A program made the position numbers and the translations under genes. Shown here in pieces: positions 1 through 64,000 of a DNA stretch of 64,000 nt; within the stretch, counting starts at the first letter, position 1, and the number at the start of each line of letters is the position of its first letter. The stretch is taken from contig NZ_VWNB01000007.1 of the NCBI RefSeq assembly GCF_013387475.1, forward strand, positions 1-64,000. Direction: 5' to 3'. This DNA is from Mariprofundus sp. KV (lineage in GTDB: Bacteria > Pseudomonadota > Zetaproteobacteria > Mariprofundales > Mariprofundaceae). The notes beneath the pieces are model-generated. The model did not search any database. It saw only the letters and a program-made list of their open reading frames with translations, and was not told where the DNA came from.

Positions 1-144
1 AACGGATAAACCACCCGATCAAAGCCAATCAGGCGATGATCGGGGGATAAATAAGCAAGTTTGCCAAAATTCGCGCTCGAAACAGGGGCGAGGAAAAATA
101 ATCAGGGGTTATTCAGAGCATCCCTAAAGCTACTGCAAGCGGAA
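1..144. other. Left edge, no supported gene
   Basis: Nothing here can be called a gene. An 8-bp inverted repeat (CCCGATCA at 14-21, TGATCGGG at 37-44) could be a weak hairpin downstream of lpxB on the minus strand, but it lacks a proper T-tract. A minus-strand frame is open for about 35 codons off the window edge but begins right after a stop and has no start codon. Confidence 0.3.
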
Positions 145-1269
145 CTAAAGAAGCTCTTCCACCATGTCGACAACGCCTGTTGCTGCGTGCTGATCACCCA
201 AAACGCGGCGCAGTTCGGAGAACGCTTCGCGTTGCTTCTGCGCTGCAGCTTCGTTGCGCAGTAGCGGCATAAGCTCAGCCATCATATTATCAACTGTGCA
301 CTGCTCCTGAATCAGTTCAGGCATCACAGGTCGATCGCCAAGAATAATATTGGCCAGACCTGCACAGTTCAGACTCACCAATCTTCTGGCCAGAAACACC
401 ATCACAGGGGATGCGCGATAAACCAGTACGGTCGGTGTGTTCCACAGAGCCAGTTCAAGTGTAGCGGTGCCTGAAACTGCTACAGCGGCATCAGCGCGCA
501 TGGCATACCCCTCAGCGGTGCGATCAATCTGTTTTGCCCCCTGCTGCCAGAGTGGTGCAAGCGCCTCTCTATCCACACCGGGAGCTACCGGTACCACACA
601 GCTCAGATCGGGAAGTTCAAGACGAATGCGCTGTAGCAGTTCCGCCAGAATCGGCACATGCATACGCAGCTCTTGTGGCCGACTGCCCGGCAGCAGTGCG
701 AGAAGCTTATCCCCATCCCCGACTTCAAGCTTTGCCTTAAGCTCGGCCATAGTCCAGCCACCGGCACAACCGACTGCACTGGGATTACCGACATAACGTA
801 CATCCTGAATGCCACGCATTGCAAACCACTTCGGCTCAAAGGGGAGAATGCAGGCCAGCTTGTCCTGCGATTTTCTCAGTCTCCTGACCCGCCAGCTACC
901 CCACGCCCAAAGCTTGGGGGCAATAAAATGGACAACGGGAATGCCAAGTGCGCGAAGCTTGCAACCAAGGCGCATATGGAAACTGGAGAAATCAACAAGG
1001 ATAGCGACATCAGGTTTTTGTGCGCCGCACCAGTCAACAACAGAGGTTTCGACATCCTTGATTCTGGAGAGTGAACGCAGCACGTCGCCAATCCCCATGA
1101 CATTGAGCTCACTCATATGGCGTATGGGTGCACACCCCCGGGCTACCATCTGAGTGCCGGCAATGCCGTGGATGGTTGCATCAGGAAAACGGGATTTGAG
1201 TGCTTTTACAACAGTAGCTGCGTGCAGATCACCCGAGGTCTCTCCAGCACTGATAAAAAAACGGCTCAC
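145..1269 (-). CDS. lpxB: Lipid-A-disaccharide synthase
   Basis: LpxB joins UDP-2,3-diacylglucosamine to lipid X, giving the disaccharide backbone of lipid A at the inner face of the cytoplasmic membrane. The 374-residue product opens with FISAGETSGDLHAA, the family's N-terminal glycosyltransferase signature. It also carries the GNPSAVGC-type loop near residue 160, LLPGSRPQEL near 195 and the SGTATLELAL donor-binding segment near 265. Length is usual for the family. The start is GTG with only a weak ribosome site. It is the last gene of the lipid A run and follows lpxI by 30 nt, so it is presumably co-transcribed with it. Confidence 0.96.
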   Translation of the reverse strand: MSRFFISAGETSGDLHAATVVKALKSRFPDATIHGIAGTQMVARGCAPIRHMSELNVMGIGDVLRSLSRIKDVETSVVDWCGAQKPDVAILVDFSSFHMRLGCKLRALGIPVVHFIAPKLWAWGSWRVRRLRKSQDKLACILPFEPKWFAMRGIQDVRYVGNPSAVGCAGGWTMAELKAKLEVGDGDKLLALLPGSRPQELRMHVPILAELLQRIRLELPDLSCVVPVAPGVDREALAPLWQQGAKQIDRTAEGYAMRADAAVAVSGTATLELALWNTPTVLVYRASPVMVFLARRLVSLNCAGLANIILGDRPVMPELIQEQCTVDNMMAELMPLLRNEAAAQKQREAFSELRRVLGDQHAATGVVDMVEELL

Positions 1270-1299
1270 AGCGTTATAGCCGCAGCAGAGCAGGGCGAA

Positions 1300-2106
1300 T
1301 CAATCCTCTGCATATCCATAGACAGATATACCGTACTGCCCGGCCATTTCGATAAATCGCTGTCGTTCAATGATCAGGGTTTTCCCAGCCTCAACCATCA
1401 GAAGATTACAGCCAGAGGCTTTCATGACCTCCAGCGTATCCGGGCCAACAGCAGGCACATCAAAGCGCAGATCCTGATTGGGCTTGGCCACCTTAATCAC
1501 CGCAGCTTCCCCGCTACCGAGAGAGCCACCACGCGTGATCGCTTCATCGGTGCCTTCAATCGCCTCTACAGCCAGCACAGCCTGTTTCTGCACGACAATC
1601 GTCTGCCCAATATCCAGTGCCGCAATGCCTTTGGCCTGAGCAAAACCGAAGGCAATATCCGGCATGCGTTTTTTTGCAGCAGGTCCTGCCAGATGGCCAC
1701 TGCCTGCCAGCATCTGACCTGCGTAGAGCGTCTGATCAATCAGGGTTAAACCACCCTCATGCAGAAGATCAGCAATGGTATTAAGAATGGAATCGTCACG
1801 TCTGTCTTTCAGTCGCAACAGCCCTTTCATGGCGGTCAGGTCGGGTCTGAAGTTACGGAACAGGTGTAGCTTGCGCACCTTACCTGCCATCACCACTTCA
1901 CTGACACCGGCACGTTTGAATGCTTTGATCATACCGCCAATCTGACCGACATGCAGCCAGCAGGTAGAGGCGGTTATTTTTTCAATTTCGGGAAAGGTCT
2001 CTTCACGCGCAGCAACGGTGTGCACTTCATAACCGGCCTGATGCAGTGACTGGGCAAGCTCCAATGGAAAGTGACCATATCCGGCAATCAGACCGATTTT
2101 TTTCAC
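1300..2106 (-). CDS. lpxI: UDP-2,3-diacylglucosamine pyrophosphatase, LpxI type
   Basis: This 268-residue protein belongs to the LpxI (DUF1009) family, which hydrolyses UDP-2,3-diacylglucosamine to lipid X and UMP. The N-terminus KKIGLIAGYGHFPLELA is the family hallmark. The C-terminal half holds the DQT, DIGQT and VEAIEGTDEAI blocks of the catalytic domain. LpxI is the unrelated substitute for LpxH, first characterised in Caulobacter. Its position between lpxA and lpxB, where many genomes have nothing, fits a dedicated lipid A role. The start codon is ATG, 12 nt after the lpxA stop. Confidence 0.93.
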   Translation of the reverse strand: MKKIGLIAGYGHFPLELAQSLHQAGYEVHTVAAREETFPEIEKITASTCWLHVGQIGGMIKAFKRAGVSEVVMAGKVRKLHLFRNFRPDLTAMKGLLRLKDRRDDSILNTIADLLHEGGLTLIDQTLYAGQMLAGSGHLAGPAAKKRMPDIAFGFAQAKGIAALDIGQTIVVQKQAVLAVEAIEGTDEAITRGGSLGSGEAAVIKVAKPNQDLRFDVPAVGPDTLEVMKASGCNLLMVEAGKTLIIERQRFIEMAGQYGISVYGYAED

Positions 2107-2118
2107 GCAGGGATCAGC

Positions 2119-2922
2119 TTATTCTGAATCGCGGCCATGGGTCATCAGCCCACGCTTGGCACCACGAACAAATTCAATGATTTCCCGTGCCACATCATCA
2201 CCATCCTGCAGCAGCGCTTCAGCTTCAAGCAGGCGCGCATCACGTTTGCCACTCTCCTGCAGCAGAATGCGATAGATCTCTTTCAGGCGACTGATCTCGG
2301 TTGCATTAAATCCTTTACGTTTCAGCCCGATCAGATTCAGGCCTGAGAGGCCCGCACGATAACCGCCTGCCAGCAGACAGTAAGGTGCCACATCCTTGGT
2401 CACGCCACTCATGCCGCCAATCATCGCCAGTTTGCCGATGCGGACAAACTGCTGGATGGCAGACAGGCCACCGATAATAGCCTGATCATCAACCTCAACA
2501 TGGCCGGCCAGCGTGGCACAGTTGGCCAGTACGATACCATTACCGAGGATGCAGTCATGCGCCACATGGGTGTAGGCCATAAGCAGATTATTGTTGCCGA
2601 TACGGGTAACCATGCCGCCACCTTCAGTACCGGCATTGATGGTCACATTTTCACGAATCTGGTTGTTATCACCGATGATAACCTCAGAAGGCTCACCATG
2701 AAATTTCAGATCCTGGGGAATTTGACCAATGGATGTGAATGGAAAAACCCTGTTACCCGAACCCATCGTCGTGTTACCGGTGATCACGGTATGGCTCATT
2801 AACTCGCAGTTATCACCAATCTTTACATTCGGACCGACTACAGAGTAAGGGCCAATGCTTACGCCCTCACCAATCTCCGCCGCAGGATCAATAATTGCGG
2901 TTGGGTGGATCACGGGACTCAT
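2119..2922 (-). CDS. lpxA: UDP-GlcNAc O-acyltransferase
   Basis: LpxA transfers the 3-hydroxyacyl chain from ACP to UDP-GlcNAc, the first step of lipid A synthesis. The 267-residue protein shows the left-handed beta-helix hexapeptide pattern over roughly residues 5-185, the catalytic-loop segment YTHVAHDC, and the family segment AIIGGLSAIQQFVRIG. A helical tail of about 75 residues follows. The ATG overlaps the fabZ stop as ATGA, so translation is probably coupled. The order lpxD-fabZ-lpxA is standard in proteobacteria. Confidence 0.97.
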   Translation of the reverse strand: MSPVIHPTAIIDPAAEIGEGVSIGPYSVVGPNVKIGDNCELMSHTVITGNTTMGSGNRVFPFTSIGQIPQDLKFHGEPSEVIIGDNNQIRENVTINAGTEGGGMVTRIGNNNLLMAYTHVAHDCILGNGIVLANCATLAGHVEVDDQAIIGGLSAIQQFVRIGKLAMIGGMSGVTKDVAPYCLLAGGYRAGLSGLNLIGLKRKGFNATEISRLKEIYRILLQESGKRDARLLEAEALLQDGDDVAREIIEFVRGAKRGLMTHGRDSE

Positions 2923-3365
2923 GCGCTCTCTTGCGGCACCAGTGTTGCCGTCAGATCACCTTCGCATACCAGTTTACCATCAACAAATGCTTCACCTCTG
3001 AGCTTCCACATAAAACCACGGCGACGCAGACAGGTCAGTTCAAAGATCACCTGATCACCAGGCCGTACAGGTTTGCGGAAACGAACACCGTCAATGCCAG
3101 TGAAATAGACCAGATACTCGCGGTCATCCTCGACCGATTGGAATGCCAGCATGCCACCAGCCTGCGCCATCGCCTCCACAAGCAACACGCCCGGCATCAC
3201 CGGATGATTAGGGAAATGGCCGGTAAACTGCGGCTCATTGATGGTTACATTTTTCAGGGCACGAATACTTTTCTCTTTTTCGAAATCAAGAATGCGGTCA
3301 ATCAGCAGGAATGGATAACGATGCGGCAGATGCTGCATAATCTCATCAATATTTAATTCCGGCAT
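2919..3365 (-). CDS. fabZ: 3-hydroxyacyl-ACP dehydratase
   Basis: FabZ dehydrates 3-hydroxyacyl-ACP in fatty acid elongation and competes with LpxA and LpxD for hydroxyacyl-ACP. The hot-dog fold protein has LPHRYPFLLIDRI at its start and the active-site helix GHFPNHPVMPGVLLVEA with catalytic His and Glu. I place the start at the ATG reading MPELNID (148 residues). It has GGAGAG 4 nt upstream, whereas the longer frame would begin with TTG and no ribosome site. It overlaps lpxA by 4 nt. Confidence 0.95.
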   Translation of the reverse strand: MPELNIDEIMQHLPHRYPFLLIDRILDFEKEKSIRALKNVTINEPQFTGHFPNHPVMPGVLLVEAMAQAGGMLAFQSVEDDREYLVYFTGIDGVRFRKPVRPGDQVIFELTCLRRRGFMWKLRGEAFVDGKLVCEGDLTATLVPQESA

Positions 3366-3408
3366 ATTACTCTCCAAAAAATGTAATTATTACTAGTGAA
3401 GCGCCTGT

Positions 3409-4416
3409 TTACTTCTGTTGCGCTTTTAACATCTCCGGCAGCTTCATCATCAGCGCCGACACCTTCAGCCACATACGGTGCGGCATGGCAGGTGATCCGG
3501 CATAGACGCCACCCGCCTCAAGATCACCAAGCACACCACTTTTACCGGCCAGCTTGCAACCATCGCCAACAACCAGATGCCCGGCAACACCACTTTGGCC
3601 ACCAAACTGGCACCCTTTGCCAATGACCGTCGAACCGGATATACCAACCTGACTGGCCATCACCGAGAAGGCTCCTACACGAACGTTGTGTGCAATTTGA
3701 ACCAGGTTGTCGAGTTTAACACCGCGCTCCAATACTGTGTCACCAATAGCGCCACGATCAACCGATGCATTGGCACCAACCTCCACGTCATCCTCAAGAA
3801 TGACGCGCCCGGCCTGTGGGATTTTCAAAAATTTCATACCATCCCAGGCGTAACCGAAACCATCAGCTCCGATGGTTGCACCGGCCTGCAGGATCACGCC
3901 ATCACCCAGAATGCAGTCGTAAGCAACCACACTGTTGGCATTAAGGATGCAGTTTTTTCCAATCTGCACATTCTCACCCACCACACAGCCAGGCCCGATA
4001 ATGGTTCCTGCACCGATAGTGGCATTGGCTCCGATCACCGCGTTAGGGCCCACATCCACATTCTCTGCAAGCGTGGCACTCTCATCGATCACGGCTGAAA
4101 CGTGCTGCTTACCGGCCCCTGATGGTAACGGATAAAAATGACGCTGCAGCTTGGCAAATGCCAGGTATGGGTCATCGACTCGAATAATGCCCAAGCCATC
4201 AGGTGCACTCTGAGTGGCAGAGAGAAAGACAGCTGCAGCAGCGGTTGTTTCAAGCTGACCCTTATAGCGCTTGTTCGCTAAAAATGAGAGTTCGCTGCTA
4301 CCGGCATCGGCAAGTGAATTGACACCGCTGATCAGATGATCAGGCGTATCAATAACCGGCCCGGCAAGCTCACCACCGACAATGTCGGCTACTTCAGCTA
4401 TCGTAATTGATTTCAA
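3409..4416 (-). CDS. lpxD: UDP-3-O-acylglucosamine N-acyltransferase
   Basis: LpxD adds the N-linked hydroxyacyl chain in the third step of lipid A synthesis. The 335-residue protein has the uridine-binding N-terminal domain (about 1-100), hexapeptide beta-helix coils (about 110-300) and the QIAHNVRVG segment with the catalytic His, plus GCQFGGQSGVAGHL typical of LpxD. The only start that keeps the conserved N-terminus KSITIAEVADIV is TTG, which is unusual but is supported by homology-like length. It follows skp closely, as in most Gram-negative bacteria. Confidence 0.95.
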   Translation of the reverse strand: MKSITIAEVADIVGGELAGPVIDTPDHLISGVNSLADAGSSELSFLANKRYKGQLETTAAAAVFLSATQSAPDGLGIIRVDDPYLAFAKLQRHFYPLPSGAGKQHVSAVIDESATLAENVDVGPNAVIGANATIGAGTIIGPGCVVGENVQIGKNCILNANSVVAYDCILGDGVILQAGATIGADGFGYAWDGMKFLKIPQAGRVILEDDVEVGANASVDRGAIGDTVLERGVKLDNLVQIAHNVRVGAFSVMASQVGISGSTVIGKGCQFGGQSGVAGHLVVGDGCKLAGKSGVLGDLEAGGVYAGSPAMPHRMWLKVSALMMKLPEMLKAQQK

Positions 4417-4425
4417 AAGGGGCTC

Positions 4426-4950
4426 TTATTTTTTAGCGTCCAGAAGTTTGGTAATGTCACCAGTGATATCATGTTTCGGATCGACATAGAGAAACATTGG
4501 TCGAGGCATGATCATATCAAAACCTTTCTGTTTGCCATACGTGCTTACAACAGCCTGGAATTTTCCGCCAATCGCCATATCCAGTCGATTCTTTTCGGCC
4601 GAAAGATCTTCCTGTGCATCCTGCTGCTTACGCTGGAACTCTGTACGCATCGACTTGAGATCCTGCTGCTTCTGCGCCAGACGATCAGGAGACATGGCCA
4701 TGGACTGACCCAGCAGATCTTTCTCCTGCTGACTGATCTGAGCACCAAGTGTCTGCAGCTCTTTCACCTTCTGCTCCTGCATCGCTTTCAGACGCTTCAT
4801 GCCCCTCTGGTAATCGGCTGTATTATCGATTGCACTCTTCATGTCGACATAACCAATCTTCAAACCTTCAGCCTGGGCTGTAGAAAAACCGAACACAAAT
4901 ACGGCTCCTGCTGCTATCAGCAATGATCGAACACCTGCCTTCTTTAACAT
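4426..4950 (-). CDS. skp: Periplasmic chaperone Skp/OmpH
   Basis: Skp holds unfolded outer-membrane proteins in the periplasm on their way to BAM. The 174-residue product has a cleavable signal peptide (charged MLKKAG start, hydrophobic core, AQA-type site), then the IGYVDMKSAID opening and a long charged coiled coil (about residues 45-140) that forms the tentacles. I chose the inner ATG because AAGGAG lies 6 nt upstream; the 10-residue longer version has no ribosome site. It lies between bamA and lpxD, its usual place. Confidence 0.93.
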   Translation of the reverse strand: MLKKAGVRSLLIAAGAVFVFGFSTAQAEGLKIGYVDMKSAIDNTADYQRGMKRLKAMQEQKVKELQTLGAQISQQEKDLLGQSMAMSPDRLAQKQQDLKSMRTEFQRKQQDAQEDLSAEKNRLDMAIGGKFQAVVSTYGKQKGFDMIMPRPMFLYVDPKHDITGDITKLLDAKK

Positions 4951-4980
4951 TGAAATCTCCTTACAAGTTTTATCATACAC

Positions 4981-7302
4981 TTAAAATGTTCCGCCCATCA
5001 TAAACTCAAAACTTCTTAACCGGTCATCAGGCAGCTTGTGAATCGGCAAAGCCCAAGTAAGACCAATAGGCCCCACAGGTGATATCCACTCAATACCGAC
5101 ACCGACAGAAGAGCGAATCCTGCCTAATGTAAGCTTAGCTGGCTCAACAGAGCCTGGAGTATACCCCCAAACTGAACCGGCATCACCAAACAGAATACCT
5201 CTAATGCCAGCAGTCTGCATATATGGTATGGGAAAGAAAAGGTTCATCGATGTGAAAAACCTCTTATCTCCACCAAGGGCATCATTGGTAATGGCATCAC
5301 GCATGGATATCCCCAGTGAATCAAAGCCTCTCACAGAGCCAATCCCTCCAAGAGAGAATCGACGATATAGAGGAATGCTCTTGTTGGCGTAAGCTCTAAT
5401 CCCTCCTATCAGAAAAGTAGGGTTAAAGACAAAGTCTTTATCCTCACCGAAGCCATAATAATATTTACTACTGAATGTTGCCTCATAAAACTTATTGTCC
5501 CCTCCCAAACCAGCAACGGAGACGCGAAACTGCTCAAGATGCCCTTCGGATGCAGCTATTAGCTTATTGCGACTGTCCCAACTTAATGTCTGGCTTATCT
5601 CACCGGTGGTCTGACGCCCCAGCTGTGAAAGGAACAGGCGTGAAGCATTGAGTAGATTAGCCATCTGGAGGTTGGTTCTCTCATACTGATAGTTCAGATT
5701 ATAGCTGATATGTTCAGAGACAGGCAGCCCAAAACCAATGCCACCACCAATCGAACTACTGCTGTAACTTGTCATGTCCAACTGATCTGACTGGCGCTTA
5801 AACATATTTACAGAGGCACTCATGTTTTTACCCAGAAAATAGGGGTCAGTAAGACCAACGTTATAGTTCTGGGTAAGTGAACCCAGAGAGGCCTCTATAT
5901 GCGCCTGGTAGCCCTTACCAAAAGCATTATCCTCCTTGACTGAGCCGGTCAGGGTCAACTTCTCAAGCTGAGAATAACCGACACCGGCAGTGAATGAACC
6001 GGTCTTCTTCTCGGTCACATCAATCTTCATATTAACCTTATCGACAGCACTGCCTCTGGGGAAGGAGACTCGAACATCTTCAGCGTAGACTGCGCGTCTC
6101 ACCTCCTCCTTACTGCGTTTTACCTGTGTACCTGAATAGCGGGATCCAGGTGACTGCGCCACAAGACGACGAACCACCTCATCATCGGTCTTTTCATTAC
6201 CTGTGATTTCAATGCGCTCAACATAAACCTCTTCACCCTTCTCAATATCAAAGACAACACCAACGGTATCCTCTTCAATATTTCGGGTTAGCAGCGGGGT
6301 TACCGTTGCAAAGGCATACCCTTCATCACCAACACGCGCTGTAATCTCATCAATGGTCTCTCTGAGATCATTCAACTCGTAGATGCGTCCCTCTTCAACC
6401 TTGACCAGCTCCAGCAGTGTCTCTTTATCAGGAACAATATCGCCCTGTATATCGACAGATGATACCCGGTACTGATCACCCTCACTAAGACTGAAGGTGA
6501 GGTTGAAACTTCGCTTATCCGGAGCCATAACCAGCTGCTTGGACTCTACACGTATATCAATATATCCGTGGTTGAGATAAAACTGTTCGATAAGCTGCGT
6601 ATCAGCACCCAGTCGCTTCTGATCAAACACATCTTTATCGGTGAACCAGCTGATAATAGATGACTCCCGGGAGGCGATCTCATCCCTCAATTCAGAGTCG
6701 CTATAGACCTTGTTGCCAATAAAACCGATACGTCTGATGGTCGTCACTTCACCTTCAATGACCGTAACCAGCACATCAACGCGACCATCCTCTCTGGGTG
6801 TGGCGGTGAACTTCACATCAACCTGATAGTAACCATCCTTCAGATAGCCCTTACGGATAAGGTTCAGATCCGACCTCTGATTGAAGGGGTTAAAAATACG
6901 CCCGGGACGAACCTTCATCTGCAGCTGCAGATCCTTGGTAGGGTGCTTTTCATTACCTACCAGCTCAACCTTGGCAATCAGCGGGTACTCTTTCACCTCA
7001 CAGACCAGATGAATGCCCTGCTCAGTTCGTGTGCCACTAAAACGCACATCGGAGAAAAAACCGGATTTATGAATCGCCAGCACATCGCGGCTCAACTGTT
7101 TTCTGCTCAGGATCTCTCCGACCTTGCTGCCCATCTTGGCAAGCACCATCTCATTCTCCACGTAGCGATTACCCTGCACATCAATAGAGAGGATTTTCGC
7201 AGCTGATGGCTGCCCGTCTGTTTCAGCCAGAGTTATACCTGCCACTGAAAACAGAGAGAGCAGCAGACCAAAACCAAACACCAATTGCCTTAAGCCAAAC
7301 AT
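4981..7302 (-). CDS. bamA: Outer membrane protein assembly factor BamA
   Basis: BamA is the core of the machine that folds beta-barrels into the outer membrane. The 773-residue product has a signal peptide, an N-terminal half with five POTRA repeats (about residues 30-430, for example KILSIDVQGNRYVENEMVLAK written in part as IDVQGNRYV), and a 16-strand barrel with the VRGF loop motif (GSVRGFDSLG) and a terminal Phe. The start MFGLRQL has AGGGGAT just upstream. Only one base separates it from the rseP stop, so the pair is coupled. Confidence 0.97.
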   Translation of the reverse strand: MFGLRQLVFGFGLLLSLFSVAGITLAETDGQPSAAKILSIDVQGNRYVENEMVLAKMGSKVGEILSRKQLSRDVLAIHKSGFFSDVRFSGTRTEQGIHLVCEVKEYPLIAKVELVGNEKHPTKDLQLQMKVRPGRIFNPFNQRSDLNLIRKGYLKDGYYQVDVKFTATPREDGRVDVLVTVIEGEVTTIRRIGFIGNKVYSDSELRDEIASRESSIISWFTDKDVFDQKRLGADTQLIEQFYLNHGYIDIRVESKQLVMAPDKRSFNLTFSLSEGDQYRVSSVDIQGDIVPDKETLLELVKVEEGRIYELNDLRETIDEITARVGDEGYAFATVTPLLTRNIEEDTVGVVFDIEKGEEVYVERIEITGNEKTDDEVVRRLVAQSPGSRYSGTQVKRSKEEVRRAVYAEDVRVSFPRGSAVDKVNMKIDVTEKKTGSFTAGVGYSQLEKLTLTGSVKEDNAFGKGYQAHIEASLGSLTQNYNVGLTDPYFLGKNMSASVNMFKRQSDQLDMTSYSSSSIGGGIGFGLPVSEHISYNLNYQYERTNLQMANLLNASRLFLSQLGRQTTGEISQTLSWDSRNKLIAASEGHLEQFRVSVAGLGGDNKFYEATFSSKYYYGFGEDKDFVFNPTFLIGGIRAYANKSIPLYRRFSLGGIGSVRGFDSLGISMRDAITNDALGGDKRFFTSMNLFFPIPYMQTAGIRGILFGDAGSVWGYTPGSVEPAKLTLGRIRSSVGVGIEWISPVGPIGLTWALPIHKLPDDRLRSFEFMMGGTF

Positions 7303-7303
7303 A

Positions 7304-8662
7304 TTATCCCCTGAATAGACGCGAAAGATCATTATAAAACGCAAACACCATCAACGTGATAATCAGCGCCAGCCCTACCACCTGCGTCATCTCCAGAAAA
7401 CGTGGCGATAGTGGTTTTCCCCTCAACTTCTCCAATCCCAGATAAACCAGAAGACCACCATCCAGAATGGGAATTGGCAACATATTTAACACTCCGAGGT
7501 TCACGGAGATCAAAGCCAGGAAGCTGATAAAGTAGACCAGCCCAAGATCAGCTGTTTTTCCGGCCAACTGGGCAATGGCTATCGGGCCACCGAGGTTATC
7601 CGGTGATATCGCCGATGTCACCATCTTGGCAAACACACCAAGGGTCAGTGCCGTCATCTCCCAGGTTCTGACAAACCCGTACTGCACCCCTTCAAGGAGA
7701 CCCATGCGATAGAGTTCGGTACCATGCAGTGATTGCGATGCAAGACGCACGCCAAGGCGCCCCTTCTGATCACTATCGGCAACAGGTATCACAGTCAGAC
7801 TCAGCACAGTTCTATCGCGTTTAACTACCAGCGTTACATCTTCTCCGGCCAGCTGCTGTACCTGGGAAATAAACTGATTCACATTGCCAATGGCAATGCC
7901 GTTAATCTGCTTGATGACATCACCCTTCTGCAGGCCTGCCCGCTGTGCCGCCGATGCGTCCATAATCTCTTCGATAGAGACAACCAGGCCCGGATTAAAA
8001 CCAAGCACCTGATCTGCCACATCGATCAGCAGCGCATCCTTCTGTTGGGCAGGCAGCTGCATATGAAGCGAAACATCTCTCTCATCACGACCCACAAGTA
8101 CAGTCGCCGCATCACCAACATAAGCTTTAAGACGCTCTTCCATCTGCTGCCAGGAGTGCACCTGACGCCCTTCCACCTCTACAATACGGTCACCTGATTG
8201 CAACCCGGCCTGCTCGGCAATTGATGCCGGCGCCACATAACCCACAGTCGGAGGAAGTACAGATTGGCCAAGCCAGGCCACCAGCATGTAGGCTACGATA
8301 GCAAATAGAAAGTTATAGGCAGGACCTGCTGCTGCAACAGCCGCCCGCTTCCAGACTGCCTGCCGGTTAAAGGCCCGCAGCTTGTCCGCTTCAGAGAGTT
8401 CTTGCTGCCCCTCTTCACCCTGTTCATGCGGGTTCTCACCCAGCATCTTCACATATCCGCCCAGTGGGATGGCGGCAATCACATAGAGTACCTCACCGTC
8501 ACGGCTGCGCCATGAAAAGAGCGCCGGGCCAAAACCGATAGAGAACTTCTCCACCTTAATGCCAAGCCTGCGGGCAACAGAGAAATGGCCATATTCGTGC
8601 ACCGCTATCAGCAGTGCAATCGCTACAACAAAAGCAAATGTTGTATGCAGAATTTCCAGCAT
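7304..8662 (-). CDS. rseP: Site-2 intramembrane zinc metalloprotease RseP
   Basis: RseP cleaves anti-sigma factors and signal-peptide remnants within the inner membrane. The 452-residue protein has HEYGH (zinc ligands and catalytic Glu) in the first transmembrane helix, two PDZ domains in the middle (about residues 120-290, each with GL-GD-I type ligands loops), and the NMLPIPILDGG segment supplying the third zinc ligand in a later helix. Its start overlaps the dxr stop by one base (TGATG). The position dxr-rseP-bamA is conserved among proteobacteria. Confidence 0.96.
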   Translation of the reverse strand: MLEILHTTFAFVVAIALLIAVHEYGHFSVARRLGIKVEKFSIGFGPALFSWRSRDGEVLYVIAAIPLGGYVKMLGENPHEQGEEGQQELSEADKLRAFNRQAVWKRAAVAAAGPAYNFLFAIVAYMLVAWLGQSVLPPTVGYVAPASIAEQAGLQSGDRIVEVEGRQVHSWQQMEERLKAYVGDAATVLVGRDERDVSLHMQLPAQQKDALLIDVADQVLGFNPGLVVSIEEIMDASAAQRAGLQKGDVIKQINGIAIGNVNQFISQVQQLAGEDVTLVVKRDRTVLSLTVIPVADSDQKGRLGVRLASQSLHGTELYRMGLLEGVQYGFVRTWEMTALTLGVFAKMVTSAISPDNLGGPIAIAQLAGKTADLGLVYFISFLALISVNLGVLNMLPIPILDGGLLVYLGLEKLRGKPLSPRFLEMTQVVGLALIITLMVFAFYNDLSRLFRG

Positions 8663-9804
8663 CAGGATATTACCTCATTGGCCAATCTTCTGGCATGTTC
8701 GTCATGCAACCATACATCATCGAGCAGAGCCACGGGTATATTTTCCACCCGTGCAAGCACCTTTTCGACTGTTGTCACGATATCTGTAAATGCTATGCGC
8801 CGATCTCTGAAGGCAGCATTGGCCACTTCGTTGGCGGCGTTGAGCGCGATGGAGAGTGAATCCTCCCCCTGCAGTACATCATTGACCAGCCGCATCGCCG
8901 GAAAACGCAGCTCATCGATCTGCTGAAAGTGCAGCACCCCGGTTTTGGCCAGATCAAGCCATGGTATCCCCGTTGATAAACGCGGCTCTGCCTGCATCGC
9001 ATACGCGATTGGCATACGCATATCGGGCATGGCAAGCTGAGCCAGCACTGAGCCATCCTGATACTCCACCATAGCATGAATAATGCTCTCAGGATGGATA
9101 ATCGCCGATAATTTGTCAGCAGGAAGATCAAACAACCAGCGCGCCTCAATCAGCTCCAGCGCCTTGTTCATCATGGTTGCCGAATCGACACTGATCTTTG
9201 CACCCATATCCCAGTTGGGATGGGCAATCGCCTCTTCAGGCGTCACACGCTGCAACGTTGCCGGATCACGATCTCTGAACGGACCGCCTGAAGCAGTCAG
9301 AATCACCCTAGACACCGACCCCTTATCATGACCATGCAGGCACTGGTGCACTGCGGCATGTTCTGAATCAACAGGTACAACTTCAGCACCTGAGAGTCGT
9401 GCTGCATCCATAAAGATGCGCCCGGCAGTGACCAGGCACTCTTTGTTGGCCAGACCAACGCGCTTACCTGCACTAACAGCAGCAAGCGTTGCCGGCAGAC
9501 CTGCTGAACCCACCATAGCAGCCATCACCATATCGGTCTCTGCAGCAGCAGCCAGCTCCGTAGCCGCATCCATACCGGTTTCAAGCCGAACATCTGCAGG
9601 CAGCTGACCTTTAAGCCGCTCTGCAGCAGCTGCATCGGTCATCACCACCCACTGTGGTTTAAGCAGCTTTGCCAACTGCAACATCTTCTCACTGTTACGA
9701 TGACCAACCAGAGCATAGGCGGAAAATTTATCAGGATGCTGCAGCATCACATCAGCCGTACTGCAACCGATGGAGCCTGTAGCCCCCAGCACCGTCAGCT
9801 TCAT
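8662..9804 (-). CDS. dxr: 1-deoxy-D-xylulose 5-phosphate reductoisomerase
   Basis: Dxr converts DXP to MEP with NADPH, the committed step of the non-mevalonate isoprenoid pathway that feeds UppS two genes upstream. The 380-residue product has the NADPH loop LGATGSIG, the metal-site segment VDSEHAAVHQC and the SVDSATMMNKALELIEA substrate block. I start at the ATG (MKLTVLG) that overlaps the cdsA stop as ATGA, five codons inside the longest frame. Confidence 0.97.
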   Translation of the reverse strand: MKLTVLGATGSIGCSTADVMLQHPDKFSAYALVGHRNSEKMLQLAKLLKPQWVVMTDAAAAERLKGQLPADVRLETGMDAATELAAAAETDMVMAAMVGSAGLPATLAAVSAGKRVGLANKECLVTAGRIFMDAARLSGAEVVPVDSEHAAVHQCLHGHDKGSVSRVILTASGGPFRDRDPATLQRVTPEEAIAHPNWDMGAKISVDSATMMNKALELIEARWLFDLPADKLSAIIHPESIIHAMVEYQDGSVLAQLAMPDMRMPIAYAMQAEPRLSTGIPWLDLAKTGVLHFQQIDELRFPAMRLVNDVLQGEDSLSIALNAANEVANAAFRDRRIAFTDIVTTVEKVLARVENIPVALLDDVWLHDEHARRLANEVIS

Positions 9805-10580
9805 ACGATCATCCCCCATAGCAGCCAGGCGACAGGGACAGCCATCATAATCGCATCAATACGATCAAGAATGCCGCCATGACCCGGTAGCCAGCGACCA
9901 CTATCCTTAACGCCAGCCAGGCGTTTAACCGCCGACTCGGAAAGATCCCCCAATACACCTGCAAACACTGTCACAACAGCCAGCATAATGGCCGCCATCA
10001 AACCAACAACATCCCACATCAACCAACAGATCACGGCTAAAGGTACGGAGAACACCACACCACCAACCAAGCCCTCAACGGATTTACCCGGACTGATAGC
10101 CGGACAGAGCTTATGTTTACCAATGGCACGACCAACAAAATAGGCGGCAATATCCGATAGCCAGACAGCCAGACAGGTGCCGATGATCAAGCCCTGACCA
10201 ACCTCTGAAGCATGCGTTTTTGCAATCGCCAGAGCGAACAGATAGAGCCAGCCAAACAGCCAGATAAAGGCGAAGAAGTGGCTGAATGAAGCCTCCTGAT
10301 GGCGTGAAACAGTAACAAAAGTGGCGAACCAGAAGAGTGTAACAAACAGCAACCACTCAATCTGAGGCGCATAGAGAAAGGCCAGCCATAACAGTAGCGA
10401 TGAGACCAGATAGACCATGGAGCCGCGCAGCTTCACCATCAGAATCAGCTCACACGTTGCACCCCAGCCAATCAGCGCCAGCACGGTTTCAAACCATGGC
10501 GATGGCAGATTGAAGTACCAGGCCCACACCAGCACCACCAGCACCAGTGCAGTGATAATGCGCTTGCTTAATTCACTCAT
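9801..10580 (-). CDS. cdsA: Phosphatidate cytidylyltransferase
   Basis: CdsA makes CDP-diacylglycerol from phosphatidate and CTP, the branch point for all phospholipids. The 259-residue protein has about eight hydrophobic segments and the C-terminal CDP-DAG synthase signature (SESAVKRLAGVKDSG, then LPGHGGILDRIDA with the catalytic acidic residues). The start ATG overlaps the uppS stop by 4 nt. Confidence 0.96.
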   Translation of the reverse strand: MSELSKRIITALVLVVLVWAWYFNLPSPWFETVLALIGWGATCELILMVKLRGSMVYLVSSLLLWLAFLYAPQIEWLLFVTLFWFATFVTVSRHQEASFSHFFAFIWLFGWLYLFALAIAKTHASEVGQGLIIGTCLAVWLSDIAAYFVGRAIGKHKLCPAISPGKSVEGLVGGVVFSVPLAVICWLMWDVVGLMAAIMLAVVTVFAGVLGDLSESAVKRLAGVKDSGRWLPGHGGILDRIDAIMMAVPVAWLLWGMIV

Positions 10581-11329
10581 CGGTTGACCTGCTCACTGGT
10601 CTTGCCAAAACGGCGTTCACGAGCCGCATAATCATCGACAGCCAGCTGCAGATCCTGCTTGCTGAATTCAGGCCAGTAGACATCACTGAAATAGAGCTCC
10701 GCATAGGCTGCATCCCAAAGATGGAAGTTGGAGATTCGACGCTCTCCACCGGTTCGAATCAACAGATCAACCGGAGCTATATCATGGCGCCAGAGCATGG
10801 AGCGGAATGTTTCCGGGGTTAATTCAGCCAGCGCCTTTTCAGGGTCGGCCTGAGACTGTGCCCATGAAACTGCATGCTGAACACCGGCAACGATCTCCTG
10901 CTGCCCACCATAATTGAGACAGAGAATCAGATCGATAGCACTGTTATCACAGGTTTCGGCGCAGGCCTGCTCAACCGCCTTACGGGCTTTTGCAGGTAGT
11001 GGTGAGATATCGCCAAGAACACGGAAGCGGACACCGTTCTCTCTCATTTCAGGCAGGGTTTTTGGCAGCGTCATGGCGAGCAACCCCATTAACGCTCGCA
11101 CTTCAAGCTTGGGTCTGTTCCAGTTCTCGGTTGAAAAGGCAAAAAGAGAGATGTGTCTGATGCCCAGATCCCTGGCCCAACGAACAACCTGACGGGCAAC
11201 ATCAGCACCTCTTTTGTGCCCCTCGAGACGCACCTTGCCCTGAGATTTTGCCCAGCGGCCATTGCCGTCCATGACAATGCCTACATGGTTTGGAATCCCA
11301 GGCCTAGTCGCCTGCTCAGATGAAGACAT
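10577..11329 (-). CDS. uppS: Undecaprenyl diphosphate synthase
   Basis: UppS adds eight isoprene units to farnesyl diphosphate to make the carrier lipid for peptidoglycan and LPS. The 250-residue cis-prenyltransferase begins with HVGIVMDGNGRWAKSQG, including the metal-binding Asp, and has FAFSTENWNRP, LNYGGQQEI and DLLIRTGGERRISNF, all conserved blocks. It overlaps frr by one base and cdsA by four, so the segment is tightly coupled. Confidence 0.97.
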   Translation of the reverse strand: MSSSEQATRPGIPNHVGIVMDGNGRWAKSQGKVRLEGHKRGADVARQVVRWARDLGIRHISLFAFSTENWNRPKLEVRALMGLLAMTLPKTLPEMRENGVRFRVLGDISPLPAKARKAVEQACAETCDNSAIDLILCLNYGGQQEIVAGVQHAVSWAQSQADPEKALAELTPETFRSMLWRHDIAPVDLLIRTGGERRISNFHLWDAAYAELYFSDVYWPEFSKQDLQLAVDDYAARERRFGKTSEQVNR

Positions 11330-11874
11330 CAGACGGTCAGAATTTCAGCTTCTTTATGTTCAATAATCTCGTCGATTTCGGCGATAAATTTGTCGGTTAC
11401 TTTCTGAACCCGATCCTGCAGACGTTTACTCTCATCTTCAGGCAGCCCCTCATCCTTGACCTGATGTTTGACACTGTCATTGGCATCACGACGGATATTA
11501 CGAATAGAGACCTTGGCTTTCTCACCGACCGTTTTAACCTGTTTCACGAGATCCCGACGGCGATCTTCAGTCAACTCAGGAAGCATAATACGCACCACTT
11601 CACCATCACTGGTTGGTGTCAGACCAAGATCCGATTTCATGATCGCCTTCTCAATTACTGCGATCTGGGATTTATCCCAAGGGGTAATCATCAGCATACG
11701 TGGCTCAGGTACGGAGAGGTTGCCCACCTGACTTACCGGTACTTCAGAACCATAGTAGGAGACCCTTACATGGTCGAGCAGCGCGGCATTGGCACGCCCT
11801 GTACGAATCGATGCCAGCTCAGACTTCAGCGCGCCAATCGATTTCTGCATTCTGTTTTCAAGATCTTTAAACAT
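11329..11874 (-). CDS. frr: Ribosome recycling factor
   Basis: RRF splits post-termination ribosomes together with EF-G. The product has the usual three-helix-bundle segments: LKSELASIRTGRANAALLD near the N-terminus, PWDKSQI in the central beta domain and RRDAND-VKHQ near the C-terminal hinge. The ATG of MFKDLEN (181 residues, four short of the E. coli protein) has GGAGGGG at good spacing; a GTG two codons earlier lies too close to that site. Confidence 0.96.
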   Translation of the reverse strand: MFKDLENRMQKSIGALKSELASIRTGRANAALLDHVRVSYYGSEVPVSQVGNLSVPEPRMLMITPWDKSQIAVIEKAIMKSDLGLTPTSDGEVVRIMLPELTEDRRRDLVKQVKTVGEKAKVSIRNIRRDANDSVKHQVKDEGLPEDESKRLQDRVQKVTDKFIAEIDEIIEHKEAEILTV

Positions 11875-11876
11875 AC

Positions 11877-12620
11877 TCACCCCTCCTGAACCAGTGTGCC
11901 GACAGGCTCACCGGAGACTGCTCTGAGCATCTGACCCGGTGTAGTCACATCAAACACCACAATCGGCATATGATTATCGCGACAAAGTGACATGGCAGTC
12001 GCATCCATCACACCCAGACGTTTGGTCAGTGCTTCGGTAAATGTAAGTGTTTCATAACGTATGGCATCTGGGTTTTTAGCCGGATCGGACGTATAGACGC
12101 CATCGACCTTGGTTCCCTTCACCACTGCATCTGCCTGAATCTCCATAGCACGAAGACTTGCTGCAGTATCCGTTGTAAAGTAAGGATTACCGGTACCTGC
12201 TGCGAAGATAAGAATACGCCCCTTCTCAAGATGGCGTACTGCACGGCGGCGAATATAGGGTTCAGCGATCTCCCTGATATGCAGTGCAGAGATCACACGC
12301 ACAGTCGCACCATTGCGTTCTATCGCATCCTGCAGGGCGATGGAGTTCATCACCGTTGCCAGCATACCCATATAGTCGGCACTGGCACGATCCATACCCG
12401 ATGCCGTGCCGCTCATGCCACGGAAGATATTGCCGCCACCGATAACAATGGCCAGCTCAATACCGGCCTGTTGCACTTCGATAATCTCTCGGGCCAGCCG
12501 ATTGATGGTGTCAGGGTCAACGCCGAATGCCGTATCACCCATAAGTACTTCGCCGGAAAGCTTGAGCAGCACCCGCTTATAGGGGCGCTGCTCACTACTT
12601 TCGCGACGCAAACCGCTCAT
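11877..12620 (-). CDS. pyrH: Uridylate kinase
   Basis: PyrH phosphorylates UMP to UDP. The 247-residue protein of the amino-acid-kinase fold shows [13 protein letters not shown], the glycine-rich [10 protein letters not shown] loop, the [17 protein letters not shown] block of bacterial UMP kinases, and [14 protein letters not shown] start at the ATG reading MSGLRRE; a TTG two codons upstream abuts the tsf stop. It sits in the standard tsf-pyrH-frr order. Confidence 0.97.
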
Positions 12621-12626
12621 CTGCAA

Positions 12627-13496
12627 TCAGCCTGCCATCTGTGCAGCAACTTCTGCAGCAAAGTCTTCCTCTTTTTTCTCGATACCTTCACCAAGAGCAA
12701 AGCGGGCCATCGCAACGACAGTTGCACCACCGAGCGCCTTGCCAACCTTCTGGTCGGTATCCATTACAAAATCCTGCTCCAGCAGGCAGATGTCAGAGTA
12801 GAACTTATTCAGCTGACCGGCTACGATCTTATCAACAATCGCTTCAGGCTTGCCGCTTGCAATTGCACGCTCAGAGAGCACTGCACGCTCACGCTCTACA
12901 GTATCAGCATCCACATCATCACGAGAGATAAACAGCGGGTTAGCCGCCGCCACATGCATGGCAACACCACGGGTCAGATCAGCAGCAGCATCACCTTCAA
13001 TGCCGATCAACACACCGATCTTGCCAGCACCGTGCACATAAGATGCTACGCCACCAGAAGCTTCGATGCGCTCAAAGCGGCGAATGCTCATGTTCTCACC
13101 AATGGTTGCGATCAGCTGGGAGAGAGCCTGTTCAACAGTATGCTCACCATCAAAATCGAGCGCTTTCAGTGCATCAACATCAGCAGGATTCTCTTTGATA
13201 ATCAGCTGAGCGACACTGTTTGCAAAACCGACAAACTTCTCATTCTTACTTACGAAGTCAGTCTCTGCATTTACTTCAACTACAACACCAATATTGCCTT
13301 CGGATACTGAAACAACGATTCCCTCAGCAGCAACGCGGCCAGCCTTTTTGGCAGCAGCACCCAGACCTTTCTTACGCAGGAAATCAACTGCGGCATCGAT
13401 ATCACCATCGGTCTCAGCCAATGCTTTTTTACAATCCATCATGCCAGCGCCACTCAAGTCACGCAGTTTTTTTACATCTGCAGCAGTAATAGCCAT
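12627..13496 (-). CDS. tsf: Elongation factor Ts
   Basis: EF-Ts is the nucleotide exchange factor for EF-Tu. The 289-residue product has the N-terminal UBA-like domain with LRDLSGAGMMDCKKAL, the core segment VEVNAETDFVSKNEKF that includes the TDFV motif contacting EF-Tu, and the C-terminal LLEQDFVMD dimer module. It follows rpsB by 29 nt, the near-universal pairing. Confidence 0.97.
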   Translation of the reverse strand: MAITAADVKKLRDLSGAGMMDCKKALAETDGDIDAAVDFLRKKGLGAAAKKAGRVAAEGIVVSVSEGNIGVVVEVNAETDFVSKNEKFVGFANSVAQLIIKENPADVDALKALDFDGEHTVEQALSQLIATIGENMSIRRFERIEASGGVASYVHGAGKIGVLIGIEGDAAADLTRGVAMHVAAANPLFISRDDVDADTVERERAVLSERAIASGKPEAIVDKIVAGQLNKFYSDICLLEQDFVMDTDQKVGKALGGATVVAMARFALGEGIEKKEEDFAAEVAAQMAG

Positions 13497-13525
13497 TCTA
13501 AATTACCCTCGTATCCTTTTATTAA

Positions 13526-14302
13526 TTACGCGTCGGCCGCTGTCTCTTCAGCAGCCTCTTCAACAGCCATAGTCATGGCTTCAACAACATCGGCACCATC
13601 TTCAGCATTCTCCAGAGTCCATGCTTCAGCACCTTCCAGAAGCGCATCGGCAATCTTGCTACAGAACAGACGCACAGCACGAATCGCATCGTCGTTACCT
13701 GGAACAACATAATCGATACCGGTCGGGTTGCAGTTGGTATCAACCACGGCAACAACCGGGATACCCAGCTTCTGGGCCTCTTTCACAGCCAGCTCTTCTT
13801 TACGTACGTCAACCACGAACAGACAGTCAGGCAGCTCAACCATATCCTTGATACCACCGAGTGAACGCTCCAGTTTGTCCAGTGAACGCTGCAGGCCCAG
13901 TGCCTCTTTCTTGGTCAGCAGTTCAAACACGCCCTCTTCCTTCTGGCGCTGCAGATCTTTCATCTTACGAACAGACTGCTGAACGGTTGTGAAGTTGGTC
14001 AGTGTACCACCGAGCCAGCGGTGATTAACATAGAACTGACCGGCGCGCAGAGACTCCTCTTTCACAGCATCACGAGCCTGACGCTTGGTGCCAACGAACA
14101 GTACGCGGCCACCGGCAGCTGCCAGTGCATTCATGAATGAGTAGGCTTCATTAGCCAGACGCAGGGTTTTCTGCAGATCGATAATGTGGATGCCATTACG
14201 GGAACCGAAGATATATGGTGCCATTTTCGGATTCCAGCGACGGGTCTGATGACCAAAGTGTACGCCTGCTTCAAGCAGTTGCTTCATAGTAAACTGAGAC
14301 AT
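13526..14302 (-). CDS. rpsB: 30S ribosomal protein S2
   Basis: S2 is a late-assembling small-subunit protein. The 258-residue sequence starts [27 protein letters not shown] (partly quoted as [17 protein letters not shown]), continues with [20 protein letters not shown] and the second S2 signature [12 protein letters not shown], and ends in an acidic tail. A GGAG ribosome site lies 6 nt upstream of the ATG. It heads the 14-kb minus-strand housekeeping run. Confidence 0.98.
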
Positions 14303-14328
14303 TTAAGTTCTCCAATTGTTATTTTCTT

Positions 14329-14372
14329 CCACCGTCCCTCACCCTTTCGGGCACAATGGTTGGATCGGTGTG
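14329..14372 (-). promoter_or_regulatory. Candidate rpsB leader structure
   Basis: The transcript ahead of rpsB can fold into nested stems: an outer CACCG/CGGTG pair and an inner GCCC-GAAA-GGGT hairpin, followed by 26 nt to the start codon. Ahead of it a TTGCAA...TAGAAA pair (17-nt spacing, near 14402-14430) could be the promoter. rpsB in gammaproteobacteria has an autoregulatory leader bound by S2; whether this one is equivalent is inference. Confidence 0.35.
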
Positions 14373-14586
14373 CGAATTCGCTCCTTTGAGCGGGCGCGCT
14401 TTCTAGCTAAAAGCGGATAAAATTGCAAGCAGCCATCCCGGCTTTTGAGAAGCTCCGGCTCTATATGTTGCTGCTTTTATTAAAATTCATTTGCTTATAA
14501 AACAGTTTTATTGAATGCTGGCTTCCGCCAACCCGTGGGAAAGCGGTGGCAAGGGGATAAGCTCAAACTATGTAACAGGGGGAAGC

Positions 14587-14820
14587 ATGAATACTAATGA
14601 TTTAGCAACTGTGGTCGGATACACATCACTATGGCACTCCGAGAGCAACAGTGTATCGATTGAACTGGCGCTGCTTGGCGGTGAGCGCAAAACGTTAGGC
14701 ACGATGGATTGCGAACAAGCCAATATGATTATCGGCATGCTTACCAAAAACGGCAAAAAATCGGTCTCTTATAAGGACAACGAATACCTTCAGGTGAGCG
14801 AATTCTACCAGTTTAAATAA
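14587..14820 (+). CDS. Small protein of unknown function
   Basis: A 77-residue protein that I do not recognise. It starts MNTNDLATVVGYTSLWHSE, has GERKTLGTMDCEQANMII in the centre and ends EYLQVSEFYQFK. It is mixed alpha/beta in appearance, with no signal peptide or membrane segment. I chose the ATG at 14587 because GGGGGAAG precedes it; upstream codons in the same frame look random. It stands alone, divergent from rpsB and convergent with the pentapeptide-repeat gene. Confidence 0.6.
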   Translation: MNTNDLATVVGYTSLWHSESNSVSIELALLGGERKTLGTMDCEQANMIIGMLTKNGKKSVSYKDNEYLQVSEFYQFK

Positions 14821-14840
14821 ACCGCCTCTCAACAGCAGCC

Positions 14841-14854
14841 CCCCTGTTCAGGGG
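14841..14854. terminator. Possible shared terminator hairpin
   Basis: CCCCTG and CAGGGG form a short GC-rich hairpin between two convergent genes, followed on the plus strand by TAACCTGTTTTC. The T-tract is poor, so support is weak. Confidence 0.3.
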
Positions 14855-14875
14855 TAACCTGTTTTCAATCAGCGT

Positions 14876-15493
14876 TCAATTATCGAGATAAGCAATATCA
14901 CCGGTAATAAAGGCCCGTTTCAGTGCGCGCCTGGAAACCTGTGCACCTGTACGGTTGGCTTTGGTCAGGTTAGCCCGCTTCAGGCTTGCACCACGCAGAT
15001 CGGCATTCATCAGGTTTGAACAGGCAAGGTTGGTCTCATAAAGTACCGCTCCGCGCAAGTCAGCGCCTTCCAGATTACAGCCCTGCATATTGGCATAGGT
15101 GATTTTAGCATAACGAAGGTTCTCACCAGCCAGATCCATACCTGAGATATCAACACCATCAAGCGTCCAGCCACTGCGGACTCGGGAGATCAGCCGGTCA
15201 CGGTCAATACGCAGACCGGTCTGCTTCACATTGATCATCTCACTGCCATCCAGATTGGCGCCTCTGATATCGGAACCGCTCATATCAGAACCACCAAAAT
15301 TACAGTGGCTGAGATTGGCTCCGGTAAAATTCACATTGTGCAACCTGGCACCGCTGAACTTGCTGCCGTGCAGGTCGGCACCGGAAAAATCAGCGCCGGA
15401 GAGATCCTGACCCGAGAAATTGAGGTTGGTCAGATCCGCACCAGCCTGGCTTTTTCCCTCTTTAATCTGTGCGACCACATCTGCAACGCTCAT
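14876..15493 (-). CDS. Pentapeptide-repeat protein
   Basis: A 205-residue protein built mostly of A(D/N)LXX pentapeptides in two blocks: about residues 25-80 (LSGADFSGADLHG and similar) and about 115-185 (LEGADLRGAVLYE, MNADLRGASLKRANL). A non-repeat linker lies between. Such proteins form a right-handed quadrilateral beta-helix; some mimic DNA and protect gyrase, most have no known role. The start MSVADVV has AGGAGGGG upstream, so the first 16 codons of the longer frame are dropped. No signal peptide is visible, so it is probably cytoplasmic. Confidence 0.85.
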   Translation of the reverse strand: MSVADVVAQIKEGKSQAGADLTNLNFSGQDLSGADFSGADLHGSKFSGARLHNVNFTGANLSHCNFGGSDMSGSDIRGANLDGSEMINVKQTGLRIDRDRLISRVRSGWTLDGVDISGMDLAGENLRYAKITYANMQGCNLEGADLRGAVLYETNLACSNLMNADLRGASLKRANLTKANRTGAQVSRRALKRAFITGDIAYLDN

Positions 15494-15575
15494 ACTCCCC
15501 TCCTGATTCAACGGGCTGTTATGGTAGAAAAACCGCACCAAATCGCAAGCTATAATCTTGTCTCACCGGATCGGC

Positions 15576-16811
15576 TCAATTTGCGACAAGTAGCGGATAT
15601 TGAAAACGCGGTCTCTTCTGCTGCTGTTTGAGTCTCCGCACTGCTGCCAGTGAAATGGTGCGATCACCATATTTTCTATTGATATCATTCACCGTCAGCA
15701 TCAGCTCTGTCTGGCGCCCATCCTCATGCATCAGGCCGAACAGATCGGGGGTAGCTGATGCAGCGCGACTGATATGGGTCGCCACGATGCCGCAGCCGCG
15801 ATAACGCTCCCCTGCCCTGAACAGTGTTATAAAACCCTTTTTTACCGCTGCGGTGATCCGCTTCAGGCTGCTGCTCGGCAGATCAAGGCAAATATCGCTG
15901 CCACGCTTTTCAAACGTCGCAAGGGTGAGAAACACATGAATGCGGCGGGTAAACAGCTGTTTGGCAACCAGCTCTGAGACCAGCCGCATGGTGTGATAAC
16001 TCAGATGTGCCGCCACAAGCTGCGATGATGTCGTCACCTCACCCATTGATGCAGTACGTGCGACACTTTTCGGCAGTGGCGGATTGATCTCCAGCCCCAT
16101 CACAGAGATGCCTGAGAGCTCCTGCTTGAGAAGCATACCGTGACGCCCCAGCAATCGCTGCATAACAGTGTCCTCAAGGCGGGAAAACTGCAGGGCCGTA
16201 TAAATATGACATTTATGCAGCAGCGCGGCACGGCTCCTGCCGATACCCGGAATCTCAGAGACGGCAACATCAGCCAGAAAACGTTCGATGCGTCTGCCCG
16301 GCACCACTGTGGTTCCATTGGGTTTGTTCGATTCCGAGGCAAGCTTGGCCAGTGTGCGTGTCACGCTGATACCGACGGAAACGGTGATGCCCGTTTCACG
16401 CTCAATGCGCTGGCGAATCTCATCTGCAAGCTGGCGAAACGGCTTACGCCACAAGGTTCGGATGCCATTCATATCCATGAACCCCTCATCAATCGAGTAG
16501 ACCTCGATATCGGGACTGTAACGTCTGAGAATGGAGAAGAGTTTATGCGAGAGCTGGCCATAATAACGAAAGTCGGCGGCAAGAAACTCAGCCTGCGGCA
16601 CCAGCTTTTTCGCCTCCCACACCGGCATACCAGTGGTGATACCTAGCGCCCTGGCATCGTAGGACCTGGCCACAACAATGGCATTCTGACTGGAGAGCAC
16701 ACAGATCGGTCGCCCCTTCAGATCAGGCCTGCGCGCCGCCTCACATGATGCATAGAAGGCATCACAATCGATATGCGCAATCGCATTGGGCCAGTTACTG
16801 ATTGTTTTCAT
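15576..16811 (-). CDS. Y-family translesion DNA polymerase (UmuC/DinB-like)
   Basis: A 411-residue error-prone polymerase. The palm motifs HIDCDAFYASCE and YSIDEGFMD supply the catalytic carboxylates, SVGISVTRTLAKLAS is the conserved finger-palm helix, and EIPGIGRSRAALL is the helix-hairpin-helix. The C-terminus (MLTVNDINRKYGDRTISLA) resembles the UmuC tail. Its only same-strand neighbour upstream is the LexA/UmuD-like gene, an arrangement like umuDC. The ribosome-site-like GGTGAG comes from the end of a palindromic repeat that sits between the two genes. Whether it is closer to Pol IV or Pol V cannot be settled by eye. Confidence 0.88.
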   Translation of the reverse strand: MKTISNWPNAIAHIDCDAFYASCEAARRPDLKGRPICVLSSQNAIVVARSYDARALGITTGMPVWEAKKLVPQAEFLAADFRYYGQLSHKLFSILRRYSPDIEVYSIDEGFMDMNGIRTLWRKPFRQLADEIRQRIERETGITVSVGISVTRTLAKLASESNKPNGTTVVPGRRIERFLADVAVSEIPGIGRSRAALLHKCHIYTALQFSRLEDTVMQRLLGRHGMLLKQELSGISVMGLEINPPLPKSVARTASMGEVTTSSQLVAAHLSYHTMRLVSELVAKQLFTRRIHVFLTLATFEKRGSDICLDLPSSSLKRITAAVKKGFITLFRAGERYRGCGIVATHISRAASATPDLFGLMHEDGRQTELMLTVNDINRKYGDRTISLAAVRRLKQQQKRPRFQYPLLVAN

Positions 16812-16821
16812 ATAATAGACT

Positions 16822-16963
16822 CACCACAAAGACACGAAGGCACAAAGAAGACATTCAATAGAATAATACAAACCGCAATATGAAAAATTCATATGATTGT
16901 AGCATTGGACATCACATTTTTTACTTTTCCTGTTTTTCTTAGTGCCCTTTGTGTCTTCGTGAT
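16822..16963. repeat. Palindromic miniature element, copy A
   Basis: About 142 bp bounded by imperfect inverted ends: left ACCACAAAGACACGAAGG then CACAAAG, right (read on the other strand) ATCACGAAGACACAAAGG then GCACTAAG. The centre is AT-rich and carries no ORF. It lies between the LexA/UmuD-like gene and the polymerase. Two relatives occur at 35035-35176 and 59366-59567. Confidence 0.75.
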
Positions 16964-16973
16964 AAAAAAGGTC

Positions 16974-17546
16974 CTAAAATTTTCTAAATTGGCCGACCAC
17001 TTCACCGTAGATATCGAGTGACATCTCCGGATAGATATTCGGGAAGTTCTCATTGGCCGGCTCAAGGTACATCCCCTCTTTTCCGCTGCGCAGATATTTG
17101 ATGGTAAAATCACCATCGACAATGGCCACAACGATCTTGCCGATGGATGGATTCCTGTTGCGTTCAACAATAAGAAAATCGCCATCATGGATACCGGCAT
17201 TGATCATCGAATCACCTGTCACCTCAACCAGCACAGTTTGTGAGGGGTGTTCAACCAGATAGTCATCGATCGTGATCGCATCGCCAAGCAGCTCTGTGGC
17301 CGGAGAGGCAAAACCAGCAGGTGCCACGCCGACATGCGGACGGGCGAAGAACATATTGGCAGGGCTCAAGCGACCGCCCGGCCCTTTGCTGATGTAACCG
17401 GCAAAGATCATACGGTCGATAAATTTTACCGCCCCCTGCTTACTCACACCCACAAGGGCAGCGATCTCCGCATAGGAGGGAATCAACCTGTGCAGCGCGT
17501 AGTAGTCCTGCAGTCGTCCGAGGTAAAAGGGATCTTTATTAATCAT
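16974..17546 (-). CDS. LexA/UmuD-like self-cleaving repressor
   Basis: A 190-residue protein with an N-terminal winged-helix-like segment (about residues 8-55, including YAEIAALVGVSKQGAVKFI) and a C-terminal S24 peptidase domain. The cleavage site is the AG pair in VAPAGFASPATE, the catalytic Ser is in TGDSMINAGIHDGDFLIV, and the Lys is in DGDFTIKYL. The peptidase half is strikingly UmuD-like, the N-terminal half LexA-like. I start at MINKDPFYL: the longer frame would run through a perfect palindrome likely to be its operator. It probably controls the SOS-type induction of the polymerase next to it. Confidence 0.85.
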   Translation of the reverse strand: MINKDPFYLGRLQDYYALHRLIPSYAEIAALVGVSKQGAVKFIDRMIFAGYISKGPGGRLSPANMFFARPHVGVAPAGFASPATELLGDAITIDDYLVEHPSQTVLVEVTGDSMINAGIHDGDFLIVERNRNPSIGKIVVAIVDGDFTIKYLRSGKEGMYLEPANENFPNIYPEMSLDIYGEVVGQFRKF

Positions 17547-17559
17547 GGTGCGGAGTATG

Positions 17560-17575
17560 GTGTACGATCGTACAC
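17560..17575. promoter_or_regulatory. Perfect 16-bp palindrome, probable LexA-type operator
   Basis: GTGTACGATCGTACAC is a perfect palindrome ending 14 bp before the start codon of the LexA/UmuD-like gene. LexA proteins usually autoregulate, so this is a natural operator candidate, though its sequence differs from the enterobacterial CTGT-N8-ACAG box. Confidence 0.6.
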
Positions 17576-17605
17576 CCGGCAAGAGAATATTTTTAGCGCG
17601 CAGTA

Positions 17606-17986
17606 TCAACCAATAATGAAACGGATATCTTCCCCTAACTCTTCGGGATAAAATGGCTTATTAAGCAGGTAGTAGTTTTCAAAAGCGCCTATCCGCCTTG
17701 GTGCCTCATGTGCATCAAGGTCTGTAACAAACAACACCGGTATATCTTTGTCGATACGGCGAACCTCATTGATTGTTCTTTCACCGGCATACAAACTCGA
17801 CATCACTTCACTCACCACAAGGTCAATCTCGTTGCGACATGCCGTGAACAGATGAACAGCCTGCTCGCCAGCGTTAGCCTTTAACACCCTGAAACCATCC
17901 AGACTCAATATCTCTGCAATATGCTCCAGAATCTCACTACAATCATCAATCAAAAGAACTGTCTGCTGACTCACAGGGATATCCAC
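17606..17986 (-). CDS. Stand-alone receiver domain lacking the phospho-Asp
   Basis: A 126-residue CheY-like receiver. The acidic pair (LLIDDCSE), the Thr (VLFVTDL) and the Lys (LLNKPF) are all present, but the phosphorylation site reads DLVVSEVMSS, with Glu where Asp is expected and the following MPG lost. A Glu can mimic the phosphorylated state, so the domain may be locked on or signal in another way. It starts with GTG inside the end of the CcdA-like gene (16-nt overlap) and is the last gene of the metal operon. Confidence 0.85.
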   Translation of the reverse strand: MDIPVSQQTVLLIDDCSEILEHIAEILSLDGFRVLKANAGEQAVHLFTACRNEIDLVVSEVMSSLYAGERTINEVRRIDKDIPVLFVTDLDAHEAPRRIGAFENYYLLNKPFYPEELGEDIRFIIG

Positions 17987-18612
17987 CCCATACCAACCCC
18001 GACTCCGACAAAGGCCAGCACCGATGCGCCAATCCTGGCCAGCTGCTGCTGTCTGCCTCTGAGTTGCGAGCGTATCTCACCACCGGCTCTGCCCAGACCG
18101 TAACCGAAAACAAGCTGGGGAATAACAATAGCACCGGCTCCGAAGGAGAGGCCGAGAAGCAGTCCGTAAGCGGCTGAGCCAGTTGCTGCAGATGCTGCCA
18201 TGACACCGGCCAGCGGCGCACATGGCCTCAAACCCATAGCAAAACCGATCCCGAACAGCCCTGCCCTGATCTGCTTCTGCTTGTGGCTGGCACACCCCGC
18301 CACTCTCCCCTTGCGCCACAACAGCACGGCAGAGCCGAGCAGCATGGCGGCAAAGATATAGTTGGCATGACTCATATCGAGCAGACCGACCAGTGAAGCA
18401 CCAACCAGACCCGAAACGGCAGCAAGCAGTGCATAAGCCGCCATGCGACCGAGATTAAAACGCAGCGTCTGTAGTGAGGTCTCTCTGGCTCCGATATCCT
18501 GCGCCAGCAGCATCACACCGAGTGTCGGAATACAGGTAAACATACATGCACCGGCCCCAAATGAGAGGCCGATGATGAATGTTGTCAGCATAGCGGAGAA
18601 TAGAACCTCCAC
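17971..18612 (-). CDS. CcdA/DsbD-transmembrane-like protein (UreH_2/TauE type)
   Basis: A 213-residue inner-membrane protein with six predicted helices. Cys-Pro motifs occur in two pseudo-symmetric places, GAGACMFTCIPTLG near residue 20 and GLRPCAPLAG near 130, matching the cytochrome-c-biogenesis/DsbD transmembrane family that passes thiol electrons or metals across the membrane. The frame starts with GTG; an ATG seven codons on is possible. It follows the NapH-like ferredoxin gene by two bases, which suggests a joint redox task. Confidence 0.75.
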   Translation of the reverse strand: MEVLFSAMLTTFIIGLSFGAGACMFTCIPTLGVMLLAQDIGARETSLQTLRFNLGRMAAYALLAAVSGLVGASLVGLLDMSHANYIFAAMLLGSAVLLWRKGRVAGCASHKQKQIRAGLFGIGFAMGLRPCAPLAGVMAASAATGSAAYGLLLGLSFGAGAIVIPQLVFGYGLGRAGGEIRSQLRGRQQQLARIGASVLAFVGVGVGMGWISL

Positions 18613-18614
18613 GT

Positions 18615-19643
18615 TTAATCCTTTTTAACACGGCGAGATGGCTTCTGCTTGCCCTCCCACCTCTTCTGCGCCTTGTTGCGTTCTTTAAAATACGCGGGAT
18701 CAGAGACCTTAATCGGAATCACCGCATACTTCAGTGCCATCACACCCTTATCCGGGCAGAACTCCACACAGCGTCCACACAGGGTGCAGTCGGGCATAAG
18801 AATATCCTTCTCTTTGGATGTATGAATCTCACGAATATCCATCGGGCAGGCTTTGGCACAGAGGCCACACTTATCACAGCGGCTGGTATAGTTCTTCACA
18901 AGCTTAACCAGGCCAACCTTCTTAAACAGCGCATGCATCGCCAGCAGCGGGCAGATGCGGCAGAAGGGCTGACGCATGGTCAGTGAGAGCACAAGAATCA
19001 GACCAAACAACAGATCGGCAATAATCGAGAGGATCATATAACCGGTTGATGAGGTATCGATATAGAGCTGGTTAAGCTGCCCTGCAAAGAGTGAGGTCAG
19101 TATCCGGCTCGGACAGATCTGGCAGAAGGGATCGCCCAGTTCATGGCCGACAAAACCGAGACCCGAAGCCAGTGGCAAGAGAATCACCAACAGCCCCAGC
19201 ATCAGCCATTTGGCAGGCCTGATGCGATCCACCAGATTATCATCCAGCGACTCAGTGCGATTCAGCCGCAGCTTCTGACCGATCATACCCAGCACCTCCT
19301 GGAAGAAGCCCAGCGGGCAGAGCCAGCCACAGAAAGCCTTATTCAACAAGATGAAAAGAAGAAGGAAGGTTCCCAGGGTTGTCAGGATAGGCAGAAGCAG
19401 ACTGAGCGTGAACTTTCCGGCCGCAATTGCAGGCCCTAAACCATGTCCGAGCTGATGCTGCAGTGGAATCAACACACAGTAGTCTGCTGTTTTGGCATCA
19501 TAAGCACAGGAGAGCACCGGAAATGCACCCGACAACTTATCGGCAGAGTAGAAGCCTACAAAGACTGAGCCATAGACAAGAAACAGAAAGGCCAGCAGCT
19601 GAACAAATTTGCGGATGACCGATAAATTTTTCCAGATAGGCAT
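18615..19643 (-). CDS. NapH/CcoG-like membrane polyferredoxin
   Basis: A 342-residue membrane iron-sulfur protein. It has about five transmembrane helices, the NapH-family cysteine motifs FCGWLCPLGFFQE, FCQICPSR and FCRICPLLA, then two 4Fe-4S motifs, CDKCGLCAKACP and CTLCGRCVEFCP, near residues 255-305. The family moves electrons from quinol or ferredoxin across the inner membrane (NapH, NosR, CcoG). In a TonB-receptor operon it may supply electrons to reduce an incoming metal. Start ATG overlaps the previous stop as TAATG with GGGAG upstream. Confidence 0.85.
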   Translation of the reverse strand: MPIWKNLSVIRKFVQLLAFLFLVYGSVFVGFYSADKLSGAFPVLSCAYDAKTADYCVLIPLQHQLGHGLGPAIAAGKFTLSLLLPILTTLGTFLLLFILLNKAFCGWLCPLGFFQEVLGMIGQKLRLNRTESLDDNLVDRIRPAKWLMLGLLVILLPLASGLGFVGHELGDPFCQICPSRILTSLFAGQLNQLYIDTSSTGYMILSIIADLLFGLILVLSLTMRQPFCRICPLLAMHALFKKVGLVKLVKNYTSRCDKCGLCAKACPMDIREIHTSKEKDILMPDCTLCGRCVEFCPDKGVMALKYAVIPIKVSDPAYFKERNKAQKRWEGKQKPSRRVKKD

Positions 19644-20455
19644 TACTTTTTCTCCCTGCGACGACGCTTTCTCAAGGTAATAAAACCACCAATCAACATC
19701 CCGCCACCAATGACCGCCAGACCGAGCTCTGTAGGCTGCCAGTGCTCAGGGTTGATGTGATAGCCATATGAAAAGGTGGTAATATGTCTCTCTGTGCCGA
19801 CATGATGCTCAGCGGTTAGTACAAATTCAGACGGTGGATTTGCCATACGGCCGGGTTTCTCGTAGGTAAAATCCTCAGGCAGCGGGATAGTCACCAGACC
19901 TTCGGTATTGGCTGCAAATTCAGCACTGCTACCATTGCCTGTCTGCATGTGCACCTTCGCTCCGGCAAGCGGCTCACCCTGAAAACGTACGATGAACTGT
20001 GCATCTGTATTGGAGTAGTAACGCCAGTGCTCTCGCGCCAATGGAGCTGGTTCTATCTCCAGCGCCGATTTCTCGTGCCCTATCAATAGTGATGGTGACA
20101 CGCCGGATGGTTTGCCGTTCATATAGATATAACGAACAGCTGACTCATGCAGATCACCCACGCTACGTTTAGCTACCAGCGCATGATAATTGCCGGTGCC
20201 CATCGCTTTCACACTGACCCTGCCATGCTCCAGCGTTAAGGGTTGAACAACCTTGCTCGGGCTCATCAGCTGGACCTCTGCACCTTCACCAGCATGCAAC
20301 AGGAACGGTTTGCCTGCATGGCGATCATGGCCACCGTGTCCACCATGACCATGACTCTTCTCTTTCGGAGCCGGGGACCAGTGCATCGCTGCCTCTGCGT
20401 TGATGCTGAAAAGAGCCACGGCAAGCGTGGCCCCTATCCATATTTCCCGCTTCAC
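19643..20455 (-). CDS. Periplasmic His-rich metal-binding protein (DUF4198-like)
   Basis: A 270-residue protein with a signal peptide, then a His-rich stretch (HGHGGHGGHDRHAGK, about residues 35-50), two beta-sandwich-like halves, and one C-terminal helix followed by RKRRRREKK that anchors it in the inner membrane. It resembles the DUF4198/NikM type of metal-uptake accessory proteins, which I infer from the fold pattern and context, not a firm match. The GTG start overlaps the Spy-like stop as GTGA. Confidence 0.65.
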   Translation of the reverse strand: MKREIWIGATLAVALFSINAEAAMHWSPAPKEKSHGHGGHGGHDRHAGKPFLLHAGEGAEVQLMSPSKVVQPLTLEHGRVSVKAMGTGNYHALVAKRSVGDLHESAVRYIYMNGKPSGVSPSLLIGHEKSALEIEPAPLAREHWRYYSNTDAQFIVRFQGEPLAGAKVHMQTGNGSSAEFAANTEGLVTIPLPEDFTYEKPGRMANPPSEFVLTAEHHVGTERHITTFSYGYHINPEHWQPTELGLAVIGGGMLIGGFITLRKRRRREKK

Positions 20456-20988
20456 TTCTTAGCACCCATGGCTTTTTTGCCTGCATAGAGGCTGGATTTC
20501 TGCTCATCAGTGAGCAGGCGTGAAGCTTTTACCGAGGCCATCAGGTTGGCTTCGTATTTGGCTGCACGCAGCTCACCCATGCGTTGGCTATAGGCTTTGA
20601 TATCACTATCTTTCAAGTTGCCGCCGTGCAGTTTGCCACGCAATGCAGCCACTTCGATCTGAGCTTCGGCATGGGCTTTGGCAGCACCGGTTTCGGCCGC
20701 TACCAGCAGTTCACCGATCTGTTTGCGCTGCTTATCACTCAAAGCGATGGCATCGGCCTTCTTGAGAATCTTGCGAATATAGTCAGGGCTGTTGCCCGGA
20801 ATGTTATGGTGCCCCGATTTCTTATAACCCGATCCTTTGGCATCGCCTTGCACACAATTTTCTGCCTTGGCGCCCTTAAAATCGCAGCTTTCGGATGCAC
20901 ATGGCTTACCACCACAGGCCAGCGCCGGGCTTGAGAGCAGCAGTGCAGTCGCTGCCGCGATAATCAGCTGTTTCATCTGTTTGTTCAT
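20452..20988 (-). CDS. Cys-rich Spy/CpxP-like periplasmic protein
   Basis: A 178-residue exported protein. After a signal peptide there is a cysteine cluster (LACGGKPCASESCDF and a later NCVQG), then a helical region with LSDKQRKQI and LTDEQKSSL, the paired LTxxQ-type motifs of the Spy/CpxP/CnrX family of stress and metal sensors or chaperones. The Cys cluster suggests copper or other soft-metal binding. It follows the TonB receptor by 24 nt and has GAGGGAG ahead of the ATG. Confidence 0.75.
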   Translation of the reverse strand: MNKQMKQLIIAAATALLLSSPALACGGKPCASESCDFKGAKAENCVQGDAKGSGYKKSGHHNIPGNSPDYIRKILKKADAIALSDKQRKQIGELLVAAETGAAKAHAEAQIEVAALRGKLHGGNLKDSDIKAYSQRMGELRAAKYEANLMASVKASRLLTDEQKSSLYAGKKAMGAKK

Positions 20989-21012
20989 ATCTTCTCCCTC
21001 GGTATGGTTTGA

Positions 21013-23220
21013 TTAAAATGTTGCGGTTACGCCAGCTGTCCAGCGGCGACCGGGATTGACCACGATAGAGAGGTCTTCTGCGTTGTAGGAAAAATCGCCA
21101 TTGCTGTCGTAATAACCGCGTGCGGTGTTGTAGACGGTGCGATCCAGCACGTTATCCATGCGTCCAAACAGCGACCACTTCACACCGTTATTGGCTCCTG
21201 TTGTGAAATCGTAGTTGGCTACCAGATCGAACAGGGTATGGCCTCCGATCTTCTCCTGATTAATCTCATCGGCAAAATAGGAGGATTGCGCATTCATCTC
21301 ACCGGTGAGGGTGAAGCCTGCGAACGGGTTAATCCGTGCAGCCAGAAAGATTTTATGCTTGGGAGTACGCGGCACTGTTTTACCGCTATTATTGTAGGTC
21401 ACGATTCTGCTTGCACCCGGTGCCGGACTGAAGCGGTTGCCCAACAGCAGGTTGTAGTTGTCATAGCGGGTGAATTTCGCATCCAACAGTGTGTAGGCCA
21501 GATCCATCGAAAAGAGCTGCTGCTGATCAGTTTTGACAGCCAGTTCAACACCGCGATTGCGCATACCACCGATATTCTGGTACTGATCGGTTACACCGGT
21601 TGCAGGATTGGCATACTGACCGGCCACATTGAGGATAAAATCCTTACGATCAATCTGGAAAGCAGCGATATCCCACTCAATACCCCCAATTAGATCGAGC
21701 TTTCCACGCATACCTACCTCAAAGTTATAGGCCTGCTCAGGTTTCAGGTTCGGATTCGCAGCAACACCGCCGGTCAAATTGATTGTGCCTGCAAATAGCT
21801 GCTGAATAGTCGGAGCCCTGAAGCCAGTTGAGACATTCGTATAGAGTGAGGCAGAATCACTGAAATCATAATTCAGACCAGCACGCCACGAGCCGACATT
21901 AAAATTCTTACTCAGAGATGCAGCTGCAGCAGCTGGAAGATAGTCATCATAGCTCAGTTTCATATGGTCATAACGACCATTCACGGTTGCTGATAGTGCA
22001 TCGGTCACGGCAAATTTCAGCTCACCATAAGTTGCATACATGCGCTCTTTTGTCTTGTCATCTGCAGTAACCGTACCTGCAGTAACACCGGAGAAGGGGC
22101 TTGGACTGGCGCGATGGCTCTGCAGAATTGTCACTTTGTTCTTGTAGCTGTTATCGCGCAGATCAACGGCACCCAACCAGCCAAGCGTCTCACTGCTGCC
22201 GCGCCACTCACCCTTGATGCCACGCTGAACCTGTTTGTAATCATTGCCGTTGGCATAGGCGTTCACATCAGTCACAGCCGCGCCTGTCGTGCTGTAACGA
22301 ATAGGAGAGGACCAGTATTTGGTGTGATCACCAAACTGGTAGATATTGAGCATCAGGTTACTGGTCTCAGAGATATCGTTGGCATAGGTGAGATAGAACT
22401 TACCCAGATCAACATTATAGTGACGGGCAAAATCACGGCCATTTACACTGGTAGGATCCAGTGCGGCCTGAGAAATGCCTGTAACCGTACCGTGGCTATC
22501 CTTGAAACGTTTGGCCACCTCCCAGCCAAATGTCAGATCACTGCTGTCAGAGAGATAACCCTGCAGCTTTCCATTCAGATAATCGGCTTTGTAATCACCC
22601 TGATAATAGTAACCTTTTGCATCCCTGCGACTCACCTGCACATGACCGGACACTTTATCGGCTGCAAAACCGGCACGTGCCAAACCACGCTTATAACCAA
22701 AGCTTCCCGCTTCGCCAGAAAGCTGACCACCGGCCATTTTAGCACCGCGTTTGGTGGTAATGATCACCGCACCGGCCAGAGCATCATCACCAAAGAGATA
22801 AGAGGCACCACCCTTAATCACTTTGATCGATTCGATGTCATCCATATTGATATTCACGCGTCCTGTGCGCTCAAATACCGGCACACCATCAATCACCACG
22901 GCCACACCCGGCTTCTCGCCCATAAAGCGCTGATTTTCCACACCACGGATATGAATTTTCAGTGAATCCTGACTCTGTAATTCAGCCGTCACACCCGGAA
23001 TAGCATCAAGGATCTGTTTGATGTTCTCGGCATGTGCCTCTTCCACCTTGTTGCCTGAAATCACAGAGATATTGGAGGGTTCGCCGCGTTTGGACTCAAA
23101 GCGGTCATCAATGGTGGTGGAGTCCACCCGCATCAACCCCATATCTTCGGCTCCTGCCATATGCGGCATCATCAGCATTGTTGCTGCCGCTACCACCTGC
23201 GTTCTAATTTTCAAATTCAT
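21013..23220 (-). CDS. TonB-dependent outer-membrane receptor
   Basis: A 735-residue receptor. A Met-rich signal peptide precedes the plug domain (about residues 45-165), recognisable by ILDAIPGVTAELQSQDSLKIHIRG and VVIDGVPVF with IESIKVIKGGASYLFGDDALAG (shown in pieces). A 22-strand barrel ends with RRWTAGVTATF, closing on Phe. The substrate is unknown; the downstream metal-handling genes point to a metal or metal complex. Three tandem RegA-like boxes lie 65-109 bp upstream, with a CATAAA hexamer 21 nt beyond the last. It heads a six-gene operon. Confidence 0.9.
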   Translation of the reverse strand: MNLKIRTQVVAAATMLMMPHMAGAEDMGLMRVDSTTIDDRFESKRGEPSNISVISGNKVEEAHAENIKQILDAIPGVTAELQSQDSLKIHIRGVENQRFMGEKPGVAVVIDGVPVFERTGRVNINMDDIESIKVIKGGASYLFGDDALAGAVIITTKRGAKMAGGQLSGEAGSFGYKRGLARAGFAADKVSGHVQVSRRDAKGYYYQGDYKADYLNGKLQGYLSDSSDLTFGWEVAKRFKDSHGTVTGISQAALDPTSVNGRDFARHYNVDLGKFYLTYANDISETSNLMLNIYQFGDHTKYWSSPIRYSTTGAAVTDVNAYANGNDYKQVQRGIKGEWRGSSETLGWLGAVDLRDNSYKNKVTILQSHRASPSPFSGVTAGTVTADDKTKERMYATYGELKFAVTDALSATVNGRYDHMKLSYDDYLPAAAAASLSKNFNVGSWRAGLNYDFSDSASLYTNVSTGFRAPTIQQLFAGTINLTGGVAANPNLKPEQAYNFEVGMRGKLDLIGGIEWDIAAFQIDRKDFILNVAGQYANPATGVTDQYQNIGGMRNRGVELAVKTDQQQLFSMDLAYTLLDAKFTRYDNYNLLLGNRFSPAPGASRIVTYNNSGKTVPRTPKHKIFLAARINPFAGFTLTGEMNAQSSYFADEINQEKIGGHTLFDLVANYDFTTGANNGVKWSLFGRMDNVLDRTVYNTARGYYDSNGDFSYNAEDLSIVVNPGRRWTAGVTATF

Positions 23221-23284
23221 CTCTTCTCCCCTGTCTTATTTCAAAAAACAGGCGGATTTTATGAGCCGAAGTAAATGTAGAAAT

Positions 23285-23329
23285 TAGGCAAAACGACGCA
23301 GGGCAAATTGTCGCGCGACAGATTGACGC
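23285..23329 (-). promoter_or_regulatory. Three tandem RegA-like boxes, TonB receptor operon
   Basis: Three contiguous 15-mers at 23285, 23300 and 23315 read on the minus strand as GCGTCGTTTTGCCTA, GCGACAATTTGCCCT and GCGTCAATCTGTCGC. They are close to the RegR box GNGRCRTTNNGNCGC as I recall it from Bradyrhizobium. A CATAAA(AT) -10-like hexamer follows the proximal box by 21 nt. Confidence 0.6.
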
Positions 23330-23395
23330 ACCCCTGCTTCACGATCAAATGCATTTACTGGAAACAGGAGACTGTAAGAGGAACCCGAATAAAAA

Positions 23396-24091
23396 TCAGG
23401 ATGCATCCAGATTAAAGCGCATGCGAAACTCGCACTCAAGCGGGCAGTCGATCGTCGCTGGAGGCAAAGGCAACGGCAACGCCTTCTCTACAGCCTTTCT
23501 GGCTGCTGAAACCAGCATGGTTGGACCATCTTCAACCACCAGCTGGTGCGTTGAACCATCTGGAAGCAGCTTGAAACTGATATGCACTTCACCCTCAATT
23601 CCGCGCCGGCGAGCTGCTTTCGGATACCATTTATGCTGTTCGATATGTGCCATCACCTCGGTGAGGTAGCGTTCGGTTTCTCGCTTGATCAACCCCTGAT
23701 CAATCTGTGGTGTGGCTGCCGCAGCTACGGCCATCGGCTGCGCAACGACTACCGGTTGTGGTTCACTGATCTGCTCTTGAACCACCTCTTCTACAGGCTC
23801 AGCGACCTTCTTACGCACCTTTTTTTTCACCACTTTCTTCACCGGCTCCGGCGTCGGTTCCACAATCTTTTTCTCTTTCGGTTTGATCTCAGGAACAACT
23901 TCCGGTGTCACAACTGGCTCTACAGCCGGTGTTAAAAAACTCAGGCGTGTGACTGACTGTGTCGGCGGCTGCACAATACCTGCCGGTGCCCCGCCAAAAC
24001 TGGCAAACAGAGCCCCGTGCAGCAGCAGAGAGAGGCCGATTGCGCCATAACGAACCACTCTGTTTGCAGGTGCTACCACTACCGGACTCAT
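23396..24091 (-). CDS. tonB: TonB energy-transducing protein
   Basis: A 231-residue TonB. One N-terminal membrane helix (about 13-32), a Pro/Glu/Lys-rich periplasmic spacer (about 45-110, with repeated KKVVKKKVRKKV), and a C-terminal TonB domain with KWYPKAARRRGIEGEVHISF. TonB carries proton-motive energy from ExbBD to the outer-membrane receptors on both sides of it. I start at MSPVVVAP, one base after the exbD stop; the longer frame has no ribosome site. Confidence 0.9.
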   Translation of the reverse strand: MSPVVVAPANRVVRYGAIGLSLLLHGALFASFGGAPAGIVQPPTQSVTRLSFLTPAVEPVVTPEVVPEIKPKEKKIVEPTPEPVKKVVKKKVRKKVAEPVEEVVQEQISEPQPVVVAQPMAVAAAATPQIDQGLIKRETERYLTEVMAHIEQHKWYPKAARRRGIEGEVHISFKLLPDGSTHQLVVEDGPTMLVSAARKAVEKALPLPLPPATIDCPLECEFRMRFNLDAS

Positions 24092-24092
24092 G

Positions 24093-24503
24093 TTAATCCC
24101 GATCCGGCTGCTCAGTGACAATATCGACACCCTCTGCACCAGCCAGGCGCGCTGCATCAATCACCTTCACCGAATCACCAAAACCGGCATCTTTGTCACC
24201 ACGAATCAGCACACGCTTCTCATCTCTTGCAGCAAGCAGGGGCCGCAAGTACGCCTGCAGCGCATCAATCGCGACCTGCTGATCTGCGACCATGATCTGG
24301 CCTGTGCCGGTCAGCTTGATCTCAAGCGGTTTCTGATCATCAAGTGATAGCGCACTTTCTGCTTCCGGCAACTCAATCGGCAGCCCCTGATCCTTCACAA
24401 AATGGGCGGTGAGCATAAAAAAGACCAGCAGCAGAAAAACGATATCAATCAGCGGTGTCAGGTTCGGTGCCTGACCACTCCTGCGTGCCCCCTCAAATTG
24501 CAT
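24093..24503 (-). CDS. exbD: ExbD biopolymer transport protein
   Basis: A 136-residue ExbD with the membrane helix LTPLIDIVFLLLVFFML, including the essential Asp, and a periplasmic domain with VLIRGDKDAGFGDSVKVID. It works with ExbB as the proton-driven motor for TonB. The ATG start MQFEGARR overlaps exbB by 11 nt; a GTG 13 codons earlier is less likely because family members begin close to the LTPLIDIVF helix. Confidence 0.9.
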   Translation of the reverse strand: MQFEGARRSGQAPNLTPLIDIVFLLLVFFMLTAHFVKDQGLPIELPEAESALSLDDQKPLEIKLTGTGQIMVADQQVAIDALQAYLRPLLAARDEKRVLIRGDKDAGFGDSVKVIDAARLAGAEGVDIVTEQPDRD

Positions 24504-25122
24504 GGGCCAGCGAGTCCCTGTGTTTAACCTGGTTATCTTCACTGTTCAGCGCGATATGCGGCAACTGCTCGATCACCATCGAAGCGACCCGCTGCATCGA
24601 CTTGGCACGTTTATCAACCAACCCTTCAAGAAAGTGCAGTAGAAACAGAACAGGGATTGCCACGGCCAGCCCTGCGCCGGTTGTTACCATCGCTTCCCAA
24701 ATGCCACCAGCCAGCACCATCGCATCGACCTTGCCTCCGGCAGCCTCAATCACCTGAAAGGCTTTGATCATGCCGGTGATCGTGCCAAACAGGCCTAATA
24801 GCGGCGCTGTATTACCCAGCCAGGCCAGCGTACGCAGTCCGGACTCCATACGCGCCAGTTGATCTGATCCAATGCGTGAAGCCACACGTACCAGATCCTT
24901 CACACCTTCACTGGCAGCCTGTTGCACACCCATAGCAATCGCCGCTTCCGGTGAAATGCGTTTACCACTGCTCTGATAGAGGGAGTCCAGATCACCACTG
25001 ACTTTGGGCAACAGATTGAGATGAATCAGTCGCTCGACCACAATGGCAACCGCCACCACGGAGTAACCGAGCAGCACCCACATCACCGGGCCACCTTTAT
25101 CTATCAGCGTGGTAATTTCCAT
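24493..25122 (-). CDS. exbB: ExbB/MotA/TolQ-family proton channel
   Basis: A 209-residue ExbB-like protein. It has an N-terminal helix (PVMWVLLGYSVVAVAIVV) and the paired pore helices near residues 100-130 and 145-175, with LGLFGTITGMIKAF and ALVTTG-like AMVTTGAGLAVAIPVL typical of the family. It forms the pentameric motor shell around ExbD. The AAGGGGAGAG ribosome site and part of the start codon are inside a perfect 14-bp inverted repeat, so translation is probably regulated. Confidence 0.92.
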   Translation of the reverse strand: MEITTLIDKGGPVMWVLLGYSVVAVAIVVERLIHLNLLPKVSGDLDSLYQSSGKRISPEAAIAMGVQQAASEGVKDLVRVASRIGSDQLARMESGLRTLAWLGNTAPLLGLFGTITGMIKAFQVIEAAGGKVDAMVLAGGIWEAMVTTGAGLAVAIPVLFLLHFLEGLVDKRAKSMQRVASMVIEQLPHIALNSEDNQVKHRDSLAHAI

Positions 25123-25164
25123 AAACTCTCCCCTTATTCAAAACTGGATGAGGGGAGAGTTTAT
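25121..25164 (-). promoter_or_regulatory. Hairpin burying the exbB ribosome site and start
   Basis: ATAAACTCTCCCCT at 25121-25134 and AGGGGAGAGTTTAT at 25151-25164 are perfect reverse complements separated by 16 nt. In the mRNA the stem pairs the whole Shine-Dalgarno stretch and two bases of the AUG of exbB. Confidence 0.7.
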
Positions 25165-25186
25165 AAACTGATCAGAAACTATACAT

Positions 25187-25201
25187 GGGGCAAATTGTCG
25201 C
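25187..25201 (-). promoter_or_regulatory. RegA-like box, exbB operon
   Basis: The minus strand reads GCGACAATTTGCCCC, followed after 21 nt by TATAAA. The geometry is the same as in front of the TonB receptor operon and regB. Confidence 0.6.
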
Positions 25202-25297
25202 AGTAATATCCAACGATGGTTTGTACGACACTCCCAACGACAACAGCCAAAAACATCTGTTATTTAAAAAGCTATTGAGTATTGATGTTTATTACTA

Positions 25298-27571
25298 CTA
25301 CATCTTGAGAGTCATACCGACATAGATCGAACGCCCCATACCCGGAACAGCTACACCCCAGGGTACATCTGCAGCGGACATGGTCTTACCCTGGCCTGTA
25401 TAAGCGCCGCCGAGTGGATCGTTATAGAATTTATTAAGCAGGTTCTCAATACCGGCATCAACACGGAGATGTTTCCACTCGTAGCTGCCGCGCAGATTCA
25501 GCAGCCCGTATCCTGCGGTCGCAACCTCATTTCTAATCTGTGAAACCTTTGTTTTGGCAGCGACCATCTCAGCTTCGAGACTACTGGTCCAGCCGCCCAG
25601 ACGGTGCGTAAGGCCAAGTCGGCCGTTCAATGGCATAATGTTGTAAAGGTTATCATTGGTAGTCTTGTTCTTGCCGCGCACGTAATTCAAAATACCAGAG
25701 GCCGAGAGGCTGCCAAAGCTACCATCTTCAACCAGAGTGAGTTGACTTGAGAGATCAACACCATGAATTTCAGCCAACTTGTTGGCAAACTGCAGATACA
25801 CAAACCCTGTCGTAGCAGTCTGGTTAGCCGCACCACAGTTGGCATTGGCTGAAGAGCAACGGTTTACATCGATATAGTCTTTAACACGACTGAAGTATGG
25901 CGTGACCTTTACCTCCCACTGCTTCTCCTCAGCATCATGAAAATCAAAGGTTGCACTGATGGTGTGAGAGGTCTCCGGTTTCAGATTGAGATTACCCACA
26001 TATCCATTACCGTCGCCAGCCATATTGATCATGCGCATGGCCATGCCGCCGGTTGACCATGTATAACGCTCGTAGAGGTTAGGCGAACGGGTTTTCATAC
26101 CATAACCAAACTCAAGCGTTGCGTTCTCTGACGGTGTAAAACGAACCAGAGCAGTCAGATCAATGTTATTGTCGGTTTTTTTGCGGTTAGCGGCATTAAA
26201 CGCAGCGGCTTCAGCGGCATAGGTGGCGTTGTAGCCCTGCACGGTGCTGGTATCCATGCTAACGCGCTCATAGCGCACGCCGAGCTGCGTCAACCAGCGC
26301 GAATTCCACTGCGACTCCCACTCACCAAACAGGGCCAAACGGTCACGCTTACCACCGTTAATATTCCAGAAGGTGTCAGGCCACATGCCTTTTCCGGATG
26401 GCTCCCACCAGTCATCCAGGCGGTACTGCTGGCCCTCTGTACCCACTCTGAGCAACTTGCCTGCTGAAAGTGCGATATTCGCCTTAACACTACCGCCGAT
26501 ATTCAGACCTTCGGTATCCATTGGCATGCCCGCTGCACAGCCCATCATGCCGGCAGAAGGGGTACAGGCAACGCCATCATTTGGAGCTGCAGGCATCGCA
26601 TTACCATACCAATAGAGCTTATCATCACCAAACTGCATTGCATGCTTGGTATTTTCATAGTAGGCGCGTGCTTCCAGTTCACCCCAGCTATATTGACCCT
26701 CATAACGAAGGTTTGCCTGCTTACTATCGTTTCCGGTCATATCCATGCGCTGATTTGCCCAGCCCTGATAAGGAATATCCTGTAGCCCCAGTTTCACATC
26801 AACCTGATGGTCACCATTAAGCACAGCCATCGCAATCGACTGATTGGTCGTTTTGTACATGGTGGAGCCAACCTCATCTGCTGCCAGCCAACCCCTGCCT
26901 GCTGCTGCAAGACCTGCCGCTTTGAAATCGCCTCCGGCTTTGTAATCATCACCCTTGGCTGTGGAACCACGGTAGCTCAAGCTGACGTTTTCACTGGCCA
27001 CTGTAGCAGATGCATTTGCACCCTGAACATTGCCATTGCTACGATAGAATGCGCCAATCTCGCCTTTGGTCAGAATTCCCTCGCCAGGCTTGGCAAACTC
27101 AGAATCTTCGGAATCCACGATGATGGTACCGCCGATGCTGTCGCCACCAATACTGACCGGCGTAATACCGGCAAAAACCATTGCACTGCCAACATTGCTC
27201 GGATCGACATATGAGAGCGCCGGATTCATGTGATTACCACATGCTGAGATAAGATCCATACCATCGACTTTGATACGCAGGCGATCATCGGCCATGCCAT
27301 GAATGGCAGGCAGATTGGAAACGGCACCACCGCGCTGAAGATTTAGCCCCGGCGTGTTTTTCAGCAGGCTTGCTGCATCACTGGTAGCCGGTGCCATCGA
27401 TTTCAACTCTTCCTGACTAACGATCTCGCAATGTGGCGCCTGTGTATCGGTCAGGGCCGAGCCGGTGACATCGATGACTGGCAGCGCTGCGTCCTCAGCA
27501 TGCGCAATGCCGTGGCTATAGCCTGCAATCAGAGCGGCCAGAAAAGCCTGCCGATAGTGTGTATGATTCAT
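25298..27571 (-). CDS. NosA/OprC-type copper TonB-dependent receptor
   Basis: A 757-residue receptor with a signal peptide, a plug (about residues 35-170) and a barrel ending VGMTLKM. The plug contains MDLISACGNHMNPALSYVDP, the Cys-His-Met segment characteristic of the NosA/OprC copper receptors, and the barrel loops are rich in Met and His (for example STGGMAMRMINMAGDG, MGCAAGMPM). I infer uptake of copper. Two tandem RegA-like boxes lie 86-115 bp upstream. It is monocistronic, between the exbB operon and regA. The gene symbol is left blank because oprC and nosA cannot be separated by eye. Confidence 0.85.
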   Translation of the reverse strand: MNHTHYRQAFLAALIAGYSHGIAHAEDAALPVIDVTGSALTDTQAPHCEIVSQEELKSMAPATSDAASLLKNTPGLNLQRGGAVSNLPAIHGMADDRLRIKVDGMDLISACGNHMNPALSYVDPSNVGSAMVFAGITPVSIGGDSIGGTIIVDSEDSEFAKPGEGILTKGEIGAFYRSNGNVQGANASATVASENVSLSYRGSTAKGDDYKAGGDFKAAGLAAAGRGWLAADEVGSTMYKTTNQSIAMAVLNGDHQVDVKLGLQDIPYQGWANQRMDMTGNDSKQANLRYEGQYSWGELEARAYYENTKHAMQFGDDKLYWYGNAMPAAPNDGVACTPSAGMMGCAAGMPMDTEGLNIGGSVKANIALSAGKLLRVGTEGQQYRLDDWWEPSGKGMWPDTFWNINGGKRDRLALFGEWESQWNSRWLTQLGVRYERVSMDTSTVQGYNATYAAEAAAFNAANRKKTDNNIDLTALVRFTPSENATLEFGYGMKTRSPNLYERYTWSTGGMAMRMINMAGDGNGYVGNLNLKPETSHTISATFDFHDAEEKQWEVKVTPYFSRVKDYIDVNRCSSANANCGAANQTATTGFVYLQFANKLAEIHGVDLSSQLTLVEDGSFGSLSASGILNYVRGKNKTTNDNLYNIMPLNGRLGLTHRLGGWTSSLEAEMVAAKTKVSQIRNEVATAGYGLLNLRGSYEWKHLRVDAGIENLLNKFYNDPLGGAYTGQGKTMSAADVPWGVAVPGMGRSIYVGMTLKM

Positions 27572-27656
27572 GATTGTTTCCCCTGCTTTGTCTTTGAAAG
27601 AGATATCTAAAACGTAAGTGGGCGCGAAACATACTGACGAGAGAAAATTTTAAGAT

Positions 27657-27686
27657 AGGGCAAATTGCCGCGCGACATATTGCCGC
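27657..27686 (-). promoter_or_regulatory. Two tandem RegA-like boxes, copper receptor gene
   Basis: Contiguous 15-mers at 27657 and 27672 read on the minus strand GCGGCAATTTGCCCT and GCGGCAATATGTCGC. A TATGTT hexamer lies 23 nt beyond the proximal box. Confidence 0.6.
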
Positions 27687-27732
27687 AGTCAGAAGGACTA
27701 TTGTTCTATGGCGATCTCAATGAGCAACCAAT

Positions 27733-27833
27733 GGGGGACAGGCCTACTCTTAGAAAACCACAAAACTGCGGGGTCTAACTACGGGGTCAGGTCTACTTTT
27801 ATAACTACGGGGTCAGGTCTACTTTTATACCGC
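27733..27833. repeat. Short direct repeats, GGGGTCAGGTCTAC type
   Basis: ACGGGGTCAGGTCTACTTTT occurs at 27781 and again at 27807 (26-bp period). A degenerate relative, GGGGACAGGCCTACTCTTA, lies at about 27734. Such short repeats often accompany IS200-like REP-associated transposases; no transposase gene is present here. Confidence 0.5.
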
Positions 27834-27853
27834 CAAAAACCCATATTAACACT

Positions 27854-28399
27854 TCAGGATTTTGAGGGGCGTTTGGCCAGCTTCCGTTGCAGAGTGCGGC
27901 GGTGCATGCTGAGTCGTCTGGCGGTCTCGGAGATATTGCCATCACACTCCATCAGCACCTTCTGGATATGTTCCCACTCCAGGCGTCTGGTCGACATCGG
28001 CTGTTCGGTAACCTCGGCAGTGGCATCACCGCTGTTTTTCTGTAAGGCGGCGACCACTTCATCAGCATCAGCGGGTTTGGCGAGATAGTGCGTCGCACCG
28101 AGTTTGATCGCTTCCACTGCTGTGGCAATCGAGGCGTAACCCGTTAACACAACGATACGGGTGTGTTCATCCAGCTGATGCAGCTTCTCGACCAGCACCA
28201 GGCCGGAATCACCCGGCATGCTCAGATCGACCACGGCATATTCAGGTGCCGCATCACCAATCAGTTCAATGGCATCAGCGACATTGTGCGATACCTGCAC
28301 GGCAAAACCGCGTTTCTCCAGCGCAGAGGAGAGGATGCGACAGAAGAGTTCATCATCATCAACCAGCAGCAGATTCGGCAGATCCCTGTTTGCTTCCAT
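27854..28399 (-). CDS. regA: Redox response regulator RegA/PrrA/ActR
   Basis: A 181-residue regulator with the RegA architecture: a receiver (about 8-122; acidic LLVDDDE, phospho-Asp58 in YAVVDLSMPG, Lys in YLAKPA) and a short C-terminal Fis-type helix-turn-helix, GNISETARRLSMHRRTLQRK. This output domain is nearly invariant across the RegA/PrrA/ActR/RegR group, which activates or represses respiration, nitrogen fixation and related genes by redox state. It follows regB by two bases. Boxes resembling its site lie in front of every transcription unit of the island. Confidence 0.93.
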   Translation of the reverse strand: MEANRDLPNLLLVDDDELFCRILSSALEKRGFAVQVSHNVADAIELIGDAAPEYAVVDLSMPGDSGLVLVEKLHQLDEHTRIVVLTGYASIATAVEAIKLGATHYLAKPADADEVVAALQKNSGDATAEVTEQPMSTRRLEWEHIQKVLMECDGNISETARRLSMHRRTLQRKLAKRPSKS

Positions 28400-28401
28400 A
28401 G

Positions 28402-29709
28402 CTACTCCGTTTTCAACTTCTGCAGTGGCAAGCGGATATTCACAAGTGCCCCACCCTCTGCATGATTGCTGATACTCATCTCTCCGCCAATACGGCGCAC
28501 CACCTCACTGGCCAGATAGAAGCCCAGCCCGTGGCCATCTTTCTTGGTGGTGAAGAAGGGTTTGCCCAAAGCCTCCAGCGCAGCAGGACTCAAACCTTCG
28601 CCAAAATCGCGAATATCAAGATTCAGTTCAACGGCAGACCACGCTGCATTGAGTTCAATGCTATCCGGAGAAGCATCGGCAGCATTATTTAACACGTTGA
28701 TTACAGCCTGATTCAGGGTCTCATCAACAACAATGGTCGGTGCCGGTTCAATCCCTTTCAGAGAGATCGCTATCGAGGTTGCCGGATGCAGCTCCTGCCA
28801 GCGTGCTATGCAGTGGTTCAGGCAGCTCTTCACATCTTCGCTATGGCCACTCTCAGCCTTCATCTGTCCGGCACTGGCACTGATCTGGCCCAAGGTCGCC
28901 TTACAGCGATCTACCTGCGAGCGCAGAATAATAATGTTCTCCAGCAGTTCGGGTTGCTGCCGATACTCCTTTTCCATCTCTTTGGTCAGTACAGCCATCG
29001 TCGCCAGCGGTGTGCCCAGCTCATGTGCAGCACCTGCGGCCAGTGTACCGAGAGAGACCATGTGCTCATCGCGCAGATTCTTCTCACGTGCTTCGGCCAG
29101 TTTCTGATCACGCTGGCGCAGCGCCTCAGCCATGGAGACCACAAAAAAGAGGATCAAGCCGACCGCCAGTAGAAAGCTGAACCACATACCCAGCACATGC
29201 AGGCTGAAATCACCGGCAGGGGAAGCACCGTGGCCGGCATGAGCACCATGATTATGGCCTGTCATCTCCTGCGTCAGCGGCACATTGATCAGCATAAGCA
29301 GTGAGTAGCAACCCAATGTGACCGCTGCCATACCCCAGACATAACGCTTGGGCAGGGTTGCCGCGACAATCACCAGTGGCAGAAGAAACAGCGAAACAAA
29401 CGGATTACTGGAGCCACCGGCAAAATAGAGCAGCCCGGCAAGGGCCAGTACATCCACAACCAGATGCAGGAAAAATTCATTGGCAGATGCCGATGGGGTT
29501 TTGCGAAGACGCAACCAGAGGTATGCGTTAAACAGCGTATAGAGGCCAATCACTGAAAGCATATAGAGCAGAGGCAACTCAACTGCCAGTCCATACACAG
29601 CCAGACCAACGGCAGCCAGTTCACTTGCAATCACAGCACTTCTGAACACAAACAACCGTTTCAGGTTATAGGTACCCACCATCTCCTCAATGGAGCCTTG
29701 AATAAACAT
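28402..29709 (-). CDS. regB: Redox sensor kinase RegB/PrrB
   Basis: A 435-residue membrane histidine kinase with six helices. It carries three RegB hallmarks: the quinone-site motif GGSSNPF (about 98-104), the H-box HELGTPLATM with His229, and a Cys (QVDRC) exactly 40 residues after that His, the spacing of the redox-active Cys265 to His225 in Rhodobacter capsulatus RegB. An inter-helix loop holds the His-rich stretch HNHGAHAGHG (about 151-160). I start at MFIQGS, which has AGAGG upstream; a longer frame adds seven codons. Confidence 0.93.
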   Translation of the reverse strand: MFIQGSIEEMVGTYNLKRLFVFRSAVIASELAAVGLAVYGLAVELPLLYMLSVIGLYTLFNAYLWLRLRKTPSASANEFFLHLVVDVLALAGLLYFAGGSSNPFVSLFLLPLVIVAATLPKRYVWGMAAVTLGCYSLLMLINVPLTQEMTGHNHGAHAGHGASPAGDFSLHVLGMWFSFLLAVGLILFFVVSMAEALRQRDQKLAEAREKNLRDEHMVSLGTLAAGAAHELGTPLATMAVLTKEMEKEYRQQPELLENIIILRSQVDRCKATLGQISASAGQMKAESGHSEDVKSCLNHCIARWQELHPATSIAISLKGIEPAPTIVVDETLNQAVINVLNNAADASPDSIELNAAWSAVELNLDIRDFGEGLSPAALEALGKPFFTTKKDGHGLGFYLASEVVRRIGGEMSISNHAEGGALVNIRLPLQKLKTE

Positions 29710-29829
29710 TGTTGCCTCTTCGGTTCGCATGAGAAGTTAAGCTAGGGGCTGAATAGTGATCAAACAAGCCGCGCTTCTCTGCGCCATTTTATGACTGCGA
29801 AAGGTATATGAATCAGAAAACATCGGAGT

Positions 29830-29844
29830 GTGACAAATTGTCGC
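29830..29844 (-). promoter_or_regulatory. RegA-like box, regBA operon
   Basis: The minus strand reads GCGACAATTTGTCAC, followed after 21 nt by TATACC. This suggests autoregulation of regBA. Confidence 0.6.
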
Positions 29845-29884
29845 ATTTTCACAGCCTTTCTTCCCTTTAAGGATACGCCAAATC

Positions 29885-29943
29885 AGGGTGCTGTCGCTGC
29901 CGTGGAGGTCTCTTCCCCGGGGTGCCCGGTTCGGCAGCTCCCT
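29885..29943. ncRNA. Unassigned GC-rich foldable element
   Basis: Outer pairs AGGG/CCCT enclose GCTGCCG (29896-29902) and CGGCAGC (29932-29938), a perfect 7-bp stem. Inside is CCGGG-GTG-CCCGG (29917-29929), giving a compact branched fold on either strand. I cannot match it to a riboswitch or small RNA class that I know. It lies between the csp terminator and the regB promoter region. Confidence 0.35.
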
Positions 29944-29981
29944 GGTACTCTCACTTTCAGTAACTCTTCTAGACAAAGAAA

Positions 29982-30007
29982 AAGCCCGACCTTTTCAGGC
30001 CGGGCTT
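29982..30007 (-). terminator. Rho-independent terminator after csp
   Basis: On the minus strand AAGCCCGGCC pairs with GGTCGGGCTT around a 6-nt loop, followed by TTTCTTTG. It lies 60 bp beyond the csp stop. Confidence 0.8.
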
Positions 30008-30066
30008 ACAGCGAAGATCAGACTTTTGGAATGTCCGGACTTTTTCAATATTGTAGCTGAAACCAA

Positions 30067-30570
30067 TCAGGCTTTCAGAAACCTCTTACACTCCTTGATA
30101 CATTCAGCACATGCATCAGCACATGCCTTGCAGGTAGAGTGTTTCTTTTCATGTTTGCGGCATTCTTTCTCACAATCGCCACACATCTTGATACTGAGTT
30201 CACACATCTCCTTCATATGCGCAGATTCAAGCGTGGCCAGCTTTGCATGCGCCGCACAAAAGGCTCCTGTCTCCATCACAATCCTCGCGCAGTCGGCCAT
30301 TGCCGTATCACCCGCCTTAAACTCGATCAGGCAATGGTGTATACAGTCATCACCGGCACGCATACACTCATGAAGAAGATCTATCATTTTCGCATGTTTA
30401 CTGCCAGTTGAATGGTTATGATGCATATTGTGCTCACCAGCCGCAAAAGCCTTACTGATTCCACCCATTGCTGCAGTCGATGCCAAAGCACCAAGTCCAA
30501 GTGCGCCAGCGCTTTTAAGCATGGTCCGACGATCCATATTCGGGCCTTCCATCAATTCTTTACCGTTCAT
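30067..30570 (-). CDS. Tat-exported four-helix copper-storage protein (Csp1-like)
   Basis: A 167-residue protein. The N-terminus has a twin-arginine signal (MDRRTMLKSAG, then a hydrophobic stretch to SKAFAAG), so it is exported folded by Tat, whose genes are at 47.7-49.0 kb. The mature part is a helical bundle with about 13 Cys facing inward, in CxxxC spacing (CMRAGDDCIHHC, CGDCEKECRKHEKK, CKACADACAECIKEC), plus a His/Met-rich start (HNMHHNHSTG). This is the pattern of Csp1 copper stores. GGAGGT precedes the ATG. A perfect RegA-like palindrome sits at its promoter. Confidence 0.88.
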   Translation of the reverse strand: MNGKELMEGPNMDRRTMLKSAGALGLGALASTAAMGGISKAFAAGEHNMHHNHSTGSKHAKMIDLLHECMRAGDDCIHHCLIEFKAGDTAMADCARIVMETGAFCAAHAKLATLESAHMKEMCELSIKMCGDCEKECRKHEKKHSTCKACADACAECIKECKRFLKA

Positions 30571-30667
30571 TTTTTACACCTCCGAAATCGCACCAAGGCG
30601 ATAGTCTTGTATTTCCCCGGGATGTGTATTGATCTACCAATGCAAATATAGCATGCTCATTCTGGGA

Positions 30668-30686
30668 GTGCGACATTTTGTCGCAC
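30668..30686 (-). promoter_or_regulatory. Palindromic RegA-like box, csp promoter
   Basis: GTGCGACATTTTGTCGCAC has 8-bp perfect arms and a TTT spacer. Its 15-bp core GCGACATTTTGTCGC, as read on the plus strand, fits GNGRCRTTNNGNCGC with no mismatch. On the minus strand a TATATT hexamer follows the core by 19 nt. Confidence 0.7.
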
Positions 30687-30721
30687 CTTTTCGCAACCCA
30701 TTCCAAAAGCCACAAAAAAAA

Positions 30722-30748
30722 AAGCCCGGCCTGAGTGGGGCCGGGCTT
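30722..30748 (-). terminator. Rho-independent terminator after dapB
   Basis: AAGCCCGGCC and GGCCGGGCTT form a 10-bp stem, followed on the minus strand by a run of ten T residues (30712-30721). It ends the hrcA-grpE-dnaK-dnaJ-dapB transcript. Confidence 0.85.
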
Positions 30749-30833
30749 AATACGATGGAAACTTTTGGAGAGAAAACATCGCAATACGAGTTGGTATATG
30801 CGAAGGCTAATCCCAACATCAACCCTCGAAAAC

Positions 30834-30848
30834 AGGGCAAAATGTCGC
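30834..30848 (-). promoter_or_regulatory. Orphan RegA-like box behind dapB
   Basis: The minus strand reads GCGACATTTTGCCCT. No -10-like hexamer lies at the distance seen for the other boxes, and the dapB terminator lies between it and csp. It may be a distal csp site or a chance copy. Confidence 0.4.
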
Positions 30849-30865
30849 AGGCTGTTATTCAGCAG

Positions 30866-31675
30866 TTAATCGCGCAGGTTGAGCACATCCTGCATGTCAT
30901 ACCAGCCTGCATCTTTACTCATTAGCCATGAGCCTGCACGCACCGCACCCTTGGCGAAGACCATACGATCAGAAGCAACATGGTTGATCTCAATGCGCTC
31001 CTCATCGGCAATAAACATCGCCTGATGCTCACCGACGATATTACCGCCACGCACCACAGAGAAACCGATCGAACCCGGTTTACGGGCTCCGGTAATGCCT
31101 TCACGGGAGTAGACAGCTGTCTCATCCAGCTTCACGCAGCGGCCAGCAGCCAGTGCACGCCCCATCGCCAGCGCTGTACCGCTTGGTGCATCCACCTTGT
31201 GTTTGTGATGCGCTTCAAAAATTTCGGCATCGTAATCATCACCAAGTACTTCCGCAGCGCGTTCAATCAGGCTCAGGGCCAGATTCACACCCACAGAATA
31301 GTTTGCTGCCATCACCACGGGAGAATTTGAGAGAATCTCACGCAACGCATCCAGCTGGGCCGCTTCAAAACCGGTGGTTCCAATCACCATGCCCATGCCG
31401 TGTTCTGCAGCAAAAGCGGCGTGAGCCAGTGTTGCAGCAGGTGCGGTGAAATCGATAATCACGTCGGCTTCACAGCAGCTCTGAATATTATCTGTTATTT
31501 TTATCCCTAGCGTCTCTACACCAGCCAGTTCACCGGCATCACGACCAATAAACGGAGAACCTGATCGCTCGGTTGCTCCGGCAACTGTTACGCCCTGAGT
31601 ATCACACACCGCACGAACAAGCATGCGACCCATACGCCCGGAAGCACCTACAATCACAATCCTCATATCAGCCAT
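30866..31675 (-). CDS. dapB: 4-hydroxy-tetrahydrodipicolinate reductase
   Basis: DapB reduces the dihydrodipicolinate precursor with NAD(P)H in lysine and diaminopimelate synthesis. The 269-residue enzyme has IVGASGRMGRML at the nucleotide site, IGTTGF, and the catalytic block EAHHKHKVDAPSGTAL. The ATG overlaps the dnaJ stop as TAATG with GGAGGG upstream, so it is translated as part of the chaperone operon; dnaJ-dapB linkage is seen in several proteobacteria. Confidence 0.96.
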   Translation of the reverse strand: MADMRIVIVGASGRMGRMLVRAVCDTQGVTVAGATERSGSPFIGRDAGELAGVETLGIKITDNIQSCCEADVIIDFTAPAATLAHAAFAAEHGMGMVIGTTGFEAAQLDALREILSNSPVVMAANYSVGVNLALSLIERAAEVLGDDYDAEIFEAHHKHKVDAPSGTALAMGRALAAGRCVKLDETAVYSREGITGARKPGSIGFSVVRGGNIVGEHQAMFIADEERIEINHVASDRMVFAKGAVRAGSWLMSKDAGWYDMQDVLNLRD

Positions 31676-32820
31676 TACTTGCCCTCCTGGGAGAGATCAT
31701 CCCAGAAATCCTTCACCTTGCCCAGAAAAGAGGAGCGTTCAGGATAGACATCATCACCCGCCTCATTGGCAAATTCGCGCAGCAGCTGCTCCTGCCTGGC
31801 GCTCATCTTCTTCGGTACGGCGATCTGTACACGCACATAGAGATCACCCTTCTGGCTACCGTTACGTACATCAGGAACACCGTGACTGCGCAGTCGGAAT
31901 ACACGCCCCGCCTCGGTTCCGGCCGGAATCTTGATCTTGATCTTACCGTCGAGCGTTGGCGCATCCACTTCCGCACCCAGTGTTGCCTGCGGGAATGTCA
32001 CCGGCATTGTGCAGTAGAGATCAGCACCATCGCGTTCAAAAATCTTGTGCGCTTTGAGTGAGATGACAATGTAGAGATCACCCGAAGGTGTGCCGTACTC
32101 ACCCGCTTCACCTTCACCGGTCACACGGACCTGCGCACCCTCATAAACACCGGCAGGCACCTTTACCTTGAGCTTCTTATTGACCTTGTTGCGTCCTGCA
32201 CCACCGCAATCCAGACAGGGTGATTCAATACGTGTACCCTTACCATGACAGGTCGGACATGTACGACGCACAGCAAAGAAACCCTGCTGCATCTGCACCT
32301 GACCATGGCCGCCACAGGTGTTACATGGCACCGGATTGGAACCGGGACGAGCGCCACTGCCATTACAGGTGTTGCAACTCTCATGGCGCGGAATGTTCAG
32401 CTCCACCTCTTTACCACTGGCCGCCTCTTCAAGGGTTATGGAGAGGTTATAACGCAGATCGGCACCACGTGTTGCGCGACCACCACCGCGACCACCGAAC
32501 ATATCACCGAACACGTCACCGAACATATCGCCAAAGTCGCGGAAGGCGTGTGAATCCTGAGCACCACCACGGCCCCAGAAATCCTGCATCTGCTCATCAA
32601 CACCAGCATGACCATACTGATCAAAACGCGCCCGTTTATTGCTATCGGTCAGCACCTCATAGGCTTCGGTAACTTCACGGAAATTTTCAGCCGCCTTCTC
32701 ATCATCCGGATTGCGATCCGGATGATACTTCATCGCCAGTTTGCGGTAGGCCCGTTTGATGGTGTTTTCATCGGCATCTTTAGCCACACCCAGCACTTCA
32801 TAATAGTCGCGTTTGGACAC
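31675..32820 (-). CDS. dnaJ: Chaperone DnaJ (Hsp40)
   Basis: DnaJ delivers substrates to DnaK and triggers ATP hydrolysis. The 381-residue protein has the J domain with HPD (KYHPDRNPDD), a Gly/Phe linker, four CxxCxGxG zinc repeats (CNTCNGSG, CNTCGGHG, CPTCHGKG, CLDCGGAG, about 145-215) and the C-terminal substrate domains. It starts with GTG behind AAGGAG. A strong hairpin and a hairpin-repeat cluster separate it from dnaK. Confidence 0.97.
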   Translation of the reverse strand: MSKRDYYEVLGVAKDADENTIKRAYRKLAMKYHPDRNPDDEKAAENFREVTEAYEVLTDSNKRARFDQYGHAGVDEQMQDFWGRGGAQDSHAFRDFGDMFGDVFGDMFGGRGGGRATRGADLRYNLSITLEEAASGKEVELNIPRHESCNTCNGSGARPGSNPVPCNTCGGHGQVQMQQGFFAVRRTCPTCHGKGTRIESPCLDCGGAGRNKVNKKLKVKVPAGVYEGAQVRVTGEGEAGEYGTPSGDLYIVISLKAHKIFERDGADLYCTMPVTFPQATLGAEVDAPTLDGKIKIKIPAGTEAGRVFRLRSHGVPDVRNGSQKGDLYVRVQIAVPKKMSARQEQLLREFANEAGDDVYPERSSFLGKVKDFWDDLSQEGK

Positions 32821-32852
32821 TTTTGCTCCTTATTGACCCTTAAATGGCCAAA

Positions 32853-32878
32853 GGAGTGGAGGCTTTCGCCACCACTCC
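32853..32878 (-). terminator. Hairpin between dnaK and dnaJ (attenuator or partial terminator)
   Basis: On the minus strand GGAGTGG-T-GGC-GAAA-GCC-T-CCACTCC forms a strong tetraloop hairpin followed by TTTGGCC. It lies 33 nt before the dnaJ start and may reduce dnaJ-dapB expression relative to dnaK or protect the 3' end of dnaK mRNA. Confidence 0.55.
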
Positions 32879-32900
32879 TCCGTATTTCTTGCTACACTAT

Positions 32901-32990
32901 CCGCACAAGGATGTGCGGCTTGAGTAAGCAGGGTAAAACTCGCATGTTTTGCCCTGCGTCAAAGACCGAGAGGCATGGATGCCCGAGGTC
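32901..32990. repeat. Array of three small hairpins with GGATG-type loops
   Basis: CCGCAC-AAGGAT-GTGCGG (32901-32918), a longer stem GCAGGG...CCCTGC with AAAA/TTTT inside (32928-32957), and GGCATGGATGCC (32972-32983) flanked by GACC/GGTC. The GGATG loop motif recurs in the insert at 59379-59429, so this seems a dispersed hairpin-repeat family. Confidence 0.55.
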
Positions 32991-33001
32991 GCTCAAACAA
33001 A

Positions 33002-34915
33002 TCACTTCTTATCGTTTTCATCCACAACTTCGGCATCAACGATATCAGCATCCCTGGCCGCATCAGAATCCGCTGCTCCGGAAGCACCTTCGGCCTGAGC
33101 CTGCTCCTTCTGCATATCCTGATAGATCGCCTCACCCAGCTTCTGCGACTTCTCTGCAAGCTTGGTCTCAGCAGCCGCGATGGTGTCGGTATCACCGCCC
33201 TCAATCGCTTTCTTCAACTCTTCCAGCGCATCTTCGATCTCTTTGCGAGTGGCCTCATCAACCTTGTCGCCATGCTCTTTGAGTGACTTCTCGGTTGAAT
33301 AGACCAGTGCATCTGCACGGTTCTTCGCTTCGATCTGCTCTTTGAGCTTCTTGTCTGCATCAGCATTAGCCTCTGCATCCTTCTTCATACGCTCGATCTC
33401 CTCCTCGGAGAGGCCGGAACCGGACTCAATACGGATGGAGGTCTCTTTGCCGGTACCCTTATCTTTAGCATGCACATGCATAATACCGTTGGCATCGATG
33501 TCGAATGTCACTTCAATCTGCGGCATGCCACGTGGTGCCGGTGCAATACCTTCAAGATTAAACAGGCCGAGCTGCTTGTTGGCTGCAAAGAGGTCACGCT
33601 CACCCTGTGCCACTTTAATGGTTACCGCAGTCTGATTATCAGCTGCTGTGGTATAGGTCTGACTCTTCTTGGAGGGGATCGTGGTGTTCTTCTCGATGAT
33701 CTTGTTGAACAGGCCACCCTCAACCTCAATACCGAGCGAAAGCGGAGTAACATCCAGCAGCAGTACGTCGGTCACATCACCGGTCAGTACCGCACCCTGA
33801 ATCGCGGCACCAATCGCTACCACTTCATCCGGGTTCACACCCTTGTGCGGTTCGCGACCGAAGAACTCCTGCACCTTCTGCTGTACCAGCGGCATACGGG
33901 TCATACCACCAACCAGCACCACTTCATGAATATCACCGGCTTTCACACCAGCATCTTTCAGAGCCTGTTTGCACGGCTCGATGGAGCTGGCAACCAGATC
34001 GCCAACCAGAGACTCAAACTTGGCGCGTGAGAGCTTGATCAGAAGGTGTTTAGGACCGGATGCATCAGCCGTAATAAATGGCAGATTCACTTCGGTCTGT
34101 GTGCTTGAAGAGAGCTCGATCTTCGCCTTCTCCGCCGCCTCTTTCAGACGCTGCAGCGCCAGCTTGTCGGTCATCAGATCAACGCCGTGCTCTTTCTTGA
34201 ACTCAGCCGCCAGATACTTGATCAGCACCTGATCGAAATCTTCACCACCGAGGAATGTATCGCCATTGGTCGCTTTCACTTCAAATACGCCATCGCCGAT
34301 CTCAAGGATTGAGATATCGAAGGTACCGCCACCCAGATCGTATACGGCAATTAGATGGTTCTCTTCAGTTTTGTCCAGACCATAAGCCAGTGCAGCAGCA
34401 GTCGGCTCGTTAACAATACGCAGCACATTCAGACCGGCAATCGCACCGGCATCCTTGGTTGCCTGACGCTGGGAGTCGTTGAAGTAGGCTGGCACGGTGA
34501 TCACCGCATCTTTTACTGACTCGCCCAGATAATCTTCAGCAGTCTTCTTCATCTTCTGCAGTGTGATTGCAGAGATCTCCTGCGGGCTCATCTTCTTGCC
34601 ATCCACTTCCAGCCATGCATCGCCATTATCAGCGGCTACCAGCGGATAGGAGACCAGATCTTTATGATGTTTCGCCTCTTTCGAGTCGAACTTGCGTCCG
34701 ATCAGGCGTTTAACTGCATAGAAGGTTTTGTCCGGATTGGTCACCATCTGGCGTTTGGCCGATGCACCAACCAGACGCTCATCAGCTGTGAATGCAACAA
34801 CAGAAGGGGTGGTATTGTCACCTTCACTGTTGGCAATCACCTTGGCTTTATCGCCTTCCATTACGGCTACACACGAGTTGGTGGTGCCGAGGTCAATTCC
34901 AATTACTTTTGCCAT
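33002..34915 (-). CDS. dnaK: Chaperone DnaK (Hsp70)
   Basis: DnaK is the central ATP-driven chaperone. The 637-residue protein has the ATPase phosphate loops [32 protein letters not shown] and [10 protein letters not shown], the substrate domain beginning near residue 390 ([12 protein letters not shown]), and the acidic C-terminal EVVDENDKK tail. AGGAGCAGG precedes the ATG. A sigma-32-like promoter lies 59-85 bp upstream, so dnaK can be transcribed apart from hrcA-grpE. Confidence 0.98.
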
Positions 34916-34973
34916 GTTTTCCTGCTCCTGATTATACGTTAAAAACTGTTATTCAAACTCTCTTGAGCTGTTT

Positions 34974-35000
34974 ATGGGGGACGCGATTTCCACTTTCAAC
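34974..35000 (-). promoter_or_regulatory. Sigma-32-like heat-shock promoter of dnaK
   Basis: The minus strand reads GTTGAAA, 14 nt, CCCCATAA, close to the heat-shock consensus CTTGAAA-N13-15-CCCCATNT. The predicted transcript would have a leader of about 50 nt with a good ribosome site. Confidence 0.65.
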
Positions 35001-35034
35001 CCCCCATCTAAAATTATTTAGATAAATAATCATG

Positions 35035-35176
35035 TTCACCACAGAGGCACAAAGTAAAACCAATATTATTCATCTATTCTCTCTGAAATATGATTGAGCT
35101 GTGTTTGCACTGGAGAAAAGCAAAGGCAGCCACCTCTTATATTTCAACTATTTTGTACCTCTGTGCCTTAGTGGTA
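35035..35176. repeat. Palindromic miniature element, copy B
   Basis: About 142 bp between grpE and dnaK with ends TTCACCACAGAGGCACAAAG and, on the other strand, TTTACCACTAAGGCACAGAG. It has the same length and end pattern as the element at 16822-16963. The interior is not obviously similar. Confidence 0.7.
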
Positions 35177-35189
35177 AAAGGCTTTTGAC

Positions 35190-35741
35190 TTATGCTGCCG
35201 GGCCACTGGAGACCAGCACCTTGGCCGGACGAATCAGACGGCCATGCAGGGTGTAACCCGCCACATGCTGGGCGATCACCGTGCCTGTTGGTTCTGCACT
35301 TGGCATCTGCGAGAGCGCCTCATGGTGATGCGGATCAAACGGTTCACCGACTGCATCAATACGTTTCACTTCAAAGCGGCTCATCATCTCGTGCCAGCTG
35401 TTAAGGGTGAGCTGAACGCCCTCCCGGAAAGCCGCCTCGTTTCCCTCTTCTACAGCCAGTGCACGCTCCAGATTATCCATCACATCGAGCAGGGATGTGG
35501 CAAACTTCTCGACACCGAACTTATGCGCATCAGCGATTTCGCGCTGGGTGCGTTTACGCAGGTTATCCATCTCGGCATGGGTGCGCAGCAGCTTGTCTTT
35601 GAGCTCTGCAATCTCCGCCTGTGCAGCCTGCAATGGATCAACCTCAGGCTCAGCCACTACCTCATCACCATTTTCATCAAGCTGAATGCTCTCATCCAGT
35701 TCAACCTCTACTTCAGCGTCCTTACCCTTCTTTCCAATCAA
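35190..35741 (-). CDS. grpE: Nucleotide exchange factor GrpE
   Basis: GrpE releases ADP from DnaK and senses heat. The 183-residue protein has an acidic N-terminus, a long helix (about 38-85), LRKRTQREIADAHKFGVEKF and the C-terminal beta-wing with PFDPHHHEALSQMP and GYTLHGRLIRPAKVLVS. The start is TTG with GGAG 6 nt upstream; there is no ATG that keeps the acidic N-terminus. It is in the usual place between hrcA and dnaK. Confidence 0.95.
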   Translation of the reverse strand: MIGKKGKDAEVEVELDESIQLDENGDEVVAEPEVDPLQAAQAEIAELKDKLLRTHAEMDNLRKRTQREIADAHKFGVEKFATSLLDVMDNLERALAVEEGNEAAFREGVQLTLNSWHEMMSRFEVKRIDAVGEPFDPHHHEALSQMPSAEPTGTVIAQHVAGYTLHGRLIRPAKVLVSSGPAA

Positions 35742-35777
35742 TGTAAGCTCCTTCTATCCGGCAATTAATGAATTCAA

Positions 35778-36809
35778 CTATTTTGTCTGCAGACCACCGC
35801 CAAGCATTCGACTCACCCACTTGGCCGTACAATCTACTATCGGAACGACCCGCTCGTAGTGCATGCGCCGTGGCCCGATCACGCCGAGTGTACCAACCAG
35901 GTTGGCAGGCCCCTGATAACGCGACAACACCACTGAAACCTGTTCCATGTTCACCAGCGCATGTTCGCTACCGATAAACACCTTCACGCCACTCTCCTCA
36001 GACTCCACCTGCTCAACCAGATGCAGCAGCTGCTCGCGCTCCTCAATGGCACACATCAGCGATCTGATCGTATCCACCACGGCAAACTCAGGCATCTCAA
36101 GCAGCTGGCGCTGACCACTGACAAACATTTCAGTCTGACCCTCTGTAGGGGCATCGGCCCAGCGTTTCAAGTCCTCAAGCAGATGCCGCACCTTCAGGCG
36201 ATCCGTCTCCATCTCCCGCTGCAGCCTTAAGCGTGCCTCTTCCAGATTGCAGCCAGAGAGCAACTCATTCAGACGCAGGGAAATCTCATGCAACTGTGCA
36301 TCGCTGGTATCCCCGGGGCGTACGATCAGACGATTCTGTACTTCCCCCGAATCGGTCACGATTACTGCCAGCAACTTTTCCGAGGAGACCGGCACCAGCT
36401 CGATGCGATTAATGCGATTAAACCCCTGCTCATGCACCCATACCATGCCGGCAAAATGGGTCAGACTTGCCAGCTCATCGGTTGCCCTTTTCAGGAGGAT
36501 GTTGCGCTCAGGCGTGCCCGGAAGATGCCCTGCTACCGCATTCTCAAGCTGCTGGTTCATATCAGGGTCAACCGCCATCAGCGAATCGACAAAATAGCGT
36601 AGCCCGCTATCGGTAGGCACACGCCCGGCAGAGGTGTGTGGAGAGCTGAGCATGCCCTGCCGCTCCAGCTCAGCCATCACATTACGGATCGAGGCCGGGC
36701 TCAAGCCCAGCTCACCCTGTTCCGCGAGTGTGCGCGATCCGACAGGCTGGCCTGTATTGAGGTAGGCTCGCACCACTTCACCAAGAATATGTTCGTGTCT
36801 CTCTTTCAT
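35778..36809 (-). CDS. hrcA: Heat-inducible repressor HrcA
   Basis: HrcA represses chaperone operons at CIRCE operators and is inactivated by heat. The 343-residue protein has the winged-helix N-terminus (TGQPVGSRTLAEQGELGLSPASIRNVMAELE in pieces: VGSRTLAEQG, SPASIRNVMAELE), LSSPHTSAGRVPTDSGLRYFVD in the same region, and ends GVIGPRRMHYERVVPIVD. A CIRCE element lies about 30 bp upstream, indicating autoregulation. Confidence 0.96.
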   Translation of the reverse strand: MKERHEHILGEVVRAYLNTGQPVGSRTLAEQGELGLSPASIRNVMAELERQGMLSSPHTSAGRVPTDSGLRYFVDSLMAVDPDMNQQLENAVAGHLPGTPERNILLKRATDELASLTHFAGMVWVHEQGFNRINRIELVPVSSEKLLAVIVTDSGEVQNRLIVRPGDTSDAQLHEISLRLNELLSGCNLEEARLRLQREMETDRLKVRHLLEDLKRWADAPTEGQTEMFVSGQRQLLEMPEFAVVDTIRSLMCAIEEREQLLHLVEQVESEESGVKVFIGSEHALVNMEQVSVVLSRYQGPANLVGTLGVIGPRRMHYERVVPIVDCTAKWVSRMLGGGLQTK

Positions 36810-36813
36810 GCGT

Positions 36814-36841
36814 ATGGGGTATAACTCCGTTAGAGGTCAAG
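36814..36841 (-). promoter_or_regulatory. Possible sigma-32-like promoter of hrcA
   Basis: The minus strand reads CTTGACC, 15 nt, CCCCATAC, which resembles the heat-shock consensus. It would start transcription almost at the ATG, giving a leaderless message. An alternative is a sigma-70 promoter (TTGTCA, 16 nt, TAGAGT) overlapping the CIRCE. Confidence 0.4.
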
Positions 36842-36863
36842 CACTCTAGCGAAGAGAGTGCCA
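36839..36863. promoter_or_regulatory. CIRCE operator upstream of hrcA
   Basis: AGCACTC, 9 nt, GAGTGC matches the core of the CIRCE inverted repeat TTAGCACTC-N9-GAGTGCTAA, with weaker outer bases. Its position directly ahead of hrcA supports HrcA binding. Confidence 0.85.
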
Positions 36864-36944
36864 GTGACAACTTCGTTTGAATTGAGCAGATGCATCCCTG
36901 CTGTTCACAACGCAGCGATAAACGCGTGGTATCATCGTTGCTCA

Positions 36945-36973
36945 CAATATCTAATGCTCAGCATTAAATATTG
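36945..36973. repeat. 29-bp near-perfect palindrome
   Basis: CAATATCTAATGCT and AGCATTAAATATTG are reverse complements with one mismatch around a single central base. It lies between hrcA and the L,D-transpeptidase gene, 60 bp before the latter's first ATG. It could be an operator or a small hairpin; no regulator is encoded beside it except hrcA. Confidence 0.55.
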
Positions 36974-37032
36974 GCGGCACATCCATCTCCCGTGCGCACG
37001 CTCAAAGAGCCGGGATTGCTATCCGTGCACTG

Positions 37033-37524
37033 ATGGTTAGGGATAGCTACACTCACGCCATGATCATCGTATCCGTATCCGAGCAGATGTTATACCACCG
37101 CCGCAAAACCGGTGTCTGGTACGCCTACCCTGTTTCAACAGCCAGCAAAGGGGTGGGCAACCTCTCAGGTAGCCTCCAGACACCACTGGGCAGGCATCGT
37201 ATCGCCGAGAAGATCGGCCACGGCCTGCCGCCACTGACTGCCTTCAGGGCGCGTGAGCCCTTCTGCATCTACGACCCCCAAAGCGATGATCCGAAAAAAG
37301 ACTGGATCCTCACCCGTATCCTCTGGCTATCGGGGTGCGAAACCGGCAAAAACCGCCGTGGCAAGGTTGATACGTATCGCCGCTATATCTACATCCACGG
37401 CACCCACGAAGAGGAGAAAATCGGCACCCCCGCCTCGCACGGCTGCATCCGTATGAACAATGAAGATATGCTCGAGCTGTTTGAGAACAGTTATGCCGGG
37501 GAGTCGGTCCGAATCGGCAGCTAA
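37033..37524 (+). CDS. L,D-transpeptidase (YkuD domain)
   Basis: A 163-residue YkuD-domain enzyme that cross-links or modifies peptidoglycan. The catalytic block YIYIHGTHEEEKIGTPASHGCIRM contains the His and Cys of the family (HGT, SHGCIRM). The N-terminal beta-strands (IIVSVSEQMLYHRR) and KGVGNLSGSLQTPLGRHRI are also typical. No clear signal peptide is present, as in some short cytoplasmic or non-classically exported relatives. The ATG at 37060 (MIIVSVSE) is an equally likely start; neither has a good ribosome site. Confidence 0.88.
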   Translation: MVRDSYTHAMIIVSVSEQMLYHRRKTGVWYAYPVSTASKGVGNLSGSLQTPLGRHRIAEKIGHGLPPLTAFRAREPFCIYDPQSDDPKKDWILTRILWLSGCETGKNRRGKVDTYRRYIYIHGTHEEEKIGTPASHGCIRMNNEDMLELFENSYAGESVRIGS

Positions 37525-37615
37525 GGCTATTCCCACCCTCTTCTCTCCCCTGTCAAATCAGCACAAACAGATCTAACCCCATGAAAAGATAAAGAAATTC
37601 ATTTCCGAGTCACAA

Positions 37616-37631
37616 TGGCACAGGTTTTGCA
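37616..37631 (+). promoter_or_regulatory. Sigma-54-type promoter
   Basis: TGGCACAGGTTTTGCA has the GG-N10-GC core of -24/-12 promoters and most of the flanking consensus. Transcription would begin near 37643 and read the beta-lactamase-fold gene at 37795 after a leader of about 150 nt. Confidence 0.55.
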
Positions 37632-37794
37632 AAAGTAAGCCAACTCACATCAACAGGTGTTATCGGCTGCCATAGTTGCGCCTATGGATACCTCAACATG
37701 TGCAGCAAAAATGAGCAGTGGCAAGGCTTCAGGTTGTTTAAACAGCAACATTGTCGCTACACTGCGCCGAAGATTGGGGTATGGAGGTAGACAA

Positions 37795-38760
37795 ATGAAA
37801 ACAAAACTTGCCTTAGCCCTCTCTTGCGCCGCCCTGCTCGCCACCTCACAAATAGCCACTGCCGGAGACTCTTTTAGCAAACCTCTGCGCCAGCAATCCA
37901 ACCCCCAGATTCAGCAGCTACTTGAACAGCGTATTGCCGACCTGCACCTGACAAGAGCCACACGCAACAAACAGCTCTCTGTTGCCCTGGTCGACATTAC
38001 CGACCCGAACGCCCCTGCCATGGCCCAGATCAATGGTGATGAGATGATGTACGCTGCCAGCCTGCCCAAGATTGCCATTTTGCTGGCTGCATTCGAGCGC
38101 ATCCGCGAAGGGAAACTCAAACTCACCGATGATATGCGCCAGACGATGACCAGTATGATCCGCCGCTCATCCAATCAGGCTGCAACCAAGGTGATCAGAG
38201 CTGTCGGCATCAACTACATCAATCAGGTTCTCAAATCAGACAAATACCGCCTCTACGACCCCAAACACAATGGTGGCCTCTGGGTCGGTAAAGAGTACGC
38301 CTCAGGCGTAGCCAAACATCGCGACCCTCTGCACAACATCTCCCATGGTGCTACCGCCCTGCAGACCGCCCGCTTCTACTACATGCTGGAGTCCGGAAAA
38401 CTGGTTTCACCTGAATATTCACGCCAGATGAAAACCATGCTCGGCAACCCCGGCATCAACCATAAATTTGTTAAAGGTTTGAGCCAGAGCTCTCCGGATG
38501 CACTGATCTTCCGCAAATCAGGCAGCTGGCGTGACTTTCATGCCGACAGCGCCCTGATCGAACACAATGGCCGTCGCTATATTGCCGTGGCACTGGCCAA
38601 CAACCCTAAGGGTGGCGAGTGGATGACTCGTCTTATTCAGGCGATGAACGAGATCATTGTTGATCTGCATCCCGGTGTTGTTGCCGGATCAGTGCATGCA
38701 AGCGCGTCGCAAGCTGTCGGTGTTGCAGAGCCGCGTTCTTCTTCAAAACATTTGATGTAA
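37795..38760 (+). CDS. Exported serine hydrolase, beta-lactamase fold
   Basis: A 321-residue protein with a signal peptide (MKTKLALALSCAALLA... to IATAG) and the three active-site motifs of penicillin-binding folds: SLPK (AASLPKIAILL), SSN (RRSSNQAATK) and KSG (FRKSGSW). It resembles the class A beta-lactamase-like family (beta-lactamase2). Activity could be on peptidoglycan or a beta-lactam. GGAGGT precedes the chosen ATG, so the 46 upstream codons of the open frame are leader. Its last 107 bases overlap the 3' end of a convergent gene of the same fold. Confidence 0.85.
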   Translation: MKTKLALALSCAALLATSQIATAGDSFSKPLRQQSNPQIQQLLEQRIADLHLTRATRNKQLSVALVDITDPNAPAMAQINGDEMMYAASLPKIAILLAAFERIREGKLKLTDDMRQTMTSMIRRSSNQAATKVIRAVGINYINQVLKSDKYRLYDPKHNGGLWVGKEYASGVAKHRDPLHNISHGATALQTARFYYMLESGKLVSPEYSRQMKTMLGNPGINHKFVKGLSQSSPDALIFRKSGSWRDFHADSALIEHNGRRYIAVALANNPKGGEWMTRLIQAMNEIIVDLHPGVVAGSVHASASQAVGVAEPRSSSKHLM

Positions 38761-39916
38761 TCGCCACCATATAGCGGAGCTCTCCCTCTGGAGCCTCCAC
38801 AATAGCGACTGAATTCATCACATTCAGTTTGTTGCCCGCATATTTACGGCAGACAAAACCAGCTTCTGCTTCACACCTGTAGAACGAACCACTCTTGAAA
38901 TAGAGCGCAGCATCGCTCAATTCCGGCGCCGAGGCATATCGAATGCGGCGCTCTGTCATATACAGTAACCGTTTAAGCCGAAGACTTGACCACGCATCCA
39001 CCAACCGCCCCTGCTCCATGTGCAACAGGTATCGCATCAGCTCGCGTGTCGTACAGACACTGTTCGTGCCGGGTACACGTCGCTTACCTTCACGCGAAAA
39101 GAAGCCCCCCTGCCGCAAGCGCTCGGGATCAAGGCCACTGCGTTTCACCGCCTGTTGCAGCAGCGAGGTCAATCTCTTGCCCAGCTCCCGCGTCGAATGC
39201 TCATTGAAATAGGCCTCTTCCCTGGCTCTGCTCACCGGATAATCACGACCAAAATGGTTTAACAACATGGTATGTTTGAGCACCATGCTGGCCGCAGCAT
39301 TGGAGCTTGCCGAGAGCATCCAGTCGAGATAACTCCAGAAATTGGCGCTATCCCCCTCAACAATCGGCCGTTTGATCAGCCGTTTCTGCTCCGGCAACCA
39401 GAATGGCACCTTATGGTGATCAGTGCGGATAAATCGATCGGCTGTAATCATACTGTTGCGCAGAATCTGCTGTCTGGCTGCAACATCATCGGGATAGATA
39501 TCGGCAAGTGTCTGAAACAGCGCCAGTGCCAGCACCAGCTTTCCAAGACTGCCGGGGTTTCGCATCTGATCGCCATGCACCTCAGCGTAGCGTGGCCGCC
39601 CTGCATCGCTGATATCAAGCAGGCTGACGCTGTAGTGAGTCCCATCCTCGCCCAGCAGCTTGATAATCGCCTCTCTCAACAGGGGATCGGGATTGAGCAG
39701 TGGATCGCCACTGAACCCCTGCAGATGCAACTTCACCTGCTTCTGCAGCAGCAGTGCGCCTGCGGGCAGCTTGTTACCCGTCACCTCCCCCTGCCGGGCC
39801 AGTTGATAACCCTGCAAACGGCTGATACCGGTCTCTTCAGCCCCATCAAGGGGGTAGGCACTCACCAGAGGCGGCTGCCAGAGTAGTAAAAGCATGCACA
39901 GCAGAAGAGACCTCAT
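38654..39916 (-). CDS. Exported serine hydrolase, beta-lactamase fold, second copy
   Basis: A 420-residue protein with a signal peptide and the same motif order as its convergent neighbour: SLGK (NPGSLGKLVLAL), SSN (LSASSNAAASM) and KSG (YFKSGSFYRCE). It has an extra N-terminal segment (about residues 25-100) and inserted loops. The ATG overlaps the stop of the dikinase-like gene as ATGA, so it is made together with that protein. The 3' end runs 107 bases into the neighbour. The product may act on peptidoglycan; no substrate can be read from the sequence. Confidence 0.82.
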   Translation of the reverse strand: MRSLLLCMLLLLWQPPLVSAYPLDGAEETGISRLQGYQLARQGEVTGNKLPAGALLLQKQVKLHLQGFSGDPLLNPDPLLREAIIKLLGEDGTHYSVSLLDISDAGRPRYAEVHGDQMRNPGSLGKLVLALALFQTLADIYPDDVAARQQILRNSMITADRFIRTDHHKVPFWLPEQKRLIKRPIVEGDSANFWSYLDWMLSASSNAAASMVLKHTMLLNHFGRDYPVSRAREEAYFNEHSTRELGKRLTSLLQQAVKRSGLDPERLRQGGFFSREGKRRVPGTNSVCTTRELMRYLLHMEQGRLVDAWSSLRLKRLLYMTERRIRYASAPELSDAALYFKSGSFYRCEAEAGFVCRKYAGNKLNVMNSVAIVEAPEGELRYMVAITSNVLKKNAALQHRQLATRLHALIRQQHRDADQQ

Positions 39917-42837
39917 AGCTGCCACCCCTCCTGCGGCTTCACACTCAGATCAACGCGTTGGTTGGCGGAGGCCTCCAGCTCCCTGTCCATCTCAATCAAC
40001 AGCTGGCTCTGCATCGCTCGCCTGCTCTCCACAAACGGGCGCAGCTGGAACAGGGCGAGCTTACCATCTGCAAATCCGAACTCGATATCAGCCGCCATCT
40101 TTTCACCGGCTGCATCGCGTGGCATCGGAAAGCGCTGTTTGACATCGGCAGCAAGACGACGCAACTGTTCAACTTCATCACTGTCAAGCAACCTCTCCCG
40201 CCCACTGGCCTGTAGCCTCTCGATACCCCCGCCCTCTTGCAGTCGTATCTTTGTCGGCACTGAAGCCTGTGTCAGCAGACGCACGCGGCCTGTACTGCGC
40301 TCCACCCTGATCTCCTCGGCTGCCTGCCCCTCCACAGCACCGCCAACCCCCTCACTCACGGCAACAGATAGCCAGTTGCGGCTACCGTTATCAACATCGG
40401 CTGTCACCATTACACCCGACTTCTCCGAATCAAAACTCTGCAGCAGAAGCACAGAGGGGTAGAGGTGAAGTGGGTCAGTCATGTGAGCCTGTCGCCAGGC
40501 ATAGGCGCGCGCGCTAAAGGGTGAGGCCCACACCTGCTGTATAGCATCCACAATCGCATCCATACCCACCACATTGGCAACTGTAAGATTCAGGCCGGCA
40601 CCACTAAAACCGGGAAGATCCTCAACATTGGTATCGCTGCGCACAAAAACACCGCGATCGCCTGACTTGCGGAATATACGCAGATAGGCAAAACGCAACT
40701 GCTTTCTGAACTCATGACCGGGATCGGTGCTCACAATCCATTGCCGCAGCTTGCCCAGAAAAACGCTGGTCTGCTTCGCCTTGCTCTTTTCATCATCAAT
40801 CAATGCCAGTCGCGCATACTCTGACTGCATCCATGCAAAAACAGACGGCCCCCCCTCAAAGAGCGGCTTGTCGAGGTGGTGTCGGAAAACACCAAATGGG
40901 ATCACCAGCCCCAGTGGCACCAGCTTCGGATAGTGATGGTGCAGCTCGCCGAGATTGGCGGCCTTGGGTCCGGCGATAACACCTGAATCCTTGCTCCTGA
41001 GACTACCCAGCGCATGCATTCTGCGATCGTCCAGATTTAATCGCGCCCGAGAGGCCTTGATCAGGGGGGCGTCACCCCTCATCTGACTGCCAAACAGCCT
41101 CTCCCACTCCGGACTATCCTGCTCAATAACAACCCTGCCGCGCCGGCTCACAGCCAGCACCACCCTCTCACCTACATGTTCACTGATCGCTGACAGCAGC
41201 GCCTCATCAGCAACGAGATTGGGAATCCCCATGTTTCGTGCCAGCAGCTGCACATGTGAAAGCGAGCTACCCTCGCCACTGGTAATGATACCGGCCACCG
41301 GCGTCAGATCCTGCATGGTTGAGGGAAGGATATAGATGCCGTCACTGCGCAGAGGTTCGCCATGGGCAGGAGCCTGTAGCAGCACCCCGCGTTGCAGACC
41401 GGGATTAAGAGCACGCAAACGACTGTCAATTTGACGGCCAAAAAGAGTGTGTCTGATCCCTGCCAACCGGCCTGCATCAGCTATCAGGTGGTCAACTATG
41501 TGTGAGTAAGGCAGCAGAGGACTCTCGCGCAGCCGATCCGGGATCAGTCGACCGCTCAAAGGCGTGAGGGAAGCCCAGCGCTCCACTGCAGCGGAGAAGT
41601 GGAATGCCAGTGACTGCTGTGACCATTGAGGCAGACGCGCCAGATAACTTAATCGACTGTAGTAATCGCCGGCAGAGAGAGCATCCGCCGCAAGCAGCTC
41701 ATCGAGTTCACCATGAAAGGCCAGCAGCTGCCGTTCAGAGAGAAAGCCAGTACCATATAGTGCCGTGCCAAGCTGGCGTAACCAGCCTATACGGGCGTCG
41801 CGGCCGGCTTCTGGATAGCCCTGCAACAAGCGATTACCCCGAACAAATATCTCCGTTTCGATAATCAGTGAACCCTGCAGCAGCCGCAGACGATCATATT
41901 TTGAGTAGTCACCCCCTCCCTGCAGCAGCTGCCGCCAGAGTTGCAGTCTGGCTGCCAGCCTCTTCACTATAGTGGCCTCATCACCACCGGCACCAAGCAG
42001 GTTGCTTGTCTCTTTAAATTGTTCAACAAGCAGGGGACTTGAGCTCTCTCCAGCCAGTTGTTCCAGTTGCCTCAAACCGGTTCGAGGGGCATAGAAAAGA
42101 TCCAGTTGTTCAGCCAGCTGCGCATAGGATAACAGTAGCTCAGGCAGCCCCGCCTGATCGGCATAGTCGCGAACGCGAGTGGCATCCTGATCGTCGGGAA
42201 GCGAGTGGATTTTAACACGCAGATTCTTAAAGCCCGGATCCTGATCACCGAGCTCAGTGGCTGCCTGTCTGATTGCCGTTGCCAGTCGCTGTGGACCCGG
42301 TAGCGGCAGCCTGCGCACGGCCTCGCGCAGCAGAAGAAAACGCTCGGGTGTCCGCCATAGCGGGTCAGTCAGCAGCGCCAGCAATACTCTTGTCGCCGCC
42401 ACCTGCTCATCCTCAACCTGTACTGCACCGCGATGAAAAAAACGGGAGCGTCGAAAAACCCAGCCATCATCTACACGGATTAGAAACTGCTCGAGCAGAA
42501 TCTGGCTCAGCTCATCGATGCGTGCATCAGGTCCGGTAAACTGAGCTGGCGAGGTTGCTGCCAACACATTGCCAATCAGATAACCCTGATTGCGCATCTC
42601 TACCGCCCGGCTACCCAAGAGGCCGTATTGCCTGCCACCACCACGCTTGCTGCAGACATTTTCACCGGGTGGCAGTACCGAGCCATCGTTACAAAACCAG
42701 CGGATTTGCGTAAAGGGGCCATAATTATCGGTCTTGAATCCATCCACCCAGCTACGGTATTTACCGTGGTCCAGTTCAGCAGCCACAGCTGATCCCGCAA
42801 ACAGCAGAGAGATCACGACAAATATTCGTAGAATCAT
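39913..42837 (-). CDS. Exported dikinase-like protein (glucan-water-dikinase/PEP synthase fold)
   Basis: A 974-residue protein with a signal peptide (MILRIFVVISLLFAGSAVA). The N-terminal 480 residues are unrecognised and mostly helical. A swivelling phosphohistidine domain follows (GEGSSLSHVQLLARNMGIPN, His near 527), then the PPDK-type ATP-grasp domain (AGPKAANLGEL near 620; VIPFGVFRHHLD; RSDTNVEDLPGFSGAGLN near 730; FQLRPFVESR near the end). This order, His domain before ATP domain, is that of glucan water dikinases rather than PEP synthase. An ATP-dependent enzyme outside the cytoplasm is odd. It is coupled to a beta-lactamase-fold gene. Confidence 0.8.
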   Translation of the reverse strand: MILRIFVVISLLFAGSAVAAELDHGKYRSWVDGFKTDNYGPFTQIRWFCNDGSVLPPGENVCSKRGGGRQYGLLGSRAVEMRNQGYLIGNVLAATSPAQFTGPDARIDELSQILLEQFLIRVDDGWVFRRSRFFHRGAVQVEDEQVAATRVLLALLTDPLWRTPERFLLLREAVRRLPLPGPQRLATAIRQAATELGDQDPGFKNLRVKIHSLPDDQDATRVRDYADQAGLPELLLSYAQLAEQLDLFYAPRTGLRQLEQLAGESSSPLLVEQFKETSNLLGAGGDEATIVKRLAARLQLWRQLLQGGGDYSKYDRLRLLQGSLIIETEIFVRGNRLLQGYPEAGRDARIGWLRQLGTALYGTGFLSERQLLAFHGELDELLAADALSAGDYYSRLSYLARLPQWSQQSLAFHFSAAVERWASLTPLSGRLIPDRLRESPLLPYSHIVDHLIADAGRLAGIRHTLFGRQIDSRLRALNPGLQRGVLLQAPAHGEPLRSDGIYILPSTMQDLTPVAGIITSGEGSSLSHVQLLARNMGIPNLVADEALLSAISEHVGERVVLAVSRRGRVVIEQDSPEWERLFGSQMRGDAPLIKASRARLNLDDRRMHALGSLRSKDSGVIAGPKAANLGELHHHYPKLVPLGLVIPFGVFRHHLDKPLFEGGPSVFAWMQSEYARLALIDDEKSKAKQTSVFLGKLRQWIVSTDPGHEFRKQLRFAYLRIFRKSGDRGVFVRSDTNVEDLPGFSGAGLNLTVANVVGMDAIVDAIQQVWASPFSARAYAWRQAHMTDPLHLYPSVLLLQSFDSEKSGVMVTADVDNGSRNWLSVAVSEGVGGAVEGQAAEEIRVERSTGRVRLLTQASVPTKIRLQEGGGIERLQASGRERLLDSDEVEQLRRLAADVKQRFPMPRDAAGEKMAADIEFGFADGKLALFQLRPFVESRRAMQSQLLIEMDRELEASANQRVDLSVKPQEGWQL

Positions 42838-42980
42838 ATCATGAGTATAGATTCAGAGCAGGTAGCTTACCATGATGAATATCTGATACGGTTATAAAAC
42901 CGGCAAAACTGGCCGGTCAAATCGCCACATAGTCTGACGTTCTTTATCTCTACTGTTCATTTCACCGGCCAGGAGGTGAT

Positions 42981-43073
42981 GTGAATTCTACCTTATGGCT
43001 ACAAACAATTGCTTTCTATCATCTTTTTTTCAATAATAGTGCTTCATTGTTAATGTCTGAGGAGGGGAGATGA
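42981..43073 (+). CDS. Possible 30-residue leader peptide
   Basis: GTG at 42981 opens a 30-codon frame (MNSTLWLQTIAFYHLFFNNS..., hydrophobic in the middle) preceded by AGGAGGTGAT, a complete anti-16S match, at a short 4-nt spacing from GGAGG. Its TGA overlaps the ATG of the next gene as ATGA. It may be a translated leader; the short spacing and lack of homology evidence keep confidence low. Confidence 0.35.
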   Translation: MNSTLWLQTIAFYHLFFNNSASLLMSEEGR

Positions 43074-43639
43074 CTGCGCAATCCAAGGAAACCAAGAAGC
43101 CACAAGATCATTCTGATGCCGCAACAGCTGGCAACGTCGACCAGATCAGGGATATTATTTTCGGATCACAGATGCGTGATTATGAGAGTCGCTTTCAGCG
43201 TCTGGAAGAGCGGCTGCTGAGTGAGCTATCGACAGTACGCAAAGAGGTCAACAATCGGGTTGAAGCACTGGAAACCTATATGCGCGGCGAAGTCGATGCG
43301 CTCAATGATCGCCTCAAATCTGAACGCGATGAACGTGAAACAGATAACAAGAATCTCGAAGATGAGATCAAGAATCTTTCTAAAGAGCTACTGCGCAAGA
43401 TCAGCCAGCTGGATGAATCGATGGCCAAGCACAATCGCGATCTGCGCCAGCAGCTACTGGATCAGTCGAAGAACCTGAGCAGCGACATTGATGCAACCAG
43501 AGAGCAGTTGAAAGCGGCACTGATGCGCTCCAGCGATGAGCTGCGCGAGAGCAAAACCGATCGTGTGGCGCTGGCTGAACTCTTCTCTGAGGTATCCCTG
43601 CGCCTGAAAGATGAATTCCCCATACCCAAGGGTAAATAA
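43070..43639 (+). CDS. Coiled-coil protein of unknown function
   Basis: A 189-residue hydrophilic protein, almost all predicted coiled coil (about residues 35-165, heptads such as FQRLEERLLSELSTVRKEV, LRKISQLDESMAKHNRDL). It has no signal peptide or membrane segment. The N-terminus is a short disordered region rich in Lys, Asp and Ala; the C-terminus ends LKDEFPIPKGK. GAGGAGGGGAG precedes the ATG. It begins a same-strand run with the OmpA-like, GTPase and cyclase genes, so it is probably a structural or adaptor part of that module. Confidence 0.7.
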   Translation: MTAQSKETKKPQDHSDAATAGNVDQIRDIIFGSQMRDYESRFQRLEERLLSELSTVRKEVNNRVEALETYMRGEVDALNDRLKSERDERETDNKNLEDEIKNLSKELLRKISQLDESMAKHNRDLRQQLLDQSKNLSSDIDATREQLKAALMRSSDELRESKTDRVALAELFSEVSLRLKDEFPIPKGK

Positions 43640-43665
43640 TACTGTCCGGGACTGCGTAAGCAGAG

Positions 43666-45948
43666 ATGAAAGAGACAGAAGATATCGAGCCAAACCGGGA
43701 TGACAGCAAAGATAGTGATCTGAAGCGCTTAAAAGCACTTCTTCTGGGCGATGAATCCGAACAACTGGCTGAAATTCAGGAGCACCTGCATAACCCTGAG
43801 CTGCAAGCAGCTGATGTAGGGCGTGTCCTGCACCGTGCTGTAACCATCAATCAAGAGCATGCGCCTGATGCCCTGAGGGATGTTTTGACACCAACCGTTG
43901 AGTCAGCACTCTATAAATCTGTTCGCAATAGCCCTGATCGTCTTGGAGAGGCGCTCTTCCCTGTCATGGCACCGGCAATCAGAAAATCGATCGTATCGAT
44001 CATGAGCAGCATGGTGCAGTCACTCAATCAGATGCTCGAACACTCTTTCACCCTTAAAGGACTGAAGTGGCGACTGGAAGCGCTGCAGAGCGGCCGTTCT
44101 TTCGCAGAGATTGTGATGCTGCATACCCTGGCCTACCGGGTTGAACAGCTCTTCCTTATTCACAAGGAGAGTGGCCTGCTGCTGCAACATGTCAGCTTTG
44201 ATGAGGCGGCCAACAAGGATGCCGATCTGGTCTCCAGTATGCTGACCGCGATTCAGGATTTTGTACGTGACTCCTTTCAGGTGGGCGAAAATGATGCCAT
44301 CGACAAGCTGCGCATCGGCAGCATGGAGGTATTCATTGAGGCGGGCTCCAAAGCAGTCATTGCCGCTGTTGTACGGGGCAATGCCCCTGCTGATTTCCCC
44401 GACACCCTGCAGCAGAGCAGTGAAGCGATTCACAAAAGGATGGCAGACAAGCTGGATGCGTTCGATGGTGATACAGCCCCGTTCAATGCCATTCGCCCTG
44501 AACTGGAGAAGTGCCTGCTATCAAAGTCCGCCAGTTCCGGTTCACCGTCAAACCTGAAAGCAGTTCTGGCGCTCTCCGCAGCAGCGATCATCCTGATTGG
44601 CTGGTTCTCCTGGGGGGCATATCAGTCGCACCGGCAGTCACTTCTTGTTGAGGCGCTGGATGCTGTTCCCGGCATAACTGTTATCCGCTCCTCCGACCGG
44701 AATGGCGCGCTGCAGATCTCCGGCATGCGAGATCCTCTGGCGGATACACCGCAAAGTGTGCTGCGTGAATATCAATTCTCCGATGATGATGTGCAGATGC
44801 AGTGGAGTCCCTATCAATCACTGGAGCCTCTCTTGATCATCAGACGGGCCAGAGCATTGCTGGCACCGGCAGATCAAACAGAGCTTGCATTAGATGGTAG
44901 TGAGCTTGTCATTTCAGGCGTAGCCACACAGGTTTGGCTTGAGCGGGCAAAACAGCTGGCCCCTGCCATGGCCGGCATCACCGGCTTGCGCAGCGATCAG
45001 CTCATCCTCACCGATTCGCCTGATTACCTCCTGCAACTTGCACGCAAGCAGCTGGCTCCACCTGCAACTGTGCAACTGAGCATTCGCGGGCACTCACTGC
45101 TGGCCAAAGGCAGCGCACACCACAAATGGATTCTCACTGCAACAGCTGGCGCCAGGAAAATACCCGGCATCAGCGCTTATGATGATTCTGGGGTGATTGA
45201 TCTGGACTCCGATAGCTACCTTCTTTCTGAAGCCAGAAAGATTTTATTACCACCATCAACAGTACGACTGAAGGTAGAGCAAGCTCACCTGTTCGCCAGT
45301 GGCCGAGCCACCTCAGAGTGGATCGCAAACGCCAGGCAACAGGCGCATGAGATCAATGGTATCAAGCGCTTTGACGCCAGCAAACTAACAACCATTATTA
45401 CAAGCCCGAGTGACAGACAGCTGCTGGCAGAGGCTAAACGCAGACTTGCACCTCCTGAGGGTGTCACCTTAAGCGTAGAGCAGCGCATCCTGAGTGTCTC
45501 CGGCATTGCCCCTTCCGCCTGGGCCAAAAAAGCCATCGAACAGGCCAAATCGATCAAGGGCTTAAAGGGATATGATCAACAAGCGCTGGTCATCGCAGAG
45601 TCAGCGCTGAAGGCGCTGAAGAAGAGACTCAATGGTCTGCAGCTGAAATTCAGGGCTGGCAGCAGCCAGCTGGAGAGCGACGAAGAGCAGAAGATTTCAC
45701 AACTGGCTCTGACACTGAACAAACAGGCCTCGCTCATACAGATGGCACAGGCCCATATCGATATCACAGGCTATTCAGGACTCCTGACCAATCGGGCTCA
45801 TGCGCTGGCGCTGAGCCGTGCAAAACATGTTACAACCCTGCTGACAACGCAGGGTGTTCCTTCGGCATGGATTCGCACACATGGACAAAAAGAGCGCTCC
45901 TCTGACTGGGCGGTAGACCTTGATCTGAAGTGGAAGCCACTGCCTTGA
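43666..45948 (+). CDS. Membrane protein: cytoplasmic roadblock-like region, BON-like repeats, OmpA-like end
   Basis: A 760-residue protein. Residues about 1-290 are cytoplasmic, with AIRKSIVSIMSSMVQSLN, KGLKWRLEALQSGRSFAEIV and a stretch (LIHKESGLLLQHV to IAAVVRGNAP, about 165-250) that looks like a roadblock/longin sensor. One membrane helix lies near 300-320. Then come about four repeats of roughly 65 residues with the pattern LAPP--V-L-V----L-ASG-A---W---A----IPGI (near 400, 463, 526, 594), BON-like, and a degenerate OmpA-type C-terminus. It overlaps the GTPase gene, with which it probably works. Confidence 0.75.
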   Translation: MKETEDIEPNRDDSKDSDLKRLKALLLGDESEQLAEIQEHLHNPELQAADVGRVLHRAVTINQEHAPDALRDVLTPTVESALYKSVRNSPDRLGEALFPVMAPAIRKSIVSIMSSMVQSLNQMLEHSFTLKGLKWRLEALQSGRSFAEIVMLHTLAYRVEQLFLIHKESGLLLQHVSFDEAANKDADLVSSMLTAIQDFVRDSFQVGENDAIDKLRIGSMEVFIEAGSKAVIAAVVRGNAPADFPDTLQQSSEAIHKRMADKLDAFDGDTAPFNAIRPELEKCLLSKSASSGSPSNLKAVLALSAAAIILIGWFSWGAYQSHRQSLLVEALDAVPGITVIRSSDRNGALQISGMRDPLADTPQSVLREYQFSDDDVQMQWSPYQSLEPLLIIRRARALLAPADQTELALDGSELVISGVATQVWLERAKQLAPAMAGITGLRSDQLILTDSPDYLLQLARKQLAPPATVQLSIRGHSLLAKGSAHHKWILTATAGARKIPGISAYDDSGVIDLDSDSYLLSEARKILLPPSTVRLKVEQAHLFASGRATSEWIANARQQAHEINGIKRFDASKLTTIITSPSDRQLLAEAKRRLAPPEGVTLSVEQRILSVSGIAPSAWAKKAIEQAKSIKGLKGYDQQALVIAESALKALKKRLNGLQLKFRAGSSQLESDEEQKISQLALTLNKQASLIQMAQAHIDITGYSGLLTNRAHALALSRAKHVTTLLTTQGVPSAWIRTHGQKERSSDWAVDLDLKWKPLP

Positions 45949-46448
45949 GTCAGGTTTTGCAGAAAAAGGTCTGTCTGCTGGGCGCCTTTGCAGTAGGCAA
46001 AACCAGTCTGGTCAGCCGTTTTGTAAAAGGCATCTTCTCCGAAAAATACCTCTCCACGATGGGTGTGAAAATTGATAGAAAGAATCTGCAGATCGGTGAT
46101 GTCACCATCAATATGATGCTGTGGGATATTCACGGTGAAGAGAGCAATAAAAAGGTGCCTGCCGCCTACATGCGTGGCACTGCCGCCTATCTTCTTGTCG
46201 TCGATGGCACGCGCGCCAGCACCATTGCTGCAGCCCGTGAGTTGCATGAACGCATGCGTGCTGAAGCGGGAGATATTCCCTTTGTCGTACTGCTTAACAA
46301 AAGTGATCTACAGGATGAGTGGCAACTCAGCGACGGCAACATGGCAGCCATGCAGGCTGAGGGCTGGGAGTGCTTTTTGACCAGTGCCTGCTCCGGCCTG
46401 AATGTCGATTTAGCCTTCACCAGACTGGCTGAGAAACTGGCCTCATGA
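45945..46448 (+). CDS. Rab/Ras-like small GTPase
   Basis: A 167-residue GTPase of the Ras superfamily. P-loop GAFAVGKTSL, switch I Thr in STMGVKI, switch II WDIHGEE (where eukaryotic Rab has DTAGQE), guanine motif NKSD and TSAC. It lacks a prenylation-type tail. The likely start is TTG, whose bases overlap the preceding TGA stop and which has GGAAG 8 nt upstream; a GTG 15 bases earlier is possible. Flanked by a roadblock-like membrane protein and a cyclase, it looks like the switch of a three-part signalling device. Confidence 0.85.
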   Translation: MSQVLQKKVCLLGAFAVGKTSLVSRFVKGIFSEKYLSTMGVKIDRKNLQIGDVTINMMLWDIHGEESNKKVPAAYMRGTAAYLLVVDGTRASTIAAARELHERMRAEAGDIPFVVLLNKSDLQDEWQLSDGNMAAMQAEGWECFLTSACSGLNVDLAFTRLAEKLAS

Positions 46449-47464
46449 GATCAGCGGAGTTGCCGGATCCACTGTTCTCCTATCTGGCCGATCTCTATAT
46501 CCACCAGGCTTCTCCGGCATGGATCAGGCTGGATTCTGATTGCCGCTGTATCGCCGAAGCAGGCGGTAGCTGGCCCCGCTACCTGGACAAGCCAAAGCTT
46601 AACCCCGGCAGTGAACTGGAAGAGCACTTCATTGTTCTTTGCGGGCAATCCTTTGATCAGCCGTTTGTGCTACCACAAATCGAGCTGCAGGATGGCCACT
46701 ACACGGATATCCACCATACACTTATTGATGGCGTCTCATGGCTGCTCTTTCTTGATGTCACTGAACAGGTCAGTGCGCAACAGCTGCAGCAGCAGAATGC
46801 CAATGAGTTAAGCCTGCTTAAAGACCGGCAAAAACAGACTCTGGATCGCTACATGGGTGCAACCATTGCCGAGCTGAGTGTCGGCGGAAAATTAACATTT
46901 AATGCCTCTGGCGAGCGCAGGCAGATCACAACCATGTTTATCGATCTGCGCAGCTTTACCCTGTTTAATGAGGCTTATGACCCCCAGCATGTAATGGATA
47001 CACTCAATCACTACATGACAAAGATGATCCCCCCCATTCTGGAGGAGCATGGCCTGATCGATAAGATAACCGGTGATGGTGCCATGGCCGTATTTGGCGT
47101 TCAGCAGAGGCATGCACCTGCTGAGAGTGCGCTACGGGCTGCCTGTAAAATTCAATGTGATGTTGCTGACTTAAACCGATCTCGTCGAGAGCAGGGAGAG
47201 TACGTGATGGAGGTCGGCGTTGGCATTGCCAGCGGTGAAGCGGTACTGGGTATTTTAGGTGCCCATGATCGACGTGCATTTACGGCCATCGGGCCGCACG
47301 TTAATCTGGCAGCAAGGCTTGAGAGTATCGCCAAAGGCGGTGAGATTTTAGTCGACTCCGCCACATTCAAGGCAACATCGCATCTGATCAGCAGTCATCA
47401 GCAAATGGAGATTGAGCTTAAAGGCATTGGCCTCACTCCCGTTTACAACCTGCAGACTTACTAG
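46445..47464 (+). CDS. Class III adenylate/guanylate cyclase
   Basis: A 339-residue protein. An N-terminal PAS-like region (about 1-110) is followed by a short coiled coil (QQLQQQNANELSLLKDRQK) and a class III cyclase domain: metal Asp in FIDLRSF, second Asp in KITGDGAMAVFG, transition-state Asn/Arg in GPHVNLAARLE. The Lys before TGDG fits ATP as substrate, but this is not certain. The ATG overlaps the GTPase stop as ATGA, so output of the module is probably a cyclic nucleotide. Confidence 0.88.
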   Translation: MRSAELPDPLFSYLADLYIHQASPAWIRLDSDCRCIAEAGGSWPRYLDKPKLNPGSELEEHFIVLCGQSFDQPFVLPQIELQDGHYTDIHHTLIDGVSWLLFLDVTEQVSAQQLQQQNANELSLLKDRQKQTLDRYMGATIAELSVGGKLTFNASGERRQITTMFIDLRSFTLFNEAYDPQHVMDTLNHYMTKMIPPILEEHGLIDKITGDGAMAVFGVQQRHAPAESALRAACKIQCDVADLNRSRREQGEYVMEVGVGIASGEAVLGILGAHDRRAFTAIGPHVNLAARLESIAKGGEILVDSATFKATSHLISSHQQMEIELKGIGLTPVYNLQTY

Positions 47465-47498
47465 TCTGAAGCAATCGTGCGCACAGCCAACCGACCGA

Positions 47499-47693
47499 TC
47501 ACCTGCTTCGGTTCAGTCGCCCTTTCCTGAAAACAACAACCAGCACAAGCAGTGCAGGGACAAGCCAGCCGATGTGATCGAACTCCAGTAGCCAGTGCCA
47601 GATGGATGCAGCTTCAATGTGTCCGTGACCACTATGGGCCAGCGCCAGCGATGGTGCGAATAGAGCCGCAAGCGTGATGTACAGTTTAGACAT
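47499..47693 (-). CDS. Small His-rich membrane protein
   Basis: A 64-residue protein with a signal-like N-terminus (MSKLYITLAALFAPSLALA), a short HSGHGH metal-binding-like stretch, and one C-terminal membrane helix (WLVPALLVLVVVF) followed by a basic tail. The ATG has GAGGAG upstream and overlaps the end of tatC by 8 nt, so it belongs to the tat transcript. The function is unknown; the HxGHGH stretch hints at metal handling. Confidence 0.7.
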   Translation of the reverse strand: MSKLYITLAALFAPSLALAHSGHGHIEAASIWHWLLEFDHIGWLVPALLVLVVVFRKGRLNRSR

Positions 47694-48453
47694 GTTCAGT
47701 CTCCTCTCTCTTCATTTTGGCCAGAAACAGACCAACCTCATAGAGCAGCAGCATCGGGATACCGAGCAGCACCTGTGAGATGATGTCCGGCGGGGTGAGA
47801 ATGGCTGCAAAGATGAAAGCCCATACTACCACATAACGGCGTTTATCAGCCAGTGACTCAGCATCGACAATATTCAGACGCACCAGCAGCATAATCACTA
47901 TCGGAATCTGGAAACTGACACCGAAAGCAAAGAGCAGTTTCAGCACCAGTGAGAGGTACTCTTTTACTGCTGGCATGGCCTGAATATTCTCCGTCGAGAA
48001 GCCGAGGAAGAACTCAAAAATCAGCGGAAATACAATATAAAAAGCGAAGGCACCACCGGCCAGCAGCAGGCCGAGTGAAGCGAAGAAGTAGGAGACAAAT
48101 GCCTGTCGTTCATGGGCATAGAGTCCCGGCGCAACAAAGGCCCAGAACTGGTAGAGGGTAACCGGCGCTGTCGCAAACAGACTTAATACCAGTGCAATCT
48201 TCAGGTAGGTGAAAAAGACATCAGGCGCATTGAGGAACACCAGCGGTGTATTCGGCGGTAGCGCATCGCGCATCGGCATGGAGATGTAATCAAATACCGG
48301 TTCGGAGAAGTTCATCAGCAGCATCACACCGATAATGTAAACGATAATGGCGATACTAAAGCGACGACGCAGTTCACCGAGATGGGCGAGAATGGATGCC
48401 GGTTCGCTCTTGCTCTCCTCATCATCCAGTGCGTTCATCTCATCCTTGCTCAC
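47686..48453 (-). CDS. tatC: Twin-arginine translocase subunit TatC
   Basis: TatC with TatB is the receptor for twin-arginine signal peptides. The 255-residue protein has six membrane helices, HLGELRRR near the N-terminus, the FVAPGLYAHER loop with its conserved Glu, and the GVSFQIPIV and ILTPPDIISQ segments. The GTG start overlaps tatB as GTGA. A likely client in this window is the Csp1-like protein at 30.1-30.6 kb. Confidence 0.96.
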   Translation of the reverse strand: MSKDEMNALDDEESKSEPASILAHLGELRRRFSIAIIVYIIGVMLLMNFSEPVFDYISMPMRDALPPNTPLVFLNAPDVFFTYLKIALVLSLFATAPVTLYQFWAFVAPGLYAHERQAFVSYFFASLGLLLAGGAFAFYIVFPLIFEFFLGFSTENIQAMPAVKEYLSLVLKLLFAFGVSFQIPIVIMLLVRLNIVDAESLADKRRYVVVWAFIFAAILTPPDIISQVLLGIPMLLLYEVGLFLAKMKREETEHV

Positions 48454-48803
48454 TTGTGAGCCTCATCCGCTTTCACTTCAGGCGCTTCAATAGCCTCCTG
48501 TTGGACAACCGCAGCAGACCCCTGAGCAATGGCAGGATCAATCACCTGACCACTCTTTTTCATCAACGCTTCGTTAAAGCTGCTGATATCACTCTCCGAG
48601 AGCGCATCTTTGATTTCAGTCACGGGAGTGGTCAGTGGTGCGGTTTCGGCATCAATCTGACGTTTCACATCAGAGATCCAGCCACGCCCCTTGCGAACGA
48701 CACGCCCAACCTGAGCGAAGAGCTCCGGCATGCGTTCAGGCCCCAGCACCAGAAAGGCGATCACACCGACAAGCAGCAACTCCAGCAATCCAATATCAGG
48801 CAT
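48450..48803 (-). CDS. tatB: Tat translocase subunit TatB
   Basis: A 117-residue TatB with the short membrane helix (IGLLELLLVGVIAFLVLGPERMPE), the hinge, an amphipathic helix and a variable acidic tail ending EVKADEAHK. The GPERMPE hinge after the helix separates it from TatA. It lies between tatA and tatC in the normal order. Confidence 0.93.
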   Translation of the reverse strand: MPDIGLLELLLVGVIAFLVLGPERMPELFAQVGRVVRKGRGWISDVKRQIDAETAPLTTPVTEIKDALSESDISSFNEALMKKSGQVIDPAIAQGSAAVVQQEAIEAPEVKADEAHK

Positions 48804-48838
48804 AAGCTTCTATTCCCGGTTCATTCCCTGGAAGCCGG

Positions 48839-49024
48839 TTACTTCTTATCGACAGAGTCTTCGTCAGCGGATTCTGTTTTCTTGTCGTCATCAGCAATAT
48901 TGGTGCGGAAACTTTTGATCCCCTTAGCCAGCCCTGCCCCGACCAGCGGCAGCCGCTTGGCGCCAAACAGCACCACGACAATGATCAGAATCAAAATAAG
49001 TTCCGTAGTTCCAAGTCCAAACAT
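48839..49024 (-). CDS. tatA: Tat translocase subunit TatA
   Basis: A 61-residue pore-forming TatA with the helix [21 protein letters not shown], an amphipathic helix ([19 protein letters not shown]) and a short charged tail. Length and the FGAKRLP hinge fit TatA/E. It heads the tatABC operon. Confidence 0.94.
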
Positions 49025-49320
49025 TGCATTTACCCCTCAAAAAACTGCTTTACAGGCAGCCAAAGCTACCACCAACATCGTTTGCGGACATTACGCAATT
49101 TCACACTATCGGCAAGCAGAGCAAAGCACGACAGATCTACCCCCCTCCACGCTGATTCGTTGAAATCATGACGTTTTCTGCAACAGTCCGGATGCAGATA
49201 TTAAATTGAACCTATTTTTCGCCAAATAAATGACATCAGTAATGGAAATAAAGAGCTTGTCATTGAAAAAACAACGCGTTAGACGTTGCGTCAATATTTC
49301 TTCTCTCAAAGGGTGAATGG
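49025..49320. other. Divergent intergenic region, tatA and response regulator
   Basis: No gene or RNA is supported. It must hold promoters for tatABC and for the plus-strand signalling cluster. A weak TTGTCA...TAGACG pair near 49258-49283 could serve the latter. Confidence 0.4.
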
Positions 49321-49689
49321 ATGATATTGATTGTTGACGACAATGATGCGATTCGGGAAATGCAGGTTGCTGTGCTTGAGTCCGCCAATTATTCGGTACG
49401 TGAAGCGTCCAGCGGCAGCCATGCGCTGACCCTTGCTGAAGAGACAAGACCTCAACTGGTATTGATGGATATCACCATGCCCGGCATGACCGGCTATCAG
49501 GTGCTCGACCAGCTACGCGAAAAATATGGTAGTGAACTGCCCATCGTCATGGTCAGCGCTCTGCCAGAAGATGAAGAACGTGATATTGCGCTGGCCAGAG
49601 GGGCAACCGATTACATCAGTAAACCCTTTGATATCCCTTCAGTATTGAACTGTGTAAAACAATTTTTACCTGACACCATCACTGCATGA
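49321..49689 (+). CDS. Stand-alone response regulator (CheY-like)
   Basis: A 122-residue receiver domain: acidic pair in LIVDDND, phospho-Asp in LVLMDITMPGMTG, Thr/Ser in MVSALP, Lys in YISKPFDIP. No output domain is attached. Its stop overlaps the start of the large sensor kinase as ATGA, so it is probably a phosphoacceptor or diffusible signal of that kinase. Confidence 0.92.
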   Translation: MILIVDDNDAIREMQVAVLESANYSVREASSGSHALTLAEETRPQLVLMDITMPGMTGYQVLDQLREKYGSELPIVMVSALPEDEERDIALARGATDYISKPFDIPSVLNCVKQFLPDTITA

Positions 49690-52600
49690 GTCCCCACTCG
49701 TTCAGGCTGGCAATCATCGGGGCAGGTCGCGGCGGCCTTGCCCTGCTTAATGTACTGCAGGATGACAGCAACATCGAAGTCGTTGCCATCTCCGATGCTC
49801 GTACCGATGCCCTTGCCCTGCCTCTGGCAACCTCGCTCTCCATCCCGATCTGCCAAAGCATAGAAGAGATTCCCGATTGCGACATGGTGATCAATGTGAC
49901 CGGCTCCGCTGAAGCCTCAGAGCAGCTGCGTCAGCACTTCTCTTCTGATGTGGAGATCATGGAGGGCAAGGCTGCACACTTCTTCTATGATCAGGTTGGT
50001 AAACGCAAAAAAGAGAAGGAGCAGGTGGAGCGCATGCTCACCGAGCTTGAAAAACTCAACCGCCTCGGTCGCCAGCTCAACACCACCAACAACCTGACTC
50101 AGATGCTAAAGCTGGTGTTACGGGAAGCACTATTAGTCACCAACTCGCCTGCCGGAACCATCTCCCTGTATGACAAATCGAGCCGGGAGCTATCGCTGCA
50201 TACCGCTTCGGGTTTCAGTGAGGGTTTTGAGGAGCAGGAACCCTGGCTTGTAAGAGCCGGGGGATTAACTGAGCGCATTCTCAGTGAACGTAAACCATTC
50301 GTGGTTCCCAACATCTTCGAATCAAAGGACTTTAATCTGAATGTTGTTTTAGCCAATGAGGGCGTGGAGGCACTGGTAGCGCTACCGCTGGCCCTCGGCG
50401 ATGAAATTGTCGGCATCCTCTATGTGAACGATTTTGCACCACGTACTTATGACGACAATCAGGTCACTATTCTCGATCTTCTGGCCAGCCAGGCCTCGCA
50501 TGCGATTCAGAAGGCACGCCTGTTTCAGCGCATTGAAGATGAGAAACGCGAACTTAAACTGTTAAATGAGCATCTGGAAACGCGCATCATGGAGCGCACC
50601 AGTGACCTAACCAAGACCAATGAAGAACTGATTCGCTCCAACCAGGCCAAATCACAGTTCCTCAGCAACATGTCACATGAACTGCGCACGCCGCTCACCT
50701 CTATCAACGGCTTTTCCGAATTTCTTATCGATGGTTTTGTCGGCCCGCTTAACGAGGCGCAAAGCAAATACCTGAAGAACATCAACCTTTCGGGCAAGCA
50801 TCTGCTGGAGCTGATCAATGGCATCCTCGACCTATCCAAGATCGAAGCGGGCAAAATGAGCCTCAAGCTTGAAAAGGTTGATATTCCTCCCCTGCTCGAT
50901 GAGATCATGCTGGTACTGGAGGGTTTCGCCAACAAGGCCAACGTTAAACTCAACCTTGAGTGTATTGAATCTATTCCCGGTGTATTTATTGATCGCACCA
51001 AGTTTAAACAGATCCTCTACAACCTCTGCTCCAATGCCATTAAATTCAGCCCTGAAGGCAGCGAGGTAAATATTCTTGTCAATTACGACAAAGCCTCGTT
51101 TATCAGCGGCAATGAAGAGAGCTATGCCACGCTCTGCATCGCTATTCGTGACCAGGGCATCGGCATCGCACCGGAAGATCAGGCGATCATTTTCAACCCG
51201 TTTGAACAGGCCGATGGGTCGCACTCGCGTCACTTCGAAGGCACCGGGCTGGGGCTCACACTTACCAAACGACTGGTTGAGATGCATGGCGGCACCATCA
51301 CTGTTGAGAGCACGCCCGGTGAAGGAAGCTGTTTCACCTTTACCCTGCCGGTAGAGACCATCATACCTACAGCCGTTGAGCATCTTGAGCACCCCTCCGG
51401 AAGCTCTGAGTTCGTCAATCCAATATACAATAAACCCGACAGCGTCGCGGCTGATGCCCCACTGATTCTGGTGGTTGATGATGATGCCCACTCGCTGGAG
51501 ATCAGCACCCTCTACCTCTCTGATGCCGGTTACCGCGTCTGCCACGCCATGAATGGCGAAGATGCGCTGGATATTGCCCGCCGAAAACGCCCCTTCCTGA
51601 TTCTTCTGGATGTGATGATGCCCGGCAAAGATGGCTGGGAGGTACTGCAGGAGCTGAAACTGGATGCCGAGACCTCCGATATTTCTGTTATTATGTGTAC
51701 GGTTTCCGAAAATGAGGAGCTGGGCATGGCCCTCGGTGCCACCGATTATCTGGCCAAACCGATTGATCGTGATCTGCTGGCCTCCAAATTGTCAGTGCTC
51801 AGTAAAGGGCTACACAGCAGGCACAGCAGGCTGCAAATACTGGCCATTGATGATGATACAAAGGTTCTCGAGCTCTATGACGCCACCCTCTCAGCACAGG
51901 GGTATCGGGTGCATACGGCAAATAATGGTCCTGATGGCATCACGCTGGCTGAAACAATCGAACCGGACATCATCCTGCTCGATCTGATGATGCCCGGCAT
52001 GGATGGTTTTGAGGTGGCAGAACAGCTGAAGCGGCAACCGCGAACTCAGGATATCCCGATTATTGTGGTCAGTGCCAAAGACCTCTCTGTAGCAGAGAGG
52101 ATACGCCTGATGGGCCATATTGAGGACTGTGTCAGCAAGGATACCTTTACCAAAGAGCAGCTGCTGCAGGAGATTCAGCATTTTGAAACCCTCTACCCGC
52201 AACAGGCCGGACTCAAAGACTCTATCTCAGGCCTGCTCAACCACCGTTATTATCAGATTCGCCTCGGCCAGGAGCTCTCCCGCTCAGCACGCAACGGCCA
52301 GAATCTCGCCTGCGTACTGATTGATCTCGATGGCTTTGCCCGCTTCAGCGAACTGGTCAACGAAGGTTATGTACATGCTGCTCTGCGCAAAGTTGGCAAC
52401 TTCTTCCTGACCAACCTGCGCGGCTCCGACATCGCCACCCGCCACCGGATTGACGAGTTCGCCATGATTCTCACCCAGACCGAACTTGAGGGGGCTCTGC
52501 TGGTGGTCAAACGGCTGAAGAACCTGATTGAAGCCTACCCTTTCCCCGGAGAGGAGGCGTTGGGAGGAAATGGCATCACCGCCTGCGCAGCCATTTCGGT

Positions 52601-52727
52601 CTTCCCGGGTGATGGTAAAACAGCTGAAAAGCTGATGCAGAGCTGTCATAGCCTGATTCAGAGAGCCAAGTCTGAAGGGGGCAACAGGCTCACCTACCAC
52701 GAACATGGCAAAGTCGTGATTCTGTGA
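49686..52727 (+). CDS. Hybrid kinase: Rossmann, GAF, HisKA, HATPase, two receivers, degenerate GGDEF
   Basis: A 1013-residue soluble signalling protein. An N-terminal NAD(P)-binding-like Rossmann domain (AIIGAGRGGLALLNVL, about 7-95) is followed by a coiled coil, a GAF domain (about 130-275), the H-box SHELRTPLTSING near 333, an ATPase domain (DQGIGIAPEDQ, GTGLGLTLTK), two receivers (phospho-Asp in LILLDVMMPGKDG and IILLDLMMPGMDG), and a C-terminal GGDEF-like domain reading RHRIDEFAMIL where RYGGDEF is expected, so probably inactive as a cyclase. The ATG overlaps the preceding stop. The Rossmann fusion suggests a nucleotide or redox input. Confidence 0.88.
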   Translation: MSPHSFRLAIIGAGRGGLALLNVLQDDSNIEVVAISDARTDALALPLATSLSIPICQSIEEIPDCDMVINVTGSAEASEQLRQHFSSDVEIMEGKAAHFFYDQVGKRKKEKEQVERMLTELEKLNRLGRQLNTTNNLTQMLKLVLREALLVTNSPAGTISLYDKSSRELSLHTASGFSEGFEEQEPWLVRAGGLTERILSERKPFVVPNIFESKDFNLNVVLANEGVEALVALPLALGDEIVGILYVNDFAPRTYDDNQVTILDLLASQASHAIQKARLFQRIEDEKRELKLLNEHLETRIMERTSDLTKTNEELIRSNQAKSQFLSNMSHELRTPLTSINGFSEFLIDGFVGPLNEAQSKYLKNINLSGKHLLELINGILDLSKIEAGKMSLKLEKVDIPPLLDEIMLVLEGFANKANVKLNLECIESIPGVFIDRTKFKQILYNLCSNAIKFSPEGSEVNILVNYDKASFISGNEESYATLCIAIRDQGIGIAPEDQAIIFNPFEQADGSHSRHFEGTGLGLTLTKRLVEMHGGTITVESTPGEGSCFTFTLPVETIIPTAVEHLEHPSGSSEFVNPIYNKPDSVAADAPLILVVDDDAHSLEISTLYLSDAGYRVCHAMNGEDALDIARRKRPFLILLDVMMPGKDGWEVLQELKLDAETSDISVIMCTVSENEELGMALGATDYLAKPIDRDLLASKLSVLSKGLHSRHSRLQILAIDDDTKVLELYDATLSAQGYRVHTANNGPDGITLAETIEPDIILLDLMMPGMDGFEVAEQLKRQPRTQDIPIIVVSAKDLSVAERIRLMGHIEDCVSKDTFTKEQLLQEIQHFETLYPQQAGLKDSISGLLNHRYYQIRLGQELSRSARNGQNLACVLIDLDGFARFSELVNEGYVHAALRKVGNFFLTNLRGSDIATRHRIDEFAMILTQTELEGALLVVKRLKNLIEAYPFPGEEALGGNGITACAAISVFPGDGKTAEKLMQSCHSLIQRAKSEGGNRLTYHEHGKVVIL

Positions 52728-53104
52728 ACGATTTCTCAGGCAAAAAAATAGCGGTTGTGGATGATACCGACAGCATTCTGATGCTGTTTACTGCACTGCT
52801 GGAGGTGCATCAGGCCCAGACCAGCACATTCAACAGCGGCCGTGAGTTCCTTAAGCAGGTCGAGGAGATATCTCCGGATCTTATCCTGCTGGATATCCAG
52901 ATGCCTGATATGGATGGTTATCGGGTACTTGAGGGCTTAAAACAGCTGCCCACTACAGCTGGCATCCCAATCGTTGCCCTGACTGCACACGCCATGAGTG
53001 GCGACAAGGAGAGAATTCTGGAGAAGGGCTTTTCAGGTTATATCGCCAAACCGGTCGATACCCGCGCCTTTCCCGATCAGATCGCCTCCTTCCTGGCACG
53101 TTAA
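52724..53104 (+). CDS. Stand-alone response regulator
   Basis: A 126-residue receiver: KIAVVDDTDS, phospho-Asp in LILLDIQMPDMDG, Thr in VALTAHAMSGD, Lys in YIAKPVDTRAF, close to the DivK/CheY type. It starts with GTG overlapping the kinase stop as GTGA. It is probably the downstream acceptor of the hybrid kinase. Confidence 0.92.
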   Translation: MNDFSGKKIAVVDDTDSILMLFTALLEVHQAQTSTFNSGREFLKQVEEISPDLILLDIQMPDMDGYRVLEGLKQLPTTAGIPIVALTAHAMSGDKERILEKGFSGYIAKPVDTRAFPDQIASFLAR

Positions 53105-53232
53105 AACAGGCTGCTCGACAGAGCCCAAGCTTCCCCGGAATTGCAGGCAACCTCATATGGCGCTATCTTAGCTGTGGGGATTCGATTCAGTTCAAACCTG
53201 CGCACATACAGAAGCAGCCTAGTGAGGAGTGA

Positions 53233-55182
53233 TTGCAGTTAAGCCACAACACGCTTAAAGAGAAGCTGACCACAACTATTATTTTCTGGGGCATCGCATT
53301 CCTGGCTTCACTTGTGGCGCTCTTCTTTCTTTTTTCCCACGCCATTGAGGGTTATATCCTTGATGTTGTGTATCAGAGTGATATGCCTGTTGAGAGGGCC
53401 ATTGCAACCACCATGGGCTGGATTGCAGTCTTTCTGCTGGTTCTGCTGTTTATTGCGGTCAAGGGGTTACATTACAGCCTGAAAAAGCAGCTGGTTGAAC
53501 CCGTTGAGACACTACAGGTCGCCATCGAAAACAGAACCTCATCTCAGCATGAAATTGAAATGCTGTTAACCGATCTCCCTTATGAAGCATCCAGAGTACT
53601 TGAACTTTATGACCGTCTGAAACACTCCCACGATGATCTGCGCAGCCGTGTTGTTGATATGATGGAAGCGCTTCCCACCTGTTTCTGGTGGTCGCTGGAT
53701 GGTAAAAAGTATGAGGGCATATCATCCAAGTCGATCTCCCTGCTCAAGCAATCAAGTGATGAGATTATTGATCAACCACTATGGTCCTGGCTCAACTCCC
53801 GTGCGCAGAGCTCAGGCAATGAGGCGATTCTGATGCAGGCGATCAAGCGCAGGGAGGATCGCGTCGACTTTGCCTATCAGGCGGAGATCGATGGCCAGAC
53901 ACGCTGGTTCGGCGAATCTGTGACCCTCTGTTACAACAGAGATGGCACGCTGGATATCATGTACGGTATTATCAACGACATCAGCACCCGTAAAAACAGG
54001 CAGCAGGCGGAAGCCGAACAGCTGGAGCTCTCGCAACGCATGGAGTCCACTGCGACACTGGTTGGTGGTATCGCTCACGAATTCAACAATGCACTGGCAG
54101 GCATGAACGGTAATATTTTCCTGATCAAACAGTCGACCAAAGATGCGGTGACGCGCCAGCGCATTGGCCGGGTTGAGGCATTGATTCAGCACTCTGCCAC
54201 CATGATTGAGCAGATGCTGGCTTTTGCCCGCAAAAGCTCCATGCGTCCGAAATCAGTCAATATCGTTGAGTTCCTGAAACACTTCCATCTTGCACTGCAA
54301 CCGAAACTGGCAAGCAACATCCACTTTGATCTGCAGATACATCATCTCGAAAAGCTCGGTGAACAGCCAACCATTCAGGCTGATCCGGCAAAACTGCAGG
54401 AGGCATTGATGCAGCTGATCAGTAACGCCTGTGCAGCTACTGAAGAGATAAGTTTTCCACAGATCACCATTGATGCGAACACGCTTGATGTGGATGAGAG
54501 CTTCCTGCGCAGATACCCGCATCTCTCATCCAGTCATCTGGTGCATATCCAGCTTCGCGATAACGGCTGTGGTATTAGCAAGGAAATCCGCAGCAAAATC
54601 TTTGAACCATTCTTTACCACACACGAGGTCGGCAAAGGAACCGGACTGGGACTACCCATGGTCTACGGGTATATCCGCCAGCTTGGTGGCAGCCTTGAAG
54701 TTGATAGCCAGCCCGATTGTGGTGCCACCTTCCATATCTATCTGCCCAGAGTCATTGCCCCACCCAAAGCGACTCAACATGCCGACTCCCTGCTCAAAGG
54801 TAATGGTGAGACAATCCTGATCATTGATGATGAACAGATCTTCCGCGAATCGACCTGTGAGGTGCTGCAGCGCATGGGTTACAAAACGTTGGATGCCGAC
54901 AATGGCAAAAACGGCATCGAAATTTACAAACAGTACAAGGATGAGATTCGCCTTGTCTTCATGGATATTCTGATGCCCGGCATAACCGGCATTCAGGCCT
55001 CACGACAGATCAGAGCGATCAATCCAACCATCCCGATCATCTTCCTGACCGGTTATGACCGCACCCAGCCACTGGAAGCCGAAGTCTATGAAGAGCACTC
55101 TGAACTGATCAATAAACCGTTCCGTATTTCGGTGTTGAGTCAGGCAATTCAAAAAGCGCTGAAACAGAGCAGCAAGCATTAA
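53233..55182 (+). CDS. Membrane hybrid histidine kinase
   Basis: A 649-residue kinase. Two membrane helices (about 15-35 and 58-80) enclose a short periplasmic loop; then come a PAS-like domain (about 140-260), an NtrB-type H-box [14 protein letters not shown] near 282, an ATPase domain ([19 protein letters not shown]) and a C-terminal receiver ([13 protein letters not shown]). The start appears to be TTG with AGTGAGGAG just upstream; the preceding in-frame codon is a stop. A terminator follows. Confidence 0.9.
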
Positions 55183-55221
55183 GGGCCGCCTTGCTCATCC
55201 GATCATATCAGCCACACCTTC

Positions 55222-55253
55222 GGCCTGAATCTCTTCAGCTGAGCCATTTTTTT
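55222..55253 (+). terminator. Terminator after the kinase cluster
   Basis: GGC, CTGAA-TCTC-TTCAG, GCC forms a bulged hairpin followed by ATTTTTTT. It separates the signalling genes from fliK. Confidence 0.6.
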
Positions 55254-55268
55254 CCGATATCCAAATAG

Positions 55269-57068
55269 ATGCGCACCGATGCACCCCAATGGGCTTCCAC
55301 ACTTCTGCAGAAAAGCGGCAGCCTGCCACTGCAGATTATCTCAGGTCAAAGCGCCAAACTCACCTCGGGCGAGGTGATGAAAGGACTGGTTCAGAATACA
55401 GGTGAAAACAGCAACGCCTTCAAGGTCGTACTCAAAGGCGAAGCGTTCATCGTCAAAGGGTTACCCGCTGCGCTGGATGGAAAAGAGGTCGCTTTTATAG
55501 CCAAAAAGGTAGCCACAGCCACAGGTTCACGCACTGAACTGAGCTGGTTGAGTGCGGCCAGAGCGGAGGCAGGGAAAGGCAATAAAGCCACTGCCCATCA
55601 GGCAGAGAAAGGGGCAGTGAACAGTGCCGCAACAGCGGCCGGAAAAACTGCCGGGGCAGCTACAGCGCAGACAGGACAGCAAACTGTGCAGCAGGCTCAT
55701 CTGCTCTCAAAAGCACCGGCAACCATTCAGAGAGGCAAACCCTTCTTCGCCCGCATCGATCAGATCGAACAAGGACGCATGACCCTCACCATTCAAACAG
55801 CGGAGGGTAAACAGGCAAAGGCTCCACAGGGCAGTGTGCCTGCTGCCAAAGTACAGCTGATCGCCACACAGATCTCAGATGCCAAAGAGGGGCAATCGAT
55901 CAAGGCTACGTTAACACAGGCTGGCAGTGAGAAACCCCTGCTGATGATTCAACCCCAGCCGCAGGTTGCAGGTAATAGTGCTGCGGCAGCCAGGATGCAA
56001 CAGCCGGTCAGCTTCAATATGCAGCCCGGAGAGCAGACGATGGCCGTGGTTCAGAGACGGCTGGATAACGGCAATGTACTACTGAAGATTCAGGGACAAA
56101 ACGTTGAGGCCCCTGCCCCGGCTCATGTCAAAGCCGGTGATGCGCTGGAGATCAGGATGATCAAGGCGCCCGCTGAATTTCAGGTGCTGCAGCTGCATAA
56201 AAACATCCCGGAAAAAGCGATGTCGCTGGTGCGGGGAAATCTCACATCAAGTGCAACACCGGTTGCGCAGAACCTGACCACCATCAAAAACCTGCTGCCG
56301 ACCATGCCGGCCAACGAGATGGCCAGCATCAAAGGGCTGCCGCAACTCGATAGCTGGATGAAAGCCAGTGAGAGCAGCCGCGACTATCCGATCAATGGTG
56401 AACGACTGGGGCAACTGATTCGTGATTCAGGGGGACAACTGGAGTCCAAACTTCAGGCCATGATTGCCAAAGGCGGGCAGAGTCAAACCCTCACATCAGA
56501 TCTGAAAGCGATCCTGACACAGGTAGCTGGCGATCAGGCTGCTGCAGGCAAGATACAGAACAGTGAAGTGCTGCGCCTGATCACCGAAGCCAGCCAGCAG
56601 AGTCTCTCGCGCATGGAGACCGGACAGGCACTGAATGTGCTGGCCAACCTGCAGGGTGAGCCTCTGCGTGTCGAATTCCCGATGCTGGTCGGACAACATA
56701 TGATCAATGTGCAAATGGCTGTGCAGCAGCATGGCGCGGGTGCAGAACAGCGCGAGACAACCGGTGGTTCTGAGCAAGGCTACTCGGTGCTCTTTGCGCT
56801 GGAGCTAAGTGGTCTGGGCAATCTTCGCGTCGATGCCAATGTCTCGGACAACGCGGTACATGCCCGCATCTACAATGAAGACAGCGCTGTGCGTCACTTC
56901 ATTCAGGAGAATATTCATCGTCTGGAGGAGCGGCTGCAGAGCCTGGGCTTTAAAGAGGTTTACCTGCTGGCATCCCCGACCAGACCCGATGCTGAAAAAC
57001 AGGCGCGATTTGATGAGCTGACCAGCATGCGTCCTGCCTCATTCAGTCTGCTGGATGTGTTGGTGTGA
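55269..57068 (+). CDS. FliK-like flagellar hook-length control protein
   Basis: A 599-residue protein with the FliK plan: a long Ala/Gln-rich low-complexity N-terminal two-thirds and a folded C-terminal Flg_hook domain (about 480-590; FALELSGLGNLRVDANVSDN, RLEERLQSLGFKEVYLL). FliK measures hook length and switches export specificity through FlhB. No good ribosome site precedes the ATG. The FhlB-like gene overlaps its stop. Confidence 0.8.
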   Translation: MRTDAPQWASTLLQKSGSLPLQIISGQSAKLTSGEVMKGLVQNTGENSNAFKVVLKGEAFIVKGLPAALDGKEVAFIAKKVATATGSRTELSWLSAARAEAGKGNKATAHQAEKGAVNSAATAAGKTAGAATAQTGQQTVQQAHLLSKAPATIQRGKPFFARIDQIEQGRMTLTIQTAEGKQAKAPQGSVPAAKVQLIATQISDAKEGQSIKATLTQAGSEKPLLMIQPQPQVAGNSAAAARMQQPVSFNMQPGEQTMAVVQRRLDNGNVLLKIQGQNVEAPAPAHVKAGDALEIRMIKAPAEFQVLQLHKNIPEKAMSLVRGNLTSSATPVAQNLTTIKNLLPTMPANEMASIKGLPQLDSWMKASESSRDYPINGERLGQLIRDSGGQLESKLQAMIAKGGQSQTLTSDLKAILTQVAGDQAAAGKIQNSEVLRLITEASQQSLSRMETGQALNVLANLQGEPLRVEFPMLVGQHMINVQMAVQQHGAGAEQRETTGGSEQGYSVLFALELSGLGNLRVDANVSDNAVHARIYNEDSAVRHFIQENIHRLEERLQSLGFKEVYLLASPTRPDAEKQARFDELTSMRPASFSLLDVLV

Positions 57069-57349
57069 AGAAGCAACAGGCCGTCGCCCTCAGATGGGAC
57101 CCCCTCCTCGATACGGCACCAAAAATGGCTGCCAAAGGCAGTGGTTTTCTGGCCGATGAAATTATCCGGTTAGCTCAGGAGAACGGTATTCCGATTCGTG
57201 AAGATCACGATCTGGTGCAGATCTTCTCGCTACTGGATATTGGTGAGTCGATCCCACCGCAAGTGCATACCGCCATTGCCGAAATACTGGCCTTTATCTA
57301 CTGGAGCAATCAGCAATACACCGAAATTTTTGATGATCCTAAACGCTGA
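57065..57349 (+). CDS. FhlB-like protein (FlhB C-terminal domain)
   Basis: A 94-residue protein equivalent to the cytoplasmic domain of FlhB after the self-cleavage point: AVALRWDP, APKMAAKGSGFLADEII, IPIREDHDLVQIF, IPPQVHTAIAEILAFIYW. The NPTH autocleavage motif and the membrane part are absent, as in FhlB/FlhX proteins. These can replace the FlhB C-terminus in export switching, which fits its overlap (GTGA) with fliK. Confidence 0.85.
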   Translation: MKKQQAVALRWDPLLDTAPKMAAKGSGFLADEIIRLAQENGIPIREDHDLVQIFSLLDIGESIPPQVHTAIAEILAFIYWSNQQYTEIFDDPKR

Positions 57350-57358
57350 ACAGCGTTT
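57341..57358. terminator. Bidirectional terminator overlapping two stop codons
   Basis: AAACGCT-GAAC-AGCGTTT is a perfect 7-bp stem followed by TATTTA on the plus strand. It contains the end of the FhlB-like gene and touches the stop of the convergent gene. Confidence 0.6.
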
Positions 57359-57576
57359 TATTTACCACTCTGCTCGTTGCGAACAGCAAACAACATATTT
57401 GAGACAATCAGACCCGGACAGATGCCGGTCAGCGATGCAAAGATAAAGAACAGCGCCGGGATATAGAGCAGCCAGTGCACCGTAGCAAAACCGGTGAGCC
57501 AGATGCCAGCCCAGAGGATGGAGCCGGCAATCAGAAAGAAGAAACGCATCGGTTTGCCGATCAGATACTTTTTCAT
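57358..57576 (-). CDS. DUF2892-like small membrane protein
   Basis: A 72-residue protein with two hydrophobic helices (FFFLIAGSILWAGIWLTGF; LLYIPALFFIFASLTG) and the TGICPGLIVSN segment found in the DUF2892/YgaP membrane family. CAGGAGGGG precedes the chosen ATG. Function unknown. It follows the dehydrogenase-like gene by 11 nt. Confidence 0.75.
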   Translation of the reverse strand: MKKYLIGKPMRFFFLIAGSILWAGIWLTGFATVHWLLYIPALFFIFASLTGICPGLIVSNMLFAVRNEQSGK

Positions 57577-57587
57577 AGCCCCTCCTG

Positions 57588-58355
57588 TCATGCCTGAGCT
57601 TTTGCAACCCTGCGCAGGGTCGGAACTTCCAGACTGGCCTGATCTGCTATAGCCAGTGCCCGTTCAAGTCTTGCCGGTGCCGAGCGTCCCATACAGCCAT
57701 GCTCAGGGTCACCATCAAAGGCTTTGAGCATCCCTTCAATCAGTGCAATGCGATTGACCTCTTCACCCGTGAGATACTCCTGAATATCGAGCACATCTCC
57801 GGCCACCGAGCAGGCCAGATCATTGTGGTTCAGCCACAGCTCACGCACGTTGCCTCCAGCCTCAAGACCGGCGATATTGGTGGTCAGAATGTAGAGGTTT
57901 TTCAGCACCAGCTCGAACAGCAGCGCTGCCTCATCCTTCACTACGGCAACAGGGATATCGAGTGTGCCCAGCGCCTCTTTGAGCAATCCGGCAAACTCAC
58001 CGTAAGCTGGAGAAGCAATGACCACCTTGGAGTCCATACCCTTTTTCTTCTCAAACCAGACTGAGATCACAGTCGGATCATCCAATCCATGCTGCAACCA
58101 ATCACGCGGCAAAAGCTCATTCTGCAGCAGCACTACCCTGCTGCGCCAAACATCCGGCAGGTTCTGCAGGGTTGCATGCAGATCCTTCTCGGCCACCGCC
58201 ACCACAACCAGCTCAGGCTCAGCCACATCAGCCGCGACAAGCGCCATATCCATCTCACGTGTGACCGGTACTACCGGATAACCAAGCTTCATAAACCCAC
58301 GTGCAAATACCGATCCGATCTCACCAATACCAATAACAACTACAGCTTTGTCCAT
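57588..58355 (-). CDS. NAD(P)-binding 6PGDH/ketopantoate-reductase-like protein
   Basis: A 255-residue protein with an N-terminal Rossmann fold (AVVVIGIGEIGSVFARGFM; GxGxxG-like) and an all-helical C-terminal half, in the manner of 6-phosphogluconate dehydrogenase or ketopantoate reductase relatives. The catalytic residues of PanE cannot be confirmed by eye, so no reaction is claimed. GGAGAGAG precedes the ATG, so the 19 upstream codons are excluded. It follows the Sel1 gene by one base. Confidence 0.65.
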   Translation of the reverse strand: MDKAVVVIGIGEIGSVFARGFMKLGYPVVPVTREMDMALVAADVAEPELVVVAVAEKDLHATLQNLPDVWRSRVVLLQNELLPRDWLQHGLDDPTVISVWFEKKKGMDSKVVIASPAYGEFAGLLKEALGTLDIPVAVVKDEAALLFELVLKNLYILTTNIAGLEAGGNVRELWLNHNDLACSVAGDVLDIQEYLTGEEVNRIALIEGMLKAFDGDPEHGCMGRSAPARLERALAIADQASLEVPTLRRVAKAQA

Positions 58356-58356
58356 C

Positions 58357-59343
58357 TCACTCTCTCCAGGCCTGTTTCTGTTGATACGCGTGCAGCCGGG
58401 CTTCACTCTCACTGATCAACGTCGGCTCTACTTTAATCTGCTGCTGCAGGGCAATCACCTTCTCCTGCGCCATGACAGCATCGACATATCGCCCCACCTC
58501 TGCATAAGCGGCGGCAAAGGTATCTAAAACCATCGCCCTGTTCAGATCATCCAGCTGTGCCAGATCAATCCCCTCAATCACCTTCAGGGCAGCTTTGCCG
58601 TTACGAATGCCACTGCCTTTAGCCGTTGCCAGCAGCCATGCCAGATTGTTACTGGCGAGCCAGTAACCCTGCTCAGATGCACGGCGATACCACATCTCCG
58701 CCTTGCCCAGATCCTGTTCAACACCGATGCCGTGGTTATACAACCGCCCCATCTCATGCTGACCAAGTTCATTACCCAGCTTGGCTGAGAGCCGATACCA
58801 TTTAACAGCACTATTCAGATCAACCGGATGACCGTCAAAGCCGGATTGATAGAGATTGCCAAGCGCCCACTGCGACCATGAATCAGCCCGATCAGCACCT
58901 TTCTGGTACCAGTTAAAAGCTGTGGCCATGTTTTTCTCAACACCTTCGCCCTGCTGGTACATTTGCCCGATAAAATAGGCTGCCATATTGTCGGAAGCAT
59001 CATAAGCAGCCTCTAACCAGCGCAGGGCCTGTTTGGGATCCTGAACTGCAGCCTGACCGTTGTTGTACATCAGACCCGCCAGCCGCATCGCTTCGGGGTT
59101 AAACTGCTCTGCACTTTTGAGAAACCAGACCAGCGCCTGTTCTTCATCCTTCTCAACGCCGGAGCCATGATAATAGCGTTTACCCAGCTCAAGCTGGGCT
59201 TTGGCATCACCCTGCTCTGCCCTCTCTCTGCTCTGATTAAATGCAGAGCTGACCAGCAGCGCATCAAAAAAACCGATTTTCACCGCTGCCACAACAGCAA
59301 GCGCCATCACAGCCAACACGATAAACAACGGTTTTCTTCTCAT
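58357..59343 (-). CDS. Membrane-anchored Sel1-repeat protein
   Basis: A 328-residue protein with an N-terminal signal-anchor (FIVLAVMALAVVAAVKIGFF) and about six Sel1-like repeats over residues 40-270 (AKAQLELGKRYYHGSGVEKD, AAYFIGQMYQQGEGVEKN, LGQHEMGRLYNHGIGVEQD). Sel1 repeats form solenoids for protein contacts. The start MRRKPL has GAGGGAGT upstream; the longer frame would run into a repeat element and is rejected. Substrate or partner unknown. Confidence 0.85.
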   Translation of the reverse strand: MRRKPLFIVLAVMALAVVAAVKIGFFDALLVSSAFNQSRERAEQGDAKAQLELGKRYYHGSGVEKDEEQALVWFLKSAEQFNPEAMRLAGLMYNNGQAAVQDPKQALRWLEAAYDASDNMAAYFIGQMYQQGEGVEKNMATAFNWYQKGADRADSWSQWALGNLYQSGFDGHPVDLNSAVKWYRLSAKLGNELGQHEMGRLYNHGIGVEQDLGKAEMWYRRASEQGYWLASNNLAWLLATAKGSGIRNGKAALKVIEGIDLAQLDDLNRAMVLDTFAAAYAEVGRYVDAVMAQEKVIALQQQIKVEPTLISESEARLHAYQQKQAWRE

Positions 59344-59365
59344 ATCGACTCCCTCATTAACATCT

Positions 59366-59567
59366 TCACCACAAAGGCCTCTCCTGCGCATCCATGCGCT
59401 CACGGCATTTGTACATCCTGTACGACAACCGAAGGCACAAAGAAGGACAACAATAAAATGAGTTAGAAAGGGAGCTAATCTTTTTCATATTCACTACACA
59501 TGAAATACCAAATGACAGATTATTTACCTTTCTCTGATTTCCTTAGTGACTTTGTGCCTTCGTGGTT
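59366..59567. repeat. Palindromic miniature element, copy C, with internal insert
   Basis: The left end TTCACCACAAAGGC is interrupted at 59379-59429 and resumes as CGAAGGCACAAAGAAGG; the right end, read on the other strand, is AACCACGAAGGCACAAAG. Without the insert the length is about 150 bp, like copies A and B. It lies between ettA and the Sel1 gene. Confidence 0.7.
59379..59429. repeat. Hairpin-repeat insert within element C
   Basis: The insert contains GCGCAT-CC-ATGCGC and GTACA-TCC-TGTAC, two small hairpins with TCC loops. The same motif on the other strand (GGATG) recurs in the array at 32901-32990, so one repeat family seems to have inserted into another. Confidence 0.5.
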
Positions 59568-59574
59568 AACCCTT

Positions 59575-61245
59575 TTAAACCAGCTTCTTATATTTCATGC
59601 GGTGCGGCTGGGTGGCATCTTCACCGAGACGCCGTTTCTTATCGGCCTCATACTCTTCGAAGTTACCCTCAAACCACTCCACATGCCCCTCACCCTCAAA
59701 GGCGAGCATATGGGTAGCGATACGGTCGAGGAACCAGCGGTCATGCGAGATAACAATCGCGCAGCCTGCGAAATCAAGCAGCGCCTCTTCCAGCGCACGC
59801 AGGGTTTCAACATCGAGATCATTGGTCGGCTCATCGAGCATCAATACATTGCCGCCCTCTTTGAGCATCTTGGCCAGATGCACGCGGTTACGCTCACCAC
59901 CGGAGAGCATGCCGATCTTCTTCTGCTGATCGCCACCCTTAAAGTTAAAGCGACCGCAATACGCGCGGCTAGGCACCTCTACCTTGCCCAGATACATCGA
60001 GTCGGTACCGCCTGAGATCTCTTCCCATACTGTTTTGCTATCATCGAGCGCATCACGGGACTGATCGACATAGGAGGCTTTGACGGTATCACCAACAATC
60101 AGTTCACCTGAATCGGGTTTCTCCTGACCTGTCAGCATACGGAACAGGGTTGTTTTACCGGCACCGTTGGCACCGATAATGCCGACGATACCACCACGTG
60201 GCAGATCAAAGTTCAGATTCTCGATAAGCAGCCGATCACCGAATCCTTTGCTGACATTTTTAGCCTGAAAGACGATATCACCCAAACGCTCACCGGATGG
60301 AATGAAGATCTGTTTGGTAGCATTACGCTCCTGCGTCTCGCGGCTGGAGAGATCATCAAAGGCTTTCAGACGCGCTTTGGATTTGGCATGACGCCCTTTG
60401 GTGCCGGCACGCACCCACTCCAGCTCCTGTTTCATCGCTTTCTGGCGTGAGGACTCCTGTTTCTCTTCTACCGCCAGACGTTTCTCTTTCTGCTCCAGCC
60501 AGCCTGAGTAGTTACCCTCAAACGGAATACCGCGACCACGATCCAGCTCAAGAATCCAGCCTGCCACATTATCAAGGAAATAACGGTCATGGGTCACCGC
60601 CACCACGGTACCCGGATAGTCGTGCAGGAATCGCTCCAGCCAGGCCACCGATTCAGCATCGAGATGGTTGGTCGGCTCATCGAGCAGCAGCATATCGGGA
60701 TTGGAGAGCAGCAGTTTGCACAGCGCAACACGGCGACGCTCACCACCGGAGAGCTTGGTTACATCGGCATTCCAGTCAGGTAGACGTAGTGCATCGGCAG
60801 CAACATCAAGCTTGCGATCAAGGTTATGGCCGTCACCGGACTCAATAAAGGCCTCCAGCTTGGCCTGTTTGACTGCAATAGCATCAAAATCAGCATCGGG
60901 ATCGGCATAAGCAGCATAGACCGCATCAAGCTCGGCCAGCGCATCCTTCATCGGCTGCACCGCCTCTTCAACATTACCGCGCACATCCTTGCTCTCATCA
61001 AGCTCAGGCTCCTGCGAGAGGTAACCGACACGAATACCGGGGGCCGGACGCGCTTCACCGAGAATCTCGGTATCTAGCCCAGCCATAATTTTCAGCAGTG
61101 TCGATTTACCGGAACCATTCAGACCCAATACGCCGATCTTGGCGCCGGGCAGAAAAGAGAGGTAGATGTCTTTAAGAATCTCCTTCTTATTGGCAACAAC
61201 CTTGCCAACGCCCTGCATGGAATAGATATACTGATAATCAGCCAT
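59575..61245 (-). CDS. ettA: ABC-F translation factor EttA
   Basis: EttA binds the ribosomal E site and gates the first elongation step according to ATP/ADP. The 556-residue protein has two ABC domains: Walker [10 protein letters not shown] and GANGAGKTT, signatures [11 protein letters not shown] and [12 protein letters not shown], Walker [12 protein letters not shown] and [11 protein letters not shown], and the linker arm rich in Lys/Arg near residues 240-310. The start [13 protein letters not shown] has GGAG upstream; 32 further codons in the open frame are untranslated leader. Confidence 0.95.
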
Positions 61246-61366
61246 TATTAAATCTCCGAGAGAAAAGTGTCTGCGCAGGATATGACTAAAGCCAAACGAT
61301 TCAAGCTGGCGTATCAGATTGAGAAAAAATACAGCCAGCAATTGATTGTTCGATGCTTATCAATCG

Positions 61367-61389
61367 TTAAAGGGTAGCGTCCCCTTTAG
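61367..61389. repeat. Short palindrome at the edge of the acquired pair
   Basis: AAAGGG-TAGCGTC-CCCTTT resembles short palindromes seen beside IS200-like elements. It lies 38 bp beyond the 3' end of the AT-rich gene pair. Confidence 0.35.
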
Positions 61390-61426
61390 CCAAATTAGAA
61401 TGGCTTTTCACAAGATGAGAGGGGAA

Positions 61427-61927
61427 TTATTTACTCTTGTAGAATTTATGTTGCTCATCCAAAAAGACAACATAAAACGTGTTGCTGTCAAACCGCTGTT
61501 TAGTTTTAGAATGCAAAGTCCCATTCTTGTCTTCAGGGATGATAAATCCAACTAGTCTTGAATCAGATTCAAGCCTAAACCTCGCCCATCGAACATCTGC
61601 AGGAATATATTTTGGGTGTATAAAATCAGACTTGGAAGGGAATTTCCCATAAACAGCAAGAACTTGGCCACGTTTTTTTCCACTGCCTATAGGGGTTTTC
61701 ATCCAGTGCTTAAGAGCTTCTCCTGAATAGCACTTCAATTTATCCAATAGTTCAATTAACTGCTTTTTGCTCCATTGGTCAAATGATTGCCCTGCGCCTT
61801 GAGAAAAATCTATATATGAAAAATTAAACTTACACTTCACCGTTAACTGGTCGGATTGAGAATCCAAAATCGAAAGCGGCATACTCTCAAGAAAAGAGTT
61901 CTTTCTTAAGCTCATGGTTTTTTTCAA
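61427..61927 (-). CDS. Unknown partner of AAA ATPase (putative effector)
   Basis: A 166-residue protein I cannot assign. Its C-terminal half (WARFRLESDSRLVGFIIPE ... TFYVVFLDEQHKFY) is a run of beta-strands ending with an aromatic/His motif, which recalls small toxin-like folds, but this is only an impression. The start is TTG, overlapping the ATPase stop as TTGA; an ATG four codons on is possible. It is markedly AT-rich against its neighbours. Coupling to an OLD-like ATPase suggests a two-gene defence or abortive-infection module. Confidence 0.6.
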   Translation of the reverse strand: MKKTMSLRKNSFLESMPLSILDSQSDQLTVKCKFNFSYIDFSQGAGQSFDQWSKKQLIELLDKLKCYSGEALKHWMKTPIGSGKKRGQVLAVYGKFPSKSDFIHPKYIPADVRWARFRLESDSRLVGFIIPEDKNGTLHSKTKQRFDSNTFYVVFLDEQHKFYKSK

Positions 61928-63078
61928 AGCTTTGGAACCCCACCAATTCTGCCAGTCTTGTATATTGGAACAATTGGCCGATCATTTCTTAATATGTCAC
62001 CCGGGATTTCGTCCAATCGGTAGGCAAAACTTTCATTTTCTTCTTTGGCTACAAATACAGTCCTATACTTACCCAACACATCTAAAACTTCAGTGTTATG
62101 AGTTGAGAAAACCAATTGTGCATTATTTGGATTGGTCTCTTCATCAGTAAATAATTTTATCAGCCATGGAAGGATGTCAGGGTGCAAATTTATATCAAAT
62201 TCATCTAAGACTAAAACCCCCCCCATCTCTAGCATGATTTTGTATCTCCAAAGTTGCTTATACAGTGATTGAGTTCCACTAGATTCAGCAAAAATTGGTA
62301 AAGGATGAACTTCTTCATCGATTTTATGCAAAAAAACAGGAATATACTCTTTCTCTTCGACTTCTGGATTAGATCCATCTTTCTGTATAACTTTTATATC
62401 GTAAATAGCTTCATCAAACTTATGGATCAACTCTTTTGAAAAACCGAGAACCTCTGAATGCTCAAAATACAACTTACTAATTGCTGATTCAGTATCATTG
62501 GACGCATGCATCAATCCAGCATAAGAAACATTGCTAGAAATTCGTCTAAAGAAATTATAAATTGGCTCCATGCAATCAATTTCATATTGATGAGCAGTGC
62601 TTACAATTGAAGCATTAGAGCGAAGCTTCTTGATTACTCCAAGTTCTTTATACTCGTTAATACAATTCTTCAGCTTATTACCTTTTCGTTCTACTATAGG
62701 AGAAAACCTTTTTTTCTTACGAAAAATACATTCAGAGATAACCTCATCTCTAGATGACACTAACTCGTATCTATAGGTTACATCATCTACAATAAACTCA
62801 ACATATATAAAAGACTCATCCTTATTACGAAAAAAGGACTCATAATATATTGGCTCCTCAGGCTTCCTGCTAAACGAGTTACAGCAAAAGTTGTTTAGAA
62901 AGGGAATTATCTTTAACGCATTTGTCTTACCAGAACCATTTGCACCTTTAACACAAAGAACATTGGTAAATGATTTTCCATTGGAAATATAGCCTGGGCA
63001 TTTTGAGCCTAATCTCAATGAGATTTCAACCCCTTCTTTAAAACAGAAAAAGTTTTGAGCACCAAATTCCAATAGCAT
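61924..63078 (-). CDS. AAA ATPase, OLD/RloA-like
   Basis: A 384-residue ATPase of the AAA_15/21 type (COG1106-like). Walker A is KGANGSGKTNALKI near residue 45, Walker B VLVLDEFDINLHP near 300, and the switch His is in VFSTHNTEVLD. The C-terminus GRIGGVPKL is typical of the group. There is no attached nuclease (TOPRIM) domain. Such ATPases usually form sensor halves of phage-defence pairs. The low GC content and lack of link to the flanking ettA and rluC genes point to acquisition. Confidence 0.8.
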   Translation of the reverse strand: MLLEFGAQNFFCFKEGVEISLRLGSKCPGYISNGKSFTNVLCVKGANGSGKTNALKIIPFLNNFCCNSFSRKPEEPIYYESFFRNKDESFIYVEFIVDDVTYRYELVSSRDEVISECIFRKKKRFSPIVERKGNKLKNCINEYKELGVIKKLRSNASIVSTAHQYEIDCMEPIYNFFRRISSNVSYAGLMHASNDTESAISKLYFEHSEVLGFSKELIHKFDEAIYDIKVIQKDGSNPEVEEKEYIPVFLHKIDEEVHPLPIFAESSGTQSLYKQLWRYKIMLEMGGVLVLDEFDINLHPDILPWLIKLFTDEETNPNNAQLVFSTHNTEVLDVLGKYRTVFVAKEENESFAYRLDEIPGDILRNDRPIVPIYKTGRIGGVPKL

Positions 63079-63191
63079 TAAGAACCCCTTGTTGATTGAT
63101 TTCGCCTAAACCCTACATTTGACAATCAATATTTCAACATTTAAAGCCTACTTTCCGTCACCATCTGTCACGTTATCGAAATACAGCTGCC

Positions 63192-63345
63192 CTAATGTGC
63201 CTCATAGATTATATCATATCCACTATCTGTTTTTTCCGTAAGTAGCGTCGCGCCTACCTCAAGACGGCCAAGAGTATCTGGCCAATCACCACAGGCAACC
63301 ATCGACCAATAGCGGTATTCGATGTCAGCTGAATTACTTATGAAG
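63192..63345 (-). pseudogene. Short coding-like frame, possible gene remnant
   Basis: Between the ATPase and the rluC-like gene a minus-strand frame reads EYRYWSMVACGDWPD, then TLGRLEVGATLLTEK and IIYEAH-stop, which looks protein-like. It lacks a proper start: the frame enters from inside the end of the rluC-like gene. The only ATG would give a 36-residue product with no ribosome site. It may be the tail of a lost gene. Confidence 0.3.
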
Positions 63346-64000
63346 AAGTGGGTTCCAGTTGGCTGGCCAGTCGGCTTTTAGTTCGAGAGACTTACCGGTA
63401 ATCGGATGATCAAAACGAAGACGCCAGGCGTGTAGCATGAGGCCTTTGCCGCCGAGGGATTTGTAGGCGGTGAGTTCATCCTTTTCGGCATATTTGCCAT
63501 CACCAAGAATGGCATGTCCCTCATTCTGTAACTGCACACGCAGCTGGTGGGTACGGCCACTATGGGGAGTAAGCGCGACCATGGCGTAATCCAACCCGGC
63601 GCGCTGATAATGTTTCATCACCTGATAATCGGTGACCGACTCTTTGCCATCTTCTGAATCAACCACCATGCGCTCACCACCGCGCACAATACCCTTGGCA
63701 AGCTTTGAGCTCATGCGTCCGGCATGGGCAAAAGGGTGGCCGCTAATCAGCGCGAAATAGGTTTTCTGCATGTCGCGTTCACGGAATGACTCGGTGAGTT
63801 TACGCAGCGCCTCCAGATTCTTGGCCATCAGCAGCACACCGGAAGTATCACGATCAAGACGGTGGGCAAGCCTGAGATCAACCAGTCCGCGCTGTTCTTT
63901 GAGCGCTTCGATCAGCCCTGCATCGTGACCGGAACCGCCATGCACTACTAAACCTGCCGGTTTATTCACCACCAGCAGCCAATCATCCTCGAACAGAATC
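63334..64000 (-). CDS. rluC: RluC-like 23S rRNA pseudouridine synthase, 5' end outside window
   Basis: A partial frame of at least 222 codons that continues off the right edge (the first visible residues read ILFEDDWLLVVNKPAG). The catalytic segment HRLDRDTSGVLLMAK contains the essential Asp. ALTPHSGRTHQLRVQ and HAWRLRFDHPI are other RluA-family blocks, and VVHGGSG suits RluC. The enzyme converts uridines of 23S rRNA to pseudouridine. RluD or a paralogue cannot be excluded without the N-terminal S4 domain. Confidence 0.9.
   Translation of the reverse strand, partial: ILFEDDWLLVVNKPAGLVVHGGSGHDAGLIEALKEQRGLVDLRLAHRLDRDTSGVLLMAKNLEALRKLTESFRERDMQKTYFALISGHPFAHAGRMSSKLAKGIVRGGERMVVDSEDGKESVTDYQVMKHYQRAGLDYAMVALTPHSGRTHQLRVQLQNEGHAILGDGKYAEKDELTAYKSLGGKGLMLHAWRLRFDHPITGKSLELKADWPANWNPLLHK

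Follow-up and report, generated by a model that had tools for sequence, protein, structure and literature searches.

A predicted RegA-site circuit linking copper uptake and storage genes in Mariprofundus

Gene content and conserved boxes of the regBA locus

The stretch of Mariprofundus DNA analyzed here (64,000 nt, hereafter the window) contains a gene cluster whose promoter boxes span positions 23,285-30,848, with regBA in its middle and all genes and boxes listed below on the minus strand. The regB gene (28402..29730) encodes a redox histidine kinase (GGSSNPF, HELGTPLAT, VDRCK) with a His-rich periplasmic loop (TGHNHGAHAGHG), and regA (27854..28399) encodes a response regulator with a Fis-type HTH and a conserved Cys preceding it, which is the sole RegA of the genome at E<=1e-20. 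The remaining genes are csp, encoding a Tat-exported copper storage protein of the Csp1 family (30067..30570), a copper TonB-dependent receptor (25298..27571), exbB (24493..25122; MotA_ExbB), exbD (24093..24542; ExbD Pfam match), tonB (23396..24091; TonB_C) and a second TonB-dependent receptor of unproven substrate, receptor 1 (TBDT1, 21013..23220). Receptor 1 is the first gene of an apparent operon that continues (20988-17971) with LTXXQ, DUF4198, Fer4/NapH-like and DsbD_2 genes.

Both regulatory proteins carry the features of the broad RegB/RegA family: the GGxxNPF quinone motif, HELGTPLAT H-box, redox-box Cys (RCK) and HATPase domain in RegB, and in RegA a receiver and a Fis-type HTH near-identical to that of PrrA (structure 1umq; RRLSMHRRTLQR / RRLNMHRRTLQR), preceded by the Cys whose importance has been described (PMC9147068). 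ActR/PrrA/RegA and ActS/PrrB/RegB are the best-scoring families for the pair, yet the scores (219 and 246 bits) fall short of the NCBI equivalog cut-offs (250 and 350 bits), and the pair was therefore filed under the broad RegB/RegA family, outside those equivalogs. Cotranscription of senC with regA and/or regB, which defines Group 1 RegB/RegA (PMC9147068), is not seen at this locus, where the neighbors are csp and the copper receptor.

Near-identical 15-bp boxes had been described upstream of exbB, both TonB receptor genes, regB and csp, in three, two or one copies, and this arrangement was recovered in full. Three abutting copies precede receptor 1 (GCGTCAATCTGTCGC, distal, 23315..23329; GCGACAATTTGCCCT, middle, 23300..23314; GCGTCGTTTTGCCTA, promoter-proximal, 23285..23299), two precede the copper receptor (GCGGCAATATGTCGC, distal, 27672..27686; GCGGCAATTTGCCCT, proximal, 27657..27671), and single copies precede exbB (GCGACAATTTGCCCC, 25187..25201), regB (GCGACAATTTGTCAC, 29830..29844) and csp (GCGACAAAATGTCGC, 30670..30684). 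Leave-one-out matrix scores range from 14.4 to 21.1, with the exception of the copy at 23285, which is weak (7.5). A further box (GCGACATTTTGCCCT, 30834..30848) lies within the span covered by the preliminary description, where it had been assigned no gene. No box copy matches the core GCGACAATTTGTCGC exactly; allowing <=3 mismatches, 11 matches were found on both strands of the window, whereas shuffled sequences gave 1.75 on average and at most 6.

Assignment of the boxes to RegA and their conservation

The boxes were scored with a matrix derived from published Rhodobacter capsulatus RegA ChIP-seq sequences (PMC5359404 Table 2), which is independent of the Mariprofundus genome. Among the 63,986 positions of the window, boxes take ranks 1 (receptor 1, distal copy), 2 (csp), 3 (copper receptor, distal copy), 6 (regB) and 7 (exbB), and the middle copy of receptor 1 takes rank 29. 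In the reverse direction, the R. capsulatus ChIP-seq sequences score +4.8 on the Mariprofundus matrix, versus -15.5 (sd 1.2) when shuffled. The two sets of sequences align in the same 15-bp register, every other register being far off, and the ChIP sequence of R. capsulatus cydA (GTGACAATTTGTCCC) is one base off the copper-receptor box of a related genome, G014. The window boxes also conform to the 15-bp GCG inverted repeat of RegA ChIP-seq peaks. The match in register and an HTH nearly the same as that of PrrA indicate that the boxes are very probably RegA sites, in agreement with their original designation.

Strong boxes are present at 27 of 32 zetaproteobacterial regBA loci, whereas 2 of the 23 loci from outside Zetaproteobacteria carry them. 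Within the class, their placement ahead of regB, exbB, TonB receptors and csp is kept at RegB identities of only 40-60%. A box precedes regB in most relatives, which supports the autoregulation of regBA that had been proposed. Binding of the boxes by another regulator, with the closeness to regBA being incidental, could be suggested by the few boxes that persist in genomes scored as RegA-negative (e.g. before ccoN in G055, a genome 86% complete), but we deem it highly improbable given the exact-register match to the ChIP matrix, the PrrA-like HTH, the boxes before regB and the near absence of boxes from regBA loci outside Zetaproteobacteria. At the genus level, box counts are higher in RegA-positive than in RegA-negative genomes (8.1 vs 4.2, p 0.01; overall p 0.04), a weak difference, since incomplete genomes are frequent among the RegA-negative ones and coding DNA often contains GCGGCA..TGCC.

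A first genome-wide scan allowing three mismatches returned 63 matches versus 119 in a reversed control, so that loose matching carries no information; intragenic matches (e.g. C5:3955, C5:13379, C21:2523) were dismissed as chance. Scoring as high as the window boxes are 3 sites elsewhere in the genome, preceding cbb3 oxidase genes (ccoN), a DsbD_2 gene and a PAS kinase gene, a number derived from pattern searches that may miss sites distant from the patterns used. All three sites lie before genes; ~2 sites of such a score would be expected by chance. With so few high-scoring sites outside the window, RegA seems to act locally and on a small set of genes, and a global regulon is unsupported. 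The regulon is predicted to extend to the cbb3 oxidase, encoded on another contig. A box precedes ccoN in the Mariprofundus genome and in G009, G055 and G008; it is confined to close relatives, and in most relatives the ccoN lineage has no such box upstream.

Promoter architecture and mode of regulation

Across 49 promoters compared, a TANNNT -10 element lies 22-24 nt from the box in 43, against a mean of 3.4 and a maximum of 11 in 5000 shuffles; on the opposite side of the box, a spaced TANNNT was found in only 5 of 46, versus 40 of 46 on the promoter side. Spacings of 21 nt (exbB, regB and receptor 1), 19 nt (csp) and 23 nt (copper receptor) had been reported previously. The arithmetic of these distances is correct, but the -10 register is not for exbB, regB and receptor 1, where comparison of the 49 promoters places the -10 two bases further downstream (TANNNT at 23 or 24 nt). 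Once corrected, receptor 1 (TAAAAT, 23256..23261), exbB (TAAACT, 25158..25163), the copper receptor (TATGTT, 27628..27633) and regB (TACCTT, 29801..29806) share one common 23-nt spacer. The csp gene is the exception to this rule: no TANNNT was found 22-24 nt from its box, and its -10-like TATATT (30645..30650) lies at 19 nt.

The box at 30834 is followed at 24 nt by a -10 element, TAGCCT (30804..30809), and then TCGC, and probably drives not csp but a putative small RNA of ~84 nt (30714..30797), predicted from a hairpin with a UUUUCUCUCC loop followed by an intrinsic terminator (30722..30748). The predicted RNA has a fold z of -5.76 and is 89% identical over 99 nt to a copy in G014, the only other genome of 74 in the family to carry a homolog (the present genome is G000). 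No Rfam family reached its gathering score, the best being 32.5 bits vs 50 (RF02278) and 29.6 vs 41 (suhB). Target prediction by duplex energy was dropped, the best value being -28.0 versus a mean of -29.4 for shuffled RNAs. The PcrZ/PcrX small RNAs of Rhodobacter sphaeroides are controlled by PrrA, the RegA counterpart (PMC8307010); the likeness lies in the predicted control and is not known to extend to sequence, and the predicted Mariprofundus RNA differs in sitting in a copper locus.

The boxes abut a poor -35 element, as expected for activation, and activation is read from box position and poor -35 elements only. RegA could instead act as a repressor that occludes the -35 region until copper or oxygen becomes limiting. 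This is consistent with boxes abutting the -35 and with site C4:50451, which adjoins a consensus promoter, and the ChIP targets of R. capsulatus RegA include repressed genes, among them ccoN, whose RegA peak goes with repression (PMC5359404) and counts against activation. The box before the DsbD_2 gene outside the window abuts a consensus promoter (TTGACA/TATAAT), which would need no activator and argues against activation. On the other hand, of the 43 promoters with a spaced -10, 42 match the -35 consensus at only 1-4 of 6 positions and so look activator-dependent, and a rigid spacing of 23-24 nt is characteristic of polymerase contact. Repression is therefore considered unlikely. In the preferred activation model, one RegA dimer, or two or three side by side, would occupy the site abutting the weak -35 (about -50 to -36) and help main-sigma RNA polymerase start from the TANNNT -10 located 23-24 nt downstream, in class II-type activation.

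Copper as the predicted cargo and relation to known systems

The predicted targets include copper genes, as had been anticipated. The copper receptor presents the OprC-type site, with CxxxM (CGNHM) in the plug and HxM (HAM) in the barrel, and all 13 aligned receptors adjoining regBA retain the M and HxM of this site, 5 of them also the Cys; its score against the NCBI TonB-copper equivalog TIGR01778 is 121.8 bits, below the cut-off of 472. The csp product is assigned to Csp1 by TIGR04401 (118.8 bits, cut-off 100) and by similarity to Csp1 5fjd (E 1e-14). Iron, taken up through ordinary siderophore transport, could be the metal instead, insofar as siderophore/heme receptor families give receptor 1 its best scores, though under their cut-offs, and ExbBD-TonB serves iron in most bacteria. 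The OprC-type motif in the second receptor, Csp1, the cbb3 link and a receptor 1 for which no structural relative was found at E<=1e-20 make this improbable.

The RegB periplasmic loop, located between TM5 and TM6, is long and His/Met-rich. In the main zetaproteobacterial clade it averages 24 residues with 5.5 His+Met, versus 14 residues and 1.3 outside the class (p 1e-7, a statistic that ignores relatedness), and its sequence varies (HNHGAHAGHG, MKHMAGMAMDMH, HMGNMNHAAMNH) while its composition is retained. Both regBA loci outside the class that carry a box also encode His-rich loops (PDHASHHVDMS, PHDHSKH). The loop may thus have turned RegB into a copper sensor, binding copper to switch the kinase and responding to it instead of, or besides, quinone redox. 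Since the GGxxNPF motif and the redox Cys are both retained, as in redox-sensing RegB, and loops are short (mean 2.7 His+Met) in the divergent zetaproteobacterial RegBs encoded next to copper receptors, this is put forward only tentatively.

The locus resembles RegB/RegA of R. capsulatus (PrrBA, ActSR, RegSR, RoxSR family) in its kinase/regulator pair, GGxxNPF motif, redox Cys, HTH with Cys and 15-bp site, and in having cbb3 oxidase and a PAS sensor gene among the targets; copper is also bound by RegA of that organism (PMC9147068). It differs in the lack of an adjoining senC and in the equivalog scores, in its strong, uniform and few boxes where R. capsulatus sites are degenerate and many, in its TonB copper uptake and Csp targets, and in the His/Met-rich RegB loop. 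In anoxic Bradyrhizobium, RegR controls the copCAB genes of copper homeostasis (PMC4064962) and a link of RegSR to Cu limitation has been proposed (PMC10457146), but half-site spacing is variable and TonB receptor, ExbBD and Csp targets are undescribed there. The statement that no RegBA regulon built around TonB-dependent copper uptake had been described consequently holds for the TonB-linked case, of which no description was found in the open literature searched, but copper had already been connected to the family through RegR-copCAB and RegA copper binding. The copper receptor shares its CxxxM-HxM site with OprC of P. aeruginosa (PMC8610252) and the link with respiratory oxidases with CrtA of Bordetella (PMC12914433), yet control of CrtA runs through the CruR upstream ORF, whereas a transcriptional RegA box is predicted here.

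Taken as a whole, a RegA-site circuit with activation, copper import and storage, cbb3 and autoregulation is assigned a probability of about 0.78. The boxes, their agreement with RegA ChIP sequences, their conservation and spacing, and the copper-binding residues are read off the sequence, whereas we infer the purpose of the circuit in the cell, its quinone/redox signal, activation over repression and direct RegA binding. In this circuit RegA would act on regBA, the copper receptor, the receptor 1 operon, the ExbB-ExbD-TonB energizer, the Csp store for periplasmic copper and, on another contig, the cbb3 oxidase genes, thereby coupling copper import and buffering to assembly of a copper-containing low-oxygen oxidase, with RegBA under positive feedback. 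It is conceivable, if rather doubtful, that RegB/RegA is a dedicated copper-economy regulator in Zetaproteobacteria, with RegB sensing periplasmic copper and quinone redox and RegA driving import, storage, cbb3 and the small RNA, which would then adjust other transcripts to copper supply.

Regulation of outer-membrane copper receptors is a recognized gap; according to the OprC study, nothing is known of how oprC is down-regulated upon copper stress (PMC8610252). In other species the degeneracy of RegA sites prevented their definition, with no motif in Acidithiobacillus ferrooxidans (PMC5506826) and no strong consensus for PrrA (PMC4263372). The Mariprofundus sites are sharply defined, conserved and set at rigid distances, which makes autoregulation, the link to copper and the promoter rule directly testable; the same rule allows RegA targets to be predicted throughout Zetaproteobacteria. 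In the marine iron-oxidizing Mariprofundus, the predicted RegB/RegA circuit would explain how copper is supplied to an oxygen-respiring enzyme.

Probable RegA boxes in the metal-uptake gene cluster

The gene cluster under study lies in a 2.53 Mb genome (28 contigs) and is headed by dapB, followed by csp (30067-30570), regB (28402-29730), regA (27854-28399), a copper TonB receptor gene (25298-27571), exbB-exbD-tonB and a second receptor gene (receptor 1, 21013-23220), all on the minus strand. The receptor 1 operon continues at 17971-20988 with genes for LTXXQ, DUF4198, NapH-like (Fer4) Fe-S and DsbD_2 membrane proteins, and resembles a module for reducing or handling a metal in the periplasm. 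A direct repeat, ACTACGGGGTCAGGTCTACTTTTATA, occurs in two tandem copies at about 27780-27830, in the gap that separates the 3' end of regA from the boxes of the copper receptor. Named relatives of RegB come from Mariprofundus micogutta, at 83% identity, and from further Mariprofundaceae, which puts the genome among the Zetaproteobacteria, in Mariprofundus or close to it.

Every 15-bp box named in the preliminary description was found in the window, where 11 box matches clearly exceed chance (shuffle maximum, 6). Using a matrix built from the window sites only, eight boxes scored 18.3-22.2 and the weak copy at 23285 scored 13.5, the next window position reaching 12.9. The boxes had been taken for RegA sites, a reading now upheld by sequence comparison in both directions. 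Under the Mariprofundus matrix, a test set of 33 Rhodobacter capsulatus RegA ChIP-seq sequences (PMC5359404, Table 2) averaged +4.8. Shuffling their letters lowered the average to -15.5 (sd 1.2) and reversal without complementation to -21.2, while the other registers reached -11.6 at best. Conversely, a matrix derived from the ChIP-seq sequences placed window boxes at ranks 1, 2, 3, 6 and 7 among 63,986 positions, with the other copies at ranks 29-181. The RegA helix-turn-helix aligns almost unchanged with the solved PrrA domain.

Promoter architecture and conservation

Of 49 box promoters drawn from this genome and related ones, 43 have a TANNNT hexamer beginning 22-24 nt past the box (21 at 23 nt and 21 at 24 nt), whereas 5,000 shuffles gave a mean of 3.4 and a maximum of 11, and the opposite side of the box carried a spaced TANNNT in only 5 of 46. 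The strand pointing at the gene scores higher in 43 of 46 promoters, and TCGC often directly follows the -10. The 21-nt spacing originally assigned to exbB, regB and receptor 1 is revised by this comparison to 23 nt (TAAACT, TACCTT and TAAAAT), the same spacing as that of the copper receptor -10, TATGTT; the csp promoter is an exception to the rule. With the hexamer placed at -12 to -7, the box spans about -50 to -36 and hence lies directly next to the -35 element. In 42 of the 43 spaced promoters, this element shares just 1-4 of the 6 bases of TTGACA. A site adjoining a poor -35 is typical of class II activators in bacteria, and we infer that the RegA boxes would act in this manner.

Neighborhoods of regBA were compared between Zetaproteobacteria and other classes of the same phylum. 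Strong boxes (score of at least 17) were present at 27 of 32 zetaproteobacterial loci versus 2 of 23 others; since most training sites of the matrix came from the window, counts for close relatives are partly dependent, while the distant loci and the ChIP-seq test are independent. Strong boxes precede regB, exbB, TonB receptors and csp even at RegB identities of 40-60% and with the genes in a different order. At one of the two non-zetaproteobacterial loci (L290, genome G066), the box precedes an OprC-like receptor adjoining regBA, possibly an independent instance of the link between RegBA and a copper receptor. This box, at 12577, is a perfect palindrome (GCGACAATATGTCGC), and the RegB loop there is His-rich.

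Copper cargo, RegB and a candidate small RNA

Alignment to OprC puts CGNHM and HAM of the receptor at 25298 in the positions of the OprC CxxxM-HxM copper ligands (PMC8610252). Among 13 aligned receptors adjoining regBA, the Met and HxM are kept in all 13 and the Cys in 5. Csp scores above the Csp1 cut-off and aligns with Csp1 structures. RegB retains GGSSNPF and the redox Cys, making redox sensing the default. Its TM5-TM6 loop, assigned to the periplasm since TM6 runs into the cytoplasmic kinase, is long in the main zetaproteobacterial clade, averaging 24 residues with 5.5 His+Met, versus 14 residues with 1.3 outside the class; across Mariprofundaceae the loop sequence varies and the His/Met-rich composition is conserved. 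Copper sensing by this loop may be considered a lead.

In the dapB-csp interval (30714-30848, minus strand), box 30834 is followed at 24 nt by TAGCCT, then TCGC, and about 85 nt beyond by a strong intrinsic terminator, delimiting a predicted RNA of ~84 nt without an ORF. Its predicted fold comprises a hairpin with a UUUUCUCUCC loop and the terminator, which contributes much of the z-score of -5.76. The predicted RNA is also found in genome G014 (L159; 89% identity over 99 nt), though csp is missing at that place, and box, spaced -10 and terminator without an ORF recur with different sequence in G004 and G013. Target prediction for the 84-nt RNA returned no targets. Small RNAs under PrrA control are known in Rhodobacter sphaeroides (PMC8307010). 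Arrangements similar to that at box 30834 were seen at loci L160 (box 10566) and L165 (box 10732). At 8638 of locus L291 (G022), a perfect palindromic box (GCGACAATTTGTCGC) is followed after 24 nt by TAGCGT, and the 350 bp on that side are free of annotated genes, possibly marking a further RegA-controlled noncoding transcript.

Scope of the predicted regulon

Elsewhere in the genome, just three sites reach the scores of the better boxes (18-20, window-only matrix). A random genome would yield about two such sites, but all three found here precede genes in the right orientation, namely ccoN of the cbb3 oxidase (contig C4, 53252), a 63-codon ORF and DsbD_2 gene (C4, 50451) and a PAS histidine kinase gene (C25, 99379). 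The ccoN box is retained in three other genomes (G009, G055 and G008), and R. capsulatus RegA ChIP targets include ccoN and a PAS sensor gene (PMC5359404). The box at C4:50451 (within L036, region 3952-4975), 2.8 kb from the ccoN box, abuts a consensus TTGACA-16-TATAAT promoter, at which, unlike at other box promoters, an activator should be needless; the 63-codon ORF contains HSHQCGC.

Published work reports that RegA binds copper and that group 1 regBA is accompanied by senC (PMC9147068), places copCAB under RegR control (PMC4064962) and proposes a role for RegSR in copper limitation (PMC10457146); in the open-access literature searched, no paper was found that assigns TonB copper uptake, ExbBD or Csp to a RegBA regulon. 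The boxes are real, and their interpretation as a RegA copper regulon is well supported in silico, while the direction of RegA control, its signal and the small RNA are still predictions. With just three comparable sites outside the window, RegA in this genome looks local and pathway-specific rather than global at the stringency used, and what is new relative to known RegBA systems is an unusually clear promoter rule and the copper cargo.

What the first reader, a model, noticed from the sequence alone, without database searches (positions are those of the whole stretch)
42981..47464. Coiled coil, roadblock/BON/OmpA-like membrane protein, Rab-like GTPase and nucleotidyl cyclase as one module
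Seen: four same-strand genes; the last three overlap each other. The membrane protein couples a cytoplasmic roadblock-like region to periplasmic BON-like repeats and an OmpA-like end, and is followed by a Ras-superfamily GTPase and a class III cyclase. Known: roadblock proteins such as MglB act on small GTPases such as MglA. Inference: an envelope-sensing device in which wall or outer-membrane contact sets the GTPase state and drives cyclic nucleotide output. I do not know a described system with this composition.
Basis: partly seen in the sequence, partly recalled or inferred. Interest (0 to 1): 0.8.

Follow-up and report, generated by a model that had tools for sequence, protein, structure and literature searches.

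The report
Rab-like GTPase module with cyclase output
Four neighbouring bacterial genes form a transmembrane signalling unit in which a Rab-like small GTPase sits between a cell-envelope protein and an enzyme that probably makes cyclic AMP; the gene set was noted by computer in 2014 but never tested, and here its mystery domain is predicted to fold like a known GTPase-docking domain and the same front end is found wired to at least six kinds of output.

Summary
Four same-strand genes at 43070-47464 (not 42981) encode a coiled coil; a membrane protein (cytoplasmic domain, one TM helix, BON-like repeats, OmpA end); a Rab-like GTPase; and a class III cyclase. They form a conserved operon: in this order of Zetaproteobacteria, 30 of 31 genomes with the membrane protein have the GTPase, and the set recurs in other Pseudomonadota, Cyanobacteria and Verrucomicrobiota. 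Four things go beyond that text. (1) The 'unknown domain' is a longin/roadblock fold by prediction (all 50 top PDB fold matches), though not a PF03259 member by sequence. (2) The shared part of the outputs is a PAS-like domain plus a helix with one glutamine invariant in 61 of 61 sequences, across cyclase, GGDEF-EAL, HD-GYP and histidine-kinase outputs or standing alone. (3) Class III cyclases were probably recruited more than once. (4) GTPases lack their catalytic Gln wherever this adaptor exists (0 of 60). Likely mechanism: an envelope-anchored GTPase switch whose effector doubles as GAP. New variant of a known, untested kind.

The parts
43070..43639 (+). Coiled-coil protein (189 aa), conserved GNVDQIRDIIFG N-terminal motif
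   Evidence: profile finds it next to the membrane protein in cyanobacteria, gammaproteobacteria and Verrucomicrobiota
43666..45948 (+). Membrane protein (760 aa): cytoplasmic N-domain, 1 TM, BON-like repeats, OmpA-like end
44053..44514 (+). Longin/roadblock-fold domain (residues ~130-283), the most conserved part; the Rup-system 'domain of unknown function'
   Evidence: AF2 model: a-b-b-a-b-b-b-a; Foldseek vs PDB, top 50 all longin/roadblock; alignment of 39 relatives
44554..44610 (+). Single TM helix (residues 297-315)
   Evidence: Hydropathy
44827..45600 (+). Four BON-like repeats (residues ~388-645); copy number varies between relatives
   Evidence: Repeats visible; PF04972 sub-threshold here, above cut-off in L174 and L180
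45649..45888 (+). OmpA-like domain; GHxD Asp lost (GYSG), SRA Arg kept
   Evidence: PF00691 32.1 bits vs cut-off 27.2; motif comparison
45930..46448 (+). Rab-like small GTPase (Rup); likely true start TTG 45945
   Evidence: PF00071 98 bits; profile best PDB matches Rab23/Rab7/Rab1/Sec4
46122..46142 (+). G3 motif W-D-I-H-G-E-E: Asp kept, catalytic Gln replaced by Glu70
46445..47464 (+). Output protein: PAS-like N-domain, linker helix, class III nucleotidyl cyclase
46445..46759 (+). PAS-like domain (residues ~1-105), part of the adaptor shared by the outputs of this system type
   Evidence: AF2 + Foldseek: best matches are PAS domains or PAS-containing sensors; shared across outputs
46793..46795 (+). 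Codon of Gln117 in the linker helix, invariant in 61 of 61 output adaptors
46916..47449 (+). Class III cyclase domain with D167, D211 (metals), K207/T280 (adenine-type, class IIIb pattern), N287, R291
   Evidence: PF00211 74.9 bits; residue alignment

Best explanation
This is a Group 1 Rup system with an adenylate-cyclase-type output. The membrane protein's longin/roadblock domain is the membrane-anchored docking platform for the Rab-like GTPase; the periplasmic BON/OmpA part feeds it an envelope or wall state; the coiled coil helps assemble the complex. GTP-loaded GTPase engages the output protein's PAS domain and linker helix and so changes cyclase activity; because the GTPase lacks the catalytic Gln of switch II, the invariant Gln117 of that helix completes its active site in trans, so the output is both effector and GAP and each activation is self-limiting. 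SHOWN (computed): gene set, conservation, folds at model level, invariant Gln, absence of the GTPase Gln, interchangeable outputs, intact cyclase residues. INFERRED: physical interactions, nucleotide-dependence, direction of control, the envelope signal, cAMP as product.
For: Conserved operon, median spacing of -1 nt for membrane protein/GTPase and GTPase/output; co-occurrence 30 of 31 versus one weak match in 47 genomes without it, p about 3e-19; order CC-MP-GTPase-output in Zetaproteobacteria, gammaproteobacteria, cyanobacteria and Verrucomicrobiota. Longin/roadblock fold with MglB, Rag C-terminal domains, TRAPP and Mon1-Ccz1 among the matches, i.e. the fold class that contacts Ras-superfamily GTPases. 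Output catalytic parts differ (class III cyclase, GGDEF, GGDEF-EAL, HD-GYP, HK, HK-REC, HK followed by an NtrC-type regulator) while the PAS+helix adaptor stays in most, or stands alone as a ~130-aa gene in cyanobacteria, in several cases with a separate kinase next to it: it looks like the GTPase-facing adaptor. Gln invariant 61/61; GTPase switch-II Gln 0/60 in such systems versus Gln in 4 and His in 5 of 15 systems without a detected adaptor. The cyclase has all catalytic residues and the genome has 17 cNMP-binding domain matches as candidate receivers.
Against: No complex was modelled and no experiment exists. The longin/roadblock call rests on an AF2 model from 7 sequences (mean pLDDT 61; mostly 70-85 over the domain) and Foldseek; sequence profiles are not significant. 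The Gln pattern in the adaptor-less set comes from few clades. OmpA and TM parts are dispensable in some relatives, and this copy's OmpA motif is degenerate. This genome also has an orphan GTPase + HD-GYP pair without coiled coil or membrane protein, so the membrane part is not always adjacent.
Confidence: 0.45

Rival explanations
1. The longin/roadblock domain itself is the GAP or GEF (as MglB is for MglA), and the invariant Gln of the output helix is a structural feature of signal transmission from PAS to output, not a catalytic residue.
For: MglB, a roadblock protein, is GAP and GEF for MglA (PMC11016934 abstract). The helix sits exactly at the PAS-output linker, where signalling helices are common. 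The longin region has its own invariant residues (R106, R136, E148, D198, D202).
Against: Invariance of one Gln across outputs of unrelated enzymology, including a stand-alone adaptor with no output attached, and the complementary absence of the GTPase Gln.
Confidence: 0.25
2. A localisation device: the GTPase-longin complex recruits the output enzyme to envelope sites or poles, so that cyclic nucleotide is made in the right place, without switching its activity.
For: MglA/MglB sets cell polarity rather than enzyme activity (PMC2907295). Membrane anchor plus coiled coil fits a scaffold; OmpA ends in most relatives keep the GHxD motif.
Against: Verrucomicrobial versions end right after the longin domain, with no TM or OmpA part, so envelope anchoring is not essential to the system type.
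Confidence: 0.2
3. The genes are merely co-transcribed; the GTPase does not act on the cyclase.
For: No interaction data exist.
Against: Same order in several phyla with different outputs sharing one N-terminal adaptor, near-perfect co-occurrence, and a second GTPase-output pair in this genome with the same linker.
Confidence: 0.03

Closest known systems
Group 1 Rup system (Wuichet & Sogaard-Andersen 2014, PMC4316618)
   Same: Rab/Ras-like single-domain GTPase without switch-II Gln; coiled-coil protein; domain of unknown function + TM + OmpA protein; output protein with N-terminal region holding an invariant Gln
   Different: Output here is a class III nucleotidyl cyclase; the paper's text names GGDEF/EAL fusions and histidine kinases as typical. 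The paper leaves the fold of the unknown domain and of the output N-terminal region unassigned
MglA/MglB (Myxococcus, Thermus)
   Same: Small GTPase beside a roadblock-type fold
   Different: The GTPase keeps the G3 Asp (MglA differs, PMC4316618) and its profile is closest to Rabs; the longin/roadblock domain is not a PF03259 member and is built into a transmembrane protein
Actinobacterial conservon (Cvn: histidine kinase, roadblock, DUF, MglA-type GTPase)
   Same: Four-gene GTPase operon coupled to a signalling enzyme
   Different: Separate roadblock protein, MglA-family GTPase, kinase is the membrane sensor; no coiled-coil/OmpA protein
Eukaryotic Rab/Rag GTPases with longin/roadblock platforms (Ragulator, TRAPP, Mon1-Ccz1)
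   Same: Fold class of the platform and closeness of the GTPase profile to Rab23/Rab7/Rab1
   Different: Bacterial, fused to envelope domains, wired to second-messenger enzymes
Ras-activated adenylyl cyclase of budding yeast (from own knowledge)
   Same: Ras-superfamily GTPase paired with a class III cyclase
   Different: Different interaction parts; convergent at best

Membership tests
Group 1 Rup system | Single-domain Ras-superfamily GTPase under 240 aa, closer to Rab/Ras than to MglA, G3 Asp kept | tested here: met
   172 aa; PF00071 98 bits; best PDB profile matches are Rabs; D66 present
Group 1 Rup system | G3 catalytic Gln missing | tested here: met
   Glu70 in its place; no Gln in 60 of 60 scored systems with the adaptor
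Group 1 Rup system | Neighbouring cytoplasmic coiled-coil gene | tested here: met
   43070-43639; profile conserved across phyla
Group 1 Rup system | Neighbouring protein with domain of unknown function, often TM and OmpA | tested here: met
Group 1 Rup system | Output protein with N-terminal region containing an invariant Gln | tested here: met
   Q117; 61 of 61
Group 1 Rup system | Output is typically GGDEF/EAL or histidine kinase | tested here: not met
   Class III cyclase. The paper says 'typically', so this marks a variant, not exclusion
Group 1 Rup system | Placement in the Group 1 clade of the published Rup tree | not tested
   Supplementary tables could not be read; a membrane-protein homologue (42% identity) is in a Mesorhizobium record, a genus the paper lists for Group 1
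Roadblock/LC7 (MglB-type, PF03259) | Sequence match to the family | tested here: not met
   No PF03259 hit among the families listed for 23 members at E<=1; hhalign not significant; best PDB profile hit is a Roadblock/LC7 protein but at E=0.088
Longin/roadblock fold superfamily | Five-stranded sheet with longin/roadblock helix order | tested here: met
   Predicted model and Foldseek; model confidence moderate
MglA family | MglA-type G3 motif and partner MglB gene | tested here: not met
   G3 Asp present; no PF03259 gene beside it; the genome's two PF03259 matches lie on another contig
Class III nucleotidyl cyclase | Two metal Asp, purine-specifying pair, transition-state Asn/Arg | tested here: met
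   D167, D211, K207, T280, N287, R291
OmpA peptidoglycan-binding domain | Asp and Arg of the peptidoglycan-binding motif | tested here: not met
   Asp lost (GYSG), Arg kept in the window protein; both kept in many relatives outside the genus
BON domain | PF04972 above cut-off | tested here: not met
   14.4 bits vs 27 in this protein; met in homologues

The most novel reading that the evidence does not exclude
Bacteria have a general 'Rab-type' signalling chassis: a longin/roadblock transmembrane receptor charges a Rab-like GTPase that reads out through one portable PAS-helix adaptor, which both receives the signal and supplies the missing catalytic glutamine, and which has been joined to at least five kinds of enzyme (cAMP and c-di-GMP metabolism, phosphorelay); here it controls an adenylate cyclase.
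Probability: 0.3. Interest if true: 0.88.

Novelty: new variant of a known kind. Interest (0 to 1): 0.62.

Why it matters
The 2014 survey left two questions open: what the unknown domain of Group 1 Rup systems is, and who supplies the missing catalytic Gln. Both become directly testable: a longin/roadblock domain gives Rup GTPases a partner of the same fold class as MglB and the eukaryotic Rab/Rag platforms, and the portable PAS-helix with its invariant Gln is a concrete candidate GAP. If it works as proposed, it is a bacterial small-GTPase receptor pathway that feeds cAMP or c-di-GMP, using GTPases whose closest solved relatives are eukaryotic Rabs.

Tried and rejected
Pfam, NCBIfam and PDB sequence searches gave no family for the membrane protein's N-domain or the coiled coil. 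hhalign of the N-domain against roadblock profiles was not significant; it aligned 80 columns in the expected register, unlike the other families tried, but the score barely exceeded shuffled controls, so homology to PF03259 is not claimed from sequence. An IMG/VR search found no relatives. The apparent exception G043 (membrane protein without GTPase) was an artefact of ORF picking; the full quartet is there. A single origin of cyclase outputs on the front-end tree is not rejected (AU p 0.15), but the catalytic domains of the f27 group sit with other cyclases, away from the Mariprofundales ones (100/99), so separate recruitment is the better reading. A natural GTPase-membrane-protein fusion, which would have allowed modelling of the interface, was not found in the loci read. 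Loci from the whole-genome tools were kept out of structure prediction because its stated rule does not list them; both models therefore rest on shallow alignments, and the second (mean pLDDT 53) is usable only for its N-terminal domain. No Rfam element and no promoter-like excess.

Full report
WHAT IS THERE. The window lies in contig C26 of a 2.53-Mb genome of the Mariprofundus group of Zetaproteobacteria (nearest named relative). Four + strand genes form one operon: coiled coil 43070-43639, membrane protein 43666-45948, GTPase 45930-46448, cyclase 46445-47464. GTPase, cyclase and OmpA domains pass Pfam cut-offs; BON does not in this protein but does in homologues. No RNA element or promoter excess was found.

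CONSERVATION. Within the order, 31 of 78 genomes have the membrane protein and 30 of them the GTPase (in the 31st the membrane protein runs into a contig end); of the 47 without it, only one has even a weak GTPase match (Fisher p about 3e-19). The order CC-MP-GTPase-cyclase is the same in all Mariprofundales loci not cut by contig ends. With a profile of the N-domain the system was found in further Pseudomonadota, cyanobacteria (31 of 244 genomes), Verrucomicrobiota (3 of 195) and Gammaproteobacteria (23 of 273), mostly with the same gene order. Distribution is patchy even inside the genus.

ALREADY DESCRIBED. Wuichet & Sogaard-Andersen 2014 (PMC4316618) describe exactly this neighbourhood for 'Group 1 Rup' GTPases: coiled coil, unknown domain + TM + OmpA, GTPase lacking the G3 Gln, and an output module 'typically' GGDEF/EAL or histidine kinase with an invariant Gln in its N-terminal region, which they suggest could supply the missing Gln. 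They state that no Rup member has been characterised experimentally; my literature searches found no later work, in a library limited to open-licence papers.

WHAT IS ADDED, 1: FOLD OF THE UNKNOWN DOMAIN. The N-domain (residues ~130-283) is the most conserved part across phyla. By sequence the best PDB hit of the 39-row profile is a Roadblock/LC7 protein, but only at E=0.088, and profile-profile comparison is not significant. I therefore claim the fold, with moderate confidence, not membership of PF03259.

WHAT IS ADDED, 2: THE PORTABLE ADAPTOR. The output proteins differ in enzymology: class III cyclase, GGDEF, GGDEF-EAL, HD-GYP, histidine kinase, hybrid kinase, and kinase followed by an NtrC-type regulator. 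What most share is an N-terminal ~105-residue domain and a helix; a second cyanobacterial clade with GGDEF or kinase outputs has no detectable copy. The domain is PAS-like by model and fold search. In several cyanobacteria it is a gene of its own, 127-135 aa, in some followed by a separate kinase. One Gln in the helix is identical in 61 of 61 sequences; in the window it is Gln117 of the cyclase.

WHAT IS ADDED, 3: COMPLEMENTARY ACTIVE SITES. In systems with the adaptor none of 60 scored GTPases has Gln at the switch-II position (Glu in 44); in 15 systems without a detected adaptor four have Gln and five His. This fits the 2014 idea that the output supplies the Gln, but the second set comes from few clades, so it is suggestive, not proof.

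WHAT IS ADDED, 4: CYCLASE OUTPUT. The cyclase keeps metal Asp167 and Asp211, Lys207/Thr280 (the adenine-type pair of class IIIb, from established knowledge of the family), Asn287 and Arg291. The Mariprofundales cyclases form one clade (100/100), and those of the f27 group sit with other cyclases (100/99), so the same front end was probably joined to cyclases more than once; the front-end tree alone does not reject a single origin (AU p 0.15). On the front-end tree the six real output types need 9 changes (15 when 'none', 'other' and adaptor-only are counted as labels): outputs are mostly inherited with their clade but have been swapped repeatedly. The genome has nine class III cyclase matches and 17 cNMP-binding domain matches, so cAMP signalling is plausible.

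WHAT IS ADDED, 5: A SECOND BRANCH. The same genome and its sister hold another GTPase of this family 118 kb away, overlapping an HD-GYP protein with the same linker but with no coiled coil or membrane protein beside it. The GTPase-output pair may be the minimal unit, and the one membrane protein might serve both a cAMP and a c-di-GMP branch; this is inference.

MECHANISM. Most likely: the longin/roadblock domain docks and conditions the GTPase at the inner membrane; GTP-bound GTPase grips the PAS-helix of the output and alters it; the helix Gln then completes the GTPase active site and ends the signal. Rivals are a longin GAP/GEF with a merely structural Gln, and a localisation scaffold.

VERDICT. 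Real, conserved, and a new variant (cyclase output) of an in silico known but experimentally untouched kind. The fold assignment and the portable adaptor with its invariant Gln make the questions left by the 2014 survey testable.

Noticed in passing
L246:9631-11255 (same genome, contig C26 about 164630-166254); L247:5998-7550 in the sister genome: Second GTPase of the same family overlapping an HD-GYP protein with the Gln-bearing linker, without coiled coil or membrane protein: a possible c-di-GMP branch of the same signalling type.
   Followed up: partly
window 49686-52727 (+): 1013-aa protein with a Rossmann-like NAD-binding N-terminus (GFO_IDH_MocA just below cut-off) followed by GAF, histidine kinase, two receiver domains and GGDEF; an unusual sensor architecture.
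   Followed up: partly
L192-L196, L198-L200 (gammaproteobacterial loci): A response-regulator gene of about 230-260 aa stands just upstream of the coiled-coil gene in systems with hybrid-kinase outputs, suggesting a five-gene version.
   Followed up: no
L111-L113, L115 (other Pseudomonadota): Divergent pairs of membrane protein and GTPase with no detected output gene and an Asp at the switch-II position (WDTDGD); a separate subfamily.
   Followed up: no
window 39913-42837 (-) and 38654-39925 (-): PPDK_N/PEP-utiliser-like 974-aa protein overlapping a beta-lactamase-family protein of 423 aa; partner function unknown.
   Followed up: no
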